Shown here in pieces: positions 1-64,000 of a stretch of 64,000 bases of DNA. The DNA comes from Fontisphaera persica (GTDB lineage: Bacteria; Verrucomicrobiota; Verrucomicrobiia; Limisphaerales; Fontisphaeraceae). Within the stretch, counting starts at the first letter, position 1, and each line of letters begins with the position of its first letter. Under the pieces are notes generated by a model. That model worked only from the letters and a program-made list of their open reading frames with translations. It did not search any database and was not told the origin of the DNA. The DNA lies in contig NZ_CP116615.1 in assembly GCF_024832785.1 (NCBI RefSeq), positions 1,116,001-1,180,000 on the forward strand, in the 5' to 3' direction. The position numbers were made by a program, and so were the translations under genes.

Positions 1-1235
1 AAGCGCGGCGGCGGCGGCAGCGGGGCTGGCAGCAATGGGAGCGCAGGGCTTTTGAACGATTGCGCGATTTAATTGTGGGGGATGCCCAACTGGTTCCCGC
101 CCATCCACAGGTAACCACGCAGGAAGATCAAATCGTCTGGGCGCGCAGTCCAGTGCGGCTGGATTTGGCCGGGGGGTGGACCGACACGCCGCCCTACTGT
201 TTGGAGTACGGTGGCAAGGTGGTGAACCTGGCCGCCGACCTCAACGGCCAGCCGCCCATTCAGGTGTTTGCGCGCGTCGTCCCGCAGACGGAGATTGTCC
301 TGCGTTCTATTGATTTGGGCGAAGAAGTCAGGTTGCGCCATTACGCGGACGTGGAAAATTTCGGCGCGCCTTTCACGCCTTTTGCGCTGGCGCGCGCAGC
401 TTTGGCCTTGGCGGGGTTTGTCCCACGGTTCCATGCGCGGGGCGGTCATTCAAGCCTGCAACGGCATTTGCGCGAGTTTGGCGGTGGTCTGGAAATCACC
501 CAATTATCAGCCGTGCCCAAAGGTTCCGGCCTGGGGGCGAGCAGCATTTTGGCGGCAACGCTTCTGGCGGCCTTGAATGACCTGTGCGGGTTGCAATGGG
601 ACAAAAACATGCTTGCTGCCCGGACCTTGGCCATGGAGCAGCTTCTGACCACTGGTGGTGGCTGGCAGGACCAGGCTGGAGCCATTTACAGCGGGGTGAA
701 ATTGTTGCAGACCGCTCCCGGCTTGCGACAGAACATTCAGGTGCGCTGGCTGCCGGAGCATTTATTTCAACCGGAATACCTTAACCACCGCGTTCTGCTT
801 TATTACACCGGCATAACCCGTCTGGCCAAAAATATATTACAGGAGATTGTCCGGCAGATTTTCCTCGATTCTCCCACTCATCTGGAAACACTGGCCGCCA
901 TTGGCCGCAACGCCGAAGCCACCTTTGATGCCATTCAGCGATGTGACTACGAGGGGCTGGCCCATTGTGTAAAGCGTAGCTGGCAGCTCAACCAGGCCCT
1001 GGATTCCGGCACCAATCCACCGCCCATTCAGCATTTGTTGGAGCGGGTGGGCAAACACCTGGCGGCGGCGAAACTGCTGGGGGCCGGGGGGGGTGGATTT
1101 TTATTAATGCTGGCAAAAGACGAGAAAGCAGCAGCGGAAATCCGCCGGCATCTCACCCGGCATCCTCCTAATCCCCGCGCCCGTTTTGTGCGCCTCAGTC
1201 TTTCGGAGACTGGCTTGCAGGTGACACGGAGTTAG
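1..1235 (+). CDS. GHMP-family sugar kinase, fucokinase-like (5' truncated)
   Basis: This is the C-terminal part of a GHMP kinase resembling the kinase half of bifunctional fucokinase/fucose-1-phosphate guanylyltransferase, which phosphorylates L-fucose in the GDP-fucose salvage pathway. The frame is open from position 3, so the gene very probably begins outside the window; a TTG at 60 is the first start-like codon but is not needed. Visible features are the GHMP N-terminal segment SPVRLDLAGGWTDTPPYC, the ATP-binding loop VPKGSGLGASS, and the C-terminal glycine-rich motif LLGAGGGGFLLML. It converges with the next gene, 6 bases away. Family assignment is firm; substrate is inferred and could be another sugar such as a heptose. 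Confidence 0.85.
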   Translation, partial: ARRRRQRGWQQWERRAFERLRDLIVGDAQLVPAHPQVTTQEDQIVWARSPVRLDLAGGWTDTPPYCLEYGGKVVNLAADLNGQPPIQVFARVVPQTEIVLRSIDLGEEVRLRHYADVENFGAPFTPFALARAALALAGFVPRFHARGGHSSLQRHLREFGGGLEITQLSAVPKGSGLGASSILAATLLAALNDLCGLQWDKNMLAARTLAMEQLLTTGGGWQDQAGAIYSGVKLLQTAPGLRQNIQVRWLPEHLFQPEYLNHRVLLYYTGITRLAKNILQEIVRQIFLDSPTHLETLAAIGRNAEATFDAIQRCDYEGLAHCVKRSWQLNQALDSGTNPPPIQHLLERVGKHLAAAKLLGAGGGGFLLMLAKDEKAAAEIRRHLTRHPPNPRARFVRLSLSETGLQVTRS

Positions 1236-1241
1236 GTGGGC

Positions 1242-3113
1242 TTAGAGCGACAACACAAAAGCCGCCAAATCTTCAATTTGTTGCGGAGTCAGGTGGGAGG
1301 TTTTGCCGTGGCGGTCCTGGCGGTTTTTGATGGTCAACACCTCCTGGATGGTGCGGGCGGAGCCATCGTGCAAATAGGGGGCGGTGCGCCAGAGTTCAAT
1401 CAAGGTGGGCGTGTCAAACTCGGCGCTACGATCCAAGGGACCCTGCGTGCCCACATCGTAATGCTTCATATCGGTGTATAACCCCGGCGGATGGCACTGG
1501 GCACAGCCGGTTTGAGCGCTGAGAAACAATTTGCGCCCCCGTTCCGCGGCTTTGGAGAGCTTGCCGTTTTCCAGGTGGGGGCTGGGCAAGGGTTTTAATG
1601 TCTTCAACCATTCATCCATGGCGGTGGGGACACTTTCCGGCTGGACGGTGAATAGAATATGCCGGATGCCAGCGCGCACCGCCGTTTCGGCGGTGTCCCG
1701 GACGCCCATGGACATGGCGGGGGGCGTGCGATGGGAGAGCAACAGGCTTTTACTATTCTTGGGATTGCCGATGCCGTCATTTAATAAATCCCAGTTTAGT
1801 CCATCCACGCGTGCGTCAAACGAGTGGCAACTGGCGCAGGTTTGCCAGCCTTGAAAGCAGATGGTGGCATCGTTGAAATAAAACTCGCCCAGGCGCAGCA
1901 CATCCATGGGTTGCTCCGGCCCCAAAGGCAACGCCTGCGCGCGCCAGACCGGGGCGCTGGTGTCCACCACGCTGAGGTTGTCGCTGAAATAATTGCCGGT
2001 GTACACGAGCCGGCCCACCACGGCCAGCGAGCGCGGCCCGTAGGCTTGCAGTTTTACGCGCGTCCGCAGCCCCACGAGGAACGAAAGGTCATTGGGGACG
2101 TCCGCCGCCACGCGCGAGGCGGCCGTGTAGTCAATCGTTTGCCCATTGGTGACCGAGGTGGGCATGGCGGCCAGTTTTTTCAGCAGACCTGCGGCATCAA
2201 TCACGCTCAATTCATGAGTGCCGGCGTGAGTGACATACAAGGTGGCACTGTCTGCCGACCAAGCCACGGCGTAAGGATTGGCTGCGCCACTGTCCACACT
2301 GTCCACCAATACGGTATTAATGGCCTGGCGGGCGGCGGTATCAATCAGGGTAATGGCGCTGGTATTCATCCAGCCGCGCTCCAGTTGTGTGGTGGGCAAA
2401 TGATACCTGGCCAGGGTGTGCGTCACGGCCACCCAGCGGCCGTTGGGGGACACCCGCAGGCCACAAAGCAGGCCGCTGCCGTTGGGCAGGGAAATCTCGC
2501 CGGCCAGTTGGCGAGTGGTGGTATCTATGATGGAAACCTTGGCGGCCACAATTTCAATATCGGCCCGGCCATCCTGGAGATGGTTGGCCACGTACAGCCA
2601 GCGGCCATCGGGCGTCAGGTCTGCGGCATAGGGTTCGCGTGGCACGCGCACTTGAAACACCGGCCGCCGGTTTTTAAGGGAGATGGCCGCCACCTCGTTC
2701 TGGAAACGGTGGCAGAGGTAAATTGTGCTGCCGTCCGGGCTTGGCACTGGGGCCATGGGATAATGGCCAACGGGTATGCTCTGGCTGATTTTTCCGCTGG
2801 AGGTGGCCATTACCACCAGCGTGCCGGCCGGCGCGGCGCAGGTGATGTATAATTCCGCGCCGTCTCGTGAAAGCGCCAAACCGGTGGGCGGGGCTGGCAG
2901 GGTCACACGCCTTGTCACCTCCTTGCGGACAACGTCATAAACCAGCAATTTGTTGGCCGTATGCGCCGCAACGTAGAGCGTGCGTCCGTCAGGGGAGGCC
3001 GCCAAATCAACTGGCGACAAATATTCCGCTGCGCCCGCGGCCATGCCTACGATGATTAAAGACAATGCCAACCACCCGTTCTGGATGCGCTTGCCACGCA
3101 AGGTAAACTTCAT
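1242..3113 (-). CDS. YVTN beta-propeller / di-heme cytochrome c (MauG/CcpA-like) protein
   Basis: A 623-residue exported protein. Residues 1-29 are a signal peptide. Residues 30-400 are repeated YVTN-like blades (for example SPDGRTLYVAAHTANKLLVYD). The C-terminal 220 residues carry two c-type heme sites, CASCH at 426-430 and CAQCH at 537-541, arranged as in the cytochrome c peroxidase/MauG family. It should act in the periplasm as a redox enzyme or electron-transfer protein. The propeller probably provides a binding platform. The ATG at 3113 gives a clean signal peptide. The gene stands alone, convergent with the kinase and with about 90 bases to the next gene. Substrate is unknown. Confidence 0.85.
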   Translation of the reverse strand: MKFTLRGKRIQNGWLALSLIIVGMAAGAAEYLSPVDLAASPDGRTLYVAAHTANKLLVYDVVRKEVTRRVTLPAPPTGLALSRDGAELYITCAAPAGTLVVMATSSGKISQSIPVGHYPMAPVPSPDGSTIYLCHRFQNEVAAISLKNRRPVFQVRVPREPYAADLTPDGRWLYVANHLQDGRADIEIVAAKVSIIDTTTRQLAGEISLPNGSGLLCGLRVSPNGRWVAVTHTLARYHLPTTQLERGWMNTSAITLIDTAARQAINTVLVDSVDSGAANPYAVAWSADSATLYVTHAGTHELSVIDAAGLLKKLAAMPTSVTNGQTIDYTAASRVAADVPNDLSFLVGLRTRVKLQAYGPRSLAVVGRLVYTGNYFSDNLSVVDTSAPVWRAQALPLGPEQPMDVLRLGEFYFNDATICFQGWQTCASCHSFDARVDGLNWDLLNDGIGNPKNSKSLLLSHRTPPAMSMGVRDTAETAVRAGIRHILFTVQPESVPTAMDEWLKTLKPLPSPHLENGKLSKAAERGRKLFLSAQTGCAQCHPPGLYTDMKHYDVGTQGPLDRSAEFDTPTLIELWRTAPYLHDGSARTIQEVLTIKNRQDRHGKTSHLTPQQIEDLAAFVLSL

Positions 3114-3202
3114 GTTCGGTTATTGTTTATGTGTTTGGACGAATCCCCCCGCCTGTTTTTTCAAAAAACCAATGTGTTTGCCCGGAAACATGCCTGGAGA
3201 AA

Positions 3203-4354
3203 TCAGCGACTGAAGGACTTGGTGAAATCCTCCGCCGTGGCTTGCACCACTTTTTTCTCGAATCGGGATTCGGCGATAAGCTGATTCAATTTGGCTTCGT
3301 AGGCCGCACCGTCCAGGGGCAATTCGATGGTCTGCTGTGTCAGCGAGGAGTAGAGAATGGCGTTGGCCAGCTCCACACTGTGCATGCCCTCGGCGGCGGG
3401 CGAAATGAGCGGTGCGCCGTCCAGAATGGCATCCACAAAATTTTGCGTGATTTCATGATGGGCCGCGCCGGTGTTGGGGGCGGGAATTTCGACATTCCAG
3501 ATTTCCGGGCGGGCAAAGCCAGCCTTGGACGTTTTGCTGAATTCCAGCATGGACACCTCATTGCGGGTAAAACTGATGCGGCCGCCTTCCAGAACGAGAC
3601 GCCCGCGTTCGCCGACGATTTCCAGCCGGTTGGTGCCGGGCGCTTCGCCGGTGGAGGTGATGAACACCCCGGTGCCGCCGTTGGGGTACTCGAAATATGC
3701 AGTCACATTATCCTCCACTTCAATGTTGTGGTAGCGCCCGAGCTGGCAGAAGCCGCGCACCCGGCAGGGCGCGCCGGCCAGCCAGATGAGCATGTCCAGG
3801 TTGTGGGGGCATTGGTTGAGCAGCACGCCGCCGCCTTCGCCTTTCCAGGTGGCGCGCCAGCCGCCGCTGGCGTAATAGGCTTCCGTGCGGTACCAGTCGG
3901 TGACAATCCAGTTGGTGCGGACAATCTGTCCCAATTCGCCGGAAGCGATGAGGTGCTTGATGCGTTTATAGCGCGGGTCGGTGCGCTGTTGAAACATGGC
4001 GGCAAAGACCAGCCGCTTATCGGTGTGGGCTGCCAGCAGTCGCTCGCAATCCGCCTTGTGTACGGAAATGGGTTTTTCCACCAGGACATGGAGTCCATGC
4101 TGCAGCGCGTCAATACCAATCGTGGTGTGCAAGAAATGCGGGGTGGCAATGATGACGGCATCCACGGAACCGGAACGAATGAGGGCTTCGCTGCTATCAA
4201 AGGTTTTGAGCTGGGAATAAGCCGCCAGATTGGGTGCGTAGGAGTCGCTGACGGCGGTCAGCTCCGCGCGGGCCACCTGGCCTTTAAGCAGATAATCCGC
4301 GTGGAATCGCCCCATGTTGCCCATGCCGATGATGCCAAAGCGCACTTTATTCAT
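3203..4354 (-). CDS. Gfo/Idh/MocA family oxidoreductase
   Basis: A 383-residue NAD(P)-dependent dehydrogenase of the glucose-fructose oxidoreductase/inositol dehydrogenase type. The N-terminal Rossmann fold opens with GIIGMGNMGRFHADYLL, and the family motif EKPIS with its catalytic-site lysine is present. No signal peptide is seen, so it should act in the cytoplasm on a sugar, inositol or sugar-acid. It is divergent from the glycosyltransferase at 4479, with 124 bases between the starts. It is one of three members of this family in the window (with 22828 and 24047), a common expansion in bacteria that degrade complex glycans. The substrate cannot be read from sequence. Confidence 0.9.
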   Translation of the reverse strand: MNKVRFGIIGMGNMGRFHADYLLKGQVARAELTAVSDSYAPNLAAYSQLKTFDSSEALIRSGSVDAVIIATPHFLHTTIGIDALQHGLHVLVEKPISVHKADCERLLAAHTDKRLVFAAMFQQRTDPRYKRIKHLIASGELGQIVRTNWIVTDWYRTEAYYASGGWRATWKGEGGGVLLNQCPHNLDMLIWLAGAPCRVRGFCQLGRYHNIEVEDNVTAYFEYPNGGTGVFITSTGEAPGTNRLEIVGERGRLVLEGGRISFTRNEVSMLEFSKTSKAGFARPEIWNVEIPAPNTGAAHHEITQNFVDAILDGAPLISPAAEGMHSVELANAILYSSLTQQTIELPLDGAAYEAKLNQLIAESRFEKKVVQATAEDFTKSFSR

Positions 4355-4478
4355 AAACGGATTCGATTGCTTGCCGAAACTATTTCAAGCGTGGTGGCTG
4401 GGGGGCAAGCTTTTTCAACAAATGACTGGGCGCTTGCCTTGACTGCGCTGGGCCGCCACAATCCGCCGCACGGGCAGC

Positions 4479-5585
4479 ATGCGGTTTTTAATGCTTAACT
4501 GGCGGGACCCCCTCAGCCCCAAAGCGGGTGGGGCCGAGCGTGTCTCCCTGGCGCACTTGCGCGAGCTGGTGCGCCGGGGGCATGAGGTTTGGTGGTTTTC
4601 CTACGCTTTTCCCGGAGGTTCTTCGCAGGAAGTCTATGATGGGATTCATCTGGTGCGTGCTGGTCAGATGTTTAAGGCGGTAGCCGCTGCCCGGCGATGG
4701 TATCGGCAACAGCCCCATTTTGACTTGGTCATAGACCAGCATCACGGCATCCCATGGTATGCTCCCTGGTGGTGCCGCACTCATTGTCTGGCCTATATCC
4801 ACGAAGTGCTCGGCCCGATTTGGAACTCCTTTTATCCGGAGCCGACGGCCATCCTGGGCCGGTGGCAGGAGCGATTCACTCACTGGCTCTATCGGAATGT
4901 GCCATTTTGGACGGTTTGCCAGGGTACAGCGAATCAGCTTCGCCGCAGCGGGGTTAAACAGGTCTTCGTGTTTTACAATGGCATTCACACCCAAGCCTTG
5001 CCCCAGCTTGAACCCAAACCTTTGTCGGCGCCGTTGCGCCTGATTGTTGTTTCGCGGCTGGCCCCCAATAAACGTATTGACCATGCGATTCAGGTTCTGC
5101 CCATTTTGCGGCAGGCAGGGGTGCCGGCGCAGTTGACCATCGTCGGTGGCGGTGAAGATGAGTCCCGGCTGCGGTCTTTGGTGCAATCTCTCGGTCTGGT
5201 GGCCGAGGTGCATTTTACCGGCCCGCTTTCCGAAAACGCCAAGGATGAACAGCTCCAGCAGGCCCATCTCATGCTGCATGCGTCGGTGCGGGAAGGCTGG
5301 GGCCTCAATGTGATTGAAGCCAACGCCATGGGCACTCCTGCGGTGGTGTATCCGGTGATTGGTTTGGCTGAATCCACCCTCCACCGCCAGACTGGCTTAG
5401 TGGTGGAGGAAGAGACGCCTGCGGCCTTGGCGCGGGGAGTGATTTACTTCTGGAAACAACCTGAAGAATACGAAAAATGCCGCCGCGCAGCGTGGGAACG
5501 AGCGCGGACGTTGCATTGGGACCACATTCTGCCTCGTACTTGTGACTGGTTGGAGTCCATGGCTCAGGGCCCGGCAACGCAATGA
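4479..5585 (+). CDS. glycosyltransferase family 4 protein
   Basis: A 368-residue GT-B fold glycosyltransferase. The N-terminal acceptor domain starts MRFLMLNWRDPLSPKAGGAE, with the GGAE element usual for GT4 enzymes. The C-terminal half has the donor-site pattern SVREGWGLNVIEANAMGTPA, containing the EGxGxxxxE type motif that binds the nucleotide-sugar. It should transfer a sugar from an NDP donor to a glycan acceptor at the inner face of the membrane. It is monocistronic, divergent from an oxidoreductase, and about 20 kb away from the main polysaccharide cluster. Donor and acceptor are unknown. Confidence 0.88.
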   Translation: MRFLMLNWRDPLSPKAGGAERVSLAHLRELVRRGHEVWWFSYAFPGGSSQEVYDGIHLVRAGQMFKAVAAARRWYRQQPHFDLVIDQHHGIPWYAPWWCRTHCLAYIHEVLGPIWNSFYPEPTAILGRWQERFTHWLYRNVPFWTVCQGTANQLRRSGVKQVFVFYNGIHTQALPQLEPKPLSAPLRLIVVSRLAPNKRIDHAIQVLPILRQAGVPAQLTIVGGGEDESRLRSLVQSLGLVAEVHFTGPLSENAKDEQLQQAHLMLHASVREGWGLNVIEANAMGTPAVVYPVIGLAESTLHRQTGLVVEEETPAALARGVIYFWKQPEEYEKCRRAAWERARTLHWDHILPRTCDWLESMAQGPATQ

Positions 5586-5915
5586 GTCTGGCTTGGCTCA
5601 GGTTGCGCGGGGGTACTCTTGAAAGCGGGAGGGGCCTTTTCCAAGGCGGCTTACACAAATTTATGAATTTGAGAGCAATCCAATCTGGTCTGCCATGAAG
5701 GAAGCATTCACGCCAAATTGTCTGAGTTTTCTAAGTTATTGTGCTGCAAATATTTGCAGATGGGCAGCCTATGCTGAATAATGCAACAAATGGGAATGTC
5801 TAATCTTTGGAATGAATAACAGGCCGCAGACTCGATGGGAGCGGCTGGCAAAAGCCAGGGAGATGTATTACCCTAGAGGAGCGGCCATAACCGGCAGCCT
5901 GGCTGCCTGTAGTTT
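5586..5915. other. 330-base intergenic region with hairpin before the lipoprotein start
   Basis: No convincing gene is seen. It holds AT-rich stretches near 5650-5820 that could include a promoter. A perfect 7-base inverted repeat, GGCAGCC/GGCTGCC, lies at 5893-5907, immediately ahead of the ATG at 5916, where a ribosome-binding site would be expected; it could affect translation start. No terminator with a U tract was recognised. Confidence 0.4.
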
Positions 5916-8615
5916 ATGAAAACACCTTTTCGACGAATGCTGCAAGGCTTGGGAGTCTTGTTGCTGGTGCCGTTGTTAAATGCCTGTTACGAGGACCAAG
6001 CTGCCACGACTTCCACGGCAGCCATGACGGGCAGCGTTTCCAATGCACCGGTGGCGCCGGCGGCTCCGGTGGCCCCACCGGCCCCCGTTGTTTCCAACGC
6101 CCCGGTTTTGGCGGCGGCCGTGAACACCAATGCGCCGGGCACCAATGCTGTGCCGGATGGGGAAGTCTTGTTCAAGAAACAATTCGATCCATCCACCCTC
6201 AACCTCTCGCCGGGAGTGGCGGACATTGTCAAAATGGCGCAATCCGGGGTTTCGCCTGCCATTATGTTGGAGTTTATCAACCAGGCACCCCATGCCTTTC
6301 CGTTGACGGCGGACGAGATTGTTTATCTCAACGACTTGGGCATTCCGGAAGATGTCATTAAAGCGATGCTGCGGAAAGAAGGGCCAGCACCGGTGGCTCA
6401 ACCCGCGCCACCTTCTGCATCCACCAACCAAGCCCCACAACAAACCACCACCCCTGCGCCAGCCCCAGCGCCTCCACCGCAGGCACAGCCGCAGCCTGCT
6501 CCGGACCAGAGTCAGGCCGCCCAAACATCCGCTGGCACCACGGTGGTGCAACAACCGGTCTATGTCACTCAACCGCAGACGGTGGTGACCTACCAGTATT
6601 TTTATGACTCATTGGCGCCTTATGGCACGTGGTATTACGTAAGCGGATACGGCTATTGTTGGCGGCCTACTGTAGCGGTGGTTCACGTGGACTGGCGTCC
6701 CTATTGCCATGGTGGGCGCTGGGTATATACCACCTACGGGTGGTATTGGCAGTCGGATTACACTTGGGGCTGGGCGCCCTTCCATTATGGCCGCTGGCAT
6801 CTGCATGCTTCGTACGGATGGCTGTGGGTGCCGGATACCGTTTGGGGGCCTTCCTGGGTGACCTGGCGGTATGCTGATGGTTATTGTGGTTGGGCACCGC
6901 TGCCACCGGGGGCACATTACACAGTTGGCGTAGGGTTCACCTACCACGGCAGCCGGGTGAGTGTAGGGTTTGGTTTCGGGCTGGGGCATGCCCATTACAC
7001 CTTCGTGAGTGCGCGCCATTTCACTTCGCCCCACGTGCACCAATACGCGGCTTCGGTGCAGCAGGCGCAGACCATCTACAACAACACCACCATCATCAAC
7101 AATTACATCCACGGGGATAACAACACCATCATCAACCGGGGTATAGCGCGTGAGGAAATCGTCCGCCATACGCGGGCGGACATTCCTACGCTGGCCGTGC
7201 GGGATTTGCCGGCCAATGAACGTGCGAACCTGCGGCCGGACCGGGTGGCCCGCGAGGGCAATCAAGCAGTGGTCTATCGGCAAACCTTGCCGTCGGTCAG
7301 TCCGGCAGTGGATAAAGGAAGTGCGCCGCAAGTCAAAGCCCCCGCGCCCGCGGTGGCCGTTTTGAGCCGTGAGCAACGGGCGGCCAACGTGGCCAATCTC
7401 GCGGGGGGCAGCAGCCAGCCAGTGGCGCCAACCGATATCAGCAATGGCAAGACCCGTACTGGCATCGCCCCTTCAGTCCCAACACCACCCGCCGCAGGCA
7501 GTCCCAACGCGGGCTTGGACTCTCGTTCACCCAATGTGCGCCCGCCTGGCGGCACAGATGCTTCGGGGCAAGTCTTGGTTTCTCCGCGCGGACGGGGAGC
7601 GCGGGGCGGAACGACCACCGGCGTCACCCCTGAACCCTCGGGAACTCCGTCAGGAGGAGGGGAGCGCACCCGTCCCAATGCTGGTGATCGAGGTACCCCT
7701 TCGGGCAACACCTATACACCCCCCCGCCGTGATTTAAGTCCCGCGGCGCCCACAGCGCCGTTGGCGCCCTCGGCTCCCGCCGCCGCCGATCCCGCAAAAC
7801 CTTCGGTGCCCAGTTACACCCCGCCTTCGCCCAGTTATACGCCACCCATGCGGCGCGAAACGCCAGGCACTCCGGCGACACCCTCCACTCCCAGCTACAC
7901 GCCGCCCACGCGGCGGGAGACTGCGCCTGCTCCCTCCACTCCTTCTTCTCCCAGTTATACCCCGCCAGCGAGAAGGGAAACGGCGCCAGCCCCAGCCACT
8001 CCCAGCTATACCCCACCGGCCCGGAGGGAAGTTGCCCCTAATCCCACCACTCTTTCCCCGCCCAGTTATACCCCGCCAGCGAGAAGGGAGACGACGCCAG
8101 CGCCGTCCACGCCCAGTTACACGCCGCCGGCCCGGCGAGAGGCCCCTGCGCCTCCCAGTAGTTCGTCTTACGTACCTCCGTCCAGGAATGATAACCGCTC
8201 GGCGGTGGCCTCCAGTGTGCCGGCTGCTCCTCCGTCTCCATCATATACGCCGCCAGCACCTGTTGCGCCGCCCGCGCCCAGCCGTCCGGCCGTCACACCT
8301 TCCGCGCCACCAACGCCCAGCTACACGCCGCCCGCGCGTCCCGAAACGCGAAGGCCGGCTCCCATTAACCCGCCGGCCTATGAACGTCCGGCCAATCCGC
8401 CGCCCACACCTGCATATAATCCACCGGCACGCCCATCATTGCCCGCACCTTCACCGTCCTACACCCCACCGGTGCGCAGCCTGACACCCAGCGCGCCTCC
8501 GCCTCCCAGCTATACGCCGCCCGCAGCGGCACCTTCGCGCGGGGGCACGCCAGCTTATACCCCGCCCTCCAGCGGTGGGGGTGGCGGCGGTGAACCTTCC
8601 CGCCGCAACCGTTGA
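5916..8615 (+). CDS. YxW-rich lipoprotein (DUF6600-like) with proline-rich SYTPP-repeat tail
   Basis: An 899-residue probable lipoprotein. The signal ends in a lipobox, LLNAC, with Cys at about residue 24. A short helical domain at about 85-150 is followed by a Pro/Gln linker. Residues 225-340 form an aromatic domain rich in YxW and WAP patterns (GTWYYVSGYGYCWRP, YGWYWQSDYTWGWAP), as in DUF6600-type proteins. From about 600 to the end the chain is almost wholly Pro/Ser/Ala/Thr with at least 11 exact SYTPP units, often followed by ARRE, and it ends in a poly-Gly patch and basic residues. The tail looks suited to crossing or binding the cell wall or envelope. It is followed by uvrB, which has its own promoter. 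The molecular function is unknown. Confidence 0.8.
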   Translation: MKTPFRRMLQGLGVLLLVPLLNACYEDQAATTSTAAMTGSVSNAPVAPAAPVAPPAPVVSNAPVLAAAVNTNAPGTNAVPDGEVLFKKQFDPSTLNLSPGVADIVKMAQSGVSPAIMLEFINQAPHAFPLTADEIVYLNDLGIPEDVIKAMLRKEGPAPVAQPAPPSASTNQAPQQTTTPAPAPAPPPQAQPQPAPDQSQAAQTSAGTTVVQQPVYVTQPQTVVTYQYFYDSLAPYGTWYYVSGYGYCWRPTVAVVHVDWRPYCHGGRWVYTTYGWYWQSDYTWGWAPFHYGRWHLHASYGWLWVPDTVWGPSWVTWRYADGYCGWAPLPPGAHYTVGVGFTYHGSRVSVGFGFGLGHAHYTFVSARHFTSPHVHQYAASVQQAQTIYNNTTIINNYIHGDNNTIINRGIAREEIVRHTRADIPTLAVRDLPANERANLRPDRVAREGNQAVVYRQTLPSVSPAVDKGSAPQVKAPAPAVAVLSREQRAANVANLAGGSSQPVAPTDISNGKTRTGIAPSVPTPPAAGSPNAGLDSRSPNVRPPGGTDASGQVLVSPRGRGARGGTTTGVTPEPSGTPSGGGERTRPNAGDRGTPSGNTYTPPRRDLSPAAPTAPLAPSAPAAADPAKPSVPSYTPPSPSYTPPMRRETPGTPATPSTPSYTPPTRRETAPAPSTPSSPSYTPPARRETAPAPATPSYTPPARREVAPNPTTLSPPSYTPPARRETTPAPSTPSYTPPARREAPAPPSSSSYVPPSRNDNRSAVASSVPAAPPSPSYTPPAPVAPPAPSRPAVTPSAPPTPSYTPPARPETRRPAPINPPAYERPANPPPTPAYNPPARPSLPAPSPSYTPPVRSLTPSAPPPPSYTPPAAAPSRGGTPAYTPPSSGGGGGGEPSRRNR

Positions 8616-8628
8616 GGGCTGGCGTGCG

Positions 8629-8657
8629 TTGACAGGCCGCGGGGCGGGGCCTAGTGT
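8629..8657 (+). promoter_or_regulatory. sigma70-like promoter for uvrB, probably leaderless
   Basis: TTGACA at 8629-8634, a 17-base spacer, and TAGTGT at 8652-8657. The -35 box is a perfect consensus match and the -10 box is partial. Only nine bases separate the -10 box from the ATG at 8667, so the transcript would start at or next to the start codon. Confidence 0.5.
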
Positions 8658-8666
8658 TGGCATGAC

Positions 8667-10721
8667 ATGCTTGAACTTGAGGCGCCTTACCAGCCCGCGG
8701 GAGACCAGCCGACGGCCATTGAGCAATTGTGCCGTTTTCTGGAGGCTGGGCACCGTCATCAAACTCTCCTGGGTGTGACTGGCTCCGGCAAGACCTTTAC
8801 CATTGCCAATGTCATTCAACGGGTCCAAAAGCCCACCCTGGTCATTTCTCATAATAAAACGCTGGCTGCCCAGCTTTACGCGGAGTTCAAAACCTTTTTT
8901 CCGCGCAATGCGGTGGAATACTTTATCAGCTATTTTGATTATTATCAGCCCGAGGCCTACATCCCACGCACGGACACCTATATTGAAAAAGATTCCAGTA
9001 TCAACGAGGCCATTGAGCGCATGCGCCTCTCCACCATGAGCTCGCTGTTTACGCGCTCCGATGTGATTGTGGTGGCCAGCGTTTCGTGCATTTACGGCAT
9101 TGGCAGCCGCGAGGATTACGAGGCCATGATTGTCAAAGTGCGTGTTGGTCAGGAAATGACGCGGGAGCAACTCCTCGAGGGGCTGGTTAATTTGCAGTAC
9201 AATCGTAATGATATCGAGTTCACCCGCGGCCAGTTTCGGGTGCGCGGCGATACGGTGGAGATTTACCCGGCAGGGACCGAGGACGCGCTGCGCGTCGAGT
9301 TTTTCGGCGATGTCATTGAACGCCTGACCCGGTTTGAGCCGCTCACGGGCCATCGCGTGGAAGCGCTTCAGGCGGCCACCATTTTCCCGGCCAAACAGTT
9401 TGTCACGCCTGCCGAGAAATTACGCCCGGCTTTGCTGGCCATTCGGGAGGAATTGTCGGAGCGCATCGCCTGGTTTGAAAAGCACAACAAATTGATTGAG
9501 GCTCAGCGCATTAAAATGCGCACGGAATATGATCTGGAGATGCTGGAAGAGATGGGCTTCTGCCCGGGGATTGAAAATTATTCGCGCCATCTGGCGGGCC
9601 GCCCGCCCGGCTCCCGGCCCTGCACGTTGTTGGATTTTTTTCCGCGGGACTATCTGCTGATTATTGATGAATCTCATGCCACCGTGCCGCAAATTGGCGG
9701 GATGTACGCGGGGGACCGCTCGCGTAAACAAGTGCTGGTGGATTATGGATTTCGGCTGCCCAGCGCCCTGGACAATCGCCCGCTGAATTTTGAGGAGTTT
9801 CAATCGCTGCAAGGGCAGACCATTTATGTCAGTGCCACGCCCGGGGAACGAGAACTGACCTGGAGCGAGGGCCGCGTGGCTGAGCTGATTGTCCGGCCCA
9901 CGGGTTTGTTGGACCCCAAGGTCACCGTCAAGCCGCTGCGGGGCCAGATAGATGACTTGATTGAGGAGGCCCGCAAGCGGGTGGAGCGCAAGGAGCGCGT
10001 GCTGGTTACCACGTTGACCAAACGCACGGCGGAGGAGCTGACCGATTATTTGCGGGACATCGGCATCAATGTGCGCTACCTGCACAGCGAGATTGACGCG
10101 CTGGAGCGTGTGGAAATCTTGCGCGATTTGCGCCGGGGCGCATTTGACGTTTTGGTGGGCATCAATCTGTTGCGTGAAGGGCTCGATTTGCCTGAGGTAT
10201 CGCTGGTGGCCATACTGGATGCCGACAAGGAAGGTTATCTGCGCAGCACCACCAGCTTAATTCAAACCGCTGGCCGCGCGGCGCGCCACCTCCATGGCGA
10301 GGTCATTTTGTATGCGGACGTCATGACGCAAAGCATCCAGAAGTTTCTGGAGATTTCGCGTTACCGCCGGCAAAAGCAGGAGGAGTACAACCGCCGGCAT
10401 AACATCACGCCCCGCAGTGTCAGCCGGGCGCTGGAGACCGGGCTGGCGGAGCGGGAGCACCAACACGAGACGGCGGCAGCGGTGTTGCGGGAAACGGCAG
10501 GCGATTTGGATTTGCAGGAAACCCTGCGGGAACTGGAGGAGGAAATGTTGACTGCGGCAAACAATCTGGAGTTTGAAAAGGCCGCGTTGCTGCGGGACCA
10601 GATTCGCGAACTTCAACGTTTAGCGGGGCAGGGCGGGGCAGCCATGGGGGGGCGGCAGGTAAATTATGGCCGACGCTCGAATACCGGCGGCCGCCGACGC
10701 CCCGCAAAAAAAGTGGTTTAA
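8667..10721 (+). CDS. uvrB: excinuclease ABC subunit UvrB
   Basis: A 684-residue protein of normal UvrB length. It is the DNA-damage verification helicase of nucleotide excision repair, loaded by UvrA and partner of UvrC. The Walker A motif GVTGSGKT is at 36-43, followed by the beta-hairpin region ([21 protein letters not shown]-like), the helicase motif LIIDESHAT, the motif V/VI region ([22 protein letters not shown]), and a C-terminal UVR domain ([16 protein letters not shown]) that contacts UvrC. The ATG at 8667 is preferred because homologues begin a few residues before the FxLxxPYxPxGDQPxAI segment. The rhomboid gene follows after 31 bases and may be co-transcribed. Confidence 0.98.
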
Positions 10722-10752
10722 GCTCCAGATTCACAGCATATTGTCTCACGAC

Positions 10753-11634
10753 ATGCGGCAAATTGGGATCATAGCCAACGAGAGCCAGGCGCGGATATTC
10801 AGCCATTGCCTAGTGGCCAAAGGCATTGCCAACGAGGTCGAGGCCGAAGGGCCGAACCAGTGGGCCGTGTGGGTGCACGACGAAGACCGGCTGGCCGAAG
10901 CGGCCGGTTTGCTGCAACGCTTTCTTTCCAATCCCACCGCCACCGAATGGAAGGAAGCCGCCCGCCAGGCCGCGCGATTATTGGAGGAGGAGCAGCGGGA
11001 ACTGCGGGAATATGCCAAACGCGTTCACAACAGCGAGGAAGTCCTGCCCCGCTATCGCCCTTTTGGCGCGGGATTGATGACCCTCATCCTCATCGGCATT
11101 TGTGCGTACGTGGCGGTCCTTTCCAAGGCGGGAAAAAACATGGAGGCGATAATCCCGTTGATGATTGCCAACCCCATGAAATGGGCGGGCCAGCTTACCG
11201 AGGTCCGGCAGGGGGAATTCTGGCGGTTGATTACTCCCATCTTCATTCACTACGGGCCATTGCATCTGATTTTCAACATGCTTTGGCTGTTTCAGCTTGG
11301 CTCGCTTATCGAGGCGCGCAAAGGCAGTCTTTATTTCCTGCTCATGGTGGGCGTGATTGCCATCGGCTCAAACCTGGCACAATACCTCATGGTCAATCCT
11401 CGCTTCGGCGGCATGTCCGGGGTGGTTTATGGGCTTTTTGGTTATGCCTGGATGCGCGGCAAATATGACCCATCCTCCGGGATGACGCTCGCCAGCGAAG
11501 TGGTGCTGTTGATGCTGCTGTGGTTTGGGGTTTGCTGGTTTGGGCTCGTGGGACCGATTGCCAACGCGGCCCACACGGCGGGTTTGGTCATGGGCATGGG
11601 ATGGGGATTCCTTTCCGCCAAGCTGCGTCACTGA
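10753..11634 (+). CDS. rhomboid family intramembrane serine protease (GlpG-like)
   Basis: A 293-residue membrane protease that cleaves transmembrane substrates within the inner membrane. The start at 10753 gives MRQIGIIANESQARIF, matching the usual GlpG-type N-terminal cytoplasmic domain; an ATG at 10666 would overlap uvrB by 56 bases and add an unlikely leader. Hydrophobic segments begin at about residue 110. The catalytic serine lies in GGMSGVVYGLFGY (Ser about 221) and the catalytic histidine in NAAHTAGLVMG (His about 274). The HFxxxN-type motif appears as HLIFNMLWLFQLG. Downstream of uvrB on the same strand. Substrates are unknown. Confidence 0.93.
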   Translation: MRQIGIIANESQARIFSHCLVAKGIANEVEAEGPNQWAVWVHDEDRLAEAAGLLQRFLSNPTATEWKEAARQAARLLEEEQRELREYAKRVHNSEEVLPRYRPFGAGLMTLILIGICAYVAVLSKAGKNMEAIIPLMIANPMKWAGQLTEVRQGEFWRLITPIFIHYGPLHLIFNMLWLFQLGSLIEARKGSLYFLLMVGVIAIGSNLAQYLMVNPRFGGMSGVVYGLFGYAWMRGKYDPSSGMTLASEVVLLMLLWFGVCWFGLVGPIANAAHTAGLVMGMGWGFLSAKLRH

Positions 11635-11667
11635 TGGTTTTTCGGACTAGAACTTCCTTATAACTTT

Positions 11668-12690
11668 ATGAAACGCCGGAACTTCCTCGCCACCATGGCC
11701 GCCGCAACGGCGGGAGCAGCCGTTTTGCCGCAATCCCTGGGCGCCGCGGACACCACCGCTCCGGCCCGGGACCGCCTGGGGCCACTGCTGCCGACGCGGC
11801 CGCTGGGGAAAACCGGCATCCGCGTGACCGCCTTTTGTCTTGGCGGCCATCACGCGGAGTTGGGCCGTACGCCGGCCGAGACTCAAGCCATCATCGAGGC
11901 CGCCCTGGAACAAGGGTGCCGTTTTTTTGACAACGCTAAAAATTACAGCAACGGCGAGGCGGAGCGCCGGTATGGGCAATTTCTCGTCCCCAAATATCGC
12001 GAGCTGGTTTTTCTCATGACCAAGAGCAGCGCGGCTACGGCAGCGGAAGCGCGGAAGGAATTGGAAGGCTCGCTGTCGCGCATGAAGTGTGACTACCTCG
12101 ACCTCTGGCAAATCCATCATATTACCTCGCCGGAGGACGTTGAAAACCGTCTCAAAAATGGCGTATTGGATGTTTTTCTGGAGGCCAAGCGTTCGGGCAA
12201 AGTGCGATTCATTGGTTTTACCGGCCACTCCAATTATCAGGCGCACCTTCGGATGCTGGCCTGGCTGCAAAAGCGCGGTATCGAATTGGATACCTGCCAG
12301 ATGCCCATCAATTTGTGCGACCCCCATTACGAATCTTTCATTGTGAACGTGTTGCCCCTGCTGCAAGAGCGCAAATACGGCATATTGGCCATGAAAACCA
12401 TGGCTTATGGCACCATGGTGGGGAAACCGGGCTTTGGCGACAAACCGCATCCCAATCCTCCGACGCGCTCCGGCATCACGCCGCGTCAGATGCATGAATA
12501 CGTGTATTCCCTGCCCGTGGCCGCGCTGGTCAGCGGTTGCACCACCCCGGCTGAAGTTGTGGAAAACACCACCTGGCTGCGCGAGTTCAAGGGCATGGAC
12601 GAGGCGGAGCGCAAACGCTTGTTGACGCTCGCCGCCAAACACGCTGGCCAGTCGCTCGAAAGCTATAAAAGCCCTCCCAAACAGGGATGA
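11668..12690 (+). CDS. aldo/keto reductase with Tat signal
   Basis: A 340-residue oxidoreductase. The N-terminus MKRRNFLATMAAATAGAAVL is a twin-arginine signal (RRNFL), so it is exported folded. The (beta/alpha)8 core begins at about residue 45 with RPLGKTGIRVTAFCLGG. The catalytic set is visible: Asp/Tyr in FFDNAKNYSNGEAE, Lys in LMTKSS, His in WQIHHI. Members reduce carbonyl groups using NADPH, but secreted Tat members in this bacterial group have no defined substrate, and a periplasmic cofactor source is unclear. TATAAC lies four bases before the ATG. Family assignment is strong, function is inferred. Confidence 0.9.
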   Translation: MKRRNFLATMAAATAGAAVLPQSLGAADTTAPARDRLGPLLPTRPLGKTGIRVTAFCLGGHHAELGRTPAETQAIIEAALEQGCRFFDNAKNYSNGEAERRYGQFLVPKYRELVFLMTKSSAATAAEARKELEGSLSRMKCDYLDLWQIHHITSPEDVENRLKNGVLDVFLEAKRSGKVRFIGFTGHSNYQAHLRMLAWLQKRGIELDTCQMPINLCDPHYESFIVNVLPLLQERKYGILAMKTMAYGTMVGKPGFGDKPHPNPPTRSGITPRQMHEYVYSLPVAALVSGCTTPAEVVENTTWLREFKGMDEAERKRLLTLAAKHAGQSLESYKSPPKQG

Positions 12691-12892
12691 GTCTCGGCGG
12701 GGCCATTGACGCCCATCATTAACGAACAACCGGACCGCGGACTGGGCGTAGCCATAACGTGACTTCAAATTGCGCTTGGAAGAGCGCACTTACAGGCCCC
12801 CCGTTGTCCACCGTGAGACCGTCTTCGCCCCAATGGCGGCAGCGGCAGGGATTTGCCTTTTCGCAGAACGCCACTTTTGATTTTCTTGGGTC

Positions 12893-15592
12893 ATGACGCT
12901 ATCCACTTTGGCACGTTCGTCAGGCTATCTGGAGTTGGCCCTGGTATATTTTCTTCTTTCAAACGTCGGTTTTGCCGCGCCGGATTTCCATGCCACGCAA
13001 GAAACTGTGGGTCCGGCAGGCAGGAATCGCTATGTGACGCCGGCCAACCAGGTGCTTACCCCCGCAGGTCTGCATGTGTTGCTGCCCGGGACTCGCCCCC
13101 AAGCGCTGGCTCTAAGCCCGGATGGCAGACTGCTGGTGATTACAGGCAAAACCAACGCCCTCCTGGTGCTCGACCCGCGGACTGGGGCGCTTCGGCAAAC
13201 TGTGCCTATGCCTTCAGAAAAGGCTTTGGACCCGGAGCCGGGTCCGGTGTCCACTCACATCCTGTCACCGGACAAATCCGCTCAGGTCAGTTATACCGGT
13301 CTGGTGTTCTCGCCTGATGGCACCCGGCTTTATCTCGCCAATGTCAACGGGAGCATCAAGGTGTTTTCGGTGGATCCTCACGGGCACGTTGCCGCGCTCT
13401 TTACCATGCCTCTGCCGGAGGTCAATGCCGAGGGCCGCAAGGCCGAAATTCCGGCCGGGTTGGCAATATCTGCGGACGGTCGGCGATTGTATGTGGTGCT
13501 GAATCTCTCGAATCAACTGGCCGAACTGGATGCACTCACCGGCAAGCTTTTGCGCACCTGGCCGGTCGGCGTGGCACCGTATGACGTCCGCCTTCATGGC
13601 CACCGTGCCTTTGTAAGCAATTGGGGCGGACGCCAGCCCGGCACCAATGATGTCACTGGCCCGGCGGGGCGCGGTTTTCTTGTTCGAGTGGACGCCACCC
13701 GTTACATTGCCAGTGAAGGCTCCGTGACGGTTATTGATCTGGCTGCCAACCGGGTGGAGCGGGAAATTCTCTCCGGCCGTCACGCCTCGGGCATGGCTCT
13801 TTCGCCTGATGGCCGCCATCTCTGCGTGGCCAATGCGGCCGAGGATACCATTAGCGTTATCGAAACGCATTCCGGGCGGCTGGTGGAAAACTTCACTGCC
13901 CGCCAGCATCCTGCGGATTTATTTGGCGCCGCCCCCAATGCGCTGGCTTTCGGGCGGGATGGCCGCACGTTGTATGCCTGCAACGGCTCGCAAAACGCCG
14001 TGGCCGTGTTTGATTTCAAACCCGGCCGAAGTTCGTTGCGCGGATTGATTCCCGTCGGCTGGTATCCGGGGGCGCTGGTGTATGACCGGCAGCGCGACAC
14101 GCTCTATGTCGCCAACATCAAGGGCATCGGTTCAGGGGCAATCCTTTCTCCTGGCACAAAGGGAAAATACAACAGTCATCAGTATCTTGGTTCCCTCTCC
14201 ATCGTGAAAGCGCCTGGACGCGCAGCCTTGCAAGAGATGACCCGCGTGGCCTTGCAAAACATGCGCTATCCCTTGCTGCGCGAAGCTGCCCGGCCCCCAC
14301 GGCCCAACCAGCCGCCCCGGCCGGTGCCCGAGCGAGTGGGTGAACCCAGCGTTTTCAAACACGTCGTGTATATCATCAAAGAGAATCGCACTTACGACCA
14401 GGTGCTGGGGGATATGCCGGAAGGGAGGGGGAATGCTGAGTTGTGCATTTTTGGGGAGAAAATCACGCCCAATCACCACGCACTGGCGCGTGAATTTGTG
14501 CTGCTGGACAATACCTACTGCTCCGGCATCTTGAGCGCAGATGGCCATCAATGGACCGATACCGGCATCACCACCGACTACATGGAGAAATCTTTTGCCG
14601 GTTTCCCGCGCAGCTATCCCGATGGCATGGAGGACGACGACATAGACGCGCTGGCCTATTCACCCGCGGGATTTATCTGGGACCTGGTCATGGGGCATGG
14701 CAAGACCTTCCGCACTTATGGCGAATTCGCCATTGCGGACAAATTCTGGCTGGATCAACGCCGCGGCCCGAAACCTTCCTGGATGGATGCCTACCGTCAA
14801 TTCCTTGGCCTCACGAACGGCATCCACATCAGCAGCCGGCCTGCCATCGAATCGTTGCGGGACCATCTGGCCACCAACACGGTGGGCTGGGATATGGATA
14901 TTCCTGATGTTTTTCGTGCGGCGCAATTCATCCACGAACTGAAGGAATTTGAGCGCACCGGGCGGTTTCCTCACCTGGTGATGATTTGCCTGCCCAATGA
15001 CCATACCAGTGGCACCAAGGCCAACAGTCCCACGCCTGCCGCCTACATGGCCGACAATGACCTTGCCCTGGGGCAGATTATTGAGGCCATCAGCCACAGC
15101 CGCTTCTGGAAAGAGACCTGCATTTTTGTCATTGAAGACGACCCACAAAATGGCTGGGACCACATTAGCGGTTATCGCACGGTGGCCTTTGTGGTCAGTC
15201 CTTACACCAGGCGCCGCGCAGTGGTAAGCACGCAGTACAACCAGACCAGCATCCTGCGCACCATTGAATTGATACTCGGCCTGCCGCCCATGAACCAACT
15301 GGATGCCACGGCCACGCCGATGTTTGATTGCTTCATGTTAACGCCGGACTATACGCCCTACCAAGCCCGGCCCAACAACATCCCGCTTGATGAGTTGAAC
15401 CCTCCGCCCAAACGAGTGGAAAATCCGTTGTTGCGCCGCTACGCTCAGGCCTCCGCGCACCTGCCGCTGGAGCAGGTGGACCGCTGCCCGGAGGACTTGC
15501 TCAACCGCATCCTCTGGCACGCCATGAAAGGCCCGAATGCTCCATATCCTGCCTGGGCCGTGCGACTGGTCAAAGACGACGACGATGACTAG
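12893..15592 (+). CDS. beta-propeller / alkaline phosphatase-like phosphoesterase fusion protein
   Basis: An 899-residue exported protein. A hydrophobic signal spans about residues 10-30. The N-terminal half is a YVTN propeller (repeated LSPDGRLLVI, FSPDGTRLYLAN, LSPDGRHLCVANA). The C-terminal half is a phosphoesterase of the phospholipase C/acid phosphatase superfamily, starting FKHVVYIIKENRTYDQVLGD. Metal-ligand regions are visible in SADGHQWTDTG, LPNDHTSG and EDDPQNGWDHISGY. It should hydrolyse a phosphoester in the periplasm, with the propeller as a binding module. The DUF3299-like gene follows after 45 bases and may be co-transcribed. It ends in an unusual run of five Asp. Confidence 0.88.
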   Translation: MTLSTLARSSGYLELALVYFLLSNVGFAAPDFHATQETVGPAGRNRYVTPANQVLTPAGLHVLLPGTRPQALALSPDGRLLVITGKTNALLVLDPRTGALRQTVPMPSEKALDPEPGPVSTHILSPDKSAQVSYTGLVFSPDGTRLYLANVNGSIKVFSVDPHGHVAALFTMPLPEVNAEGRKAEIPAGLAISADGRRLYVVLNLSNQLAELDALTGKLLRTWPVGVAPYDVRLHGHRAFVSNWGGRQPGTNDVTGPAGRGFLVRVDATRYIASEGSVTVIDLAANRVEREILSGRHASGMALSPDGRHLCVANAAEDTISVIETHSGRLVENFTARQHPADLFGAAPNALAFGRDGRTLYACNGSQNAVAVFDFKPGRSSLRGLIPVGWYPGALVYDRQRDTLYVANIKGIGSGAILSPGTKGKYNSHQYLGSLSIVKAPGRAALQEMTRVALQNMRYPLLREAARPPRPNQPPRPVPERVGEPSVFKHVVYIIKENRTYDQVLGDMPEGRGNAELCIFGEKITPNHHALAREFVLLDNTYCSGILSADGHQWTDTGITTDYMEKSFAGFPRSYPDGMEDDDIDALAYSPAGFIWDLVMGHGKTFRTYGEFAIADKFWLDQRRGPKPSWMDAYRQFLGLTNGIHISSRPAIESLRDHLATNTVGWDMDIPDVFRAAQFIHELKEFERTGRFPHLVMICLPNDHTSGTKANSPTPAAYMADNDLALGQIIEAISHSRFWKETCIFVIEDDPQNGWDHISGYRTVAFVVSPYTRRRAVVSTQYNQTSILRTIELILGLPPMNQLDATATPMFDCFMLTPDYTPYQARPNNIPLDELNPPPKRVENPLLRRYAQASAHLPLEQVDRCPEDLLNRILWHAMKGPNAPYPAWAVRLVKDDDDD

Positions 15593-15637
15593 GGCCAGGC
15601 TGGCGATGGCTTGCTAAACGGATGGTTTTAAGCCAGT

Positions 15638-16474
15638 TTGGTAACCACGTTGCGATTCCTGGTGCAGGACTATCAACCATCGTACAACAAGCGCGCACGG
15701 GGCGAATCCCTCTGGGCCAAGCTGGTCATTGCGCTGGTGTTTTTATCCACGTTGGCGCTTACCTTATGGCTTTGGCGGCGCGAAGCGGCTCCCGTGGTCA
15801 ATGTCGGGGAGCTGCAGGGTGACCCCATTGTGCCGCTGTCCACGAATACTCCCGGGGCGTCCAAAAAGGTCCGTTACAAGCCTGGCTCCCTGCCGCAACG
15901 GCTGGTTCAATTCCAATATCGGGTGGAGCGCCAGGGGCTTACCAGTGCGTTCAGTGCCGAGCTCAAAATGGACAACCTGCCACCGGGGTTTGTCATTTAT
16001 ACCAATGACGTGAGCCTTCCCACCTCGCTGGTGCCAGACAACCGCGGCTATGTGACGCTGGGATTCGACTACCTCTCGGGCTTTCCTTTTGCCCTGGAGC
16101 CTGACCTGGCGGATGGGCGGCGTAATCCCGCTTTGGCCGGGGAAAAAGTCCGCGCCCAGATTCCTGAACACATCCGGCGCTTGGACCAGCGCCTGGTGCG
16201 TTTGCGGGGATTTCTGGTGCCGGTCCGCATGGATGAGGAACTGGCGGTGGAATTTCTTTTAATGCGTGACCAAACGCTTTGTTGCTATGGCAAGGTTCCC
16301 CGGGTCAATGAATGGGTACATGTCCAGGTGAAGGGGCGTGGGGTCAAGCCCATCATGGATATTCCCATCACGGTGGAGGGGCTGTTGCGCGTTGGCGACC
16401 GGTGGGAAAATGGTTACTTTGCCGGCATCTATTTTCTTCATGCCAATAGCGCTGCCTTCGACCGAAGAGAGTAA
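15638..16474 (+). CDS. membrane-anchored DUF3299-like protein
   Basis: A 278-residue protein with one N-terminal transmembrane helix (residues about 25-47, ALVFLSTLALTLWLW). The exported C-terminal part resembles DUF3299: IPEHIRRLDQRLVRLRGFLV followed by LLMRDQTLCCYGKVPRVNEW and a beta-rich end. The paired Cys in LCCYG is typical. The start used is TTG at 15638; a TTG at 15650 is equally possible and no ATG is available before the helix. Related proteins in other bacteria are lipoproteins of unknown role. It sits downstream of the phosphoesterase. Confidence 0.7.
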   Translation: MVTTLRFLVQDYQPSYNKRARGESLWAKLVIALVFLSTLALTLWLWRREAAPVVNVGELQGDPIVPLSTNTPGASKKVRYKPGSLPQRLVQFQYRVERQGLTSAFSAELKMDNLPPGFVIYTNDVSLPTSLVPDNRGYVTLGFDYLSGFPFALEPDLADGRRNPALAGEKVRAQIPEHIRRLDQRLVRLRGFLVPVRMDEELAVEFLLMRDQTLCCYGKVPRVNEWVHVQVKGRGVKPIMDIPITVEGLLRVGDRWENGYFAGIYFLHANSAAFDRRE

Positions 16475-16713
16475 TTCCAAGGAACGTCTCAAGGGGAGTA
16501 GGCCCTTTGTTTTTTTTCCTGTCCACCAGTGTTTCAAGGCACAATCCGTGCGGCCGCTCCATGCCCGGGAAAAATGGAAGGGCGGGCGTGGCATGTTTAT
16601 ATCTATGACATTGGTCACATTGCCTTTCCAGGTGAACTTCTAAAAACCGTCGGCTGCGCTCCCCCAGCAATCCCGATTTGTGGTCGAGCGCGAAATGGAT
16701 TAAGGTGAAGGGC

Positions 16714-17604
16714 ATGTTGCACTTAAAGGCTTTGCGCGATTTGTGGGAACGTGATCCGGTGGCGGCAGAGGCGCGGGTGCGCGAATTTGATCTGGGCGGT
16801 CGCCGTTTTCAATTCAACCAGCGGCCCGAAATCATGGGGGTCATCAATTTGTCTCCAGGCTCATGGTATCGCGAAAGCGTTTGCCTGAGCGCCGAGAGCG
16901 CCATCCGCCGCGGCAAGGTATTGTACGAGCAGGGGGCGGCAATTGTGGATGTGGGCGCGGAATCCACGCTGGCGCACACGGAACGCGTGGATGAGCTGCG
17001 CCAGCAGTCTTTGCTCCTGCCGGTGGTGGAAGGTCTGAGCCGGGCAGGGGTGCTGGTCTCAGTGGAGACCTACCATCCGGCGGTGGCGCGCGCCGCTTTG
17101 GAGGCGGGGGCCAGGGTGTTGAATCTTACCGGCACCGAGCGGGCAGAGGAATGTTATGCCGTGGTGGCGGCGCATGCAGCCGCTGTCATTTTGTGTTATG
17201 TGCAGGGGCCCAATGTGCGGGAAGTGGGTGACTTTGATTTACAGGCGGATCCCATTCCCATGATGTACGAGTATTTTGCGCGCGAGATTGAGCGCGCCAC
17301 ACGCGCCGGGGTGGAGCGCATTTTCGTTGATCCCGGCCTGGGTTTTTACTATCGCAACCTGCAAGACAGCGCTGTGCGAGTGCGGCACCAGATGAAGGTG
17401 TTTCTCAACACCTTCCGGCTGCGCACTTTGGGGTTTCCCATTTGCCATGCGCTGCCACATGCCTTTGAATATTTTGGCGAGGAAGTGCGTTGCGCCGAGC
17501 CTTTTTTCTGTGTGCTGGCAGCCTTGGGGAAAACGGACTTGTTCCGCACGCATGAGGTGCCGCGCATTCGGGCGGTCCTGGAGACGATGAAGGTTTGGGA
17601 ATGA
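16714..17604 (+). CDS. dihydropteroate synthase-like protein
   Basis: A 296-residue TIM-barrel protein of the pterin-binding family, related to FolP. The ATG at 16714 follows AAGGTGAAGGG, the best ribosome-binding site nearby, so it is preferred over a TTG at 16678. Recognisable family landmarks are MGVINLSPGSWY (FolP: MGIxNxTPDSF), IVDVGAEST (FolP: DIGGEST-type) and DPGLGFYY (FolP: DPGxGFxK). The first motif has lost the Asp-Ser-Phe residues and the last has Tyr in place of the pterin-site Lys, so it may not make dihydropteroate. It stands alone, with no folate gene beside it. A methyltransferase-type pterin binder is the alternative. Confidence 0.75.
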   Translation: MLHLKALRDLWERDPVAAEARVREFDLGGRRFQFNQRPEIMGVINLSPGSWYRESVCLSAESAIRRGKVLYEQGAAIVDVGAESTLAHTERVDELRQQSLLLPVVEGLSRAGVLVSVETYHPAVARAALEAGARVLNLTGTERAEECYAVVAAHAAAVILCYVQGPNVREVGDFDLQADPIPMMYEYFAREIERATRAGVERIFVDPGLGFYYRNLQDSAVRVRHQMKVFLNTFRLRTLGFPICHALPHAFEYFGEEVRCAEPFFCVLAALGKTDLFRTHEVPRIRAVLETMKVWE

Positions 17605-17844
17605 CCAGAGGAGCGGTATGCAGCTCCCCACCGATGAGCTGGGCTGCGTGCCTTTTCCATCCATCTTCGCTACTGGCTTCAGTCGCAGCGGTGGACCTCC
17701 CAAGAAGCCTCAAGAGGCGCGCCCATCAGTTTAAGCTGGGCCACCAGGGGTCTGCTAACTGATGAACTCGGATAACCTAAAAGTGGTACAGCGCGCTCGC
17801 ACCAAACATTGGCAGGATGCCAGGATCGTGCGATAGTGATTCAC

Positions 17845-20800
17845 ATGAAGCTATTTTGTGGCATGATGAGGTCCGCCTTTTGGTGCGGCCTGGTGGGTGT
17901 GGTGACGGGCCTGGCCGTTTGGGCGCAAACGCCCCTGGTCATCAATGGCGTGACTGACAAGTCCACCTATAACAACAGCGTCACTTTTCGTGTTCTCTCT
18001 GAAACGGGTTACACCTATCAGGTATTGTTTAACGGCGTGCCGATTCCCACGGATGTGGACGTGGTGGTGACCAACATGGATTATCATGAATTGTGGGTCA
18101 GCCGTACCAACACCGCAACTTTTGTCGTGACCAATCGCCTCGTTCGTTTCATTGTTTTATCCACCCAACGTGGCAGTCCTGAGAAGGGGCTGCCCATGTG
18201 GACGCCCCTGCCGCCCATTCCCTCCACGGCAGCGGAGTGTGCCGGGGCGGGATTGGAGCTATGGCTGCCTTCGGTTTATCCGCAAGGGCTGCCCATACCG
18301 GTGGTGGCCAGGGTGACCGCTGCCGGGGACCGCGTGCGGCGTGTTAACGGTTGGGCTGCTGCGCCGGACTTTGAAACCACGCCGTTGCCAGTGATTCGCG
18401 GGCATGGCTCAGTTCTGCTGCCGCCCGCCACACAGGAGGGGACGTTGACTTTCGCTCCCAACCTGGCCGGGCTGGCCGCCACCCAAACGGTGGAGATTGA
18501 AGCGCAGACAGTTTGGACCCCTGTCAGCGGCACGCTTACCGGCGCGGTCCATTGGCCAGAAAACAGCCGCATCCATCTGACAGGGCATTTGAACATTGCC
18601 ACCAACGCAGTGCTGACGGTGGGAGCGGGCACGGTGATTCGTTTAAGTCCCCTGGTCACCATCACCAACGGCGGCTCGATGTTTTTGAACGGAACGGCAG
18701 AGCGTCCCATTGTCTTGACGGCCACGAATGTCGTGTGGCCGGAGGTGCCTGCCGGCGCTTGGGGTGGGTTTATTTTGCGCGGCACCAATGCCCAACTGAC
18801 AGCCAATTACACCATCATGGCAGGGGGGGGAGGAGCCACGAGCTTCAATTTTTCGCCGGGCGCCAGCCATCGCAGTGAACAAGCGGTCTTGTTGGTCCAT
18901 TCTGGTGCCCGGGCTTATTTAACCAATTGCGCCATTATTCACACGGCGGGACAAGTGGGCAATGGCTACAATTGCGAATTAATTGTGGAGCGCTGCCATT
19001 TTCAGCGTGCCATCACCGGGGGGGAATACTCCGGCAGCAGCAGTTACATCCTGATTAACAACAGCGCCGTGTTTGAATTTCCCAAGGACGACGGCGTGGT
19101 GGATGCCAATATTGCTGATGCGGATTACGACGGAGTTTACTTCACAGAAGGCACCCACATTTTGCAAAACAGCCTGTTTGGCTTTGCCAAGGACGACGCC
19201 ATTGATTCGGGCAGTGGCGGCGCCGGCACTATGTGGGTGAGCAATTGCTGGGTGGAATCCGCGCTGCACGAGGCGCATGCATGGTCCGGCGGAGGACGCC
19301 AAGCCTGGACGTATGACTCTGTGCTCATCAACAGCGGCCAGGGCATTGAGTGCGGATGGAGCACGGGCGAAAACAGTCCGCTGTGTTTTGCCGAGCGTTT
19401 GCTGACCACTGCCAACGGCGTGGGGGCGCGGGTGGGTGACAATTATGACTGGAGTTACAATGGCTTTCTATGGCTCACCAATTCGCTGATTCTCCATAAT
19501 TACCGGGATATCTTCCTTAAAACCTGGAATGGTGTGGGCAGCGGCCTTAACGCGGTTTCATGGGAAGACCGCGTGTCTCAGGTGGATTTTCAGAGCAACC
19601 TGGTGACCACGGTAGATGTCCGTTTCCCCGGCAACGCTCCATGGGACCCTGGATTGCATGCCGAGAGATTGGCGCACTTCATGACCACGCCGCCCGGCGC
19701 GCCGGTGGGTGTCGGGCTGGCCTTGCGCACCAATCGCCTTGCGCTTGCCAGCCTCTTCAATGGTGTGCCAGTGCGACTGAGCAGTTTTACCACCAACATC
19801 GTGAGGGTAAGTTACGCCTGGGTGAGCGGTAACACCGATTTATCCTCTGGACGTTTAACTTTTTTACCAGGTGAAACCGTCAAGCATGTTTTCCCGCACG
19901 ACTTCGATTTGGTCACAGTTACCAACCTGGCCTTGGAATTGCGGAATCCGGAGCAGGCTGAAATCACCGGCCTGGCCCGCGTGACCGCTGCAGGCGTGGT
20001 GTCTCGTCCTCAAGTATCGCTGGCGGTGGTGACCAATACGCTTTCCGCGTGGCGGCTGACGGAGGGGGTATTTGTGCAGCTTTCCTCGCCATCAGCCTTG
20101 CCGGTGACGCTTCATTATCAATTCACCGGCTCCAATGAGGTGGTGCAGGCGGGGACCGTGGTGTTGCCGCCTAATACGCTTCGTACCCGTCTATTTCTCA
20201 CTAATGCCCTTCCTTTTGACTATGATTTTCTGGAACTGACGGTGAGCGAGCCGGGCAATGCCACCTTGGTCGGCATTACCAACGTTGTCTATGCCCATAC
20301 CACGGTACCTTTGCGCATTGCGCTGCCATCGGCAGGACCCCTGCCTCTCGTTCAAATAACAAATGGGATTCCAATAACACTTAATGCGCCGGCAGGGCAG
20401 GGGGTGAGCGTGGATTTTTCCGTGGTGGGCAATCGCACGGGGGCCACCAATGGGACGTTGGCTTTTGTGCCGGGCGCCGTCAGTGCCCTGTTGCAGGCGC
20501 CCACCGTGCCCGTGGCCGACAATGATTTCGTGCTGGTGACCCTGGCCCGGCCAGTCCAGGCCAGCTTGAGCACGCCGGCGCAGGTGGTGTATGTGCGGAT
20601 GCCGGAGCGGCCGCCGCTGACCAACACGCTGTTGATTGCCCGGGGGAGCAACACGGTGTGGCGCTACTATGCGTTGTCGAACGCGCCGCCCACCAACTGG
20701 CATGCGCTGACCTTCAATGACAGTAGCTGGCCGACGGGGCGGGCGGAGTTGGGGTATGGGGATGGGGATGAGGTGACGGTGGTGCCGAACAACGGGCAGT

Positions 20801-21318
20801 TGACGACCTATTTTCGGCGGAGCTTTGTGGTGGCGGAGCCGGGGGCGTACACGAATTTGTTTTTGTGGCTGCTGCGGGATGACGGGGGGGTGGTGTATCT
20901 CAATGGGCGGGAGGTGTATCGGAGTCCGAATGTGCCGGCGGGGCCGGTGGGGCACACGACGACGACGGTCAGCGGGCAGAATGGGGAGAACACGGTGGAT
21001 ACGAATGTGGTGAGCGCGGGGGTGTTGGTGGCGGGGACGAATGTGGTGGCGGTTTCGATTCATCAGGCGGGGGCGACGAGTTCGGACATGAGTTTCAATT
21101 TTGAGCTGTGGGGGATAGCGGCGCCGCGGGTGCCGGAGCCGCTGCCGTTGTATTACGGGGTGGGGGGTGAGGGGCTGGTGTTGGCGTGGGGGGATGGGGA
21201 GTTTCGGCTGGTGCAGGCCACCAATGTGGCGGGGCCGTGGGTGACCAACAGCCTGCCCGGATGGTATCGGGCGGGATTCACCAACCCCGAATCTTACTTC
21301 CGCCTGGTGCGGCCATGA
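17845..21318 (+). CDS. large secreted beta-helix surface protein
   Basis: A 1157-residue exported protein. The ATG at 17845 gives a signal peptide ending near VWAQ; the frame is open to a TTG at 17809 but that start would bury the signal. Residues about 220-600 resemble a right-handed parallel beta-helix, with many Asn-rich turns and buried hydrophobics. Residues about 610-910 hold repeated Calx-beta-like or Ig-like modules separated by Thr-Asn linkers. The last 220 residues hold a lectin-like module (RDDGGVVYLNGREVYRSP) ending in YFRLVRP. It may bind or cleave polysaccharide at the cell surface. The C-terminal module has markedly different base composition (see findings). No catalytic motif is certain. 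Confidence 0.75.
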   Translation: MKLFCGMMRSAFWCGLVGVVTGLAVWAQTPLVINGVTDKSTYNNSVTFRVLSETGYTYQVLFNGVPIPTDVDVVVTNMDYHELWVSRTNTATFVVTNRLVRFIVLSTQRGSPEKGLPMWTPLPPIPSTAAECAGAGLELWLPSVYPQGLPIPVVARVTAAGDRVRRVNGWAAAPDFETTPLPVIRGHGSVLLPPATQEGTLTFAPNLAGLAATQTVEIEAQTVWTPVSGTLTGAVHWPENSRIHLTGHLNIATNAVLTVGAGTVIRLSPLVTITNGGSMFLNGTAERPIVLTATNVVWPEVPAGAWGGFILRGTNAQLTANYTIMAGGGGATSFNFSPGASHRSEQAVLLVHSGARAYLTNCAIIHTAGQVGNGYNCELIVERCHFQRAITGGEYSGSSSYILINNSAVFEFPKDDGVVDANIADADYDGVYFTEGTHILQNSLFGFAKDDAIDSGSGGAGTMWVSNCWVESALHEAHAWSGGGRQAWTYDSVLINSGQGIECGWSTGENSPLCFAERLLTTANGVGARVGDNYDWSYNGFLWLTNSLILHNYRDIFLKTWNGVGSGLNAVSWEDRVSQVDFQSNLVTTVDVRFPGNAPWDPGLHAERLAHFMTTPPGAPVGVGLALRTNRLALASLFNGVPVRLSSFTTNIVRVSYAWVSGNTDLSSGRLTFLPGETVKHVFPHDFDLVTVTNLALELRNPEQAEITGLARVTAAGVVSRPQVSLAVVTNTLSAWRLTEGVFVQLSSPSALPVTLHYQFTGSNEVVQAGTVVLPPNTLRTRLFLTNALPFDYDFLELTVSEPGNATLVGITNVVYAHTTVPLRIALPSAGPLPLVQITNGIPITLNAPAGQGVSVDFSVVGNRTGATNGTLAFVPGAVSALLQAPTVPVADNDFVLVTLARPVQASLSTPAQVVYVRMPERPPLTNTLLIARGSNTVWRYYALSNAPPTNWHALTFNDSSWPTGRAELGYGDGDEVTVVPNNGQLTTYFRRSFVVAEPGAYTNLFLWLLRDDGGVVYLNGREVYRSPNVPAGPVGHTTTTVSGQNGENTVDTNVVSAGVLVAGTNVVAVSIHQAGATSSDMSFNFELWGIAAPRVPEPLPLYYGVGGEGLVLAWGDGEFRLVQATNVAGPWVTNSLPGWYRAGFTNPESYFRLVRP

Positions 21319-21344
21319 GCTGGAGCCGGGCAGGCTAATAATGT

Positions 21345-22808
21345 TTATTGGGTGCGCGGCGGCGGTGGGCTTGCTGGAGCAGTCCACTTGAAGGGGTAGG
21401 TGTCAGGCACAACGCGGGCGTCGGTGGTGAAAACAAAGGGCAGGGCAACGCCGCTCGGAAACTTTAATTCCACAAAGTAAGCCGTCCAACCCTCGGCAGG
21501 TTTGGGTACGCGGACGGAGTAGCTTCCCGGCCGGGTGGGCGAGAGGGTGGTGCTGGTCCAGGCGGGTCCCAGCGATTCCAGGCGGAAATCACGCGCCTTG
21601 GGATTGGTGGCCGTCCAAAGCTTGACTTCGGTGGGCTGGGATTTGCAGGTCAGTTCCAGTTGGCCGGGTTCGCCATGTTTCCACTCAAATTCCGGCAGAG
21701 GCCGTTGATTAAGCAGGGCTTCGTAAAAAGCCAGGAGACTCATCCAACCATCGGTGCCGCGCAGGCTGTGGTCGGCGTTGGGAATTGTGCGCAAATATTT
21801 GGGACCAGGCAGGGCGTCGAAATAGTAGCGGGCGGAATCCACGGGAAAGAATTGATCGCCTGCCGCAGTGACGATGAACTTGGGCAGCGTGTAGCGCGCA
21901 CGATATTCGTAAGGGTCTTCAATCCGCATAAGCTGCCGACATTGCGGGGTGTCCATCCAATCGGGTATGCGCTCATAGGTATAATTGCCCACCGCAGGGG
22001 CGAAGAAGCCATAGGCGGCATAATGGGCCTTCAAAGAGGGTACAACATTCAGCACGTCAATGACCACGGGCATGATGCCGGTGACGCGGGGGTCCACGGC
22101 GCCGGCGGCCCAGGTCGTCCAGCCGCGCTTGGAAGCTCCCGCCACCACGAAATGCCGGATGGTGCGCTGCCCACCTTGGGCGGTCGCACAAAAGGCGGTA
22201 ATCGTGTCCATGGCGCGCACCGCGGCTTTGGTCATGGGCAGGCGGGCTGGCCAGCGTTCGTCGCCCGTGCGAAGGAATTTGTCCCACGTGTAGGCAATAA
22301 GCGCATCCTCGCTCATGCGATTGGTGCGGTCGGCGAAAACGAGGGGTTGGTTGGGCACGTTGCTCAGATTAGCAACCACCGAGCGCGTGGTACTGGCCAA
22401 AAGCAGGGCATTGGCATCAGGTTTGGTGGGGGCAGGCCGATCGTTGGAGCCTCCGCCAATCAATAACAGCGCCGTTTGGTGAGTGGCGTTGGAGGGGATG
22501 GTAAGGGTCAACCAGTGCCGCCATAGCGTGCGGTTGACTTCCTGTGGCGTCAGCCAAGACTGGCTGGTTAGCTCTATGACCACCACCTTGGCCTGGTCGG
22601 CCGTAAAGGTATTGACCACCTGCCATTGGTAATTGGTATCGGGGGAGGCCACGTAACGATCCAGCGCTGTGGGGGGAGTGGCCCGCACCCTTTCTTCAGC
22701 AGCCGTGGCCGCCATGGCACAAATACCGGCGGCAGTCCAAAGCATCAACGTGTTGCTGGCTGTGATGAGAAAACCAGCCCGGCGTTTCATCAATGGTAGA
22801 ATGTTCAT
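21345..22808 (-). CDS. PhoPQ-activated pathogenicity-related protein (PqaA-like)
   Basis: A 487-residue exported alpha/beta-hydrolase-like protein of the PhoPQ-related family first known from Salmonella PqaA. The signal peptide spans about residues 1-37. Family segments include TPPTALDRYVASPDTNYQWQ, the nucleophile-type turn VVAGASKRGWTTW, AVDPRVTGIMPVVID, and TAAGDQFFPVDSARYYFD with the probable acid. A His follows in NADHSL. Such proteins are common in Planctomycetes and Verrucomicrobia and are presumed hydrolases; the substrate is not known. Convergent with the beta-helix gene, 26 bases apart. Confidence 0.88.
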   Translation of the reverse strand: MNILPLMKRRAGFLITASNTLMLWTAAGICAMAATAAEERVRATPPTALDRYVASPDTNYQWQVVNTFTADQAKVVVIELTSQSWLTPQEVNRTLWRHWLTLTIPSNATHQTALLLIGGGSNDRPAPTKPDANALLLASTTRSVVANLSNVPNQPLVFADRTNRMSEDALIAYTWDKFLRTGDERWPARLPMTKAAVRAMDTITAFCATAQGGQRTIRHFVVAGASKRGWTTWAAGAVDPRVTGIMPVVIDVLNVVPSLKAHYAAYGFFAPAVGNYTYERIPDWMDTPQCRQLMRIEDPYEYRARYTLPKFIVTAAGDQFFPVDSARYYFDALPGPKYLRTIPNADHSLRGTDGWMSLLAFYEALLNQRPLPEFEWKHGEPGQLELTCKSQPTEVKLWTATNPKARDFRLESLGPAWTSTTLSPTRPGSYSVRVPKPAEGWTAYFVELKFPSGVALPFVFTTDARVVPDTYPFKWTAPASPPPPRTQ

Positions 22809-22827
22809 GGATGGAAGAAAAACAAGC

Positions 22828-23940
22828 TCATGAGGGCGGAGGGGTCAACCATAAATCCACTGGTTTATTTACTTTGGGTTGGAAGGGCAGGGAAATGGGA
22901 CGCCCCAAACCCGCCGAGGCGTACGCGGCGAGCAACAATTCGAGGACTGCTTTGCCATCTTCACCGGTGACCAGGGGCGTGGTTCCCTGTTGGACGCATT
23001 GAATGAAATGCCGCAGCTCTTGCGGGTAGCCCTGGTTGAAAGCCTCCTCGCAAATGGTGAACGTCCAACCTTGGGTGGTGCCCGCTTTTTCCAGGGCGTA
23101 ACCGTAACCTTTTTCGCTGTAAGTCAGCGCCGAATTGCCGATGAATAAATCGGCATAGACCACGCCGCCATCGCCATAGACCTCCACCCGGTCATCCATG
23201 CCGCCCGGTTTGGCCCAACTGTTTTCGACGACACCCAGCACGCCGTTGGCAAAAGTCACAATGACCACGGAGTTTTCCTCCCCGCGGGTTCTTTGGGCAT
23301 GGCGCAGACCGGTTTGCAAGTGCGCGCTGACACTTACCGGTTGCGTTTGACGGCCAAGCATCCAGCGAAACCAGGCCAGGCCATGGCAGCCCATATCCAT
23401 CAACACCCCGCCGCCGGATTGCTCCACATCATAAAACCAAGGTGAATGGGGGCCGGAGTGTTTCTCGCATTGGCGCAGTTGAAAAATGCGTCCTAACGCC
23501 CCCTCCTGCACCAGTTGCCGCACCCTTTCGTATTTGGGGGCAAAGCATAATTCTTCCGCATACATTAACAGGCGGCCGGCCTGGCGGCAGGCGGCAATCA
23601 TGGCATCCGCCTCTTCCAGGCTCATGCAGAGCGGCTTTTCCACAATGACATGCTTGCCTGCCCGTGCGGCAGTGAGCACCGCCTGGCAGTGCAGAAAATT
23701 GGGAAGGCAGACGTCCACCACATCCGCCCCTGCTTCATGAATGGCCCGCTCCAAATCATCGTACCAAAAGGCAATGTGATGGCGCCGGGCAAAGGCTTCG
23801 GCTTTGACTGGGTCGCGCGCATATACCGCAATAACCTCAGCCTCTGGCACGAATCGGTGGAAACTTTCTGCGTGAATATCGGCGATAAATCCAGCTCCTA
23901 AAATTACGACCTTGGTTTTGTTTTGATGGTTTGCTGGCAT
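22828..23940 (-). CDS. Gfo/Idh/MocA family oxidoreductase
   Basis: A 370-residue cytoplasmic NAD(P)-dependent dehydrogenase. The Rossmann motif VVILGAGFIADIHAESF opens the protein; EKPLCMSLEEADAMI contains the conserved EKP signature. A C-terminal alpha/beta domain forms the substrate pocket and likely dimer face. It lies 19 bases upstream (in transcription order) of the PqaA-like gene and 106 bases downstream of another, Tat-exported family member, so the three may be expressed together. Substrate unknown, probably a sugar or inositol derivative. Confidence 0.9.
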   Translation of the reverse strand: MPANHQNKTKVVILGAGFIADIHAESFHRFVPEAEVIAVYARDPVKAEAFARRHHIAFWYDDLERAIHEAGADVVDVCLPNFLHCQAVLTAARAGKHVIVEKPLCMSLEEADAMIAACRQAGRLLMYAEELCFAPKYERVRQLVQEGALGRIFQLRQCEKHSGPHSPWFYDVEQSGGGVLMDMGCHGLAWFRWMLGRQTQPVSVSAHLQTGLRHAQRTRGEENSVVIVTFANGVLGVVENSWAKPGGMDDRVEVYGDGGVVYADLFIGNSALTYSEKGYGYALEKAGTTQGWTFTICEEAFNQGYPQELRHFIQCVQQGTTPLVTGEDGKAVLELLLAAYASAGLGRPISLPFQPKVNKPVDLWLTPPPS

Positions 23941-24046
23941 GAGCAGGAGATTAAGAAGGATAAACCCGGCAAAGCAAGCCCGGTGTTGAAAGAGCGGTGC
24001 CTACAATGCCAGGGGTGCTGGGCCGGGCGAGCCAGCCATTATGCTC

Positions 24047-25408
24047 TTATGCCAGGCCCCGCCGTGGAAGATATTGGGAGGGGAATCGCCACGGCGGGCG
24101 ATACTGGGGAATGGCCAGGCGCGCAGCCTCCGTGTCGCCGACAATTCTTTCTGTTTCCGGGTCGAAACGAATCATGCGGCCCACGCGCAGGGATAAATTG
24201 GCCAGTGTTAAAGCCAAATCCACCTTATAATGATAAAACACACTGCAACTTGGTTGCCGTCGGGTGCGTATGCATTCAAGCCATTCCCGCTCGTGCCCCG
24301 GCGATGGTTCCAAATCCTCGTACGGCGGCTGGGTCAAGTCGGTTAAATATTTGCCCTCCGGCAGCACCTCGCATTTGGTGTAGCTGGCCATTAAAGTGCC
24401 ATTGAGTCCATGGAAATAAATTCCCAGGCGTCTGGCTGGCTCGCCACGGCCGAAATCCCAGGCAAAACTATTACAGAGGCTCATCATCCACGTCATGGTC
24501 ATGCCCGGATACTGCCACACTACCTCTTGAGTATCAGGCGCATCGCCGTCCCCGCGGATAATGAACCGGCCGCCCGTGGAATACGTGCGCAACGGCGCCC
24601 CCAAATTGAGAGCCCACACCGGCAAATCCACGATGTGGGGCGCCATTCCCGGCGTCCAGCCTCCGGAATAATCCCAGAATGAACAATGGTGATATGAATC
24701 CGTGTACAACAGCCGGTTGAACGGGATAAGCGGCGCCGGGCCGCACCATAGATTCCAGTCCAGGCCGGCGGGTGGTTCTTCCACGGGCGCGTAACCAATG
24801 CCTTCCGGCCCCTGGTTCATCACGTTAAAGGTGCGTACCACACTGACCGGTCCCAGTTTGCCCGAGCGAATCCAGGCGACCACGCGCCGGTAATTTGCGC
24901 CGGCATGTATTTGCGTGCCAATCTGGCTGATGCGGTTATGCCGCTGGACCGCGTTGCGGATGGCCAGCGTTTCCCCTGGATAAAGCGACATGGGCTTCTG
25001 TAGATAAATGTCCTTGCCCGCTTCCACCGCATGGATGGCCATTAAACAATGCCAATGGGGAGGGCTGGCGATAATGACCGCATCCACGTCTCGAGATGCC
25101 AGCAAATCCTGGTAATGCGCATAACCTTTGGCTGTCGGCGCGTACTTGGCCACCATTGCCTCGCGTCGTTGCGGCGAAACATCGCAAATGGCGGTGACCA
25201 CCACATCCGGGGCCTGGGCGCAATTCGCCAGATTGGAGGCTCCCATCCCGTTCACGCCGATGGCGCCCAGTTGAATTCGTTCGCTGGGCGGCGTTTGCCC
25301 TGCAAGCCCCAGCACATGGGAGGGTATGAGCAGAGGCATTGCCACGGTGGCTGTTGCAGCTCGTAAAAATTGACGACGGGTGGAGATTGGGCCGGCTCTT
25401 TTCATCAT
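24047..25408 (-). CDS. Tat-exported Gfo/Idh/MocA family oxidoreductase
   Basis: A 453-residue oxidoreductase with a twin-arginine signal (STRRQFLRAATATVAM) ending near residue 35. The Rossmann fold follows with IQLGAIGVNGMGASNL and the family signature appears as QKPMSLYPGETLA, with Gln replacing Glu of EKP, common in this exported clade. Tat export implies that cofactor is bound before transport. The C-terminus has the IRTRRQPSCSVFYHYK segment frequent in these verrucomicrobial/planctomycetal paralogues. First gene of a probable three-gene leftward group with 22828 and 21345. Substrate not known, presumed glycan-derived. Confidence 0.88.
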   Translation of the reverse strand: MMKRAGPISTRRQFLRAATATVAMPLLIPSHVLGLAGQTPPSERIQLGAIGVNGMGASNLANCAQAPDVVVTAICDVSPQRREAMVAKYAPTAKGYAHYQDLLASRDVDAVIIASPPHWHCLMAIHAVEAGKDIYLQKPMSLYPGETLAIRNAVQRHNRISQIGTQIHAGANYRRVVAWIRSGKLGPVSVVRTFNVMNQGPEGIGYAPVEEPPAGLDWNLWCGPAPLIPFNRLLYTDSYHHCSFWDYSGGWTPGMAPHIVDLPVWALNLGAPLRTYSTGGRFIIRGDGDAPDTQEVVWQYPGMTMTWMMSLCNSFAWDFGRGEPARRLGIYFHGLNGTLMASYTKCEVLPEGKYLTDLTQPPYEDLEPSPGHEREWLECIRTRRQPSCSVFYHYKVDLALTLANLSLRVGRMIRFDPETERIVGDTEAARLAIPQYRPPWRFPSQYLPRRGLA

Positions 25409-25514
25409 GGTTTCGTTTTTATTATGGTTCGACCCGACTTGAAAAACAAGGGGGTTTGCTGTGCGCTCTCAAAATCAAAAGCACCTGTTTGCAAGCCGCG
25501 TCATCACTTTGCAT

Positions 25515-26669
25515 TCATTTATTGGCCAAGACTTCTTGAATTGCAGAAACATATTTGTGCACGGTCACTTCCCAAGAAAACTCTTGGACGGTGGCGGCAA
25601 CGCTCTCGCGCGCTGGCGGGTTGGTCCAAATTTCCAACAAGGCCGCAGCCAGCGCTGCCGCATCGCCGGCAGGCACCAGCCTGCCAGCAGTGGGTGGTTT
25701 CAAGATTTCGGGGACTCCGCCCACAGCAGTGGAGACTACGGGCAGGCCGCTTGCCAGGGCTTCCAAAATCACATTGGGCGTTCCCTCGGCTTCGCTGGTC
25801 AGGCATAGCGCATCGGCAGCACGCATGAAATCGGCGGTGTCCGCTTCTGCGCGACGCCCGGCCAGAATAAGCGGCACGCGCCAATGGCGGGCCCGTTCAG
25901 CAATGGCCGGGCCGAGCGGGCCATTGCCGACCATGACCAGATAAAAGGGGTCTGCCAGGCGGCGCTGCACCAGCCGGGCGGCCTCAACGGCGAGCAAGGG
26001 ATTTTTTACCGGAAGAAAGTTGCCCACCCACAACAAGATGCGGGCATCGCGGGTGAGGGCCAGGCGCTGGCGCGCGGCTCTGCCATCGCCGGGATGAAAC
26101 ACCTTGGTGTCCACGCCATTGTAGATGACGCGCAACTGCTGCGGGGGAAAACCCGCTGCTTGCAAGGCTTTCGCCAGATTATGGCTGCGCGCAATGATGA
26201 GGGGACAGTGCACGAGGTGCGTTTGTATCAAGCGGCGGCGCACCGGGTGTTGCAGGTATTGATGCACATCGGAGCCTTGCGCAATGGCCACTACTGGCAC
26301 TCCCAAGGCACTTGCGAGGGGTTGAATAGCGCAGGCATCGGGATATAACCAGGAGGCCAATACTCCATCAAAGCGCCAGCGCCGGTACAATTGTTGGATA
26401 TAAGGCCGCAGGCAGTAACGCATCAAGCTGGGATTCCAACGGCTGCCCCATTTGGGCAAATACCAGGCAGGAGGGTAGATGGGCTGCACGGCTTCATCTT
26501 CCGGGAGAGCGCGGCGGCGATGTCCGGGAAAGCCGGGCCAGACCGGCCGCGGAGAGATGACCCGCAATTGCCAAACCGATTGCAGACGACGTACCAACCG
26601 CGCATTGGGCAAGCCACGTCCAGGCTCGGCGTGGTCGGGATATAAATTTGAGAAGAACAACCATTTCAT
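25515..26669 (-). CDS. glycosyltransferase family 4 protein (polysaccharide cluster)
   Basis: A 384-residue GT-B enzyme. The N-terminus MKWLFFSNLYPDHAEPGRG is typical of GT4 enzymes acting on exopolysaccharides. The donor-site motif EGTPNVILEALASGLPVVST carries the conserved catalytic-site acidic residues. Its start overlaps the stop of the upstream deacetylase-like gene by four bases, so the two are translationally coupled. It is the last gene of a leftward cluster including a GT2 enzyme and an O-antigen-ligase-like protein, which points to assembly of a surface polysaccharide. Confidence 0.9.
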   Translation of the reverse strand: MKWLFFSNLYPDHAEPGRGLPNARLVRRLQSVWQLRVISPRPVWPGFPGHRRRALPEDEAVQPIYPPAWYLPKWGSRWNPSLMRYCLRPYIQQLYRRWRFDGVLASWLYPDACAIQPLASALGVPVVAIAQGSDVHQYLQHPVRRRLIQTHLVHCPLIIARSHNLAKALQAAGFPPQQLRVIYNGVDTKVFHPGDGRAARQRLALTRDARILLWVGNFLPVKNPLLAVEAARLVQRRLADPFYLVMVGNGPLGPAIAERARHWRVPLILAGRRAEADTADFMRAADALCLTSEAEGTPNVILEALASGLPVVSTAVGGVPEILKPPTAGRLVPAGDAAALAAALLEIWTNPPARESVAATVQEFSWEVTVHKYVSAIQEVLANK

Positions 26670-27757
26670 GCGAGAGCGGGGGGCGGCGGATAACGGTAGT
26701 TGCGATAATCACCGGGGTTGCCCGTGCAACCGGCCTCGGCAGCGTGGATGATGTTCACCAACTCACGGGCGGTGACGTAATGAAGTTGCCATGCGCCGGC
26801 TTGGGCGCGGTCGCGAAGCAACCGGTGAAACGCGCGCATCGGCTCACCCAGCAGCATTTGGTAATTGCGGGGAATGCCGCCATGGGTGTGCAGTTTGACG
26901 ATGCCCCATTCAGGCCGTCCCTGCACGTGAATCCACAAGCGCTCCCAAATATGCAGGCGATGCGGTTGCGGCGGGTTGGCTCCCGTCAGGTCGCCATTTT
27001 CCAGCCGTGGTAAAATGCCCCACTTGCGCCATGCCCAGTTCAGCCCCAACGGCCCTTGGACCAACAACAACTCACCGGGGCGAGGGCGGCTGGCAGCTCC
27101 AGGTTTTACCGTGACAGGTTCGCCGTGGTCAAATGCCCTGGGGCGGCCATTGCTGGCAGCGTAATAGATTTGGTTGACGATGCGGCATTGCGTGGGACTG
27201 GGCGCAGAGGGCATGGTGAAGTCCGCGTAGCAACCCGAGGCGCGCAGCACCGCCAATTCGTCCATCACTCCGCAGTGACGGCCATAGGGATGCGAATGGT
27301 CAAGCGCCCAATCGCCATGGATGAAACCAAAGCGGATGGCACCGCTCTCCTCCTGAGTGAGCCAGCCATGCTCGCGCAGTTGGGCTTTGCCCAGTTCCAA
27401 TTTTTTTCGCAATCCCTCTGCGGTGTCGCGGTCATGGTGAAGGTGGATTTCGATTTCCGCACCACACTGCTGGCAAAGGCGGGAAAGGCGCTCCAGCAAG
27501 GAGGCATCGTATTGCTCAACAGGGTAAAAAAAGGTGTGTCGTGGCTTAATGCCGTCGTCGTCGGCAAAATCTTGAATGGATGCGGGAAACCTATTTTCCC
27601 AGTCCCGCAAGCGCTCATGGGCACCGGCGGCATCAGTGTCGTGGCGCAGCTCGAAATGGTCACACACGCAGAGCAATAGATGACGCAGGCCCGCCACGCG
27701 GGGAGGAGGGGGGTGGCAAAGGCAGGGCAGGAGCCATTTATCCAGCGCTTTGAACAT
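26666..27757 (-). CDS. polysaccharide deacetylase-like protein
   Basis: A 363-residue protein without a signal. The start at 27757 (MFKALDKWLLP) is preferred: it overlaps the upstream GT2 gene by 20 bases, whereas an ATG at 27802 overlaps by 65. The pattern resembles cluster-associated polysaccharide deacetylase-like proteins: LLCVCDHFELRHD (Asp and His candidates for metal binding), TFFYPVEQYDASLLERL, EIEIHLHHDRDTAEGL and a late IVKLHTHGG. Such proteins remove N-acetyl groups from glycans, but activity here is inferred from pattern and neighbourhood. It is coupled to the GT4 gene downstream. Confidence 0.65.
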   Translation of the reverse strand: MFKALDKWLLPCLCHPPPPRVAGLRHLLLCVCDHFELRHDTDAAGAHERLRDWENRFPASIQDFADDDGIKPRHTFFYPVEQYDASLLERLSRLCQQCGAEIEIHLHHDRDTAEGLRKKLELGKAQLREHGWLTQEESGAIRFGFIHGDWALDHSHPYGRHCGVMDELAVLRASGCYADFTMPSAPSPTQCRIVNQIYYAASNGRPRAFDHGEPVTVKPGAASRPRPGELLLVQGPLGLNWAWRKWGILPRLENGDLTGANPPQPHRLHIWERLWIHVQGRPEWGIVKLHTHGGIPRNYQMLLGEPMRAFHRLLRDRAQAGAWQLHYVTARELVNIIHAAEAGCTGNPGDYRNYRYPPPPALA

Positions 27758-28916
27758 GCGATTGAGCGGGGGGCAGGGATTTCCATCCGCCACGTCCGCC
27801 ATGGCGCAGGTAATACCCTAGAGCGGCCACTGTGGCGGCGTTTAGAAACACAAAACCTGCCGGCAAAGTGAAGCAACGGCAGCGCCATTGAGGGTAAATC
27901 AGGCCTAGAATGGCGAGCAAATAAAACGCAAGCTGGGCCGCCAGCAAACCGGCATAAAACGGCGAGAAACGGGCCAGCCATAAGTTGGTTAAAAACAGCA
28001 ACAGCAAACCAGGCGGTGCCAGGAGGCGGAGATATTTGTGGCAGAGCAAGGCCCACCACAAGCGGTTGTGCCACGGTAACAGCCACTGGGGATAACGAAA
28101 TAGCATTTGAAAATTGCCGGCCAAGGTGCGCCGCTTTCGCTGAAACTCTCGTTCAGCAATCACGGGCATGGTTTCCCAGGCCAGGGCTTCTGGCGCGAAG
28201 TCCACCCGCCAGCCGCGTACCACCATGCGCATCGGGATGACCACATCATCCAGAATGGTGTCCGGGGGCAGCGGCTCAAACAATTCCCGGCGGATGGCGT
28301 AAATGGCGCCGGTGCAACCGATGACTGAATCCCACCGGCTTTCCGCCTGGCGCAGAAATTTCTCCAAACGCCAATAAACGTCCACGCCACCGCCTACACT
28401 ATTGGCGGGGGGAAGCAGGGAATAATTTCCGGAGACAGCTCCCACCCCGGGTTGCATTAGATGCCGCACCAGCCAGGCGATGGCATTCGGGGCAAATTGT
28501 TGGCGAGCATCCGCAAACACCACGAGTTCGCCAGAAGCCGCTGCCAGGCCGGCGTTCAGGCCGGCCGCCTTACCTTGTTGAGGCGAAAGTTCCAATACCT
28601 GGACGCGTTCCCTGCCTGCCTCGCGGGCAATCTGAGCAGTGGCATCAGTGCAGCCATCGCATACCACGATGAAGCGCAAACGGTCGGATGGATATTCGGA
28701 GGCCATGAGGTTTTCCAACCGTGCCGCGATGCGTGAGGCTTCATTATGAGCCACAATAACGCAGTCCACCGTGGGGTAAACGGGCGGAGGGGAGGGAGTG
28801 GGGGCTTTTCGTTTGAGCGAGGACAAGAACGCCATCAATACCGGATAACCCACAAACGTAAATGCCAGCAGCAAGGCCGTTCCCCAGAAAATCAGGATGG
28901 CCAGCTCTTTGGTCAT
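27738..28916 (-). CDS. membrane glycosyltransferase family 2 protein
   Basis: A 392-residue processive-type GT2. One N-terminal transmembrane helix (about residues 5-32) is followed by the GT-A domain: VDCVIVAHNEASRIAARLEN, VVCDGCTDAT (nucleotide binding), VVFADARQQF (DxD-like), then ILDDVVIPMRM (catalytic ED-type motif as DD) and FQRKRRTLAGN in place of the QxxRW motif. Three or more C-terminal helices follow. It should polymerise or extend a glycan at the inner membrane. It lies between the O-antigen-ligase-like gene and the deacetylase-like gene in the same orientation. Confidence 0.9.
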   Translation of the reverse strand: MTKELAILIFWGTALLLAFTFVGYPVLMAFLSSLKRKAPTPSPPPVYPTVDCVIVAHNEASRIAARLENLMASEYPSDRLRFIVVCDGCTDATAQIAREAGRERVQVLELSPQQGKAAGLNAGLAAASGELVVFADARQQFAPNAIAWLVRHLMQPGVGAVSGNYSLLPPANSVGGGVDVYWRLEKFLRQAESRWDSVIGCTGAIYAIRRELFEPLPPDTILDDVVIPMRMVVRGWRVDFAPEALAWETMPVIAEREFQRKRRTLAGNFQMLFRYPQWLLPWHNRLWWALLCHKYLRLLAPPGLLLLFLTNLWLARFSPFYAGLLAAQLAFYLLAILGLIYPQWRCRCFTLPAGFVFLNAATVAALGYYLRHGGRGGWKSLPPAQSHVQSAG

Positions 28917-28966
28917 AGGGCCTTAGCCGGCAAGCTGCTGCGCGATTTTACATGCAGCGCCCATTC

Positions 28967-30451
28967 TTACATCCGCTGAAGAGCCATGGTCCATATTTTG
29001 ACTACTGCGTAAGTGCTCAACCAAATCAGGACGAAATCCAAAATACCGAGACGATACCAGAATCGAGGCAGCGTTTTGGGGGCCGGCGGCGGTGCAGCGG
29101 GGGGCGGGGCAGGCGCAATGGCCAGGGCTTCCAAGCCGGTGGCTACCCGCAGGGCCGGCCCTGCGCCTGACGCTCCTTGCGCGCCCGCCAGTGCCGGAGC
29201 GGGAGCGCTGCGGGCCACCACCGGAACAGCAGGCAACATGGGCGCAGGCAGGCCCTCGCTGGCTTCCTGCATTTCGGCCAGCTCCTGCTCCCGGGTGATG
29301 CGCTCGCGCAAATGCCGGTGGAAAGCCGAAACGCAGGCCACCACCACAAAGAAAACATTTTTGTAAGCCCAGCCAATCATCCAGGACGAGGCGGCATAGC
29401 TTACCAGGATTACCAGCAAAACTCGGCGCAATCGCTCTTCCTCCGGGTCAGTGATTTTCAGGGTGAGCAGCGACCGAAAACAGGCATACAGAACGCCCAC
29501 AAAGAACATCAACCCCACCCATCCCTGTTCCGCCCCCGCTTCGACATAAGAGCTATGCGGCGCTTTGAAATACCCGTGGCGACGTTGAAAGGCTTTGCCG
29601 AATTCAAACAAACCTACGCCGTATCGTTCGGTGTGCAGCTTTTCCAATCCAAATTGCCACGCCATGAGGCGGCCCCGGATGCCCTCTTCCTGGCGGGGTA
29701 CACGCAACTCTTCCATGCGCGGCAGTTTTTGCAGGGCGGCCCAGCCAGCCGTCAGTGCCAAGAGCAGAATAAGGATTTGGACGACTTTGGGGCGGCCGAC
29801 GGTCAGGCCGGCCACGATGGCCACAAAGGCTGCGAGAAAAGCGCCTTTGCTCAAGGTCAGGTACAAACAAACCAGCGGCAGAGCAAGGGCCATAAAACCG
29901 ACCTCTTTGACGAAAATGGGACGCCGCCAGATGAAAAAGAAATACACCATCCCCAGGAGGGGCACCACGCTATGACCCAGGGCGTTGGGATTGTTGAAGA
30001 TGGACAGCGGCAGCGCCAGCCGGCCTTTGCAGGCGTACATGGTGTAATATTTGGCCTCCAGCGGGTCTATGCCGATTTGGCTGGCCAGCGCCAAAACCAC
30101 CACGAAGCCAATGCACGCCGCCCACCAGTACAAGAAGCGTCGCAGCCGCTCCAGATGCGTCAATGTGAGGACAATCACGAAGTAAATAATGAACAGGTTG
30201 CGGGCGAGCTTGTAATTCTCGCTGTCGGAATAAACAAAAAAGGTCAGGTATAGAAAATACAGCAGCATCAACCAATCCTGCGGACTGCGCAGGAGGTTCC
30301 GCCATTGCACGCCGCGTTCGCGCAGAAACAAGGAGACAACGGCAAAGATCATGACGGCCGTCACCGGCCGCAAGGAGGATAAAAAACCGGACCACTCCTG
30401 CGGGCGGACGTAATAAATGATCAGATATAAAACAACCGCCGCAAAATCCAT
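28967..30451 (-). CDS. O-antigen ligase/polymerase-like membrane protein
   Basis: A 494-residue protein with about ten transmembrane helices followed by a cytoplasmic Ala/Pro-rich stretch and a last C-terminal helix. The start at 30451 (MDFAAVVLYLIIYYVRPQEW) matches the usual N-terminus; the frame is open to an ATG at 30526. The Wzy/WaaL-type signature appears as APHSSYVEAGAEQGWVGL in the large loop, with preceding GIRGRLMAWQFG. It probably joins or polymerises glycan repeat units at the outer face of the inner membrane. It heads the leftward polysaccharide cluster. Confidence 0.85.
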   Translation of the reverse strand: MDFAAVVLYLIIYYVRPQEWSGFLSSLRPVTAVMIFAVVSLFLRERGVQWRNLLRSPQDWLMLLYFLYLTFFVYSDSENYKLARNLFIIYFVIVLTLTHLERLRRFLYWWAACIGFVVVLALASQIGIDPLEAKYYTMYACKGRLALPLSIFNNPNALGHSVVPLLGMVYFFFIWRRPIFVKEVGFMALALPLVCLYLTLSKGAFLAAFVAIVAGLTVGRPKVVQILILLLALTAGWAALQKLPRMEELRVPRQEEGIRGRLMAWQFGLEKLHTERYGVGLFEFGKAFQRRHGYFKAPHSSYVEAGAEQGWVGLMFFVGVLYACFRSLLTLKITDPEEERLRRVLLVILVSYAASSWMIGWAYKNVFFVVVACVSAFHRHLRERITREQELAEMQEASEGLPAPMLPAVPVVARSAPAPALAGAQGASGAGPALRVATGLEALAIAPAPPPAAPPPAPKTLPRFWYRLGILDFVLIWLSTYAVVKIWTMALQRM

Positions 30452-30743
30452 GTGCGCCGCCAATAATACCCGCACTGCCGGAGAAAGGGGTAGGAGAAAA
30501 TATCGAGTTCCTTCCGGCAAATCCATGTTTCCAGCGGCTTGGGTCCCTGTAGAAATTCATCACCCCCAGCCGGGGGTGCCGAAGTCGTATAGAAACACGG
30601 GGATGCTGCGCGGGCCGTGGTTGTAATTGGCCTTCCCATGAGCCATTAATTTGTTCAGGCTTTGCGGGCGAGGCGGGGTATGCCAAATTAGCCCCAAGCC
30701 TATGGCTCAGAGGCAGGGGTAATGGTCGGGTAAATTGGCCAAG

Positions 30744-32138
30744 ATGGATGTCACTCAAAGCATCGCCGATAAAATGCGCGCCGCCGGGCAATCCGAGGCC
30801 GCAATCGCCGCCTTTTTGCAGGCGGTGAGACGGGTACAGGCAGGGGATGATGGGTATTGGCGGGAGGACGAAATCATGCCGGTTGGCGAGCTGCCGCGGT
30901 ATGAAGACCTGCCGCCTTCAGCCACGCCGGTGGAGGCTTGGGAGCGATTGGCCATCATCAAGCTCAACGGCGGCCTGGGCAGCACCATGGGGATGCAGGG
31001 ACCCAAATCTTTACTGCCGGTCAAAGGCGATGATTGTTTCCTGGATTTCATTGCCCGGCAGGTTTTGCATTGCCGGCAGGGCCGGAGCAGTCCGCGCTTT
31101 TATTTGATGAACAGTTTTAATACGCGGGCGGAAAGCCTGGCGTATTTGCGGCGTTATCCGGCCTTGCAACAAGGGCAAGACCGCCTGGATTTCCTTCAAC
31201 ATCAAGTGCCGAAATTGTTGGAGTCGTCGCTGGCTCCTGTGCAATGGCCGGAAGACCCGCGGCTGGAATGGTGTCCTCCCGGGCATGGCGATCTTTACGC
31301 GGCATTGCAAGGCTCCTCGTTGTTGCAACATCTGTTGCAGCAAGGGGTGGAACTCCTTTTTGTTTCCAACGCTGACAACCTGGGAGCGGTGGCGGACGCG
31401 CGGATATTATCCTGGCTGTGGCGCAGTGATTACTCATTTGTCATGGAGGTGACCGCACGCACTCCGGTGGATGCCAAAGGTGGGCATCTGGCCCGGCGGC
31501 GCGACAACGGCCGTTTGCTGTTGCGGGAGGCCTCGCAATGCGCGGCCGAAGACCGCGCTTGGTTTGAAGATACGGAGCGGCATCGCTTTTTCAACACCAA
31601 CAACCTGTGGATTCGCCTGCCCGCACTGGCCCGGTTGTTGGAGCAACACCACGGGGCTCTGCCGTTGCCGCTCATCAAGAATCGGAAAAATGTGGACCCG
31701 CAAAGGCCTGATTCACCCCAAGTGCTGCAATTGGAATCGGCCATGGGCGCGGCGATTGAGCTATTTGATTCGGCGGCGGCGCTGGTGGTGCCGCGGACGC
31801 GTTTTGCTCCCGTAAAAACCACCGACGATTTGTTGGCGGTGCGCTCGGATGCCTACGCGGTGACCACCGATTTTCGGCTGGTTTTGGAGGAAGCACGCAA
31901 CGGTCTGCCGCCGCAAATCAAGCTGGATGCCTGGTATTACCGTTGGGTGGAGGATTTTAACCGAGCTTTTGTCGAGGGAGTGCCTTCCTTGCGTGAATGC
32001 CAGAGCTTGGAAGTGATGGGGCCATGCCTTTTTTCCTCTGGCGTCCTTTGTAAAGGGAGGGTCAAGTTCGAGAATGCCTCCTCGACGCCCAAACGAGTGC
32101 CTCCCGCCGTGTACTGTGACACCACAGTGCGACTTTAG
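30744..32138 (+). CDS. UTP-glucose-1-phosphate uridylyltransferase (eukaryotic-type UDPGP family)
   Basis: A 464-residue enzyme making UDP-glucose from UTP and glucose-1-phosphate. It belongs to the UGP2-like UDPGP family, not to the short GalU type. The nucleotide-binding loop LNGGLGSTMGMQGPKSLLPV is near residue 75, FVSNADNLGA follows, and VTARTPVDAKGGHL and FNTNNLWI are further family segments. The ATG at 30744 is chosen over a TTG at 30735. It is divergent from the polysaccharide cluster and would supply its sugar donor. Confidence in family is high; UDP-N-acetylhexosamine formation cannot be excluded. Confidence 0.88.
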   Translation: MDVTQSIADKMRAAGQSEAAIAAFLQAVRRVQAGDDGYWREDEIMPVGELPRYEDLPPSATPVEAWERLAIIKLNGGLGSTMGMQGPKSLLPVKGDDCFLDFIARQVLHCRQGRSSPRFYLMNSFNTRAESLAYLRRYPALQQGQDRLDFLQHQVPKLLESSLAPVQWPEDPRLEWCPPGHGDLYAALQGSSLLQHLLQQGVELLFVSNADNLGAVADARILSWLWRSDYSFVMEVTARTPVDAKGGHLARRRDNGRLLLREASQCAAEDRAWFEDTERHRFFNTNNLWIRLPALARLLEQHHGALPLPLIKNRKNVDPQRPDSPQVLQLESAMGAAIELFDSAAALVVPRTRFAPVKTTDDLLAVRSDAYAVTTDFRLVLEEARNGLPPQIKLDAWYYRWVEDFNRAFVEGVPSLRECQSLEVMGPCLFSSGVLCKGRVKFENASSTPKRVPPAVYCDTTVRL

Positions 32139-32151
32139 CCCGGGCAACCCC

Positions 32152-33297
32152 TCAGGATTTGGGCGCGCGTATTAAAAAGAGCGCGTTGGCGGAGGGACGT
32201 TCGCGGCCTTGGGAGGGGTTGTTGACAATGCGGCCATTAACCCACATGGAGGCCGAGCCGCCGCCGTCCAGATTGAGGGCCTCCGTACAGCCCAGTTTCA
32301 CGAAATACTCGGCCAACTCCCGGTACGTCATGCCCAGCGAATGCCGTGCCTGGCGGCCGTCCACCTGCACGAAGAAATAATAGCGGTCGTTAAAACCGAA
32401 GGCTGCGCGGGGATGGCGCACCTGAATACCATCAAAGTCCCTAACTTTGCCGTTGCGCACGAGGGAGGGGCCACCGCCAATGGCCAACTGAGCGCCTTTA
32501 AGACCGGGGATGGTGTCCGTAACGATTTTCAACACCATGCCTTCCCTCAGTTCAGGCAATGCACGTAGTTGCCGCGGACTGAGGGACAGAACCATGATGT
32601 TGGTATTGAGTTTGGAATAACCGTTCTTGTTAATGGCCTTGACGCGGGCGTTGAGGGTTTGGCCGATGCGCAACGGCAGCCAGGGGTCTTGCCCGTTGCG
32701 TTCCAGGATTAAATCCACTCCTTCAATCCGGGTATCGGGCCCAGCAGCGGCCGTGTAAAGCACCGCCTGACCGGTCATAGGGGTCTGATTCAGTCCGATG
32801 GGAGTGCTTTTGCCGTCCGGCCAGATGACTTTGAAATCGCTGATGGCATTGGTGATGCGCGGATTACCCTGGGCATCAATGTAAAAGAAGGCGCGGTCTT
32901 CGCCGGGGGCGCTGATTAATTCGCCGCCCAGGAGAATCTGCAAATTGAGGGGGTCGCCGATGTAAGGCTCGCGGACGCCGAAATAGTCGCCGTTGATGCC
33001 GGCCAGCGGTTGTCCGATGGAAGGGGGAATGAAGCCGGCTTGCTGGGATAAAGTGGCCATGCCGATGAAACGTCCGCCGCCCAAGGTCGTGTAAAGGCGC
33101 AAGTCCGGATGCTTCCGGTCCACCTTTACGATATAGACCGCCATGGGGATTTTGGGGTCAAAGTCTGTGTAAAAGGCCATCCCCGGACCATGCCATTCGT
33201 CCCCGGCTTTGGCCCATCCGCCCAGCGTCAATCCCAACGCCAGTAAAAGCACTGCCGGAATGCTCCCCGGCAGCCAGCCCATCATCCTGCGTAACAT
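32152..33297 (-). CDS. exported phosphodiester glycosidase family protein (NAGPA-like)
   Basis: A 381-residue exported protein with a signal peptide at about residues 1-31. The C-terminal half is the NAGPA/phosphodiester glycosidase domain, seen in GGGPSLVRNGK, HPRAAFGFND, and the hallmark ALNLDGGGSASMWVNG with its buried acidic residue. Related enzymes uncover mannose-6-phosphate in eukaryotes and cleave sugar phosphodiesters in bacterial envelopes. It converges with the UDPGP gene 13 bases away. A promoter-like TTGCAT (33335-33340), 16-base spacer, TAGTCT (33313-33318) lies upstream on the same strand. Confidence 0.88.
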   Translation of the reverse strand: MLRRMMGWLPGSIPAVLLLALGLTLGGWAKAGDEWHGPGMAFYTDFDPKIPMAVYIVKVDRKHPDLRLYTTLGGGRFIGMATLSQQAGFIPPSIGQPLAGINGDYFGVREPYIGDPLNLQILLGGELISAPGEDRAFFYIDAQGNPRITNAISDFKVIWPDGKSTPIGLNQTPMTGQAVLYTAAAGPDTRIEGVDLILERNGQDPWLPLRIGQTLNARVKAINKNGYSKLNTNIMVLSLSPRQLRALPELREGMVLKIVTDTIPGLKGAQLAIGGGPSLVRNGKVRDFDGIQVRHPRAAFGFNDRYYFFVQVDGRQARHSLGMTYRELAEYFVKLGCTEALNLDGGGSASMWVNGRIVNNPSQGRERPSANALFLIRAPKS

Positions 33298-33312
33298 AGT
33301 GTACGTCTGTTT

Positions 33313-33340
33313 AGACTACCGAGGTGGAGGTTTTATGCAA
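33313..33340 (-). promoter_or_regulatory. sigma70-like promoter of the phosphodiester glycosidase gene
   Basis: Read on the minus strand: TTGCAT at 33340-33335, 16-base spacer, TAGTCT at 33318-33313, then 15 bases to the ATG at 33297. Inferred from consensus fit and position only. Confidence 0.35.
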
Positions 33341-33510
33341 AAAAAATTAAAAAAAATGCGGCCTGCCCACGCTGCTGGCCAAGCGGCTCAAGTCGGTTTT
33401 CCGCATGGCAGGATTGAGTTTATTGGTTTGGGCTCGGCAAAGCCAGGTATGGCCCGACGCGTCTCTTGATGACCAAAAGCGATGTTAATGGCTGTTCGAG
33501 GCGCTGACTC

Positions 33511-34251
33511 TTATTTGGCGGTCAACTCGAAGTTAACGGTCTGGTTTTGGTCGGTGACGGTCACTTCCTTGGCCAGTTTGCCTGCTTTGCGATGGAAGAC
33601 CTCCACGGTGTAGGTGCCTGGTGGGACATTGCTAATTTTGAAGGTCCCGTCCTCGCCAGTAACCGCGAAAAATGGATGGTCGAAAATGGCCACATACGCG
33701 AACATCCAGGGATGGACATCGCACTTGAAGCGCACCAGTAGCTCATCGGTTTTTTCAAAGGCGCGCTCGATGATGGGGCCATTGGCCAGTTGGGCTACAT
33801 TTTGGGGGCGCTTTTGGACATCCGGGGTAGGGGCGTGGTTGACGTTGTGCAGGAAGGGGTCGCTATTCTTAATGTGGACTTTCTGTTTGGCCATGGCGGC
33901 CGCGATGTAAGGGACGAACTCACAACCTTTTTGGTCAATGACCACCGGTGTCTCAGGCACGGGATAGGTTTTACCGGGGGGCAGGCCTTTGCTGATGTAC
34001 ACCACCACATCCGCCAGCGCGCCATCTTTGCCCACGACATAAAAGCGGGTGGAGGCGTCGGGGCGGGCCACCTTGCCGCAGGTAGGGTCACTTTTACTGA
34101 TGGGCAAGGGTTTTTCGGGGGGTGGAGTTCCCTTGAGAGTCACTTTTCCCACGATGTCAGCGGCGTGCAAAGAGGAGAAATTCAAGGTGGCCAGCACCAT
34201 GGCCAGAGCCACGGCTTGTTTGCGTGTTATCCATGACGTTAGCAATTTCAT
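33511..34251 (-). CDS. exported cupredoxin-like protein with carboxypeptidase-regulatory-like domain
   Basis: A 246-residue exported protein. The start at 34251 gives MKLLTSWITRKQAVALAM, a signal peptide ending near LHAA; an ATG at 34350 would add 33 residues before it. The middle shows candidate copper ligands of a plastocyanin-like fold: His in DPFLHNVNH and Cys/His/Met in VRFKCDVHPWM. The C-terminus is a beta-sandwich of the carboxypeptidase-regulatory type (TGEDGTFKISNVPPGTYTVE). Such proteins may bind copper and take part in periplasmic electron transfer, but redox function is inferred. A promoter-like sequence lies just upstream. Confidence 0.75.
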   Translation of the reverse strand: MKLLTSWITRKQAVALAMVLATLNFSSLHAADIVGKVTLKGTPPPEKPLPISKSDPTCGKVARPDASTRFYVVGKDGALADVVVYISKGLPPGKTYPVPETPVVIDQKGCEFVPYIAAAMAKQKVHIKNSDPFLHNVNHAPTPDVQKRPQNVAQLANGPIIERAFEKTDELLVRFKCDVHPWMFAYVAIFDHPFFAVTGEDGTFKISNVPPGTYTVEVFHRKAGKLAKEVTVTDQNQTVNFELTAK

Positions 34252-34257
34252 GTCCTT

Positions 34258-34285
34258 AAAATAATCGCTACGTGGCGGGGTGCAA
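34258..34285 (-). promoter_or_regulatory. sigma70-like promoter close to the start of the cupredoxin-like gene
   Basis: On the minus strand: TTGCAC at 34285-34280, 16-base spacer, TATTTT at 34263-34258, then only six bases to the ATG at 34251. This spacing predicts a transcript with almost no leader and supports 34251 as the true start. Confidence 0.4.
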
Positions 34286-34405
34286 ATCATGCCGAGTCGG
34301 GAATTGAGCCAAGTCAATGGTGCAAACAGGTTTCGTTCCCTGCGATTCATTTCCTAGCAAAGGCTTGGGGTGCATGGCCATCTTGAAAATCCCAACAATT
34401 GTGCA

Positions 34406-34434
34406 TTGCTAAAAATCTTGCCGCTGAATAACTT
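34406..34434 (+). promoter_or_regulatory. sigma70-like promoter close to a start codon
   Basis: TTGCTA at 34406-34411, 17-base spacer, TAACTT at 34429-34434, then eight bases to the ATG at 34443. The layout matches those of uvrB and the cupredoxin-like gene. Confidence 0.4.
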
Positions 34435-34442
34435 GCGCATCC

Positions 34443-36284
34443 ATGACAACAAGAGCGAATCTGGCGTTGTTTCGGTTGCTTTTCCTAAGGCCACGGGCTG
34501 CTGCTCTGGCCGTGGTTTGGGGGTTCTGCCTGGGGCTTGCCAGCGCCGCAGCTCCCCGGCCATCCGCTGTGAAATTGTGGCCGCAAATCACCGATGGCAT
34601 CACCAATCACGCAGGAAAATTGGCCATGCGCTGCGTGGTGGCCGAGGACGGCCTTACCGTAACGGACACCGCCTGGGATAGCTATCAGGTGGCCGGTTGT
34701 GGCAAGCGCTGGACGTTTAACATGGGAGCACCCATGGTCGGGCCGCTCAAGGGTTTTACGTTTCCCAAGGAATTCGCGGGGTTACCAGTGAACCTGACGG
34801 TAGAATTTTTCAATCCGGCCAAGCCGTGGGAAGTGAAGGAGAATTATCAGGAAATCATCCTTTTGGGTGGGCACCCAGTGGTTGACTTGCCGCCGTGGTT
34901 TCGCATTCCCACCAACCGGCTGGCTTACGATTTTGACGAGGGAGACTGGTTTCCCTCCGGTTGGACCTTGCCCCGCGGCAAATATGCGCTGTGGCAGGGG
35001 GCGGCTAAAGCCCGGCAAGAGGATCGCCGCGGGCGTTGTCCGATGTATGACTTCGGTTTCACCCACGTTTCCCCGGTGGCCATGACGCCCGGCGGGGATT
35101 CCGGCAGCCGGGAGAGGCGCGCCCACTTGTTTGGGGATAACGAATGGATTCCCCATGACGGCGCGCGGGATGCTTTTACCGCTGACCCTACCAATCCCAG
35201 GAACTGGCGGGTGGAGCCGTTTCATCACTGGGCAGAGCAATGCGCCATCGTCATCCCGGACTTTGAAGCGCCAAATTATCACACGTGGGGCGAAACCCAA
35301 TATGAGGCCTTTGGCCGTCTTATCCGCAGCGTGCGCGACAAGCGTCCGGACACGTTGATTGGTTGCTGGGGGGTGGGGGTGGTGCGCTCCAGCTTCCGGA
35401 TTTTTGACAGTTTTTGGGAAGGCAAACCCACCGGCGTGGTGGACCGCAGGGGAGCGCAGCAATGGCGTGAAAAATACAACCAACCCGAGGCCGATTTGCA
35501 TCCTGTTTTGGCGCGCTGTCATTTGAACCTCGGCAATCCGTCGGTGTACTGGATTAACAACGCCAAACCTTCGCAGCTTTATGCCTTTGTGCAGGAATGG
35601 GAGCAGGGCAAACTGGCCCGGCCGGAATTGCCCAATATTCTTTCCACCTGGATTCAGGTGGAGTTTGTAGATGGTTATCCGCTTTCGCAGTACCGGTTCA
35701 CGGATGCGAAGGGCCGCACGAGACTTGAGGGGTTGAAACATCAGGTGCCGGCCTCGTCCACCTATGCCCTGTCTCTCTTTGGTCATTGCGTGATGGATGG
35801 TCTGCAATGCTGGGAAATTGGGGCGCGTTATTCGGAGTCCCTGGCGGATTACTCGGATTGGCGGGTGCGCGAGCAGCCGCCCAAGATTCAACGCAACGGG
35901 GTGGAAGTGCCCGTGTATTATTATTTGAAATATTTTGGTTTCTATAATTTCCACGTGCTGGGCATGTGGCAGGCCAGCCGAAACAAGGACGTCATTGAGG
36001 CCCCCACCCGCTGGGAAATGCCTGAGTTGTGGACTTCGCGCAACCGCGTGTGGCGCACGGGAGACGAGCGTTACCCGAGTTATGTAAATCTTCACAAGGA
36101 GCCGCTGGTGCGCGTCAAATTATCGGCTGATGGTGGCACGCTGCTGTTGGTGGCCTGCAATCCGCACAATCAGGGGGTGGAGCAGGTGCGGATTCGCCGG
36201 CCTGGCACCACGCAGGAGTTCACCTTTGAGTTGGTGGGCGACTTTCCCATCATTCGGCGCTTTGCGGTCAACAAGGTCCCCTGA
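34443..36284 (+). CDS. secreted protein of unknown function
   Basis: A 613-residue protein I do not recognise. An N-terminal hydrophobic signal ends near LASAAAP (residue about 38). The rest is rich in Trp, Tyr and Pro, with no transmembrane segment. The segments CAIVIPDFEAPNYHTWGETQYEAF and RDKRPDTLIGCWGVG, a region predicted as alternating strands and helices, and a C-terminal beta-rich part (VRVKLSADGGTLLLVACNPHN) are compatible with a TIM barrel plus beta-sandwich glycoside-hydrolase layout, but no catalytic pair can be named. It is divergent from the cupredoxin-like gene. Confidence 0.7.
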   Translation: MTTRANLALFRLLFLRPRAAALAVVWGFCLGLASAAAPRPSAVKLWPQITDGITNHAGKLAMRCVVAEDGLTVTDTAWDSYQVAGCGKRWTFNMGAPMVGPLKGFTFPKEFAGLPVNLTVEFFNPAKPWEVKENYQEIILLGGHPVVDLPPWFRIPTNRLAYDFDEGDWFPSGWTLPRGKYALWQGAAKARQEDRRGRCPMYDFGFTHVSPVAMTPGGDSGSRERRAHLFGDNEWIPHDGARDAFTADPTNPRNWRVEPFHHWAEQCAIVIPDFEAPNYHTWGETQYEAFGRLIRSVRDKRPDTLIGCWGVGVVRSSFRIFDSFWEGKPTGVVDRRGAQQWREKYNQPEADLHPVLARCHLNLGNPSVYWINNAKPSQLYAFVQEWEQGKLARPELPNILSTWIQVEFVDGYPLSQYRFTDAKGRTRLEGLKHQVPASSTYALSLFGHCVMDGLQCWEIGARYSESLADYSDWRVREQPPKIQRNGVEVPVYYYLKYFGFYNFHVLGMWQASRNKDVIEAPTRWEMPELWTSRNRVWRTGDERYPSYVNLHKEPLVRVKLSADGGTLLLVACNPHNQGVEQVRIRRPGTTQEFTFELVGDFPIIRRFAVNKVP

Positions 36285-36437
36285 TACCTCCCCACCAGCA
36301 GAGATTTACGCGCCTCAGAAGCTCCTGACGTTCGAGAAAACGTAATAATGGGATGACGGCGCAGCGAGGGCCGAGGGTTAATCGCTTGAACTACCGGTTG
36401 GTAAGGGGCAGTATGAGTCATAAGGCCCATCGGTTAT

Positions 36438-38057
36438 ATGAACTTTAGAATGCTGGTAGTATGGATGGTGGGAGTGCTGGCCGTCTGCGGCGCCGAGAGC
36501 GAGACCTTCATGGGGACTGCGGCGAGAACAGGCACGTACAAACGCCCGCTGTTAATCGTGGACGGCAAACGATTTGAATTGAAGGCATCGGACCAGGCCG
36601 ATGCCTCGGTGGGCGAAACTTTGGCTCGATTTTCTGCGGGTGATACAAACTGGTACGCCGTGGTGGGCATACGGGGTCTGGTGAACAACAATGAAGGCAT
36701 CCTTGTGGATCGCATTACGCCGCTTGCCAACGGGCCTGCAGTGGCCGGGACAGGCGTTTCTGGAGGCCAAGCTGTGGCAGGCCATGCGCTGCCCGGCCCG
36801 GCTCAGGCTCCTCCCGCCGTGCATGCAAAAGTGGTCACGGTGGGTGCCGATCGGTACCTTGTCTATAATTACGATGATCTTGCCACGATGCAGTACACGG
36901 TGGTCATTCCCGAAAGTCTGAAGACGGTGCGGGGGCTGTTGGTCAATGCGTGTTACGCCGGGGGGGATTCGCGGGGTGACTGGACTTTTTGCGAGTATTA
37001 CCGGCAGTTCATGCACCTGCATGGATTTGCGTATGTGGGGTCCACGGCCACGGCTGGAGCCCTGCCACTCCCCGTAAAAACCAACGACACGGCGTATGCG
37101 AAGCACCGTGCCATTTTTGAAGCCTTCCAAGCTTCTCTGCAGATGATTGCCACGGTCTCGCGGCATCCCGAGCTGGCCCATGCGCCGTATGCTGGCGTGG
37201 GCTTCTCCGCCGGCGGCGGGTTTGCTTTTAATTTGATGGTGTTTGCGCCGGAGCGCACCCTTGCGGCGGTGAGTTATGCCTCGCCCTACAATTTCAAGAG
37301 AAGGCTCACTTCTCCCCCCAGCGAAACGTTGCTCGGCGTTCCGTCCATCTGCATCTCGGGGGAGCAGGAAGGGTTTAATGTGCCGGATTTCAATACGGAC
37401 CCAAGCTTGGGGAAGGCTATCATTGACGAAGTGTTTTTGCCGTACCGCCCCAAAGGAGCCACGTATGCATGGTTGGAGCGGCAGGGGTTGGGCCATGCTT
37501 ATGACGAAAACCGGCAGGACGTGGTGGGGATACCGTTGCTGGACGCCGCGGTGCGGGCGCGCTACCCCAAAGACGGCAATCCAACCAAAGGACCTGTCAA
37601 GCTGTTGCCGGTGGATGCGGCTGCGGGTTGGATTGCCGACAACACCACATGGAAGAGCGGCCTCACAGAAATTTATCCGGCAAGTGATTTCAAGGGAGAC
37701 CCTGGTCGTTCGAGCTGGCTGCAGAACGAGGATTTGGCCTTCATATATCGGGCTTACTCCACCTATGACAAGCCGCTGACCATGACTTCACCGGGCAACT
37801 GTGGGCCGGGCATGCCCTCCCTGGCTCCCGGCGCCAGTGTACCGATTGTGGTGGATGCGAGCAATTTTCCGGGCTGGAAAACCATGGCCTTTTACGACGG
37901 AGCCAGGAAGCTGGCGGAAATAACCCAAGGGCCAACGCGGTTCACCGCCACCAACCTGACCCCCGGTTACCACGTCTTTTCGGTGCTTGCCACCGATGCC
38001 AATGGAAACGTGCGGACGGCAGATCCGAAAATGGTCATAGTGCGGGCTTCACCTTGA
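36438..38057 (+). CDS. secreted alpha/beta-hydrolase-like protein
   Basis: A 539-residue exported protein. The signal peptide ends near VCGAE (about residue 19). A short N-terminal domain is followed at about residue 140 by a hydrolase-like region: VVIPESLKTVRGLLVNACYAGGD, then the nucleophile elbow YAGVGFSAGGGFAFNL (GxSxG as GFSAG), a putative acid region and His in QGLGHAYDEN. The C-terminal 100 residues look like a fibronectin-III or Ig-like sandwich (TDANGNVRTADPKMVIV). It may be an esterase acting on polysaccharide esters. It is the last chromosomal gene before the integrated element. Confidence 0.75.
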   Translation: MNFRMLVVWMVGVLAVCGAESETFMGTAARTGTYKRPLLIVDGKRFELKASDQADASVGETLARFSAGDTNWYAVVGIRGLVNNNEGILVDRITPLANGPAVAGTGVSGGQAVAGHALPGPAQAPPAVHAKVVTVGADRYLVYNYDDLATMQYTVVIPESLKTVRGLLVNACYAGGDSRGDWTFCEYYRQFMHLHGFAYVGSTATAGALPLPVKTNDTAYAKHRAIFEAFQASLQMIATVSRHPELAHAPYAGVGFSAGGGFAFNLMVFAPERTLAAVSYASPYNFKRRLTSPPSETLLGVPSICISGEQEGFNVPDFNTDPSLGKAIIDEVFLPYRPKGATYAWLERQGLGHAYDENRQDVVGIPLLDAAVRARYPKDGNPTKGPVKLLPVDAAAGWIADNTTWKSGLTEIYPASDFKGDPGRSSWLQNEDLAFIYRAYSTYDKPLTMTSPGNCGPGMPSLAPGASVPIVVDASNFPGWKTMAFYDGARKLAEITQGPTRFTATNLTPGYHVFSVLATDANGNVRTADPKMVIVRASP

Positions 38058-38128
38058 AGCCTCGGGGTGGAATGACTAAAGAATGGGGAGCAATCCGAGA
38101 TTAATGCAAGTAGCTCCTTGAGAACGAG

Positions 38129-38151
38129 TGGTGCGCATAGCAGGACTTGAA
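38129..38151 (-). other. tRNA 3'-end fragment, putative attachment core (attL)
   Basis: On the minus strand this reads as the second half of a tRNA: T loop TTCAAGT, T-stem strand CCTGC, acceptor strand TATGCGC, discriminator A and CCA. The bases that should supply the 5' T-stem strand (GCAGG) are absent; the sequence to the right is unrelated. This is the pattern left when an integrase recombines at a tRNA 3' end, with the functional tRNA gene (5' acceptor GCGCATA expected) at the far end of the element, outside the window. Chromosomal genes lie to the left and viral genes to the right. Confidence 0.6.
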
Positions 38152-38350
38152 ACCGAATCCGCTCTGCCGCACCTTTCTTAAGTTTTCCGTAGTTAGCTTT
38201 TTTTCAGCTACTTACAACAGCTTGTCCGAAAGGCCATTTAGCCGACTTCGGACACTTTGAGCAAAAAAGTTTTCCTGAATTTCCTGAAAACGCCCGTGTT
38301 TTCAGCACCCTTTCTTGCCCGTTTTCCGGAGCTGATCGGTGCTTTATTCA

Positions 38351-39148
38351 TCAGCTCGCTGGTACTGTAGCAGTGCAGTTGCCCCCAGGGCAAGTCGGCA
38401 ATGGCGCTGGCGCACTGGGCGCCGTCGCAGTCACAGGCCGCGCCTGTTGCGCCCGCTGCAATCGTTCCACGATCTCTTGCGCGGTCAGCTTGGCGGCAGG
38501 GTTGTCGCAGAGCTGGTCTACGAGCGTGGAAACGGTCGTGAAGACGCCGGCCTCCTTCTGATGCTCCATGAGCCATTTGACGAACGCCGCGTCGGCAGCC
38601 TGCCCCTGTGGGGTGGTTTCGAGCACGGCACGAGCCGTCTCGACTCCCTGAATCAGCGCCTCGTTCACCTTGCGGTTCCGCACCTGGCGGTAGCCGTGAT
38701 ACAGCCCGCCGAGGGCCAGGGCAATCATGCTTCCGATCCCCGGCAGGAAGGTGTTCACCACCGACCCGGCCGCTTGGATGGTGGCCTCAGCTTCCGGCTT
38801 GGCCACAAGGTTGGTCACCGGCACCTGGACAAGGTTGGTGTAGAACACCGGCACCAGGTTGGTCAGGACCACCGTGACGAAGTTCGTCGCCACCGGCTCG
38901 CGCGTGGCGTAGCCGGCCACGGCCCCCGTGGCGGCGTTGGTCACCAGCACCACGTTGGTCCGCTCGATGACTTGCGGCACGACGTTGGTCGCCATGATGG
39001 TATTGGTCACCACTTGGACAACCGGCGCGTTGGTCCACGTCACCTGTTTCTTGTAGGCCCGGTCCAAAGTCCCGCACCCGGCCGCCAGCAGTAGAATGCT
39101 CGCGCCCGCGAGGGCCCCGAGCCACCAAAGGTTCTTCATCGTTTTCAT
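38351..39148 (-). CDS. phage lipoprotein
   Basis: A 265-residue protein with a lipoprotein signal, MKTMKNLWWLGALAGASILL, ending in a lipobox LAAGC. Residues 35-115 are beta-prone with repeated TNVV/TNLV patterns. A glycine-rich hydrophobic stretch (PGIGSMIALALGGLYHGY) follows, then a helical and Pro/Ala-rich end. Its start overlaps the preceding membrane protein by four bases, an arrangement like i-spanin/o-spanin pairs, although it is much longer than known o-spanins. It is the last gene of the leftward operon, next to the attachment core. Function is inferred only from layout. Confidence 0.7.
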   Translation of the reverse strand: MKTMKNLWWLGALAGASILLLAAGCGTLDRAYKKQVTWTNAPVVQVVTNTIMATNVVPQVIERTNVVLVTNAATGAVAGYATREPVATNFVTVVLTNLVPVFYTNLVQVPVTNLVAKPEAEATIQAAGSVVNTFLPGIGSMIALALGGLYHGYRQVRNRKVNEALIQGVETARAVLETTPQGQAADAAFVKWLMEHQKEAGVFTTVSTLVDQLCDNPAAKLTAQEIVERLQRAQQARPVTATAPSAPAPLPTCPGGNCTATVPAS

Positions 39149-39465
39149 GCTTTGTTCCTTTCCATCCGGGAGGACCGCAGTTCATCGCGGCACTCCTCCA
39201 AAACTCGCGTGTTGCTTTCCAGGCACGTGATCAGCTTCTGGTTGGCGGCACTCTGTTCCGCCACCATGCTCCGCAGGCTTTCCTGGTAGGTGTCCCGCGC
39301 CTGCCTGTGGTCATCAATCAGCCGCTCATGCTGGCGCACGAAGTAGCGCATCACGCTCGCGGCGAAGACCCCGAACACGATCAGGCTGGCCACGAACAGC
39401 CACCGGTCATTTTGCGTGGCCGCTTGGTTGGTCAGTTGCACCAGGTCATTCATGGCGTTGGTCAT
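39145..39465 (-). CDS. holin- or spanin-like small membrane protein
   Basis: A 106-residue protein with one transmembrane helix (about residues 22-41, WLFVASLIVFGVFAASVM), followed by a charged coiled coil to the end. Small phage proteins of this shape include BhlA/UviB-like holins and inner-membrane spanins. It follows the head-completion gene by two bases and overlaps the lipoprotein by four, so it belongs to the same late operon. The lysis role is an inference from topology and position; no endolysin is recognised nearby. Confidence 0.65.
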   Translation of the reverse strand: MTNAMNDLVQLTNQAATQNDRWLFVASLIVFGVFAASVMRYFVRQHERLIDDHRQARDTYQESLRSMVAEQSAANQKLITCLESNTRVLEECRDELRSSRMERNKA

Positions 39466-39467
39466 AG

Positions 39468-39986
39468 TCAGGCGCGTTGCAGCCGGGCGACAGTGCCCTT
39501 GCGGATCAGATCCCCCAGCCGGGCAAGCATGGCTTGCACGAGGTCAGGGATGATTTGCCGGGTGTCCTTCTTGCTATACACCGTGGCCGAGTAGTCGGCG
39601 TTGTGTTGCTCCAGGATGCCTTGCCCTAGAGGCGCAGCCGTCCGGTCCACCAGCAGGAGTTCCTTTGCGAGTTCGCACGTGGCCTTCACCACCGCCGCTG
39701 GCACCTTGTCGCTCGCCAATTCCCCAGCACCGTCCGGGTCCGGGCAATCGTAGCGCGGCCATTGCAGGGCCTGGCTTTCGCTCACGCGCTTGCCGTGGAA
39801 CTGATATTCCGCGTCAATCACCCGCGACGCCATCACCAAAGCCGCGTCCTTCTGGCCCGCCGTGGCGGCAGTCCAGGCGGTGGCATACAGATGCCCCTCG
39901 AAATAGGCGTTGCCATCCGCCGCGTCAGCGTAGGCATTCGCGTCGGTCTTGGCCGTCCCGTCCTCTTTGATCAGCACCAGAGCCAT
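39468..39986 (-). CDS. phage head-completion/connector protein (annotated DnaT-like in many phages)
   Basis: A 172-residue protein. The opening MALVLIKEDGTAKTDANAYA, then AYFEGHLYATAW, AALVMASRVIDAEYQFHG and ALQWPRYDCPDPDG match a family found next to phage capsid genes and often labelled putative DnaT-like ssDNA-binding protein. In head gene clusters it more probably serves as a head-tail connector or completion protein. It lies one base after the LamG-phosphoesterase gene. Assignment rests on pattern memory and gene order. Confidence 0.75.
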   Translation of the reverse strand: MALVLIKEDGTAKTDANAYADAADGNAYFEGHLYATAWTAATAGQKDAALVMASRVIDAEYQFHGKRVSESQALQWPRYDCPDPDGAGELASDKVPAAVVKATCELAKELLLVDRTAAPLGQGILEQHNADYSATVYSKKDTRQIIPDLVQAMLARLGDLIRKGTVARLQRA

Positions 39987-39987
39987 A

Positions 39988-42108
39988 TCAAACGTCCCTC
40001 CGCAGAATCTTCACCCGGTCCAGCAGGTTCTGATTCGTGTCGAAATACTCCAGGACCAGTTCCGCGCCGCCATCGTGGATCTTCAGGTAACCAGAAACGT
40101 TCTGGTCCTCGCATCGGAACTTAGTGTCCGCATTGATGGTGCCCCAGCCGTGATGATTTCCGCCGCCCATGGCGACGGTGTAGAACGTGATGCCATCCTT
40201 CTGCAGTCGCTCGATGCCATGCACATGACCTTGGAGCACCAGCGGAACGCCCAGGCCCACCCAGTTCCACCGGGCGTGCGCCGTACCAGTCCCCGCCGCA
40301 CTGGAGGAGTAGGCCGGATGATGAAACACGAACACCGGCCACCGCGCCGTGCTTTCGGCCAGCTTGCGCAGGACATGCTGGCCGGCGACCGAGTCTTGCA
40401 ACACCGATGCAACCGCGGTGTAGCCGCCGCCGTTGTCCGGTTGCTGGACCAGGTCATTCAGGTCATCGAAGAAGAAAAACTCCAGGTTGCCGAGTTGCGC
40501 GGAGTAGTAGGCTTTGCCGTTGTTGTAGCCGGCCACGTTCCAGTAGGCCGCGAAGCCCGCCTCGTTGCTCCCGTCATAGTCATGGTTGCCCATGCCGGCT
40601 ACGCACTTGCCGCCCCGCCCCAGGATGGTGTTCTTCAGCGTGTCATTCGCCGTGGCGAAGGAGATCGTGGCGTCGGAGGTGTCGCCGATGGCGACCACGC
40701 TCAGGGTGTCCGCATTCGCGTGCAGGATGGCGGTGTCCACGCTTGCCGCCCGAGGTGCGTCGAACCCGCCGCAACGGTCTCCCAGCGCGGCCACCTTTGC
40801 CGCACTCCGGGCCGGAATCGGATAAATGCGGAAGTCATCCAGCGTCAGTGTGTCGCCCGGAACCGAGTTGGTCAGTTCCAGCCGCAGGCGGTAGGCCAGC
40901 TCTTCCACCGACTTGGTGTAGAGCTTGAGATAGACCCGCTTGCCCAGCGTGAAGGTGTCCAGGTTGACGTATTGCTGGCTCATGGTGGCGTCCAAGAACC
41001 CGAGGTTCTGGTCCGCCAAGTGCGTCTTGACTCGCAGATAGCAGCTACCCGACCGGGCCGACACGCGGAAGCTGCACCAGTAGGGCGTGAGGCGCGACAG
41101 AGCGCCCACGATGATTTCCGCGCTGCCACCATCCGCGAAGACCATGTTGTCTTCGTTATGCGTGACGGCCACGGTGCTCCAATTCACGAAGCTTTCGCCG
41201 TGTGAAATGTGGTTGTCCGGCGCATCTTGAGTGAACACCACCGTCTTGCGCTTCGGCGCGATGCCCTTGGCATACAGGTCCGCAATCGCATCCGCCGGCA
41301 GCGCCTCGCTCCAAATCCCAACGCCGCACAACAGCCCGGCGAAGAAACCACCGGCCACCGAGGCGGACGTGTAAGCCGTGCCGATGCCCGCCTTTTGCAC
41401 CGAATCACTCCGGGGCACGGCGCTGGTCGCGACGATCGCTTCCAGTGCGCCGTTGAGATAGAGCTTCATCTGCGCCCCGTCGAAGGTGAAGACGCCGTGA
41501 TACCACTGCCCATCCACAATGTCCGACGTGCCCACGATGCGATGATTCGCGCCCGAGGCCATGTCTTCGAAATCGCCCGCCAGGCGATACGTGGACCCGT
41601 TGTTCACCTTGTTCAGGCCCAGGTGCCAGTTGGCATCCACGTTGGAGCCGTCCGCCTCGCCCCGGCCTTTCGCGACCAGCGGCACGATCGGATCAGTGGC
41701 AGGGAAACCATCCGCGCCACCCGCCGTGGCCGTGGCCACACCCGCGCCAGTCTTCTTGAACCAGCAGGAGATCGTCCACCGGGCCATGCCGAACGGATAG
41801 CTGGTGTTCTCCAGGCGGACCTGCGAAGCCACGCCATCGAACGTCGCGCAGATCGGATACTTGAAACCCGCCGGCGTCGGACCACCGAAGGTCACACCGG
41901 AGTAGCTGTAGCCGTGGTTGCCCGCCGGGCCTTGGTCTTTGATGTCAAACGCCAGCGGCAGGAACGCCTTCAGGTTGGCATCGTAGGTGCCAAGCAGCAG
42001 TTCCTCGAAAGACCCGGCGGACTCGACCCGGCTCCTCCGCCGCCACTGCGGCCAAAGCTGCCAGAACAGCCGCCGGGAAATGCGGCGATCAAGAACGGAC
42101 TTTGCCAT
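39988..42108 (-). CDS. LamG-domain / calcineurin-like metallophosphoesterase virion protein
   Basis: A 706-residue protein. Residues about 55-280 resemble a LamG/concanavalin sandwich (VRLENTSYPFGMARWTISCW, GQWYHGVFTFDGAQMKLYLN). After a second beta domain, residues about 445-700 form a metallophosphoesterase with VVAIGDTSD, CVAGMGNHDYDG, FVFHHPAYSS and LQGHVHGIERL, that is the GDxxD, GNHD, H and GHxH motifs. The usual leading DxH is not obvious. Lying between capsid-associated genes, it is likely a receptor-binding or surface-degrading virion enzyme acting on phosphoesters of the host surface. It may replace a classical tail spike. Confidence 0.8.
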   Translation of the reverse strand: MAKSVLDRRISRRLFWQLWPQWRRRSRVESAGSFEELLLGTYDANLKAFLPLAFDIKDQGPAGNHGYSYSGVTFGGPTPAGFKYPICATFDGVASQVRLENTSYPFGMARWTISCWFKKTGAGVATATAGGADGFPATDPIVPLVAKGRGEADGSNVDANWHLGLNKVNNGSTYRLAGDFEDMASGANHRIVGTSDIVDGQWYHGVFTFDGAQMKLYLNGALEAIVATSAVPRSDSVQKAGIGTAYTSASVAGGFFAGLLCGVGIWSEALPADAIADLYAKGIAPKRKTVVFTQDAPDNHISHGESFVNWSTVAVTHNEDNMVFADGGSAEIIVGALSRLTPYWCSFRVSARSGSCYLRVKTHLADQNLGFLDATMSQQYVNLDTFTLGKRVYLKLYTKSVEELAYRLRLELTNSVPGDTLTLDDFRIYPIPARSAAKVAALGDRCGGFDAPRAASVDTAILHANADTLSVVAIGDTSDATISFATANDTLKNTILGRGGKCVAGMGNHDYDGSNEAGFAAYWNVAGYNNGKAYYSAQLGNLEFFFFDDLNDLVQQPDNGGGYTAVASVLQDSVAGQHVLRKLAESTARWPVFVFHHPAYSSSAAGTGTAHARWNWVGLGVPLVLQGHVHGIERLQKDGITFYTVAMGGGNHHGWGTINADTKFRCEDQNVSGYLKIHDGGAELVLEYFDTNQNLLDRVKILRRDV

Positions 42109-42346
42109 GCGTCTTGCCTTTGCCTTGCGGTTTCACCGCCTTCTCTTCCGCCACCGGCGGCGGGACGACGGGCGGAACCACCGGCGTTTCGGCGCTCGCC
42201 TGTGCCTGCCGGTTGCCTGCCTGCGCCGCGCCCTGTTTCCCTTCTTGCGCGGCAGGCAGACCCGGCATCTCTGGCGCTGCTGGCGCAGCGTCCAACGGCA
42301 CCAGCGATCGCCGCTTCCGCCGGACGATGGGATAGAGGCCATTCAT
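42089..42346 (-). CDS. small proline-rich phage protein
   Basis: An 85-residue protein starting MNGLYPIVRRKRRSLVPLDA, with a Pro/Ala/Gln-rich middle and a basic end. It overlaps the start of the LamG-phosphoesterase gene by 20 bases and lies 21 bases after the capsid-fibre-like gene, in the same frame direction and operon. An earlier GTG at 42367 is possible. No family recognised; composition suggests a disordered accessory of the virion. Confidence 0.55.
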   Translation of the reverse strand: MNGLYPIVRRKRRSLVPLDAAPAAPEMPGLPAAQEGKQGAAQAGNRQAQASAETPVVPPVVPPPVAEEKAVKPQGKGKTHGKVRS

Positions 42347-42367
42347 ATTGGGAGGTGCGACTCGCAC

Positions 42368-42601
42368 TTAGATGCAGTTCGCCCCGACGGCGACCTGTTT
42401 CCAGTTGGTGCCATCGCTGAACGCCAGGCACGGAACCGCTCCGGTCCCGCCCGCGCTGAGGTAGATCAGCGCACCCGGATTCTTGGCCGCAGTCACACCA
42501 GCGGCCGTCAGCGCGGCCACGTTCGCAAACGTCCGGCTCTTCAGGTTGAGCTGCTCGCCGCTCCGAATCTTGGCGAAGCTCCAGGGGATTTCTTTGCCCA
42601 T
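42368..42601 (-). CDS. capsid decoration/head-fibre-like protein
   Basis: A 77-residue protein. The C-terminal half, ALIYLSAGGTGAVPCLAFSD followed by GTNWKQV, is a pattern common in small beta-rich phage head-fibre or decoration proteins placed directly after the major capsid gene. It begins 200 bases beyond the capsid gene stop, across a repeat element. Role inferred from pattern and position. Confidence 0.65.
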   Translation of the reverse strand: MGKEIPWSFAKIRSGEQLNLKSRTFANVAALTAAGVTAAKNPGALIYLSAGGTGAVPCLAFSDGTNWKQVAVGANCI

Positions 42602-42674
42602 ACGTGGTTCCTTTCATGCTTTCAGTCGCCTTGGCGACTCACTTTCAATGCCCCGCAGGGGCATAAGACAATAG

Positions 42675-42753
42675 CCCAGGGTAAGGCCGCGGGCCGCCAC
42701 CCTGGGTAGGCCATCCCAATTGATTGCCCCTCTCCCCGCTGGCGGGGAGAGGG
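42675..42753. repeat. composite two-hairpin repeat, copy 1
   Basis: Hairpin A has arms CCCAGGGT (42675-42682) and ACCCTGGG (42699-42706). After 21 bases comes hairpin B, CCCTCTCCCCGC paired with GCGGGGAGAGGG (42728-42753). It lies between the capsid gene and the next gene downstream. Two shorter hairpins, AGTCGCC/GGCGACT (42624-42639) and ATGCCCC/GGGGCAT (42648-42664), stand just beside it. Similar composite copies are at 43926-44006 and 57068-57148. Confidence 0.8.
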
Positions 42754-42801
42754 TGGCCGCAGGCCGGGTGAGGGGTGGCCCTCATTTCCATCACCCATCA
42801 A

Positions 42802-43812
42802 CTAATTATTGTGCGTCACCGCCACGATTCGCACGTTCTTGTTCTCGAACACCCGCGTCCAATTCGCGCCCATTTCCAGTTCCGCGTTGGTGGGCGAGTC
42901 GCCCGCCACGCTGGCGCTGGTGAACTTCACACCGCGCGGATGGAGGATGTAACGCCGCCGGTTGATCAGGCCCGTGTCACTGGCCAGCGCATCGCGATAC
43001 ACCTCCACGCCCTCAGTCCCGTGCCCGCCTTGCAGCGGCGTGCCGTCGAGCGGCGCGGTGCCCTTGGCGAAGGCGCCCGGCCCGAACAGGTAGGTCGTAT
43101 AAACCAGCCCATCCGTGGTCCCCGCCCGCACCGGCAGGTTGTCATCCACAACCACGCGCCGGCCTTGGAAGGTCCGAATCTGGGCCTTGCCCTCGCTGTC
43201 CGGGATGAAGTCAATCAGGTCCAGCTTCCGCAGCGCCGCCTCCGTGGCGGAGTGCATCGCAACCGCCACCAGGCGGTCGCCGCGGTCACCGAGTTTCGCG
43301 GTCGCGTCCACGAAGGTCGCGCCATTCAGGCGGGTCGCAGCGGACTGGCCAGCGACAGACTCCGAGTGAATCGCCAGCAGGTTGCCGCTCATGCTGGCAG
43401 CCGCGAAGATGCCTTTCAGGCACGACACCACCAGGCCCTCGTCAGTGCGCGCCCAGTATTCCGCGACCAGGTCCACGATGGCCTGCATCGGATCATCGCC
43501 CGAAATGACCTTGGCGAGATGGTTGACGGACCACGCTTGCGCATCGTTGTGAATGCGGGCGATGTCCTTGTCGGCAGTGATCTTGTTGACCGTGAGCGAC
43601 GCCGAATCGCTCAGGAGTTGACGGGTAGCGGTCAGGTCCTTCCAGAAGGGCATTTCCACCGTGCGCCCGCCGCCAGCGGCCAACTCATCAAACACTGGCG
43701 AGTGTTCGATGATGCCGCACTTCCCGAACGCGCTCAGTTCTGCGGTCCGCTCGATGGCATACCGCTCGAACTCCGTCGGGATGATGATGTCTGCAACAGC
43801 CGTTTTCGCCAT
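42802..43812 (-). CDS. phage major capsid protein
   Basis: A 336-residue coat protein. Typical segments are the N-terminal ADIIIPTEFERYAIERTAEL, WKDLTATRQLLSDSASLTVN, then ISGDDPMQAIVDLVAEYWAR and a C-terminal NTRVFENKNVRIVAV-like end (actual ANWTRVFENKNVRIVAVTHN). This matches HK97-fold coat proteins that follow a scaffold gene and a DUF4055 portal. It lies downstream of the scaffold and is flanked on both sides by a two-hairpin repeat. It appears intact. Confidence 0.9.
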   Translation of the reverse strand: MAKTAVADIIIPTEFERYAIERTAELSAFGKCGIIEHSPVFDELAAGGGRTVEMPFWKDLTATRQLLSDSASLTVNKITADKDIARIHNDAQAWSVNHLAKVISGDDPMQAIVDLVAEYWARTDEGLVVSCLKGIFAAASMSGNLLAIHSESVAGQSAATRLNGATFVDATAKLGDRGDRLVAVAMHSATEAALRKLDLIDFIPDSEGKAQIRTFQGRRVVVDDNLPVRAGTTDGLVYTTYLFGPGAFAKGTAPLDGTPLQGGHGTEGVEVYRDALASDTGLINRRRYILHPRGVKFTSASVAGDSPTNAELEMGANWTRVFENKNVRIVAVTHNN

Positions 43813-43925
43813 AATTCAATCTCTCTTTCCGTTTGTAGTCCCGGCTTCAGCCGGTCCCGGTTTCAAAACTTGGCGCAGCGCAGCGAAGCCCTGACTGAGC
43901 ACCCTGTAAGGGTGCCGGACCATAG

Positions 43926-44006
43926 CCCAGGGTAAGCACGCCAGTGCGCCACCCTGGGACAGCCGGCCCAAACAATTTCCTCCCTCTCCCCCACCGGGGG
44001 AGAGGG
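43926..44006. repeat. composite two-hairpin repeat, copy 2
   Basis: Hairpin A arms CCCAGGGT (43926-43933) and ACCCTGGG (43951-43958); hairpin B CCCTCTCCCCC/GGGGGAGAGGG (43982-44006); 23 bases between the two. It stands between the scaffold stop and the capsid start, so the capsid gene is bracketed by copies 1 and 2. Confidence 0.8.
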
Positions 44007-44064
44007 CCGGGGTGAGGGGGCTGCCGTCCATCGCCACAATCGCCTCGCTCGCCATAGCCACTCG

Positions 44065-44862
44065 TTACGCCGCCGCCTTGAGCCGGGCCGCCAGGCCCGG
44101 ATCACTCTTTTGCAGCCGCATTTGCTCCGTGAGATTCCAGCTTTCCTTGCGGAACGGATTTCTCACGAACCGATTCCCGGCCCCACCGGAGCCGGTGCCG
44201 TATGGGGAAGTGGCACCGCCACCACCGCCACCGGCATTGGATTCAAACAGGTGCGGAGCTTCCGACACTTGCATGTCAATCCACTCCGCCAACGACAGAG
44301 GCGTCAGGCCATCCTTGCCCACACGGGCAGTCTGGCCGTCAGCCTCCAACGCCTGGGGAACACCGTTCACCAGGCGGAAAGTGTTTCGCGCTCGCGACGT
44401 AATGTCGGGAATCGCGCTCGCACGCAGACCGCGCTTGGTCGCCTCAGTCACCACCGCTTGGTCAATCTGAATCGCGGTGAGGCGCGCATTGAGCGCATCG
44501 CGCTCGCCGGTCACGCCAGCGAGCTTCTTGTCCAACTCACCCCTGACCGCGCGCACCCGCGCCTCGATCAACTTCTCCACTTCGCCCGCCGTGGTGGCCG
44601 CCCGCAGGGCCTGGGCCTCTTCGAGCTTGCGCTTCTCATCCGCCAGCTTGCGGACCTCTTCAGGGTCAATCCCCTCGAAGCGCTGCTTCAGTTCATCCCG
44701 CTCCTTCATCAGTGCGACATTGGTGGCGCGGAACTCTTCGAGCTTCGCCTTGTCCACCGCGCCTTCGACATCCAGGTGCCAGGCGCCATCGCGTTCGACG
44801 TAGAGGTTGACGAGTTCCGCCGGAACCTCGTCTTTCGATTTCAGTTTGAACTTCAGTGCCAT
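44065..44862 (-). CDS. phage scaffolding-like protein (DUF6651-like)
   Basis: A 265-residue protein. The ATG at 44862 (MALKFKLKSKDEVPAELVNL) follows GGAGG about 12 bases upstream; earlier in-frame starts to 44976 are less likely. The N-terminal segment with VEGAVDKAKLEEFRATNVAL, a long charged coiled coil (about 40-150), a poly-Gly hinge and a basic C-terminus ending in LQKSDPGLAARLKAAA are typical of the capsid-assembly scaffold family found between portal and major capsid genes. It guides procapsid assembly and is not expected in the final head. Confidence 0.8.
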   Translation of the reverse strand: MALKFKLKSKDEVPAELVNLYVERDGAWHLDVEGAVDKAKLEEFRATNVALMKERDELKQRFEGIDPEEVRKLADEKRKLEEAQALRAATTAGEVEKLIEARVRAVRGELDKKLAGVTGERDALNARLTAIQIDQAVVTEATKRGLRASAIPDITSRARNTFRLVNGVPQALEADGQTARVGKDGLTPLSLAEWIDMQVSEAPHLFESNAGGGGGGATSPYGTGSGGAGNRFVRNPFRKESWNLTEQMRLQKSDPGLAARLKAAA

Positions 44863-45788
44863 AATTTTCGTCGCCTCCATTTCTACACCCTGTTTTGCGG
44901 AATCTTGATGCACCCGAACGGCACCGCGCTTTTCTCGCTGCGCCATGCTGCGGCACGTCGCACGACCTTGCGCCACGCTGAACGATAATTTTTCACAAAC
45001 CGCTTGACGGGGTTGGCTGTGGTGCAGGTTCCGGCTTTCCGATTGCGATCAACCGGACCTCCTCTTCGTTGGTTCGCCCTTCTGGGAGCACTTCGCCACG
45101 GCGAAAGATGTCCAACATGGAATCCCGGCTCAGTGCGCCGTTCTGCCACGCCTGGACAACGGCCACGATCTCGTTGGCCGACAGCCCTCGCGTGCTGTAA
45201 TCGGTGTTCAACTCGATGACGACCTGCTCGTTGCTCACGTCATCAGGCATCACTTCGGTGGAGTTCCACCAATGCGCCCAGCGCAGAACGTGCGTCAGCG
45301 ACATGCCGACGCTGCTCGCCAGTGCGCCCAGGATGCTGTTCTCCCCGCTTTGCTTGAGTTCGATGGCCTCAGCCGCTTCACCAACACGCTTCTGCGTTTC
45401 CAGCAACCGCGCCCCAAGAATCGCCATGAGGCGTTCATCCCGATCCATCGCCCGCTCGAAAGTCGTCAAACCCTGGCCCGTGTATTCCAGGAACCCGGCA
45501 GTCGCGCCCGGCGTGTCTGTCACCCAGGCCGTGCTGGAGCCAATTCGCAACGTGGCCGCCTTGTCAAAACCACTGACCCACGCCGTTGGCAGCGCCGTGA
45601 AGTGCATCCCGTGCCGGTAATCAGCGTGCAGGCGGTAGTGGTCCAGGTTGACCGCGATGACATCGCCGAGCGGCAACCGATCCACATCCGGGAGGGAATG
45701 GCTCGCGCCATGGAATACGAACGGAATCAGCGGCAGCGGTTTCCCCAACCGCAGTGGCGTGCGCGTCTCGACCAATTCCCACTCCCTT

Positions 45789-45820
45789 TGCCTGCCTGCC
45801 GTAGGCCCGGCGTAGGCAGG
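45789..45820. repeat. palindromic repeat inside the portal gene
   Basis: Arms CCTGCCTGC..GTAGGC and GTAGGCAGG form an imperfect hairpin around CCGGC. It is followed by a change of reading frame in the portal gene. It belongs to a different family from the CCCTCTCCCC hairpin 60 bases away. Confidence 0.6.
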
Positions 45821-45878
45821 TCCCTTCTGCCTCTCCGATCCAGCTTCGGACGCCAGATTTCCACCACGCACCGCCACT

Positions 45879-45902
45879 CCCTCGCCCCCATCGGGGAGAG
45901 GG
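45879..45902. repeat. CCCTCTCCCC-type hairpin inside the portal gene
   Basis: CCCTCGCCCC and GGGGAGAGGG form the stem, followed by GCCGGGGTGAGGGG. This is hairpin B of the composite element without hairpin A. In one frame it encodes LTPALSP. It lies directly beside the TGA that ends the N-terminal portal fragment. Confidence 0.7.
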
Positions 45903-46481
45903 CCGGGGTGAGGGGCTTTCTCAATCGCACCACCCGGATTTGCTCCCCGCGCTCCCGTCAGCCCCTTCAGCCTTTTCGGCCAGCGCCAGCATCGTCAGCA
46001 AATTCCGGCCTTGGATTCGTTCGACCCGCCAGTTCAAGATGTTCTCCGCCGTGTAAAGCGACACATACACGCGGTTCTCTCTCTCGCTTTCCCAATCAAT
46101 CAGCGTGCCGGCACGACCCACCGCGATGACTTCCCTTGCGACATTCCGAGCGTAACTGGCAAAGGACATCCCCAGCATGTCGGCATCGTTGATGAATGCG
46201 CGCATGGCTTTGCCCAGACTGTTCGCACCCTCTGGCACTTTGATGAACGGCGGACGCCGGAACAACAGGCCGAGGTAACCATCCGCCGTTCGCGCCGTGG
46301 CATTGAAGAACGAAGCACGCGCCCGGTAGGCGGCGTACTCCTCATCGGTTTGCCCTTCGAGGAGCGGCAGATATTTCTCGCCGGCGGACTTCACGGAGTC
46401 CTCTCCGGCGATGACATCGCGGGCTCGCAGCCAGGCTGGCAGGCTCGCGTCGTATTCAGGATGCGTCGTGTTCACTGACAT

Positions 46482-49400
46482 GGCGCCAGCGTAACACCCC
46501 TTTTGCGCGACCTCGACGCCCGCCTCGACACGCCTTGCCCCATGCTGCGGGATGCTGCGTGACCTCGCACCACGCTGCGCGATGCACGCGCCGAAACCAC
46601 TTGACGCCCCCTCGCTGCGCCGATGCGGACGCCCGCGTCCGGTGGCCCCTTCAGTGCCAGTGCTGGCGCAACGGCGCTTCCGGGGACCGCCGTCCGCTCG
46701 TTGTGAAACCCAACCCGCCTTGGCCGTCGAACGCGCCCCCGCTGGCGCGACCACGAACGCGCCTTCCGATTCCAACGCTTCGTGAACCTTGGACGCCCTT
46801 CCGCTGGCGCGACGACCAACGCCCCTTTCGATTCCAACGTCCGCGGAGCACCCAGCGCGCCAGTCCCCCTGTAACCCCGGCCTGTCACGCTGGCTGCTTC
46901 CGCTCGCGCCAATTCGGACGCCCTCCCGCTGGCGCGACTTCGGATGCCCCTCTCCAATTCCAACGCGCCTTGAACCTCCAACGCCCCACGCTTCGCGCAT
47001 TCGGACGCCCGCTCCCGGCGGCCCCGTCGCGCCAGTGCTTCGCAACGGCGCTCCCGGGGCTCGCCGGTCGCTCTCGTGGTAATTCCAACCTCGTGGGTGT
47101 TCGGACGCCCCCCGATGCGGCTTCGCGGCGCAACCGAAGGCTCGCTGTGTAGGTGCTCATTTGGCCGGTGCGGCTCGCACTCCGCCCGCCAACACAGCTC
47201 ACCAGAATGGCGCTTGCGACGACGCCAGCGCCAGCGCCGCTCCGCCGCCGGCAGCCCTTGCGTCCGGATGCTGGCGCAACCGGACTCCAGGGCTTGCCGT
47301 CTGGCTCCCGGTGGTCCCCTCCAGGCCAGATGCTCCGCAACTGGCCTTCCGGGGAACCACCGTCCGCCGGCGACGATGTCAGTCTGCGCCTGCTCTGCCT
47401 CGACGCCACCGGCGGACCTCCACTTCGTTGCACTCCGTTGCGGACCGCCTTTCGCAGCCCGCAGAATGGTTGCTTGGACTCGACCCCGGCCGGCAAGCAT
47501 GGCGGCTTTTGCTCTCCTGTCGCTTTGCCGACGGCCGCTAAGTCGTGCCTGGCGGCACCGCAAAACACGCCACCCTTGCTCGGCCCCCCACGGCGCCAGA
47601 CTCCCGCAGTTTCCTCGCCTCCACTCCACTCCGCTTCACTCCGCGACGCATCAAAAGCATGCGACGCTCCATTCCGCTGCGTTGCGTTCCGGCTCCGAAA
47701 CCGACGGGAGACTGGCGGGAACCCCTGGCTCGCAAGCACGGCGGTCACACTCGCAGCCGCATTTGACGGTGCCCTGTCACCCCTCACCGACAAATTGCTG
47801 GCTGCTCTTATGTGTGCCCGCCGACCTTGCTTCGCCCCCGAAGTCAGCCTGCCCTATGCGCAAAACCCGGCCCCGGCATTCCCTGTCACCCTGCGAGCCG
47901 GTTCCGGGCATTGCGCACAAGGCAGGACAGCGCGACCCCCGCGAACCCGACGGACACGCCCCCTCAAACGCCGGGTGGCTTGGCTCCCCTCAATCGCCGG
48001 CCAGGCTCACACACGCTCAATCGCCGCACGGGCTAACCCCGGCCGCCGCATCACCGCTTCTTGCTTTGGAAACGCTCAGGATCGCCGGTGCGGCTCGCAC
48101 TTCGCTGGCCTACGCCGCGTCGCGGTCATGCGCCGGCCCCCAATGTCAGTCTGCCCTACGCGCAAAACCCAGCCCTGGCTTTCCCTTGTGGCCGACTGCT
48201 AAGTCCCCCTCTAAGCCTGTGCTGGGTATTGCGCGCAAGGCAGAAGGCGCGACCCCCGCGAGCCCTTTGGACGTTGGATTCCCCCGGCTCGTGAGCGTGC
48301 ATCTGGCAAGGAAACATGCGAAAGACACCAGAGGCATTTTCCTCGCCAGCCGCACCCTCACTTCGCCCCCAAAGTTAGTCTGGCCCTTGGCGGTCGCCGT
48401 TTCGCGCTGGGCCTAACGGCTCGCCCCTGGTGGCCGACTGCTAAGTCCCCTTCGAGCCACGGCCCGGCGCTACACTCTACCCGCCAAGCGCCAGAACACC
48501 GCGGCCCCCGCGCCCCGTTGGAATGCGCCCCCGCAAGTTCGACCGCGCTCCGTGAATGGCTGGCATGAAGCACCGGCAAACGCTACGCTTCTCGTTCCTT
48601 TTGGCCGGTGCGGCACGCACTTCACTGCGAGGCTGGGCGTTTGCCTTGCTCAATCCCTGCCGATACACAACACATATTGTGCGTTCGCTCCGTTCGTTCC
48701 TCTCTCCGCAAGTTATTTCCTTAACGCAGGCCACCCCCCGTGAACGGGTCCCCCCTGCTGGAAATGAACTTCGCACAATATGGCGTTGTGTTCAGCAGGG
48801 TTGCCTCGCCTGTCACGCTGCGTGCTTTCCCCACCCTCGCGCTCGGTGGGGGCACGGTGGGCCGTGCGGCACGCACCGCGCCAGGCGGTCAAGGCATGCT
48901 TCACGCCAGCCATTCACTTCGCTGGTTTGGAGAAGTCAGGCGGGGGCGCAGGGGACACAGACAATATCAGCTCACTTCGTTCGAGGTCATACGCGCCATC
49001 CCTCGCGTGCTGCTGGCCGCCCACGAACGCCAGTCCGGCACGGACCCCGATGGCCAGCAACACGCCCCCCACCCACCCCCCAGGAATGCTCGCCCCCCCT
49101 CCACTCCCCAGGGGGGGCTCGCAATTTGTTAACCCCTGATCCCCTTGAAATCGCTCAATCGCCGCTCGGGCTCAGACAAAGTCAGCTCGCTGACGCTCGG
49201 GGAATCGAACGCTCAAACGGCGCTGGCCTTGGATGAAGTTAGCTCACTTCGTTCGATAGTTTACGACCCACCCACCCCCCTTGGATGCTCGCCCCCCCTC
49301 CACAAACCCAGGGGGGGGCTCGCAGTTCTCACCCCTTAGCCCCTCTTAAAATCGCTCAATCGCCGCTAGGCTAGGAAAAGTTAGCTCGCTGACGCTCGGG

Positions 49401-49555
49401 GAATTGGACGCTCAAGCGCCGCTGGGCTTGGGGGAGTCAGTTCGCTGGCGCTCAAAGTGGTTTGATTCGCTCAGGCGGCGCTGGCCTTGGATGATTGGAG
49501 CCACACAAGAAGCCAGGCTTGACTTTGCATCACTCTGATGCAAGCTGATGCGCGT
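46482..49555. repeat. about 3 kb of non-coding degenerate repeats
   Basis: No open frame here looks like a gene: all long frames overlap on both strands and have biased Arg/Ala/Pro content. Instead several diverged motifs recur. GCAACGGC..CCGGGG units occur near 46668, 47042, 47276 and 47335. GCCGGTGCGGCTCGCAC units occur near 47164, 48084, 48604 and 48870. CTGCCCTAYGCGCAAAACCC occurs near 47853 and 48155, and ATTGCGCRCAAGGCAG units near 47910 and 48217. CTCGCTGACGCTCGGGGAAT occurs near 49183 and 49385, and CTCACTTCGTTCG near 48970 and 49243. The stretch separates the portal gene from the restriction cassette. Confidence 0.7.
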
Positions 49556-49756
49556 ATGGCAGACGACAAAGATACAACGCCCAACGGCCAAGACAAGCGT
49601 GCTACCCGAATCACGGTGACGCTTCCCCCTGATAATTATGAACTTCTGGTGCGCGTGGCCAGAAACAAGAAAGTCTCGGCGTCATGGGTTGTGCGCGATG
49701 CGGTGGAAAAATACCTCGCTGCCGACATGCCACTCTTCACGCAGAACCCCACCTGA
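49556..49756 (+). CDS. ribbon-helix-helix DNA-binding protein (CopG/Arc-like)
   Basis: A 66-residue protein. The segment RITVTLPPDNYELLVRVARN then VSASWVVRDAVEKYL fits a ribbon-helix-helix domain (one strand, two helices) that dimerises on DNA. The ATG at 49556 is preferred over one at 49538, which would add six residues. It lies three bases before the methyltransferase gene and on the same strand, so it may act as the control protein of the restriction-modification cassette. That role is inferred from position. Confidence 0.7.
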   Translation: MADDKDTTPNGQDKRATRITVTLPPDNYELLVRVARNKKVSASWVVRDAVEKYLAADMPLFTQNPT

Positions 49757-49759
49757 TTT

Positions 49760-50935
49760 ATGTCCGAAGCCACACCCAACCAATCCCCGCCTGCCAAGTT
49801 GTTTCACTCCACCAAGCACGGGGAGATTTACTTGGGAGATTCGCTGGCGGTCTTCCGGGATCAGATCAAACCCGGCTCGGTTGATCTCATCATGACGAGC
49901 CCCCCGTTTGGTCTCGTTCGCAAAAAGGACTACGGCAACGTGGACTCCGAGGACTATGTCGAATGGTTCAAGCCGTTCGCCGCTGCTTTTCGCTCCGCTT
50001 TAAAACCGTCTGGTTCCCTTGTCATAGACATAGGCGGCGCATGGATTCCCGGTCAACCCACACGCAGCCTCTACCATTATGAGTTGCTGATTATGCTCTG
50101 CCGCGAGTTCAAGTTTCACCTTGCACAGGAGTTTTTCTGGTGGAATCCGGCTCGGCTTCCCACTCCGGCCGAATGGGTCACCGTGCGGCGCATTCGCGTC
50201 AAGGACGCCATCAATTGCATCTGGTGGCTTTCGCCCACCCCGTGGCCAAAAGCCAGCAACCGGCGCGTCCTGCAGCCTTATTCCGAGAGCATGAAAGTCC
50301 TTCTGGAGAAAGGGTACAAGCCCATGATGCGGCCATCCGGCCACGACATCTCAGACCGCTTTGGCACTGATAACGGCGCGGCGATCCCGCCGAACCTCAT
50401 TGCCCTTGCCCACACCGAAAGCAACTCGGCCTATATCCGCTATTGCCGTGACCACGGCCTAACGCCACATCCGGCACGCTTCCCAACCGAGATTCCCGAG
50501 TTCTTCATACGCATGTTGACCGATGTGGGCGACTTGGTTGTTGATCCCTTCAGCGGCAGCTGCGCCACCGGCGAGGCAGCGGAGAAAACCCGGCGCAAGT
50601 GGATTTGCGCCGACATGGTCGAGGACTACCTCAAAGGGGCTCTTGGCCGCTTTCAGCCCCGCAAGGTTGAGTCGTACTCCGCGCCGAACCCGCAAAGACC
50701 GAATGGGGACACCGCCTACCGCGCTTTCAAACCCGGCCTGATGTGGAATGGCGTTGCTGACGACGAACCCCTGGCGCCGGACGGCGGAGCGAAACGGCAG
50801 TCGCCCTCAAAGCGCCGCGTCGCCGAGCCGCGTGTCAACTACAGTTCCGAACCGTCAGCCAAACAGATGATGCTACTCGACAAGGCCCAGTCACCCAAGC
50901 GCCGCGCTACTGCCGCGTCGAAATCAGCCGCATAA
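49760..50935 (+). CDS. DNA methyltransferase, beta-class, probably N4-cytosine type
   Basis: A 391-residue modification enzyme. The catalytic motif IV appears first, MTSPPFG (about residues 45-51); SPPF is usual for N4-cytosine enzymes. The S-adenosylmethionine motif I comes last, VDPFSGSCATGEAAE (about 262-276). This order defines the beta class. It lies in a rightward three-gene cassette between RHH regulator and endonuclease (7 bases apart), opposite to all viral genes. It should protect DNA from the adjacent nuclease and possibly from host restriction. Target sequence unknown. Confidence 0.9.
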   Translation: MSEATPNQSPPAKLFHSTKHGEIYLGDSLAVFRDQIKPGSVDLIMTSPPFGLVRKKDYGNVDSEDYVEWFKPFAAAFRSALKPSGSLVIDIGGAWIPGQPTRSLYHYELLIMLCREFKFHLAQEFFWWNPARLPTPAEWVTVRRIRVKDAINCIWWLSPTPWPKASNRRVLQPYSESMKVLLEKGYKPMMRPSGHDISDRFGTDNGAAIPPNLIALAHTESNSAYIRYCRDHGLTPHPARFPTEIPEFFIRMLTDVGDLVVDPFSGSCATGEAAEKTRRKWICADMVEDYLKGALGRFQPRKVESYSAPNPQRPNGDTAYRAFKPGLMWNGVADDEPLAPDGGAKRQSPSKRRVAEPRVNYSSEPSAKQMMLLDKAQSPKRRATAASKSAA

Positions 50936-50942
50936 CCCAACT

Positions 50943-52355
50943 ATGACACCAGACGCGACCCAGGCCGCACCATCCAGGCCCAAATGGAAGAATGCAAGCG
51001 ACCTGCCCTTTGGCAGCGAGTTTTCGCCCTCACAGGTTCAGCTTTCCGTTTTGCTTGAGTTCGCTAAAAAGCATGGCGGCGACTGGAAAGCCTTCGAAGC
51101 AGCGGTGAAGTCGAGGTATTTCGCTCAGAACCCCACCAGCGACTACAACAAGGGCAAACTCGCCAACAACACGAAGCTCGGCATGGTCGCTTACGGCATC
51201 ATCGATCGGGATGCAAAACTGACCGAGTTTGGCGAGAAACTCTATCGTCTTCGCGATGATTCCGCCAAACTCCACGCCGAGCTTGCCCGCCACATCCTGC
51301 TGAATTTGCACGGCATGACGCTGGTCCAGTGCGTGCAGGACATCCAAGCTGCTGGGGAAACGGTAGAACTCATAAAGCTTCGCGAGTGGCTCGACGCGCG
51401 CGGCATCCATTTCCCTCGGGGCGGAAAGCATCCAAGCATTATGCGGCTCTGGCTCGAAAAGGCTGGCGTGTTCACCAGCGGATGGAATGTCGACCTTGCG
51501 CGGTTGAAGGATGTTGCCGGAGCGAGCAGTGAGGAATTGGAGATTCTCGCCGCACTGAGCATTGAGCAGAGGGCGTATCTCAAGACGCTCGCGAACATGG
51601 CCGGTCCAGGCCCGTTTGCCTCGAACGATGTCGAAAAGCTCGCGACCGCTACCTACGGCGTTCACTTCAACGAGAAGGCGCTGCCCAAGCAGGTCCTTTA
51701 CCCATTGGAGAAAGCCGGTTTCGTCACCCTCGAACGCGGCACCAAGCAAGCCGGGCGCGGAGCCAAGCCTTTCTTGGTTTGCCCCACGGAGAAGCTCCAG
51801 AAGGAAATTCTCACACCGTTACTGGAGCAGTTGGAGAAACAAACTGCTCCCAACCTGCGGTTTCTGCTTCGCAGGTCCATGCACGAGATCCTAAAGGGCG
51901 TGACCGACAAGGACAAGCACACACGCGGCCTCGCCTTGGAGGCCCTGGCCTTCAAGCTCATGCGGTTGCTCGACATGGATTACGTGGCCACCCGCTTGCG
52001 CGGCTCCGCCACCGGCGGCGCTGAAGTGGACTTGGTTTTTCAGTCGGCCCGCTTGGTATTCTCCCGCTGGCAGGTCCAGTGCAAGAACACGCCCCGCGTC
52101 AGCCTAGAGGATGTCGCCAAGGAAGTCGGGCTCATCCACCTACTGAAAAGCAACGTCATCGTGGTCGTAAGCACCGGCGAAATCGGTCCTGCCGCTCGTG
52201 GCTACGCCAACAAGGTCATGGGCGACACGAATCTTTGCATAATCCTAGTCAACGGCGACGACCTCAAAGCCATCGCAGCCAGCCCCGCCGCTATTGTTGA
52301 TGTTTTCAACCGAGAAGCGGCTCATGCCATGCGCCTAAAGAAACTCGAGATCTAG
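50943..52355 (+). CDS. restriction endonuclease, PD-(D/E)xK (Mrr-like) C-terminal domain
   Basis: A 470-residue protein coupled to the methyltransferase. Residues 1-300 have repeated winged-helix-like segments (KLTEFGEKLYRLRDD; QVLYPLEKAGFVTLERG), probably for target recognition. The C-terminal 130 residues are a nuclease: LALEALAFKLMRLLDMDYV, then GGAEVDLVF (about 358-366) and RWQVQCKN (about 375-382), giving the D/E-x-K catalytic pattern, then an IVVVSTGEI core. With the methyltransferase it forms a complete type II-like system. It converges with terminase, 32 bases apart. Confidence 0.85.
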   Translation: MTPDATQAAPSRPKWKNASDLPFGSEFSPSQVQLSVLLEFAKKHGGDWKAFEAAVKSRYFAQNPTSDYNKGKLANNTKLGMVAYGIIDRDAKLTEFGEKLYRLRDDSAKLHAELARHILLNLHGMTLVQCVQDIQAAGETVELIKLREWLDARGIHFPRGGKHPSIMRLWLEKAGVFTSGWNVDLARLKDVAGASSEELEILAALSIEQRAYLKTLANMAGPGPFASNDVEKLATATYGVHFNEKALPKQVLYPLEKAGFVTLERGTKQAGRGAKPFLVCPTEKLQKEILTPLLEQLEKQTAPNLRFLLRRSMHEILKGVTDKDKHTRGLALEALAFKLMRLLDMDYVATRLRGSATGGAEVDLVFQSARLVFSRWQVQCKNTPRVSLEDVAKEVGLIHLLKSNVIVVVSTGEIGPAARGYANKVMGDTNLCIILVNGDDLKAIAASPAAIVDVFNREAAHAMRLKKLEI

Positions 52356-52387
52356 CGATGGTTGGCTAGCGGCAATTGACGGGGGAA

Positions 52388-53872
52388 TTAGAGGCCGCAG
52401 AGCTTGCGGATTGTGATTTGGCGGCCCTTACTCGCCACCGCATAGCGCAGCGCATCGGCGCAATCGTCACCCCCGTTGCCATCCTCGTCCGCGTCCACCT
52501 TCAGCACATCCTCGGGCCGATTCGGATCATGCTGGAGCGCCGGCATGGTTTCCACCAGCCGACCGCAACGCCGGTGAATGAACAGGCTCGGCGCAATGCC
52601 CGCCTCGATGTCCCCCAGGCGGTGCAACAGCTCCGCCCACCCGTTCACCCGGTCCGTGTTCGCCACCCGCAGCGTGATGCCCAGCCGGGCATACTGCGCG
52701 GCGACGGTCGAACCGTCGCTCTGCTTGCTGAACACGTCAGCACCCGCCACGAAGCGCGCGAGGACGCGCGCTGGTTGATGGTTGAGAGTTGATGGTTGAT
52801 GGCACCGCGCCCCCTCACCCCGGCCCTCTCCCCCGGTGGGGGCGAGGGAGACGCCGTGCCGCGCCAGCATCGCTTTGATCGCCGCCGCGTGCCGCTGCGG
52901 CAGCCACAGCCGTTCCGCATGTTCATCTACGATGAACACGTTGCCGTCAGCATCCCGGCACCCCAGCAGGCAGACCGTGTAGTGCGTGAACCCGTAATCC
53001 AGCGCCGCAAACCACTCGACCGCCCGGCGGTCGTCGAAGTCCTCGACCACATGCACGTCACGCCGGAAGGTGGTGAAGAACTGACCGGCGGCAATGTCCC
53101 AGTTGCCGTCCAGCCACGCCTGCTTCTGCCACCCGGACAGGCCCTCCAGAATCTTCCGATACTCCGGGTTGTTGTATTGGTTGTCATCCACCCGCGCCGG
53201 CACGAAGATAGTTGAGGGTTGAGAGTTGATAGTTGATGGACCGGAGCGTTGGAGAGCGAGGTATGGTTCAATGAAGAGTTTCCGATACCAGGCATGACCA
53301 ATCCCGCCCGGATTCGACGTGGAGTAAATCCGAGGGCGCCAGTCCGGCTTGCTGGTCCGGCAGCACGTCGCAATGTCCGAGTGCTTCCGGTGCGTCAGAG
53401 TGGTGGCCTCTTCGATGCCGATCACGTCGTATTCCAGCCCCAGGTAGGCATCAATGTCCTTTTCAGCTTGGAAGTGGCCCGCCACGATCCTCGAGCCATT
53501 GCGAAACGTCAGCAGGCCACGGTGGGCGGAAAACTCATGCTTCAGCCGACCGAACAGCTTTTGCCTGAGATCCTCGAAATGCTCCACGTTGGCTTTGCCA
53601 ACTTTCCGCAGCAGCAGGCATTTCAGCCCCGGCACCCGCTGGCAGTCGTCCACCCCCATCTGCGCCAAGAGCCAGTGGCTCTTGCCGCCGCCCCTGGCCC
53701 CGCCGTAGCCGACTGCCGTCGGCCCGGCGGCCAGGTCGCACGCTCGCGCTGCCGCGCTCGCCGCCAACTGCCGCGGCTGCAAATACACCCGCGCCGCCAC
53801 GAAGTTGCGCATCTGATCTTCCGGGCACCCTGCCCGCAGGGCCCCCTCCAGGAATTGCTCACGCTCGATCAT
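52388..53872 (-). CDS. phage terminase large subunit (with in-frame repeat insertions)
   Basis: A 494-residue packaging motor and nuclease. The ATG at 53872 follows AAGGAGG and overlaps the small-subunit stop by four bases; the open frame upstream (to 54172) is not used. The Walker A variant GGARGGGKS is at 57-65 and the Walker B VIGIEEAT near 142. The nuclease domain has AALDYGFTHYTVCL and ends with DGNGGDDCADALRYAV. Two in-frame inserts translate repeats: STINSQPSTI (DNA about 53209-53240) and APTGGEGRGEGARCHQPSTL (DNA about 52777-52850). The frame stays open, so function may persist. Confidence 0.9.
   Translation of the reverse strand: MIEREQFLEGALRAGCPEDQMRNFVAARVYLQPRQLAASAAARACDLAAGPTAVGYGGARGGGKSHWLLAQMGVDDCQRVPGLKCLLLRKVGKANVEHFEDLRQKLFGRLKHEFSAHRGLLTFRNGSRIVAGHFQAEKDIDAYLGLEYDVIGIEEATTLTHRKHSDIATCCRTSKPDWRPRIYSTSNPGGIGHAWYRKLFIEPYLALQRSGPSTINSQPSTIFVPARVDDNQYNNPEYRKILEGLSGWQKQAWLDGNWDIAAGQFFTTFRRDVHVVEDFDDRRAVEWFAALDYGFTHYTVCLLGCRDADGNVFIVDEHAERLWLPQRHAAAIKAMLARHGVSLAPTGGEGRGEGARCHQPSTLNHQPARVLARFVAGADVFSKQSDGSTVAAQYARLGITLRVANTDRVNGWAELLHRLGDIEAGIAPSLFIHRRCGRLVETMPALQHDPNRPEDVLKVDADEDGNGGDDCADALRYAVASKGRQITIRKLCGL
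52777..52850. repeat. tandem of TTGATGGTTGA-type and CCCTCTCCCC-type repeats within terminase
   Basis: Short direct units GGTTGATGGTTGAGAGTTGA at about 52777-52797 are followed by the hairpin CCCTCTCCCCC/GGGGGCGAGGG at 52824-52848. A second run of the TTGAGAGTTGATAGTTGATG type is at about 53213-53240. Both are in frame with the terminase gene. Confidence 0.7.
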
Positions 53873-54480
53873 CGTTGTTCCTCCTTCGGTGTTTCGCTGA
53901 TCACTTCCGCCTCGATGACTCTCGGCGGCGGTTCCGAACCCCGGCCATAGACTTTCTTGATGGCCACTTCCCATTCCACGTCCACACTCAACGTGACCTC
54001 GCCGGTCACTTCCGTGTGGTCCGTCGGCATCCCGCTGGCCAGCCGCCCCAGCTTGCTGGCCAGTTCCAGCATCCGGGCGATCCCTTCCAGGGACCCGCAC
54101 CGGGCCGCGTTCGCTCGCCACCGTCTCAGGGCCTCGCGTCCTGCTTCCAGCAGTTCGCTCCGCACCTTCCATTCCTCTTCACGGTGTTCGCTCTGTCGCG
54201 TCAGCCACTCCGCCGCTTTGCTCCGCAACGCGGCTTCCGTGGCCTGCCGCTCCACCAGCGCCAGGTGTGCGGCGTGCGCCTGCACTCTGGCCGGCCAGTC
54301 AAACTTGGCGGACCATCTTCCCAGCATCGTCACACTCTTATGCAACTGCTGTCCAACCGTCGCCAGGGACCGTTCCGGCCCCAGGCTCAGATACAAGGTG
54401 AACGCAGCGAAAGCCTTGTCGCTCTCTCTGGGCTGTTGTTCAAACGCCAGCACGTTTCGTCTGGTTTCCATCTGTTTCAT
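53869..54480 (-). CDS. phage terminase small subunit-like protein
   Basis: A 203-residue DNA-recognition subunit of the packaging motor. The ATG at 54480 (MKQMETRRNVLAFEQQPRES) follows AAGGAAGG and is preferred over 54585. ESDKAFAAFTLYLSLGPERS then TVGQQLHKSVTMLGRWSAKF gives a helix-turn-helix, followed by a long helical oligomerisation region. It is immediately upstream of and overlaps the large subunit by ATGA, the normal arrangement. Sequence conservation in this family is low; the call relies on HTH plus position. Confidence 0.8.
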   Translation of the reverse strand: MKQMETRRNVLAFEQQPRESDKAFAAFTLYLSLGPERSLATVGQQLHKSVTMLGRWSAKFDWPARVQAHAAHLALVERQATEAALRSKAAEWLTRQSEHREEEWKVRSELLEAGREALRRWRANAARCGSLEGIARMLELASKLGRLASGMPTDHTEVTGEVTLSVDVEWEVAIKKVYGRGSEPPPRVIEAEVISETPKEEQR

Positions 54481-54527
54481 GTTCCTTCCTTCCTTTCCAG
54501 CCACCGAGGGCAACGCCCTGGCAGTGA

Positions 54528-54566
54528 GGGAAGGGCAACCCGACCCAAGGAGGGTTGCTCCTTCCC
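54528..54566. repeat. long inverted repeat between replication and packaging genes
   Basis: Arms GGGAAGGGCAACCC (54528-54541) and GGGTTGCTCCTTCCC (54552-54566) pair over 14 bases with one bulged T around a 10-base loop. It lies in the gap between the RepA-like ATPase stop (54623) and the small terminase start (54480). No U tract follows on the minus strand, so a simple intrinsic terminator is unlikely; an RNA-processing or protein-binding site, or another mobile repeat, are options. Confidence 0.6.
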
Positions 54567-54622
54567 AACTGCCTTGCTGGTGCATTTATCTATTAAGGGT
54601 TGTTGCAATTTTTGCATTTTCC

Positions 54623-55669
54623 TCATTTCTGAACCCAATACACTCCGGCAGAAGACCTTACGAGTCCGGCTTCCATCAGGCGGTTCAGGTAGTTGGAAAC
54701 TGACCTTTTCCCCATGTTCAGGGCACTTGCCGCATCCTTAACGATGGTGCCGAAACTCTTCGGGTCACTGGTTAGGACCGCATCCATGAACTCCTTGTCG
54801 GTGCAGACCTTGTTCCGGCCTTGCGGCCGGCGCAGGGCCGCAGGATTCAGGTCGCTGGCGACCTTCATCAGGGGGAACTCCCAGGCAACCACGAACTCGG
54901 GCACCTGGGGCAGGTTGCGCAGGATGCTGGTGACAGTGAAGCAGTCCGGTTCCTCGTGGGGGGTGAGGATCATGATGCTGTCCGGGTCACGCGCCCAGGC
55001 GCCTGCCCCGCTCATCCGGTCAATCGCCAGCTTGGCGGTGCTGTCGCCTTTGGCGAAGTGGTGGGCCACCACCAGCGCGGCCCCAGTCTTCTGGGCCAGG
55101 GCCTCCAGTTCGTTCATCAGGTCGGCAATCTCGCCGTTGGCGTTTTCATCCCGGTTCCCCAGCACCTTGTAGGCGGGATCCAGGATGATCAGCCCGAAAT
55201 CGAACTTGGCGAGATGCTCTTCCAGCTTTGGCCGGAGCAGGGTCAGGTCCGCGTTGCGGCCCCGTAGGTTCCAGAGCGCGAGCGCCTGCCGGCCGAGGTG
55301 GCCGTCCGCCAGGACTTCCGGCCGGGCCGCGCACAGCGCGTTCAGCCGTTGCGCCAGCGCCCACGGCTGCAGCTCGAAGTTGATATAGACCACCGCCATC
55401 TTGGCGCAGGGCCGGCCCCACCACGGCTGACCGCTGGCGACCGACAGCGCCAGGTCGAGCAGACACCAGCTCTTGTTGCTCTTGCTGGTCCCGCCCAGGA
55501 GCATCTTGCACCCACGGTGCAGGATGCCTTCGATCACTTGCGGCGGCGGCGAGGGCGGGTTGGCCGCGAAGTCCTCAAAGAAGCAGATGTCCGGCAGCGG
55601 CAGCGGGATGGCGCCCAGGTCCACCGCCGGGTCAACCTGTTCCGAGGGATCATACGTCTTGATTTCCAT
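54623..55669 (-). CDS. RepA-like AAA ATPase (phage replication)
   Basis: A 348-residue RecA-fold ATPase. Walker A GGTSKSNKS is at 59-67 and Walker B GLIILDPAYKV near 155. GAALVVAHHFAKGD is the next core motif. The last 70 residues form a winged helix (FGTIVKDAASALNMGKRSVS). Proteins of this layout act as replicative helicases or helicase loaders of plasmids and phages. It stands 18 bases after the primase-like gene in the same direction, so the pair probably forms a primase-helicase replication unit. Confidence 0.85.
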   Translation of the reverse strand: MEIKTYDPSEQVDPAVDLGAIPLPLPDICFFEDFAANPPSPPPQVIEGILHRGCKMLLGGTSKSNKSWCLLDLALSVASGQPWWGRPCAKMAVVYINFELQPWALAQRLNALCAARPEVLADGHLGRQALALWNLRGRNADLTLLRPKLEEHLAKFDFGLIILDPAYKVLGNRDENANGEIADLMNELEALAQKTGAALVVAHHFAKGDSTAKLAIDRMSGAGAWARDPDSIMILTPHEEPDCFTVTSILRNLPQVPEFVVAWEFPLMKVASDLNPAALRRPQGRNKVCTDKEFMDAVLTSDPKSFGTIVKDAASALNMGKRSVSNYLNRLMEAGLVRSSAGVYWVQK

Positions 55670-55687
55670 GCTATTAGTGGCCCTCCG

Positions 55688-56713
55688 CTAGGAGTTCAGC
55701 CAGACAATCCGTTGCAACCGTCCATCCCGATACGCCCCTGGCACGCGCACCGGCTGGGAGTAAGTGAAAAGTTTCGGGTCACACCCGAACACGGTCAGCA
55801 CCGCTTTCAGGTGCGCCTCAGTCCGCGCATTGCGCGGCGCATCAAACCACCCGTGCAGGCTCTTGCCTGCCGTATCAATGATGGCGTGCAGGTTGAACCG
55901 CAGTCGCCGGTTCAGGTAGGCGAACACCGCGCCGACTTCATCCTTGGCCAGCGTGTCGGACTCGACCACCAGGAACCGCGTGCCGTCGCAATTCGCATTG
56001 CTCCGGCTGTAGCTGCCCGGCTTGAACGATGACCCGCAGGTGAAGTTCCCCATCGCCGGCCCGATCTGGTACCACTCGGCCACGGGCCGGAAGTGTGTTC
56101 GATGCTCCGGCTTGCCGGAGCTGAACACATCCCCGATCCAGACATGGCAATGCGCCGGCCACAACCGCAGCCAGGTGCGAAATTGGTCTTCCGCATCCCG
56201 CTCGCAGACCCTCAGCGGAGAGTCCGCCATGATGTCGCCATAGGTCCACCGGAACGCCTCGAACATCTCGGCTCGATACCGCTCCGCATTCACCCGCACC
56301 GTTTCGAGGACCACCTTCTCCACCGGCGCCGCCGACAAATCCCCTCGCCCCCATCGGGGGAGAGGGCCAGGGTGAGGGGGCGTGCCGATCATCATCGCCT
56401 CCCTGCCTAGAACCGTCCCATCCGTCCGCAGCAAATCCCCGTTCCGCAGCACCCGCCCGCCCGGCAGCGTGATCTGCCACGGGCTGGCCCCGATCTCCCG
56501 GCGCAACCGCCGGTTCGCTTCGCTCACCGCGGCGATGCACGAGGAGTGGAAGCAGAACACCGTCGGCGCACCGTCCACGTTCACCCGGCAATCCTTCTTT
56601 CCGTTTCGGTGCGTGTGCATCGCCTCACCAGGACAACGGCAAAACCCGCTGACCTCGTCTTGCCAGTCAACGGCGCCGAGGAGGCGCTGGGCGATTTGCC
56701 TCGGATCATTCAT
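55688..56713 (-). CDS. primase-like protein with zinc finger
   Basis: A 341-residue protein. Cys/His at the N-terminus (FCRCPGEAMHTH ... CFHSSC) form a CHC2-like zinc-binding site at about residues 24-59. The C-terminal half (FLVVESDTLAKDEVGAVFAYL, LHAIIDTAGKSLHGWFD, RVPGAYRDGRLQRIVWL) resembles the primase region of phage and plasmid replication proteins. The segment TPPHPGPLPRWGRG at about 111-124 is the translation of a CCCTCTCCCC-type hairpin (56342-56366) inserted in frame at a linker. It precedes the RepA-like ATPase gene. Confidence 0.8.
   Translation of the reverse strand: MNDPRQIAQRLLGAVDWQDEVSGFCRCPGEAMHTHRNGKKDCRVNVDGAPTVFCFHSSCIAAVSEANRRLRREIGASPWQITLPGGRVLRNGDLLRTDGTVLGREAMMIGTPPHPGPLPRWGRGDLSAAPVEKVVLETVRVNAERYRAEMFEAFRWTYGDIMADSPLRVCERDAEDQFRTWLRLWPAHCHVWIGDVFSSGKPEHRTHFRPVAEWYQIGPAMGNFTCGSSFKPGSYSRSNANCDGTRFLVVESDTLAKDEVGAVFAYLNRRLRFNLHAIIDTAGKSLHGWFDAPRNARTEAHLKAVLTVFGCDPKLFTYSQPVRVPGAYRDGRLQRIVWLNS
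56342..56366. repeat. CCCTCTCCCC-type hairpin within the primase-like gene
   Basis: CCCTCGCCCCC and GGGGGAGAGGG around ATC, followed by GCCAGGGTGAGGGGG. Same family as hairpin B of the composite repeat. In frame with the coding sequence, giving HPGPLPRWGRG. Confidence 0.75.
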
Positions 56714-56737
56714 TCGTCCTATCCCGTCCTATTCATC

Positions 56738-56770
56738 CCATTTTTCGTGTCTTTCGTGTGTTTCGTGGTC
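56738..56770. repeat. CGTGTCTTTCGTGTGTTTCGTGG repeat between small genes
   Basis: A short sequence with reiterated CGTGT/TTTCGTG units in the 62-base gap before the primase-like gene. From memory this string occurs dispersed in many environmental bacterial genomes. It does not form a stable hairpin by eye. Confidence 0.45.
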
Positions 56771-56775
56771 ACCCC

Positions 56776-57006
56776 TCAAAACGGCAGTTCCGGTTCGCAG
56801 TATTGCTTCGCCGCCCGGATAAAATCCGCCGGGCGTCGCAGCGCTTCCGCCGCCACCTTGGGCGGCAGGTAGAAGAGGTTCTTGGCCCCCCAGCGGTCCC
56901 CGATGAACCGAAGAATCATCTCTTCGCTTCTCGGGTCACCCCCCAGGGCGTGGTGCAATCGTTCGACCGTCGCCACCGGCAGCCTATTCGCGTGGTTCAT
57001 GTCCAT
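56776..57006 (-). CDS. small phage protein of unknown function
   Basis: A 76-residue protein, MDMNHANRLPVATVERLHHA..., largely helical, with the segment EEMILRFIGDRWGAKNLFYL and an acidic end EPELPF. The terminal acidic-hydrophobic tip recalls single-stranded DNA-binding protein tails, but no domain is recognised. An ATG at 57000 would shorten it by two residues. It lies between nuclease and primase-like genes in the replication operon, flanked by repeat sequences on both sides. Confidence 0.6.
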   Translation of the reverse strand: MDMNHANRLPVATVERLHHALGGDPRSEEMILRFIGDRWGAKNLFYLPPKVAAEALRRPADFIRAAKQYCEPELPF

Positions 57007-57067
57007 GTTCTCTCACAGCCGAGGTAGCGAGCCACTTTCGCGCCCTGAAAGGGCAGGCAGACAATAG

Positions 57068-57148
57068 CCCAGGGTAAGCGACGCAGGAGCGCCACCCTGG
57101 GAAACGTTGCCCACAATAATTCCCCCTCTCCCCCGCCGGGGGAGAGGG
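57068..57148. repeat. composite two-hairpin repeat, copy 3
   Basis: Hairpin A CCCAGGGT (57068-57075)/ACCCTGGG (57094-57101); 22 bases; hairpin B CCCTCTCCCCC/GGGGGAGAGGG (57124-57148). It lies in the 197-base gap between the Cas4-like nuclease and the 76-residue protein. A TCTGTGTCCATCCGTGTTCA repeat follows at about 57168-57195. Confidence 0.8.
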
Positions 57149-57203
57149 TTGGGGTGAGGGGGTATTCCATCTGTGTCCATCCGTGTTCATCCGTGATTTC
57201 TTC

Positions 57204-58013
57204 TCAAGCCGCTTCCGCCACCTGCGCTCGGGGGTCGAAGTTCTTCTCGATGCTCCACAGCGTTTGGGCCGCCTGGAAGGCGAGCCATCCGCGCTGGATT
57301 TCTTCCTCGCTCCACCGATGTTCCACCGGTTCCGCAGGCTCCCGCGAGTTGATGATGAGGTTCAGGCACGCCACCGGCTGCCCGAGGGCAGCCCGGTAGG
57401 CCGCGAGCTGGTAGCACCAGCTCTTGTAAGCCGTGGCCTTCATCTTTTGGCCGTCCGCTAGGACCTTGACGCCTTGTGTCTTCAGGTCCACCAGCGTCAG
57501 CCCGTGGGCCCGATGCTCCATCAGCAAGTCAGCGGTGCCGGCGTAACCGGCCTCCAGGTTGACCAGCGTCCGCTCTGCCCACACGAGGCGGACGCAGTTG
57601 GCCTGATACCAGTCGCGATACAGCCGCAGCCAGGCCGCGACGGGATCCTCAGGGTCCACTTCCAACGTTTGCGCCACGCGCTCCGCGCCGTGGTGCATCG
57701 CTGTGCCGAAACCGGCGGCTTTCTCCCGCTCGCTCTGCGCGTCTGCGACGACGCGCTGCGCGAACTCGGTTTCGCCCTCGCCCGCGATGCGCGGAAGCGT
57801 GAGCGCCGCCAGGACGGCTTGCTCCTGGAGCCACGCCGTCAGCTCCGGCTTGGCGATGACGCCCAGGATGTTGGTGACACTCGGCAGGAGGCCGAGCTTG
57901 CGGGCATCCCGCAGCGTGGTTGCACGCGGTTCGCCCTTGGCGGACGGGACGGTGTGCATGGGCACACCATCCCGCCCATACCAATGCGCCGAGTCAGGAT
58001 TGAAGAGCCTCAT
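57204..58013 (-). CDS. PD-(D/E)xK exonuclease (Cas4/RecB-like)
   Basis: A 269-residue phage nuclease. Motifs in order: FGTAMHHGAE (His 107 region), GYAGTADLLM (Asp 162), LVDLKTQ (Asp 176, Lys 178) and QLAAYR (202-207, the RecB QxxxY motif). This is the full active-site pattern of the PDDEXK_1 family, used in phage recombination and DNA processing. Its start overlaps the stop of the 65-residue upstream gene by four bases. It probably works with the neighbouring SSB-like protein. Confidence 0.88.
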   Translation of the reverse strand: MRLFNPDSAHWYGRDGVPMHTVPSAKGEPRATTLRDARKLGLLPSVTNILGVIAKPELTAWLQEQAVLAALTLPRIAGEGETEFAQRVVADAQSEREKAAGFGTAMHHGAERVAQTLEVDPEDPVAAWLRLYRDWYQANCVRLVWAERTLVNLEAGYAGTADLLMEHRAHGLTLVDLKTQGVKVLADGQKMKATAYKSWCYQLAAYRAALGQPVACLNLIINSREPAEPVEHRWSEEEIQRGWLAFQAAQTLWSIEKNFDPRAQVAEAA

Positions 58014-58207
58014 GCGGCCCTCCCGTTTCGGCCGCCGCGCCAGACAGCGACGCCGCTCTTGGTTTTGACCAGCACATGGTCAATGTGTCCCCGTCGCAGG
58101 TCGCCCAGGACGTTATCCAGGAGCGCTTGCTCGCGCGGCAGGTGGTAGGTGACGGTCAGGGCGCGGTAGCCCGCAGCCCTGGCCCCTCTGGTGTTCATCG
58201 TGGTCAT
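58010..58207 (-). CDS. small phage protein of unknown function
   Basis: A 65-residue basic protein, MTTMNTRGARAAGYRALTVT..., with a helix then a beta hairpin (DHVLVKTKSGVAVWRGG). No family recognised. The four-base overlap with the nuclease gene and 21-base spacing from the SSB-like gene support it as a real operon member. Confidence 0.6.
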   Translation of the reverse strand: MTTMNTRGARAAGYRALTVTYHLPREQALLDNVLGDLRRGHIDHVLVKTKSGVAVWRGGRNGRAA

Positions 58208-58228
58208 GGAATGATGTCCTCGTACGGT

Positions 58229-58867
58229 TCAGAATCCGACTTCGGGGTCATAGGCCATGTTGGGACCATCGTTGGCCGGCGGTGTCGCCACCGCCGCGCT
58301 TTTGGGGGCCGGAGCCGGGGCAGCCGGCGCGGGACGCGCCGCAGGCGCAGCCGGGGCAGGCGTTGTATTGGCAGGTGGCGCTGCCACCCCGTTCTGCTTC
58401 GCCTTCCATTCCTCGATCCGCTGCCGGGCGGCAGCCGGGTCATAGCACCCGGACGGCGCGAGCTTCTTGGTCGGCTTCGACACCGCATCAATCGAAGCGT
58501 AGGTCTTGCCGACCATGTTCTGCTGATGGCTGATGACCAGCGTGCAGCAGGCCCCGATCAGCTTGGCCAGGTCGATGCTCTCGCCCGGCACCACCGGGCG
58601 ACCGCGCCACTTGCCGAGGAACTCCGCCAGCTTCGCTTTCGGATGCAGGCTGGCCGTGAAGTTCTTCGACACCGTGCAGTTTTTCCCGTCCTCCGTTCTC
58701 TGTTCCGACTCGAAAACGAGCTTCAGCTTGTTGACGATTCGGGTCTGGCCCTGGAACTCGGTCGTGACCATGCCCAGGTCAATCACATCCACACAAATCG
58801 CCGGGTGAATGCCTTCCGGGTGCGGCTTGAAGTCGCCGCTGTCTTTGCACTGTAGGATCATACTCAT
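58229..58867 (-). CDS. phage SSB-like DNA-binding protein
   Basis: A 212-residue protein. The ATG at 58867 (MSMILQCKDSGDFKPHPEGI) is preferred over 58927, which would add an unrelated leader. Residues 1-130 look like a beta barrel (VVTTEFQGQTRIVNKLKLVF-type strands; exact VTTEFQGQTRIVNKLKLVFE). A Pro/Ala-rich linker follows, then the acidic-hydrophobic tip NMAYDPEVGF, as at the end of single-stranded DNA-binding proteins. Placed between two nucleases in the recombination/replication operon. Function is inferred from this architecture. Confidence 0.65.
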   Translation of the reverse strand: MSMILQCKDSGDFKPHPEGIHPAICVDVIDLGMVTTEFQGQTRIVNKLKLVFESEQRTEDGKNCTVSKNFTASLHPKAKLAEFLGKWRGRPVVPGESIDLAKLIGACCTLVISHQQNMVGKTYASIDAVSKPTKKLAPSGCYDPAAARQRIEEWKAKQNGVAAPPANTTPAPAAPAARPAPAAPAPAPKSAAVATPPANDGPNMAYDPEVGF

Positions 58868-58942
58868 GTTGTATCTCCGATCTTGTATTGGTTGTCGTTT
58901 CACTACTCCCCAGGCCCACACGGACACGGGGAAATCTTGCTT

Positions 58943-59968
58943 TTAGGGGTGTGTCTGCGCTTCTCCCGCCGTTGCGCTGGGCGCAGTCACTTGGTCAGTT
59001 CTGGTAGCCCTATGGCCGGGCAGGCCGTTCGCATCCTTTTCGCGTGATGGAGGACGGATGCTTTCCACGCCTTGTGGTTGCGTGGTGGCCGCTCCGCCGC
59101 TGTCGGCCCCTCCTTCGCCAGTGCCAGGCCAACGGCTCATCCGGGGACCGCCATCGGCTGCGCTTTCATTCCCGGCTTGGTCGCCCCCGGTGTCCCCTGC
59201 GCGGCCTGTGCCTGCGGCAACGGCCTCTCCGGGGCTCACCGTGGGCTGGCTCTGGTGTTGCAGGGTGGCGCCTTGTTCTCTCCGGTGGCCGCATCCGCCG
59301 TCCCCTCCTGTGCCTGTGCCGTGGCAACGGCACATCCGGGGCGCGGCGTCTGCTTGCTCTGTCCGGTCGCCGCCGTCGGCCCCTGCGTCGCCTGTGCGGT
59401 TGCAACGGCTCCTCCGGGGACCGCCCTCGGCTCCCTCACTGATCACTGGCCACTGGTCACTGGTCACTGCCCCTTGCCCGGCCCCGTCGCCCCCTCCGTG
59501 CCCTGTGCCGCCGCGGCAACGGTCACTCCGGGGGTCGCCGGTGCCTTGCGCATCCTGTTCCTTGGGGCACGCGGTCTCTTCATCCGGGCGGCAACGGTCA
59601 CTGCGGGGGACGCCGTGGTCTTCCGTGCCACTGGGCAGGTCATCACGCAGAATCCGAAAGAAGGTCTCCGCTTCCATTGTCACCAGCCATCGCCGGTGGC
59701 TCCGGCGGTGCGCCACGAGGGGCAGTTTCTTTTGGCCAGCCGGTGCTACCGGTCCGGCATCGCGCCGGGCCTGGTCCATCGCGGCCTCGATGTTCAGCCG
59801 CTCGACCGCCTTGACCTCGAAATGGAATCCGCGCAGTTCCTCGCACACCACATCCGGCGAATCCGCCCCGCCGGCAAATTGCTGGCCCCGGCGGGCATGA
59901 AACCCTTCCGCTCTCAGCACATCGCGCCACTGGCGCTCCCCGCGTTTGCCTTTTTCTCTGGAGTTCAT
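58943..59968 (-). CDS. Hjc-like PD-(D/E)xK nuclease with low-complexity repeat tail
   Basis: A 341-residue protein. The first 110 residues are a compact nuclease of the archaeal Holliday-junction-resolvase/phage type: NSREKGKRGERQWRDVLRAE, then SPDV (Asp 39) and HFEVKAVE (Glu 51, Lys 53). It may resolve branched DNA before packaging. From about residue 112 to the end, the chain is a Gly/Arg/Asp/Thr-rich tail with repeats of the form GGPRxSRCxxTG. The DNA for this tail (about 59120-59640) consists of the same GCAACGGC..CCGGGG units as the 46.5-49.5 kb desert. The tail may be expanded non-functional sequence. Start overlaps the upstream gene by four bases. Confidence 0.8.
   Translation of the reverse strand: MNSREKGKRGERQWRDVLRAEGFHARRGQQFAGGADSPDVVCEELRGFHFEVKAVERLNIEAAMDQARRDAGPVAPAGQKKLPLVAHRRSHRRWLVTMEAETFFRILRDDLPSGTEDHGVPRSDRCRPDEETACPKEQDAQGTGDPRSDRCRGGTGHGGGDGAGQGAVTSDQWPVISEGAEGGPRRSRCNRTGDAGADGGDRTEQADAAPRMCRCHGTGTGGDGGCGHRREQGATLQHQSQPTVSPGEAVAAGTGRAGDTGGDQAGNESAADGGPRMSRWPGTGEGGADSGGAATTQPQGVESIRPPSREKDANGLPGHRATRTDQVTAPSATAGEAQTHP
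59120..59645. repeat. six degenerate tandem units inside the nuclease gene
   Basis: On the plus strand, GCAACGGC followed by CCGGGG and CCGCC recurs at about 59129, 59217, 59323, 59402, 59516 and 59591, spaced 73-114 bases. Each is preceded by GGCCCC..GCCTGTGCC-like sequence. A GATCACTGGCCACTGGTCAC run lies at about 59441-59470. Units are related to those near 46668, 47042, 47276 and 47335. Confidence 0.7.
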
Positions 59969-60237
59969 GCCGTGGGAGTGTTGGGGGTGTCGTAGTCCTC
60001 GCTCTCAGTCAGCATGGCCTTGTTCAGCCGCCGCTCGACATCCTCCAAGCGGAACCGGACCATCTTGCCGAAGTGCAAAACCGGGATCTCTCTGGCCGCA
60101 ATCATGGAATCCACCTTGCGCACCGAGACGTTGAGCACCCGTGCCAGTTCCGCCCGTGTCAGATACTTCTGCCCAGGCTTGAGCAGTTCGCCGACGCTGA
60201 CTTGGCGGGGTTTGTGAATCGTTTTCGCTTTGCTCAT
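59965..60237 (-). CDS. HTH_17/excisionase-like DNA-binding protein
   Basis: A 90-residue protein with a MerR-like winged helix: YLTRAELARVLNVSVRKVDS followed by ARE.IPVLHFGKMVRFRLEDVE (exact segment MIAAREIPVLHFGKMVRF). This is the excisionase/AlpA-type fold, used by phages and islands for excision or operon control. It lies 13 bases after a second HTH_17 gene and overlaps the nuclease start by four bases. Confidence 0.85.
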   Translation of the reverse strand: MSKAKTIHKPRQVSVGELLKPGQKYLTRAELARVLNVSVRKVDSMIAAREIPVLHFGKMVRFRLEDVERRLNKAMLTESEDYDTPNTPTA

Positions 60238-60250
60238 GCGTCCTCCTTCC

Positions 60251-60589
60251 TCAGCAGCGCGACCGGTTCACCCGGCACATGACTGCCAGTTGCTTTTCCA
60301 CCTCGCTCCACTTGAATACGACCGTATGCCCGAGCTTGTAGTGGGGGAGCAGGCCCTTGCGCATGTAAGTGGTGATCGTGCGGACGTCCTTGCCCATGCG
60401 CATGGCGGCTTCCGCCTTGGAAATGAACGGCTCCGCCGGCACCAGGCCTGTTCCCGCCGCAGCCGTGGCCACGGCAGCCTGTGCAGGTGCCTCCGTCGGC
60501 CCGTCAAGAATCCGCTCGATCGCCGCTTGTTGTTCCGGCGTCGCCTGGAGGAACCGCAACAACCGTTCAGTGGAAATGCTTCCGTTCAT
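60251..60589 (-). CDS. second HTH_17-type DNA-binding protein
   Basis: A 112-residue protein. The N-terminal 50 residues are helical and Ala-rich; the C-terminal part is a winged helix, ISKAEAAMRMGKDVRTITTY then GLLPHYKLGHTVVFKWSEVE. It is paralogous in fold to the neighbouring 90-residue protein. It probably acts as a regulator or excision factor for the element. It is 18 bases downstream of the Xre-like gene. Confidence 0.8.
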   Translation of the reverse strand: MNGSISTERLLRFLQATPEQQAAIERILDGPTEAPAQAAVATAAAGTGLVPAEPFISKAEAAMRMGKDVRTITTYMRKGLLPHYKLGHTVVFKWSEVEKQLAVMCRVNRSRC

Positions 60590-60607
60590 GGTGTGTCTCC
60601 TTGGGGA

Positions 60608-60802
60608 TCAGCAATCGAACAGCTCAAACGCCGGCTTCTGCAGGACCTCTGCAATCCGCCGCTTCCGCTCCGCATCCGGCCGGGCACGCCCGGTCTCGAT
60701 GCGCGAAATCTCGATCTCCCGTGTCCCGACCCTCTCCGCCAGTTGGTACTGGGTGAGCCCCTTCAGGACCCTTGCCGCCTTCAGTCGTGTGTTTGTCGCC
60801 AT
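60608..60802 (-). CDS. Xre-family repressor-like protein
   Basis: A 64-residue helix-turn-helix protein: MATNTRLKAARVLKGLTQYQ, then LAERVGTREIEISRIETGRA, the classical Cro/CI recognition helix region. The ATG at 60802 is preferred over one at 60823, which would enter the palindrome upstream. It has no dimerisation or cleavage domain, so it resembles Cro or a minimal repressor. Palindromic candidate operators lie directly upstream (60825-60895). It is the first gene of the leftward early operon. Confidence 0.85.
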   Translation of the reverse strand: MATNTRLKAARVLKGLTQYQLAERVGTREIEISRIETGRARPDAERKRRIAEVLQKPAFELFDC

Positions 60803-60824
60803 CGCAGTCTTTTCTTTCTTCACC

Positions 60825-60843
60825 GTGGCGAACCGTTCGCCAC
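60825..60843. promoter_or_regulatory. 19-base perfect palindrome upstream of the Xre gene
   Basis: GTGGCGAACCGTTCGCCAC: eight-base arms around CCG. It starts 22 bases before the ATG of the Xre-like gene, where a repressor would block transcription or overlap the leader. Confidence 0.65.
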
Positions 60844-60859
60844 TTCAACCCGTATGGCG

Positions 60860-60895
60860 TGACAAACCCTGTCACTTCGGTGACAAACCGTGTCA
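60860..60895. promoter_or_regulatory. two tandem operators TGACA-N5-TGTCA
   Basis: TGACAAACCCTGTCA at 60860-60874 and TGACAAACCGTGTCA at 60881-60895. Both have perfect five-base arms, and their centres are 21 bases apart, two turns of DNA. This places two dimers on one face of the helix, as for cooperative Xre-family repressors. Confidence 0.65.
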
Positions 60896-60903
60896 CCGTG
60901 CGA

Positions 60904-60940
60904 AAAAAGAAAAACCCCGCGAAGACAAGTCCTCGCGGGG
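60904..60940 (-). terminator. intrinsic terminator after the QueC-like gene
   Basis: On the minus strand, CCCCGCGA (60940-60933) pairs with TCGCGGGG (60922-60915) around a ten-base loop, followed by TTTTTCTTTTTTCG. It begins about 22 bases after the stop of the QueC-like gene and separates that cargo from the viral early operon. Confidence 0.8.
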
Positions 60941-60962
60941 TGGCAACCTTTCGGCAGGCGCT

Positions 60963-63071
60963 CTATTCTTCCCAGTTTATGTCCGGGGGCCGCTCATAGG
61001 TGAACTGCCCTGCTGTCTCAGTGCTGACTCTGGAATGCCGTGTTCCCGAAAACCGGGAGGACGGAACCCAAAGGTGTTTGTGAAGGTGTTCGCCGAATGC
61101 TCGCAACGCCTGGTGCGGATTGTTCTGCCGATCCTTGGCTTCACGCAGCTTCTCAATCAGCCGTTCGATGGCCCGTCGGATGGCCCGCACCTGTTTCTCT
61201 GCGTTCCCCTGTGAATCACTTCGGGTCACGTTCAGGACCTTTGCCAGTTCCTCCAGCTTCGCCACCGCCTCATCTCTGGTCGTCTCGGAAGCCGTCGGGT
61301 CATTCAGAATGTCCCGGCATTCCTCAGCCTCTTTCAAGATTTTCCGCCGTGCCGGGTCGCTGTCGCTTCCCATGTTCGCCTCTTCCACAACCGCGTGCCC
61401 AAACACAGCCGCGCCCAGCCGGGTCCCATGGATACCGCCCTGCGGCGGGTTGAACAGCAGGTAGGCCACCAGGTCAATGCCCCGCCCGTGTTCGATTTCG
61501 CCTTCTTTCCCATCGAACACCACCCGCCAGATGCCCGCGCCCTTGCGCAGCAGGTAGCGCGGCTTTTCCCCGTCCGGCCCCTCATGTTCACCATTGGGCG
61601 GCACCACCGGCTTCGCCGGCAAGGAAGTCACCGCCCCCGACTCGAACACCGTCCGAAGCAAGCACTCGCCGGGCAGGGTTCGCTCACGAATTGCCGTCTT
61701 GTGCCGGTCCATCAGAGCGTCCACAGCCTCGTTGACTTCCCCGGCGTGGCGCCGATAGAGGTCAAACACCCGTTCCGCCGCGCCGTTCACGCTGCCACCC
61801 AAGTGACGGAGCACCCGGATTACTTCCGGGTATTTCTCCACCATTTGCGTGGCGTTTCTCAGCTTGCCCACCTGGTTGGCCCGCTCCAGATACGCCGCCC
61901 CCATGATCTTGTCTTCATCCTTCGGGCGCGCTTCCGTGAAAATGTCGATCTTGTATTGGTCCAGCGGATCGAACTGCTCCGCTTTCGCGGCCACCATCCC
62001 GAAGCGCCGGTCAATGCACTGCGAACACACTCCGCAATGCGTGTGCGTGTTGCTCGTGTCCCACGTGTGCGCGCAGCTTCTCGAATACGCAATCATCGGC
62101 CCGCAGTCCGCCTGGACGATCTTCTTCACCACATCGCCCTTGGTGGTCCACACGAAAGGGTTCTCCACTGCGAACGGCTCGTTGGCCACCAGCGTCAGCA
62201 GCTTTTGCAGGCCATCCAGCACCTTGGGGTGTGTCGTTCGCGTGGCGCGTCCGCCCACCACCTGGGCGCACACCGGCAGGTTCAGGCTCACGATTCCGTT
62301 TTCATAGAATCGCAGCCGTTTCACCCGCACCATCATGGCCACGGTCGCCCCCAGTGCCGCAAACAGGAACGACCGCGCCCGCTGGGTGTATTCCTTGCCC
62401 AGGGTCGAGTCCTTGCTGATGCGCACGTGCATGTGGCTGGGCACATTCGCCCCGGCCTTCGCCGCCAGCAGCCGTTGCAGTTCCTGGTGCTTCAGGCTGA
62501 ATTTCGGCGTGGACCGGTGGTTCACCAACAGCACCCGGTGCTTGTTGGTGCAGATTTCCTCAATCGCCCCGGCCAGCGAATCCAGCCCGCCGGAGAACAT
62601 CATCACCTGCTCCATCTGCCCGACCGGCCCAGCGTCTCTGTCGAAGTCGAACAACTGTTGCACTTGCGGCGCGTCCTTCGCCGGGTAGAAGCTGAAGTCG
62701 TAGAAATCATCCGACAGAAATTCCAGCGTCTCGACCAGCAGCTTCTTCGCCCCTGCCGAGTTCCACAGCTCGGGAACCCGGACCGGAACATGGAAATGAA
62801 ATCGCCGCTTCCAGTGCCCGCCAAAGCTGTCCACTTCATGCTGCCCCCGGATCGCGGTCTGGTCGCAGCAATAGACGTAGGCCGCCATTTCGAGGAGGTC
62901 TTGAAACTGCGGCGGTATGTCTCGCCACAGCTTTTCATTCAAGTCCTCGATCCTGAGGTTGATATTCTTGCCCCCATGCGTGTCCCACAGGTTCAGGGCC
63001 AGCGTCGGCGTCGCCGCGCTCATTCCGCTCGCCCTGGCTCCCCCGCACAAGATGTGTTTCTCAGTTTCCAT
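60963..63071 (-). CDS. QueC-family (QatC/Cap9-like) protein with winged-helix extension
   Basis: A 702-residue protein, about three times the length of QueC, the preQ0 synthase that acts on 7-carboxy-7-deazaguanine with ATP. Residues 1-150 form an extra N-terminal domain. The PP-loop SGGLDS is at 160-165. The QueC zinc site is complete: Cys 333 and CGVCSQC (Cys 346, 349, 352) followed by IDRR. Residues about 510-590 resemble a winged helix (RYLLRKGAGIWRVVFDG; GRGIDLVAYLLFNPPQGG), followed by a coiled coil and an end found attached to ATPase-type regulators. Large QueC-like proteins occur in defence systems (QatC, Cap9). It overlaps its partner gene by 11 bases. Confidence 0.8.
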   Translation of the reverse strand: METEKHILCGGARASGMSAATPTLALNLWDTHGGKNINLRIEDLNEKLWRDIPPQFQDLLEMAAYVYCCDQTAIRGQHEVDSFGGHWKRRFHFHVPVRVPELWNSAGAKKLLVETLEFLSDDFYDFSFYPAKDAPQVQQLFDFDRDAGPVGQMEQVMMFSGGLDSLAGAIEEICTNKHRVLLVNHRSTPKFSLKHQELQRLLAAKAGANVPSHMHVRISKDSTLGKEYTQRARSFLFAALGATVAMMVRVKRLRFYENGIVSLNLPVCAQVVGGRATRTTHPKVLDGLQKLLTLVANEPFAVENPFVWTTKGDVVKKIVQADCGPMIAYSRSCAHTWDTSNTHTHCGVCSQCIDRRFGMVAAKAEQFDPLDQYKIDIFTEARPKDEDKIMGAAYLERANQVGKLRNATQMVEKYPEVIRVLRHLGGSVNGAAERVFDLYRRHAGEVNEAVDALMDRHKTAIRERTLPGECLLRTVFESGAVTSLPAKPVVPPNGEHEGPDGEKPRYLLRKGAGIWRVVFDGKEGEIEHGRGIDLVAYLLFNPPQGGIHGTRLGAAVFGHAVVEEANMGSDSDPARRKILKEAEECRDILNDPTASETTRDEAVAKLEELAKVLNVTRSDSQGNAEKQVRAIRRAIERLIEKLREAKDRQNNPHQALRAFGEHLHKHLWVPSSRFSGTRHSRVSTETAGQFTYERPPDINWEE

Positions 63072-63849
63072 CGCTCTTTGCCCTCATCGCCAATTCGGCC
63101 TTCATTTTCTTCATCGCCACCCAGCCAAACCCTTCGGCGGACTCGCGGGAAATCCTTCCGCCCTCCTCGTAGCGATGCTTCGAGAACCAGTCTGCCCCGA
63201 ACTCTTGCACGATCACGGAAGCCTCTTCGCAGTGCGTTCGCATGGCCTCTTCAAATTGCGCCATCTGGTTCATGGTGGCGAACCGCTGTCCTTCCCCGAC
63301 CTGAGTCCCAAGCGTCTTGGTCAGGAAAAACCCCAACGCTTCGTTGGTCAGCTTGGCCATGAAGTTCCGCGCCAGGTCGCCAAACTCCTTCTTCTTTCCC
63401 AGGTCTCGGAGCGCCCCTGCCACGTCTTCCCGTGTCGGCGTGAAAAGCCCGTGCAGTCTTTCCTGTAGATGGCTGGTGATGGCGCTCACGAGCGCTTTGC
63501 CCGCGATCTCGCCGAAGGTTTGCCCGTCTCTTGTGGCTCTGACCCGCTGGTCCAGCGCCTCGCCCACCGCCAGCGCCACTTCCACCACGGATGTGCTTTC
63601 CGGAATCGCTATCCCCGCCGCCGCCAGTTGCGCCGTCGGGTCTGCCTTGCCGCCTGCCAGCCCCATTTCCACCAGCAGGTTTACCGCCTCGCGGAACCCG
63701 GCGTCCTTTTGCACCAGGGAGAACGCTTTTTCTGCCGCCTTCAGCGTGGCTTGGGCCACTTCTCCCACGTCCGCCCCGTCCGCGACCAGCCGAACGACCT
63801 CTTGCCACTTCCGGGTGGCTGGCAGTGTTCCTATTCGACTATGCCCCAT
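63061..63849 (-). CDS. partner of the QueC-like protein, N-terminus Met-Gly-His-Ser
   Basis: A 262-residue, mostly helical protein. The ATG at 63849 gives MGHSRIGTLPATRKWQEVV, an N-terminus that looks conserved, from memory, in proteins beside QueC-like defence genes; the frame is open to 63954 but the extra 35 residues have no family look. The body has Ala/Val-rich helices and the segments LRDLGKKKEFGDLARNFMAK and GADWFSKHRYEE. Removal of Met would expose an N-terminal Gly, a possible site of modification by the QueC-like enzyme. It overlaps that gene and is the first gene of a two-gene unit, unless more lie beyond the window edge. Confidence 0.65.
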   Translation of the reverse strand: MGHSRIGTLPATRKWQEVVRLVADGADVGEVAQATLKAAEKAFSLVQKDAGFREAVNLLVEMGLAGGKADPTAQLAAAGIAIPESTSVVEVALAVGEALDQRVRATRDGQTFGEIAGKALVSAITSHLQERLHGLFTPTREDVAGALRDLGKKKEFGDLARNFMAKLTNEALGFFLTKTLGTQVGEGQRFATMNQMAQFEEAMRTHCEEASVIVQEFGADWFSKHRYEEGGRISRESAEGFGWVAMKKMKAELAMRAKSDGN

Positions 63850-64000
63850 AGGCGTGGTGGTACGGTCGGACCAGGAGCAGCCGGAGACGGCCTCCAGGTC
63901 CCGCAGGACCGCTACAGTCGCAAACCCCTTTCCCAAATGACGTTGCTCCCGCAAACCTCGACCTGCCAGGCATGGCGCCTCGACATTTTTGCGGGCACTA

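Follow-up and report, generated by a model that had tools for sequence, protein, structure and literature searches.

A dispersed palindromic repeat read in frame, and a second palindrome, within a prophage portal gene spread over three frames in a Verrucomicrobia-type bacterium

Opitutus terrae (O. terrae) is a verrucomicrobium. In a published account (PMC3733652), REPs are described inside many genes, where they are translated and sometimes occur twice per gene. Two families, GTAG and CGTC, are named there, with GTAG units being most numerous in O. terrae and CGTC units in Rickettsia conorii, and both uvrA genes of O. terrae carry double REP inserts (PMC3733652). Rickettsia palindromic elements (RPE), whose length is given as 105–146 bp in a second account (PMC2229807), are palindromes with open frames that stand in frame in conserved genes, the gmk product remaining active.

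Here, we describe a prophage portal gene that is spread over three reading frames and contains two palindromes, which we term REP1 and PAL2. Like the GTAG and CGTC units, REP1 is a short dispersed palindrome that lies within genes and is translated. However, its targets here include prophage portal and terminase genes, and its head lacks the GTAG/CGTC tag (either tetramer was present in 1/30 own-genome copies, with 10 nt around the head being scored). With RPEs, REP1 shares in-frame insertion in conserved genes, namely the portal and terminase of the window and two homologous portals (L032 and L039), but it differs in size, measuring about 39 nt as against 105–146 bp. The genome contains two PF01797 matches (RAYT, Y1 transposase), with no REP1 match in the roughly 3.2 kb surrounding each, and an Rfam search of window positions 42000–58500 at the gathering threshold returned no match. 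REP1 behaves like an intragenic REP, but is placed in neither the GTAG nor the CGTC family; in-frame REPs inside genes have already been published, and the portal case adds another instance. Among the literature matches listed, no title dealt with repeats inside phage portals, which is a statement on those titles and no claim that such papers are absent. The SH-Ab15497 portal (8xb5) belongs to the same family; the portal described here differs from it by its repeat-derived residues in variable turns and its three-frame split.

The window is the whole 64,000-nt stretch of DNA that was analysed, part of a 4.73-Mb genome on a single contig (completeness 97.16). On its minus strand, positions 46481–44993 hold a prophage portal gene, the host being a Verrucomicrobia-type bacterium: DUF4055 and phrog_145 profiles match across most of the protein, with two frame changes in place of a single continuous open frame. 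The three reading frames and the portal identity, first noticed in a sequence-only reading of the window, were confirmed, and both palindromes sit where that reading had put them. The 5′ piece (frame 1; 45950–46481, minus), running from MSVNTTHPEYD... to about ...KAEGADG, matches phrog_145 (1.3e-48, profile 8–189); its frame stays open as far as a stop at 45921, and aligned homologues cover residues 1 to 169–183 of it. The middle piece (frame 2; 45827–45946, ends approximate, minus) was recovered by frameshift-aware alignment and comprises EQIRVVRLRK, REP1 and WRCVVEIWRPKLDRRG. The 3′ piece (frame 3; 44993–45788, minus) extends from REWELVETRTPLRLGKPLP... to the stop, matches DUF4055 (4.5e-37) and phrog_145 (218–474), and shares 58–77% identity with its long matches. 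The major head protein (phrog_247) and the scaffold (phrog_206) are encoded next to the portal, with the terminase farther on, behind a methyltransferase gene and the gene beside it; on these grounds, we assign the region to a prophage head module.

The DNA methyltransferase and its 470-aa neighbour, which has no PHROG match, occupy 49760–52355 on the plus strand, between the portal and the terminase of the minus-strand module. The interval from the portal to the methyltransferase region (46482–49500; about 3 kb) holds no convincing genes and contains degenerate direct repeats. Eighteen families of direct repeats were found in 46400–49700, many of low identity, with a 199-nt period in 1.8 copies at 49068–49431.

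Homologues of the portal were found at 35 loci on genome contigs, 28 of which bear Verrucomicrobia-type titles (12 subdivision 3, 3 Limisphaerales), five the title 'bacterium' only, one Akkermansia and one Planctomycetota; viral contigs added seven loci, for a total of 42 fetched. A frameshift-aware alignment compared the window DNA with 33 intact portals from these loci. Nine loci (L031, L054, L056, L057, L059, L061, L063, L064 and L065) were left out for want of a single 440–600 aa ORF matching both portal pieces; several of them are themselves cut or rearranged, with L065 being in two frames, and L031, L054, L057, L059 and L061 were read by eye. Four further relatives were aligned, three of them from one same-family genome. 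Not counted as new were L148, which is identical to L052, and L147, L155 and L156, whose linkers are as in L053, L058 and L047, while the fragments L146 and L151 lack these linkers. In G007, a genome from the order of the window, a portal is identical to the L052 portal.

This alignment placed the first frame change at 45947–45959 (minus), within a variable linker devoid of palindromes (linker A), for 32/33 intact homologues and 4/4 further relatives. REP1, a CCCTCTCCCC element at 45877–45915 (minus), occupies a second variable linker (linker B) and starts 32–44 nt past this point in the gene sense when measured against the same 32 homologues; the 33rd, L047, needed just one shift, placed at 45923 and thus 8 nt upstream of REP1. 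The element is read in frame as PLTPALSPMGARE, with the conserved EQIRVVRL upstream and WRCVVEIWRPKLD downstream. Given that conserved portal residues flank REP1 on both sides in its own frame, REP1 is either an in-frame addition or an in-frame replacement of linker residues, which leaves the first frame change as a small lesion apart from it, in linker A. On aligning the window to uninterrupted portals, as the sequence-only reading had proposed, REP1 was rejected as the cause of the first frame change.

The second frame change falls at 45786–45852, an interval that includes PAL2, in 32/33 homologues, and at 45819–45840 with the four further relatives; the linker around it (linker C) is too variable for placement at base level. 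In 32/33 alignments, this change is of the +2/−1 class. Hairpins and frame changes had been said to coincide, which was not confirmed for the first change and holds for the second insofar as PAL2 lies inside its interval. The residues in question are missing from homologous portals, as the sequence-only reading expected of insertions. Its central proposal, however, that two palindrome insertions each caused one frame change, is highly improbable: the window portal has both palindromes, same-family relatives have neither, and one of 33 alignments (L047) does put a shift 8 nt from REP1, but REP1 shares its frame with conserved residues to either side and the first change lies elsewhere in the other 32. 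Programmed frameshifting that would join the three pieces was likewise rejected and deserves next to no weight, for although three open pieces stand in order, the 33 homologues have one frame and the shifts fall in non-conserved linkers.

REP1 is about 39 nt long, and its portal copy is free of stops in 5/6 frames; its fold is unexceptional for its composition (z −0.5 versus shuffles). Within the window, CCCTCTCCCC has nine matches versus 0.23 expected by chance. A 21-nt REP1 pattern (≤1 mismatch) gave 68 matches in the genome versus one in the reversed control, and REP1 matches were present in 70/97 genomes of the order, some with >100, with the reversed control being nearly as high or as high as the REP1 count in G003, G010, G043 and G090. 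As a short palindrome with many dispersed copies, REP1 answers to the general description of a REP. Using a 22-nt pattern (≤1 mismatch), 5/24 own-genome matches lay within 21 kb of this prophage (binomial 7e-8), a stretch picked after the positions had been seen.

Several further copies lie inside genes or open frames. The gene for the terminase large subunit (52391–53872, minus; phrog_2, 6.2e-26) harbours REP1 at 52811–52850 (plus), in frame as ...LAPTGGEGRGEGA..., with a QPSTLNHQ repeat after it; at this site, the homologues L051 and L070 are shorter, whereas L047 is longer with other residues. The terminase gene has two in-frame repeat-derived stretches in all, namely STINSQPST at 53219–53236 and REP1 plus QPSTLNHQ at 52782–52850. 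Another copy (56342–56379, minus) is in frame as PPHPGPLPRWGRG within an ORF at 55688–56713, which has no Pfam or PHROG match and whose gene status rests on length and codon pattern. Copies at 43998 and 57140 are outside the recognised genes of the window, and elsewhere in the genome an open frame of 1006 aa contains a copy ahead of its Eco57I-type methylase domains.

Scanning the 42 homologue loci returned five REP1 matches in four loci, two within the portal, in its conserved span or its tail (L032, L039), and three outside (L036, L039, L050). In the L032 portal, REP1 is in frame in a loop (loop 1) that is short in the same-MAG siblings L033 and L034. In the L039 portal, it is in frame near the C-terminus, where the tail is no longer than that of relatives; here, REP1 may have replaced residues instead of adding them. 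By eye, loop 1 of L039 contains a further REP-like stretch. Overall, REP1 is read in three frames, as LTPALSP, PHPGPLP and SPRPSP. The earlier suggestion that the repeats move is borne out for the REP1 family by its spread over 70/97 genomes and its other sites in the L032 and L039 portals, but not for full PAL2, which has two genome copies, both in portals.

PAL2 is a 30-nt imperfect palindrome (CCTGCC) in linker C (45791–45820, minus) that folds better than shuffles (z −3.0). Two 6-nt AAGGGA direct repeats, seen in the sequence at 45821–45826 (left, minus) and 45783–45788 (right, minus), surround it, their starts being 38 nt apart. Allowing ≤3 mismatches, the full element occurs once more in the genome; of 196 genomes from the order (≤2 mismatches), two match, its own and G071 with one match; and viral contigs, searched with no mismatch allowed, gave 0 matches. 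Full PAL2 thus does not have the many dispersed copies of a REP and was rejected as a dispersed repeat. A 16-nt half of it (≤1 mismatch) speaks against that verdict, with 13 genome matches versus 0 in the control, and a shorter motif related to PAL2 may be repeated in the genome.

The other copy of PAL2 lies in a second, truncated and decayed portal copy of the same genome (L011; G000:C1:2643174–2646195, about 1501–2100), whose REP1 and PAL2 sit where those of the window portal do, and which also has stops of its own and a large deletion. L011 starts at REP1 and is preceded by a different repeat; this start suggests recombination at REP1. When 14 prophage proteins or pieces of the window were compared with the 20 kb around L011, the C-terminal part of the portal was the sole match. 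L011 reads VVEIWRPKLDRRSR-RDLPTPGQRQAGK-RECELVETRI in one frame across PAL2, so a PAL2 insert need not break the frame. The two copies differ in the A-run beside PAL2, at the right AAGGGA, where the extra base of L011 could be a secondary change.

Comparing the two copies over a 245-nt downstream segment revealed 7/82, 6/82 and 28/81 differences at codon positions 1, 2 and 3, respectively (chi-square p 1e-5). With moderate confidence, given that the segments possibly have separate histories, this bias suggests that, from the time the two copies diverged, purifying selection has acted on a portal of this lineage; if the inserts are older than that split, the gene worked with them. Divergence amounts to 12/166 in the insert-bearing segment and 41/245 downstream (Fisher p 0.004). 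Since the insert segment is the less diverged, the histories of the two segments may differ, and the selection is perhaps older than the inserts.

These data bear on the possibility that PAL2 broke the gene on entry as a 38-nt addition, with the first frame change being an unrelated indel and REP1 harmless. Such a course is possible, if doubtful. The 38-nt spacing of the AAGGGA starts leaves 2 modulo 3, which fits the +2/−1 class of the second change, and PAL2 is absent from same-family relatives. However, the sole other PAL2 copy, in L011, has one frame on both sides, and the codon-position bias downstream indicates a gene under selection, subject to the caveat about segment histories.

Relatives and a structure model provide the context for both inserts. 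The portals L143–L145, from one same-family genome, have neither palindrome in linkers B and C, and L143 and L144 read GEQIRVLRL...RCVVDIWRPK where the window counterparts EQIRVVRL and WRCVVEIWRP flank REP1. Of the proposed two independent insertions, the additions are supported, both being absent from these linkers of L143–L145, while the accompanying frame break is unsupported for REP1 and doubtful for PAL2. Several relatives have linkers that equal or exceed those of the window in length, so the ancestral length cannot be read from them. For the intact homologue L052, a structure was predicted with modest confidence (mean pLDDT 61.8, pTM 0.58), its best solved match being the portal of phage SH-Ab15497, 8xb5 (E 1.2e-22); in this model, loop 1 (residues 82–87) and linkers A (173–182), B (195–201) and C (212–223) are turns between secondary-structure elements.

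Taken together, we favour, at a probability of roughly one half, a history in which palindromic inserts entered portal turns in frame and small indels broke the frame afterwards. The central beta region of the portal would have three turns of very variable length, formed by linkers A, B and C. REP1 (39 nt) would have entered linker B as an in-frame loop extension bearable for a working portal, and PAL2, a low-copy element, would have extended the loop of linker C, likewise in frame. The gene would later have been broken by two small indels, of which the first hit linker A at a distance from the palindromes and the other fell at or near PAL2. This history draws on direct observations—the frame of REP1, the position of the first frame change apart from it, the dispersal of REP1 and its in-frame occurrence in the L032 and L039 portals—as well as on the open frame of L011 across PAL2, the codon-position bias, the lack of inserts in L143–L145 and the placement of the L052 linkers in turns. 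We infer both an in-frame entry of PAL2 and genuine indels that postdate the inserts. Counting against it are that the one-frame reading of PAL2 comes from one decayed copy, the L047 shift near REP1, the possibly separate segment histories, the unextended tail of L039, the equal or longer linkers of relatives and the modest confidence of the L052 model.

That the indels are real can be questioned: both frame changes might be sequencing or consensus errors at short one-base runs in a hairpin-rich stretch, leaving an intact gene with two in-frame inserts. We regard this as unlikely. Both changes are of the one-base class and lie beside short G- or A-runs, the two portal copies show single-base differences in runs, and 9/15 random 20-kb stretches showed same-strand ORF overlaps that may in part be frameshifts. 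In contrast, those ORFs of a genome of the same genus (G001) that share >55% identity with the window, 17 in number, all match it in a single frame (covering 12 distinct window places and about 17.8 kb by hand sum, after weaker side matches had been filtered out), and, when set against homologues, the prophage genes for terminase, scaffold and major head protein show no break. Mean ORF length was 308–782 aa in 14 of the 15 random stretches. Random sequencing error is thus an unlikely source of the frame changes; the error base rate does leave room for a local sequence problem in this hairpin-rich stretch beside short runs. One of the sampled stretches, L125 (G000:C1:200001–220000), is AT-rich (GC 0.449, with 0.58–0.63 in the others) and has few coding-like ORFs.

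Repeat insertion as the cause of a frame break was tempting; it proved mostly unsupported and is corrected here. Under the favoured history of in-frame inserts followed by small indels, palindromic repeats appear to be acceptable as loop residues in this phage family. A broader and quite tentative idea is that prophages of the order might be a recurrent landing ground for stop-poor repeats—REP1, QPSTLNHQ/STINSQ and perhaps PAL2—which would enter in frame, in any reading frame, and supply loop residues in variable turns of head and packaging proteins. Repeats within genes might then serve as recombination sites that truncate genes, as with the start of L011 at REP1 and a joint in L057. In the latter locus (DBMR01000115.1, 4527–5840), an open frame fuses a terminase segment to the C-terminal part of a portal at a STINSQ-type repeat; this joint may be a real deletion or an assembly chimera, and linker C of L057 contains a repeat other than REP1, QPSTLNHQ. 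If repeats are indeed accepted as loop residues, insertions into phage structural genes could be counted in portal turns, and repeat tolerance would be open to ordinary assembly assays. For annotation, PLTPALSP, PHPGPLP and SPRPSP within proteins of this group should be treated with caution, as they can derive from repeats. A further split was seen in L152 (G038:C5:163400–165300): with no REP1 match to the pattern used, its portal, of the same family, lies in two frames, divided near residue 318.
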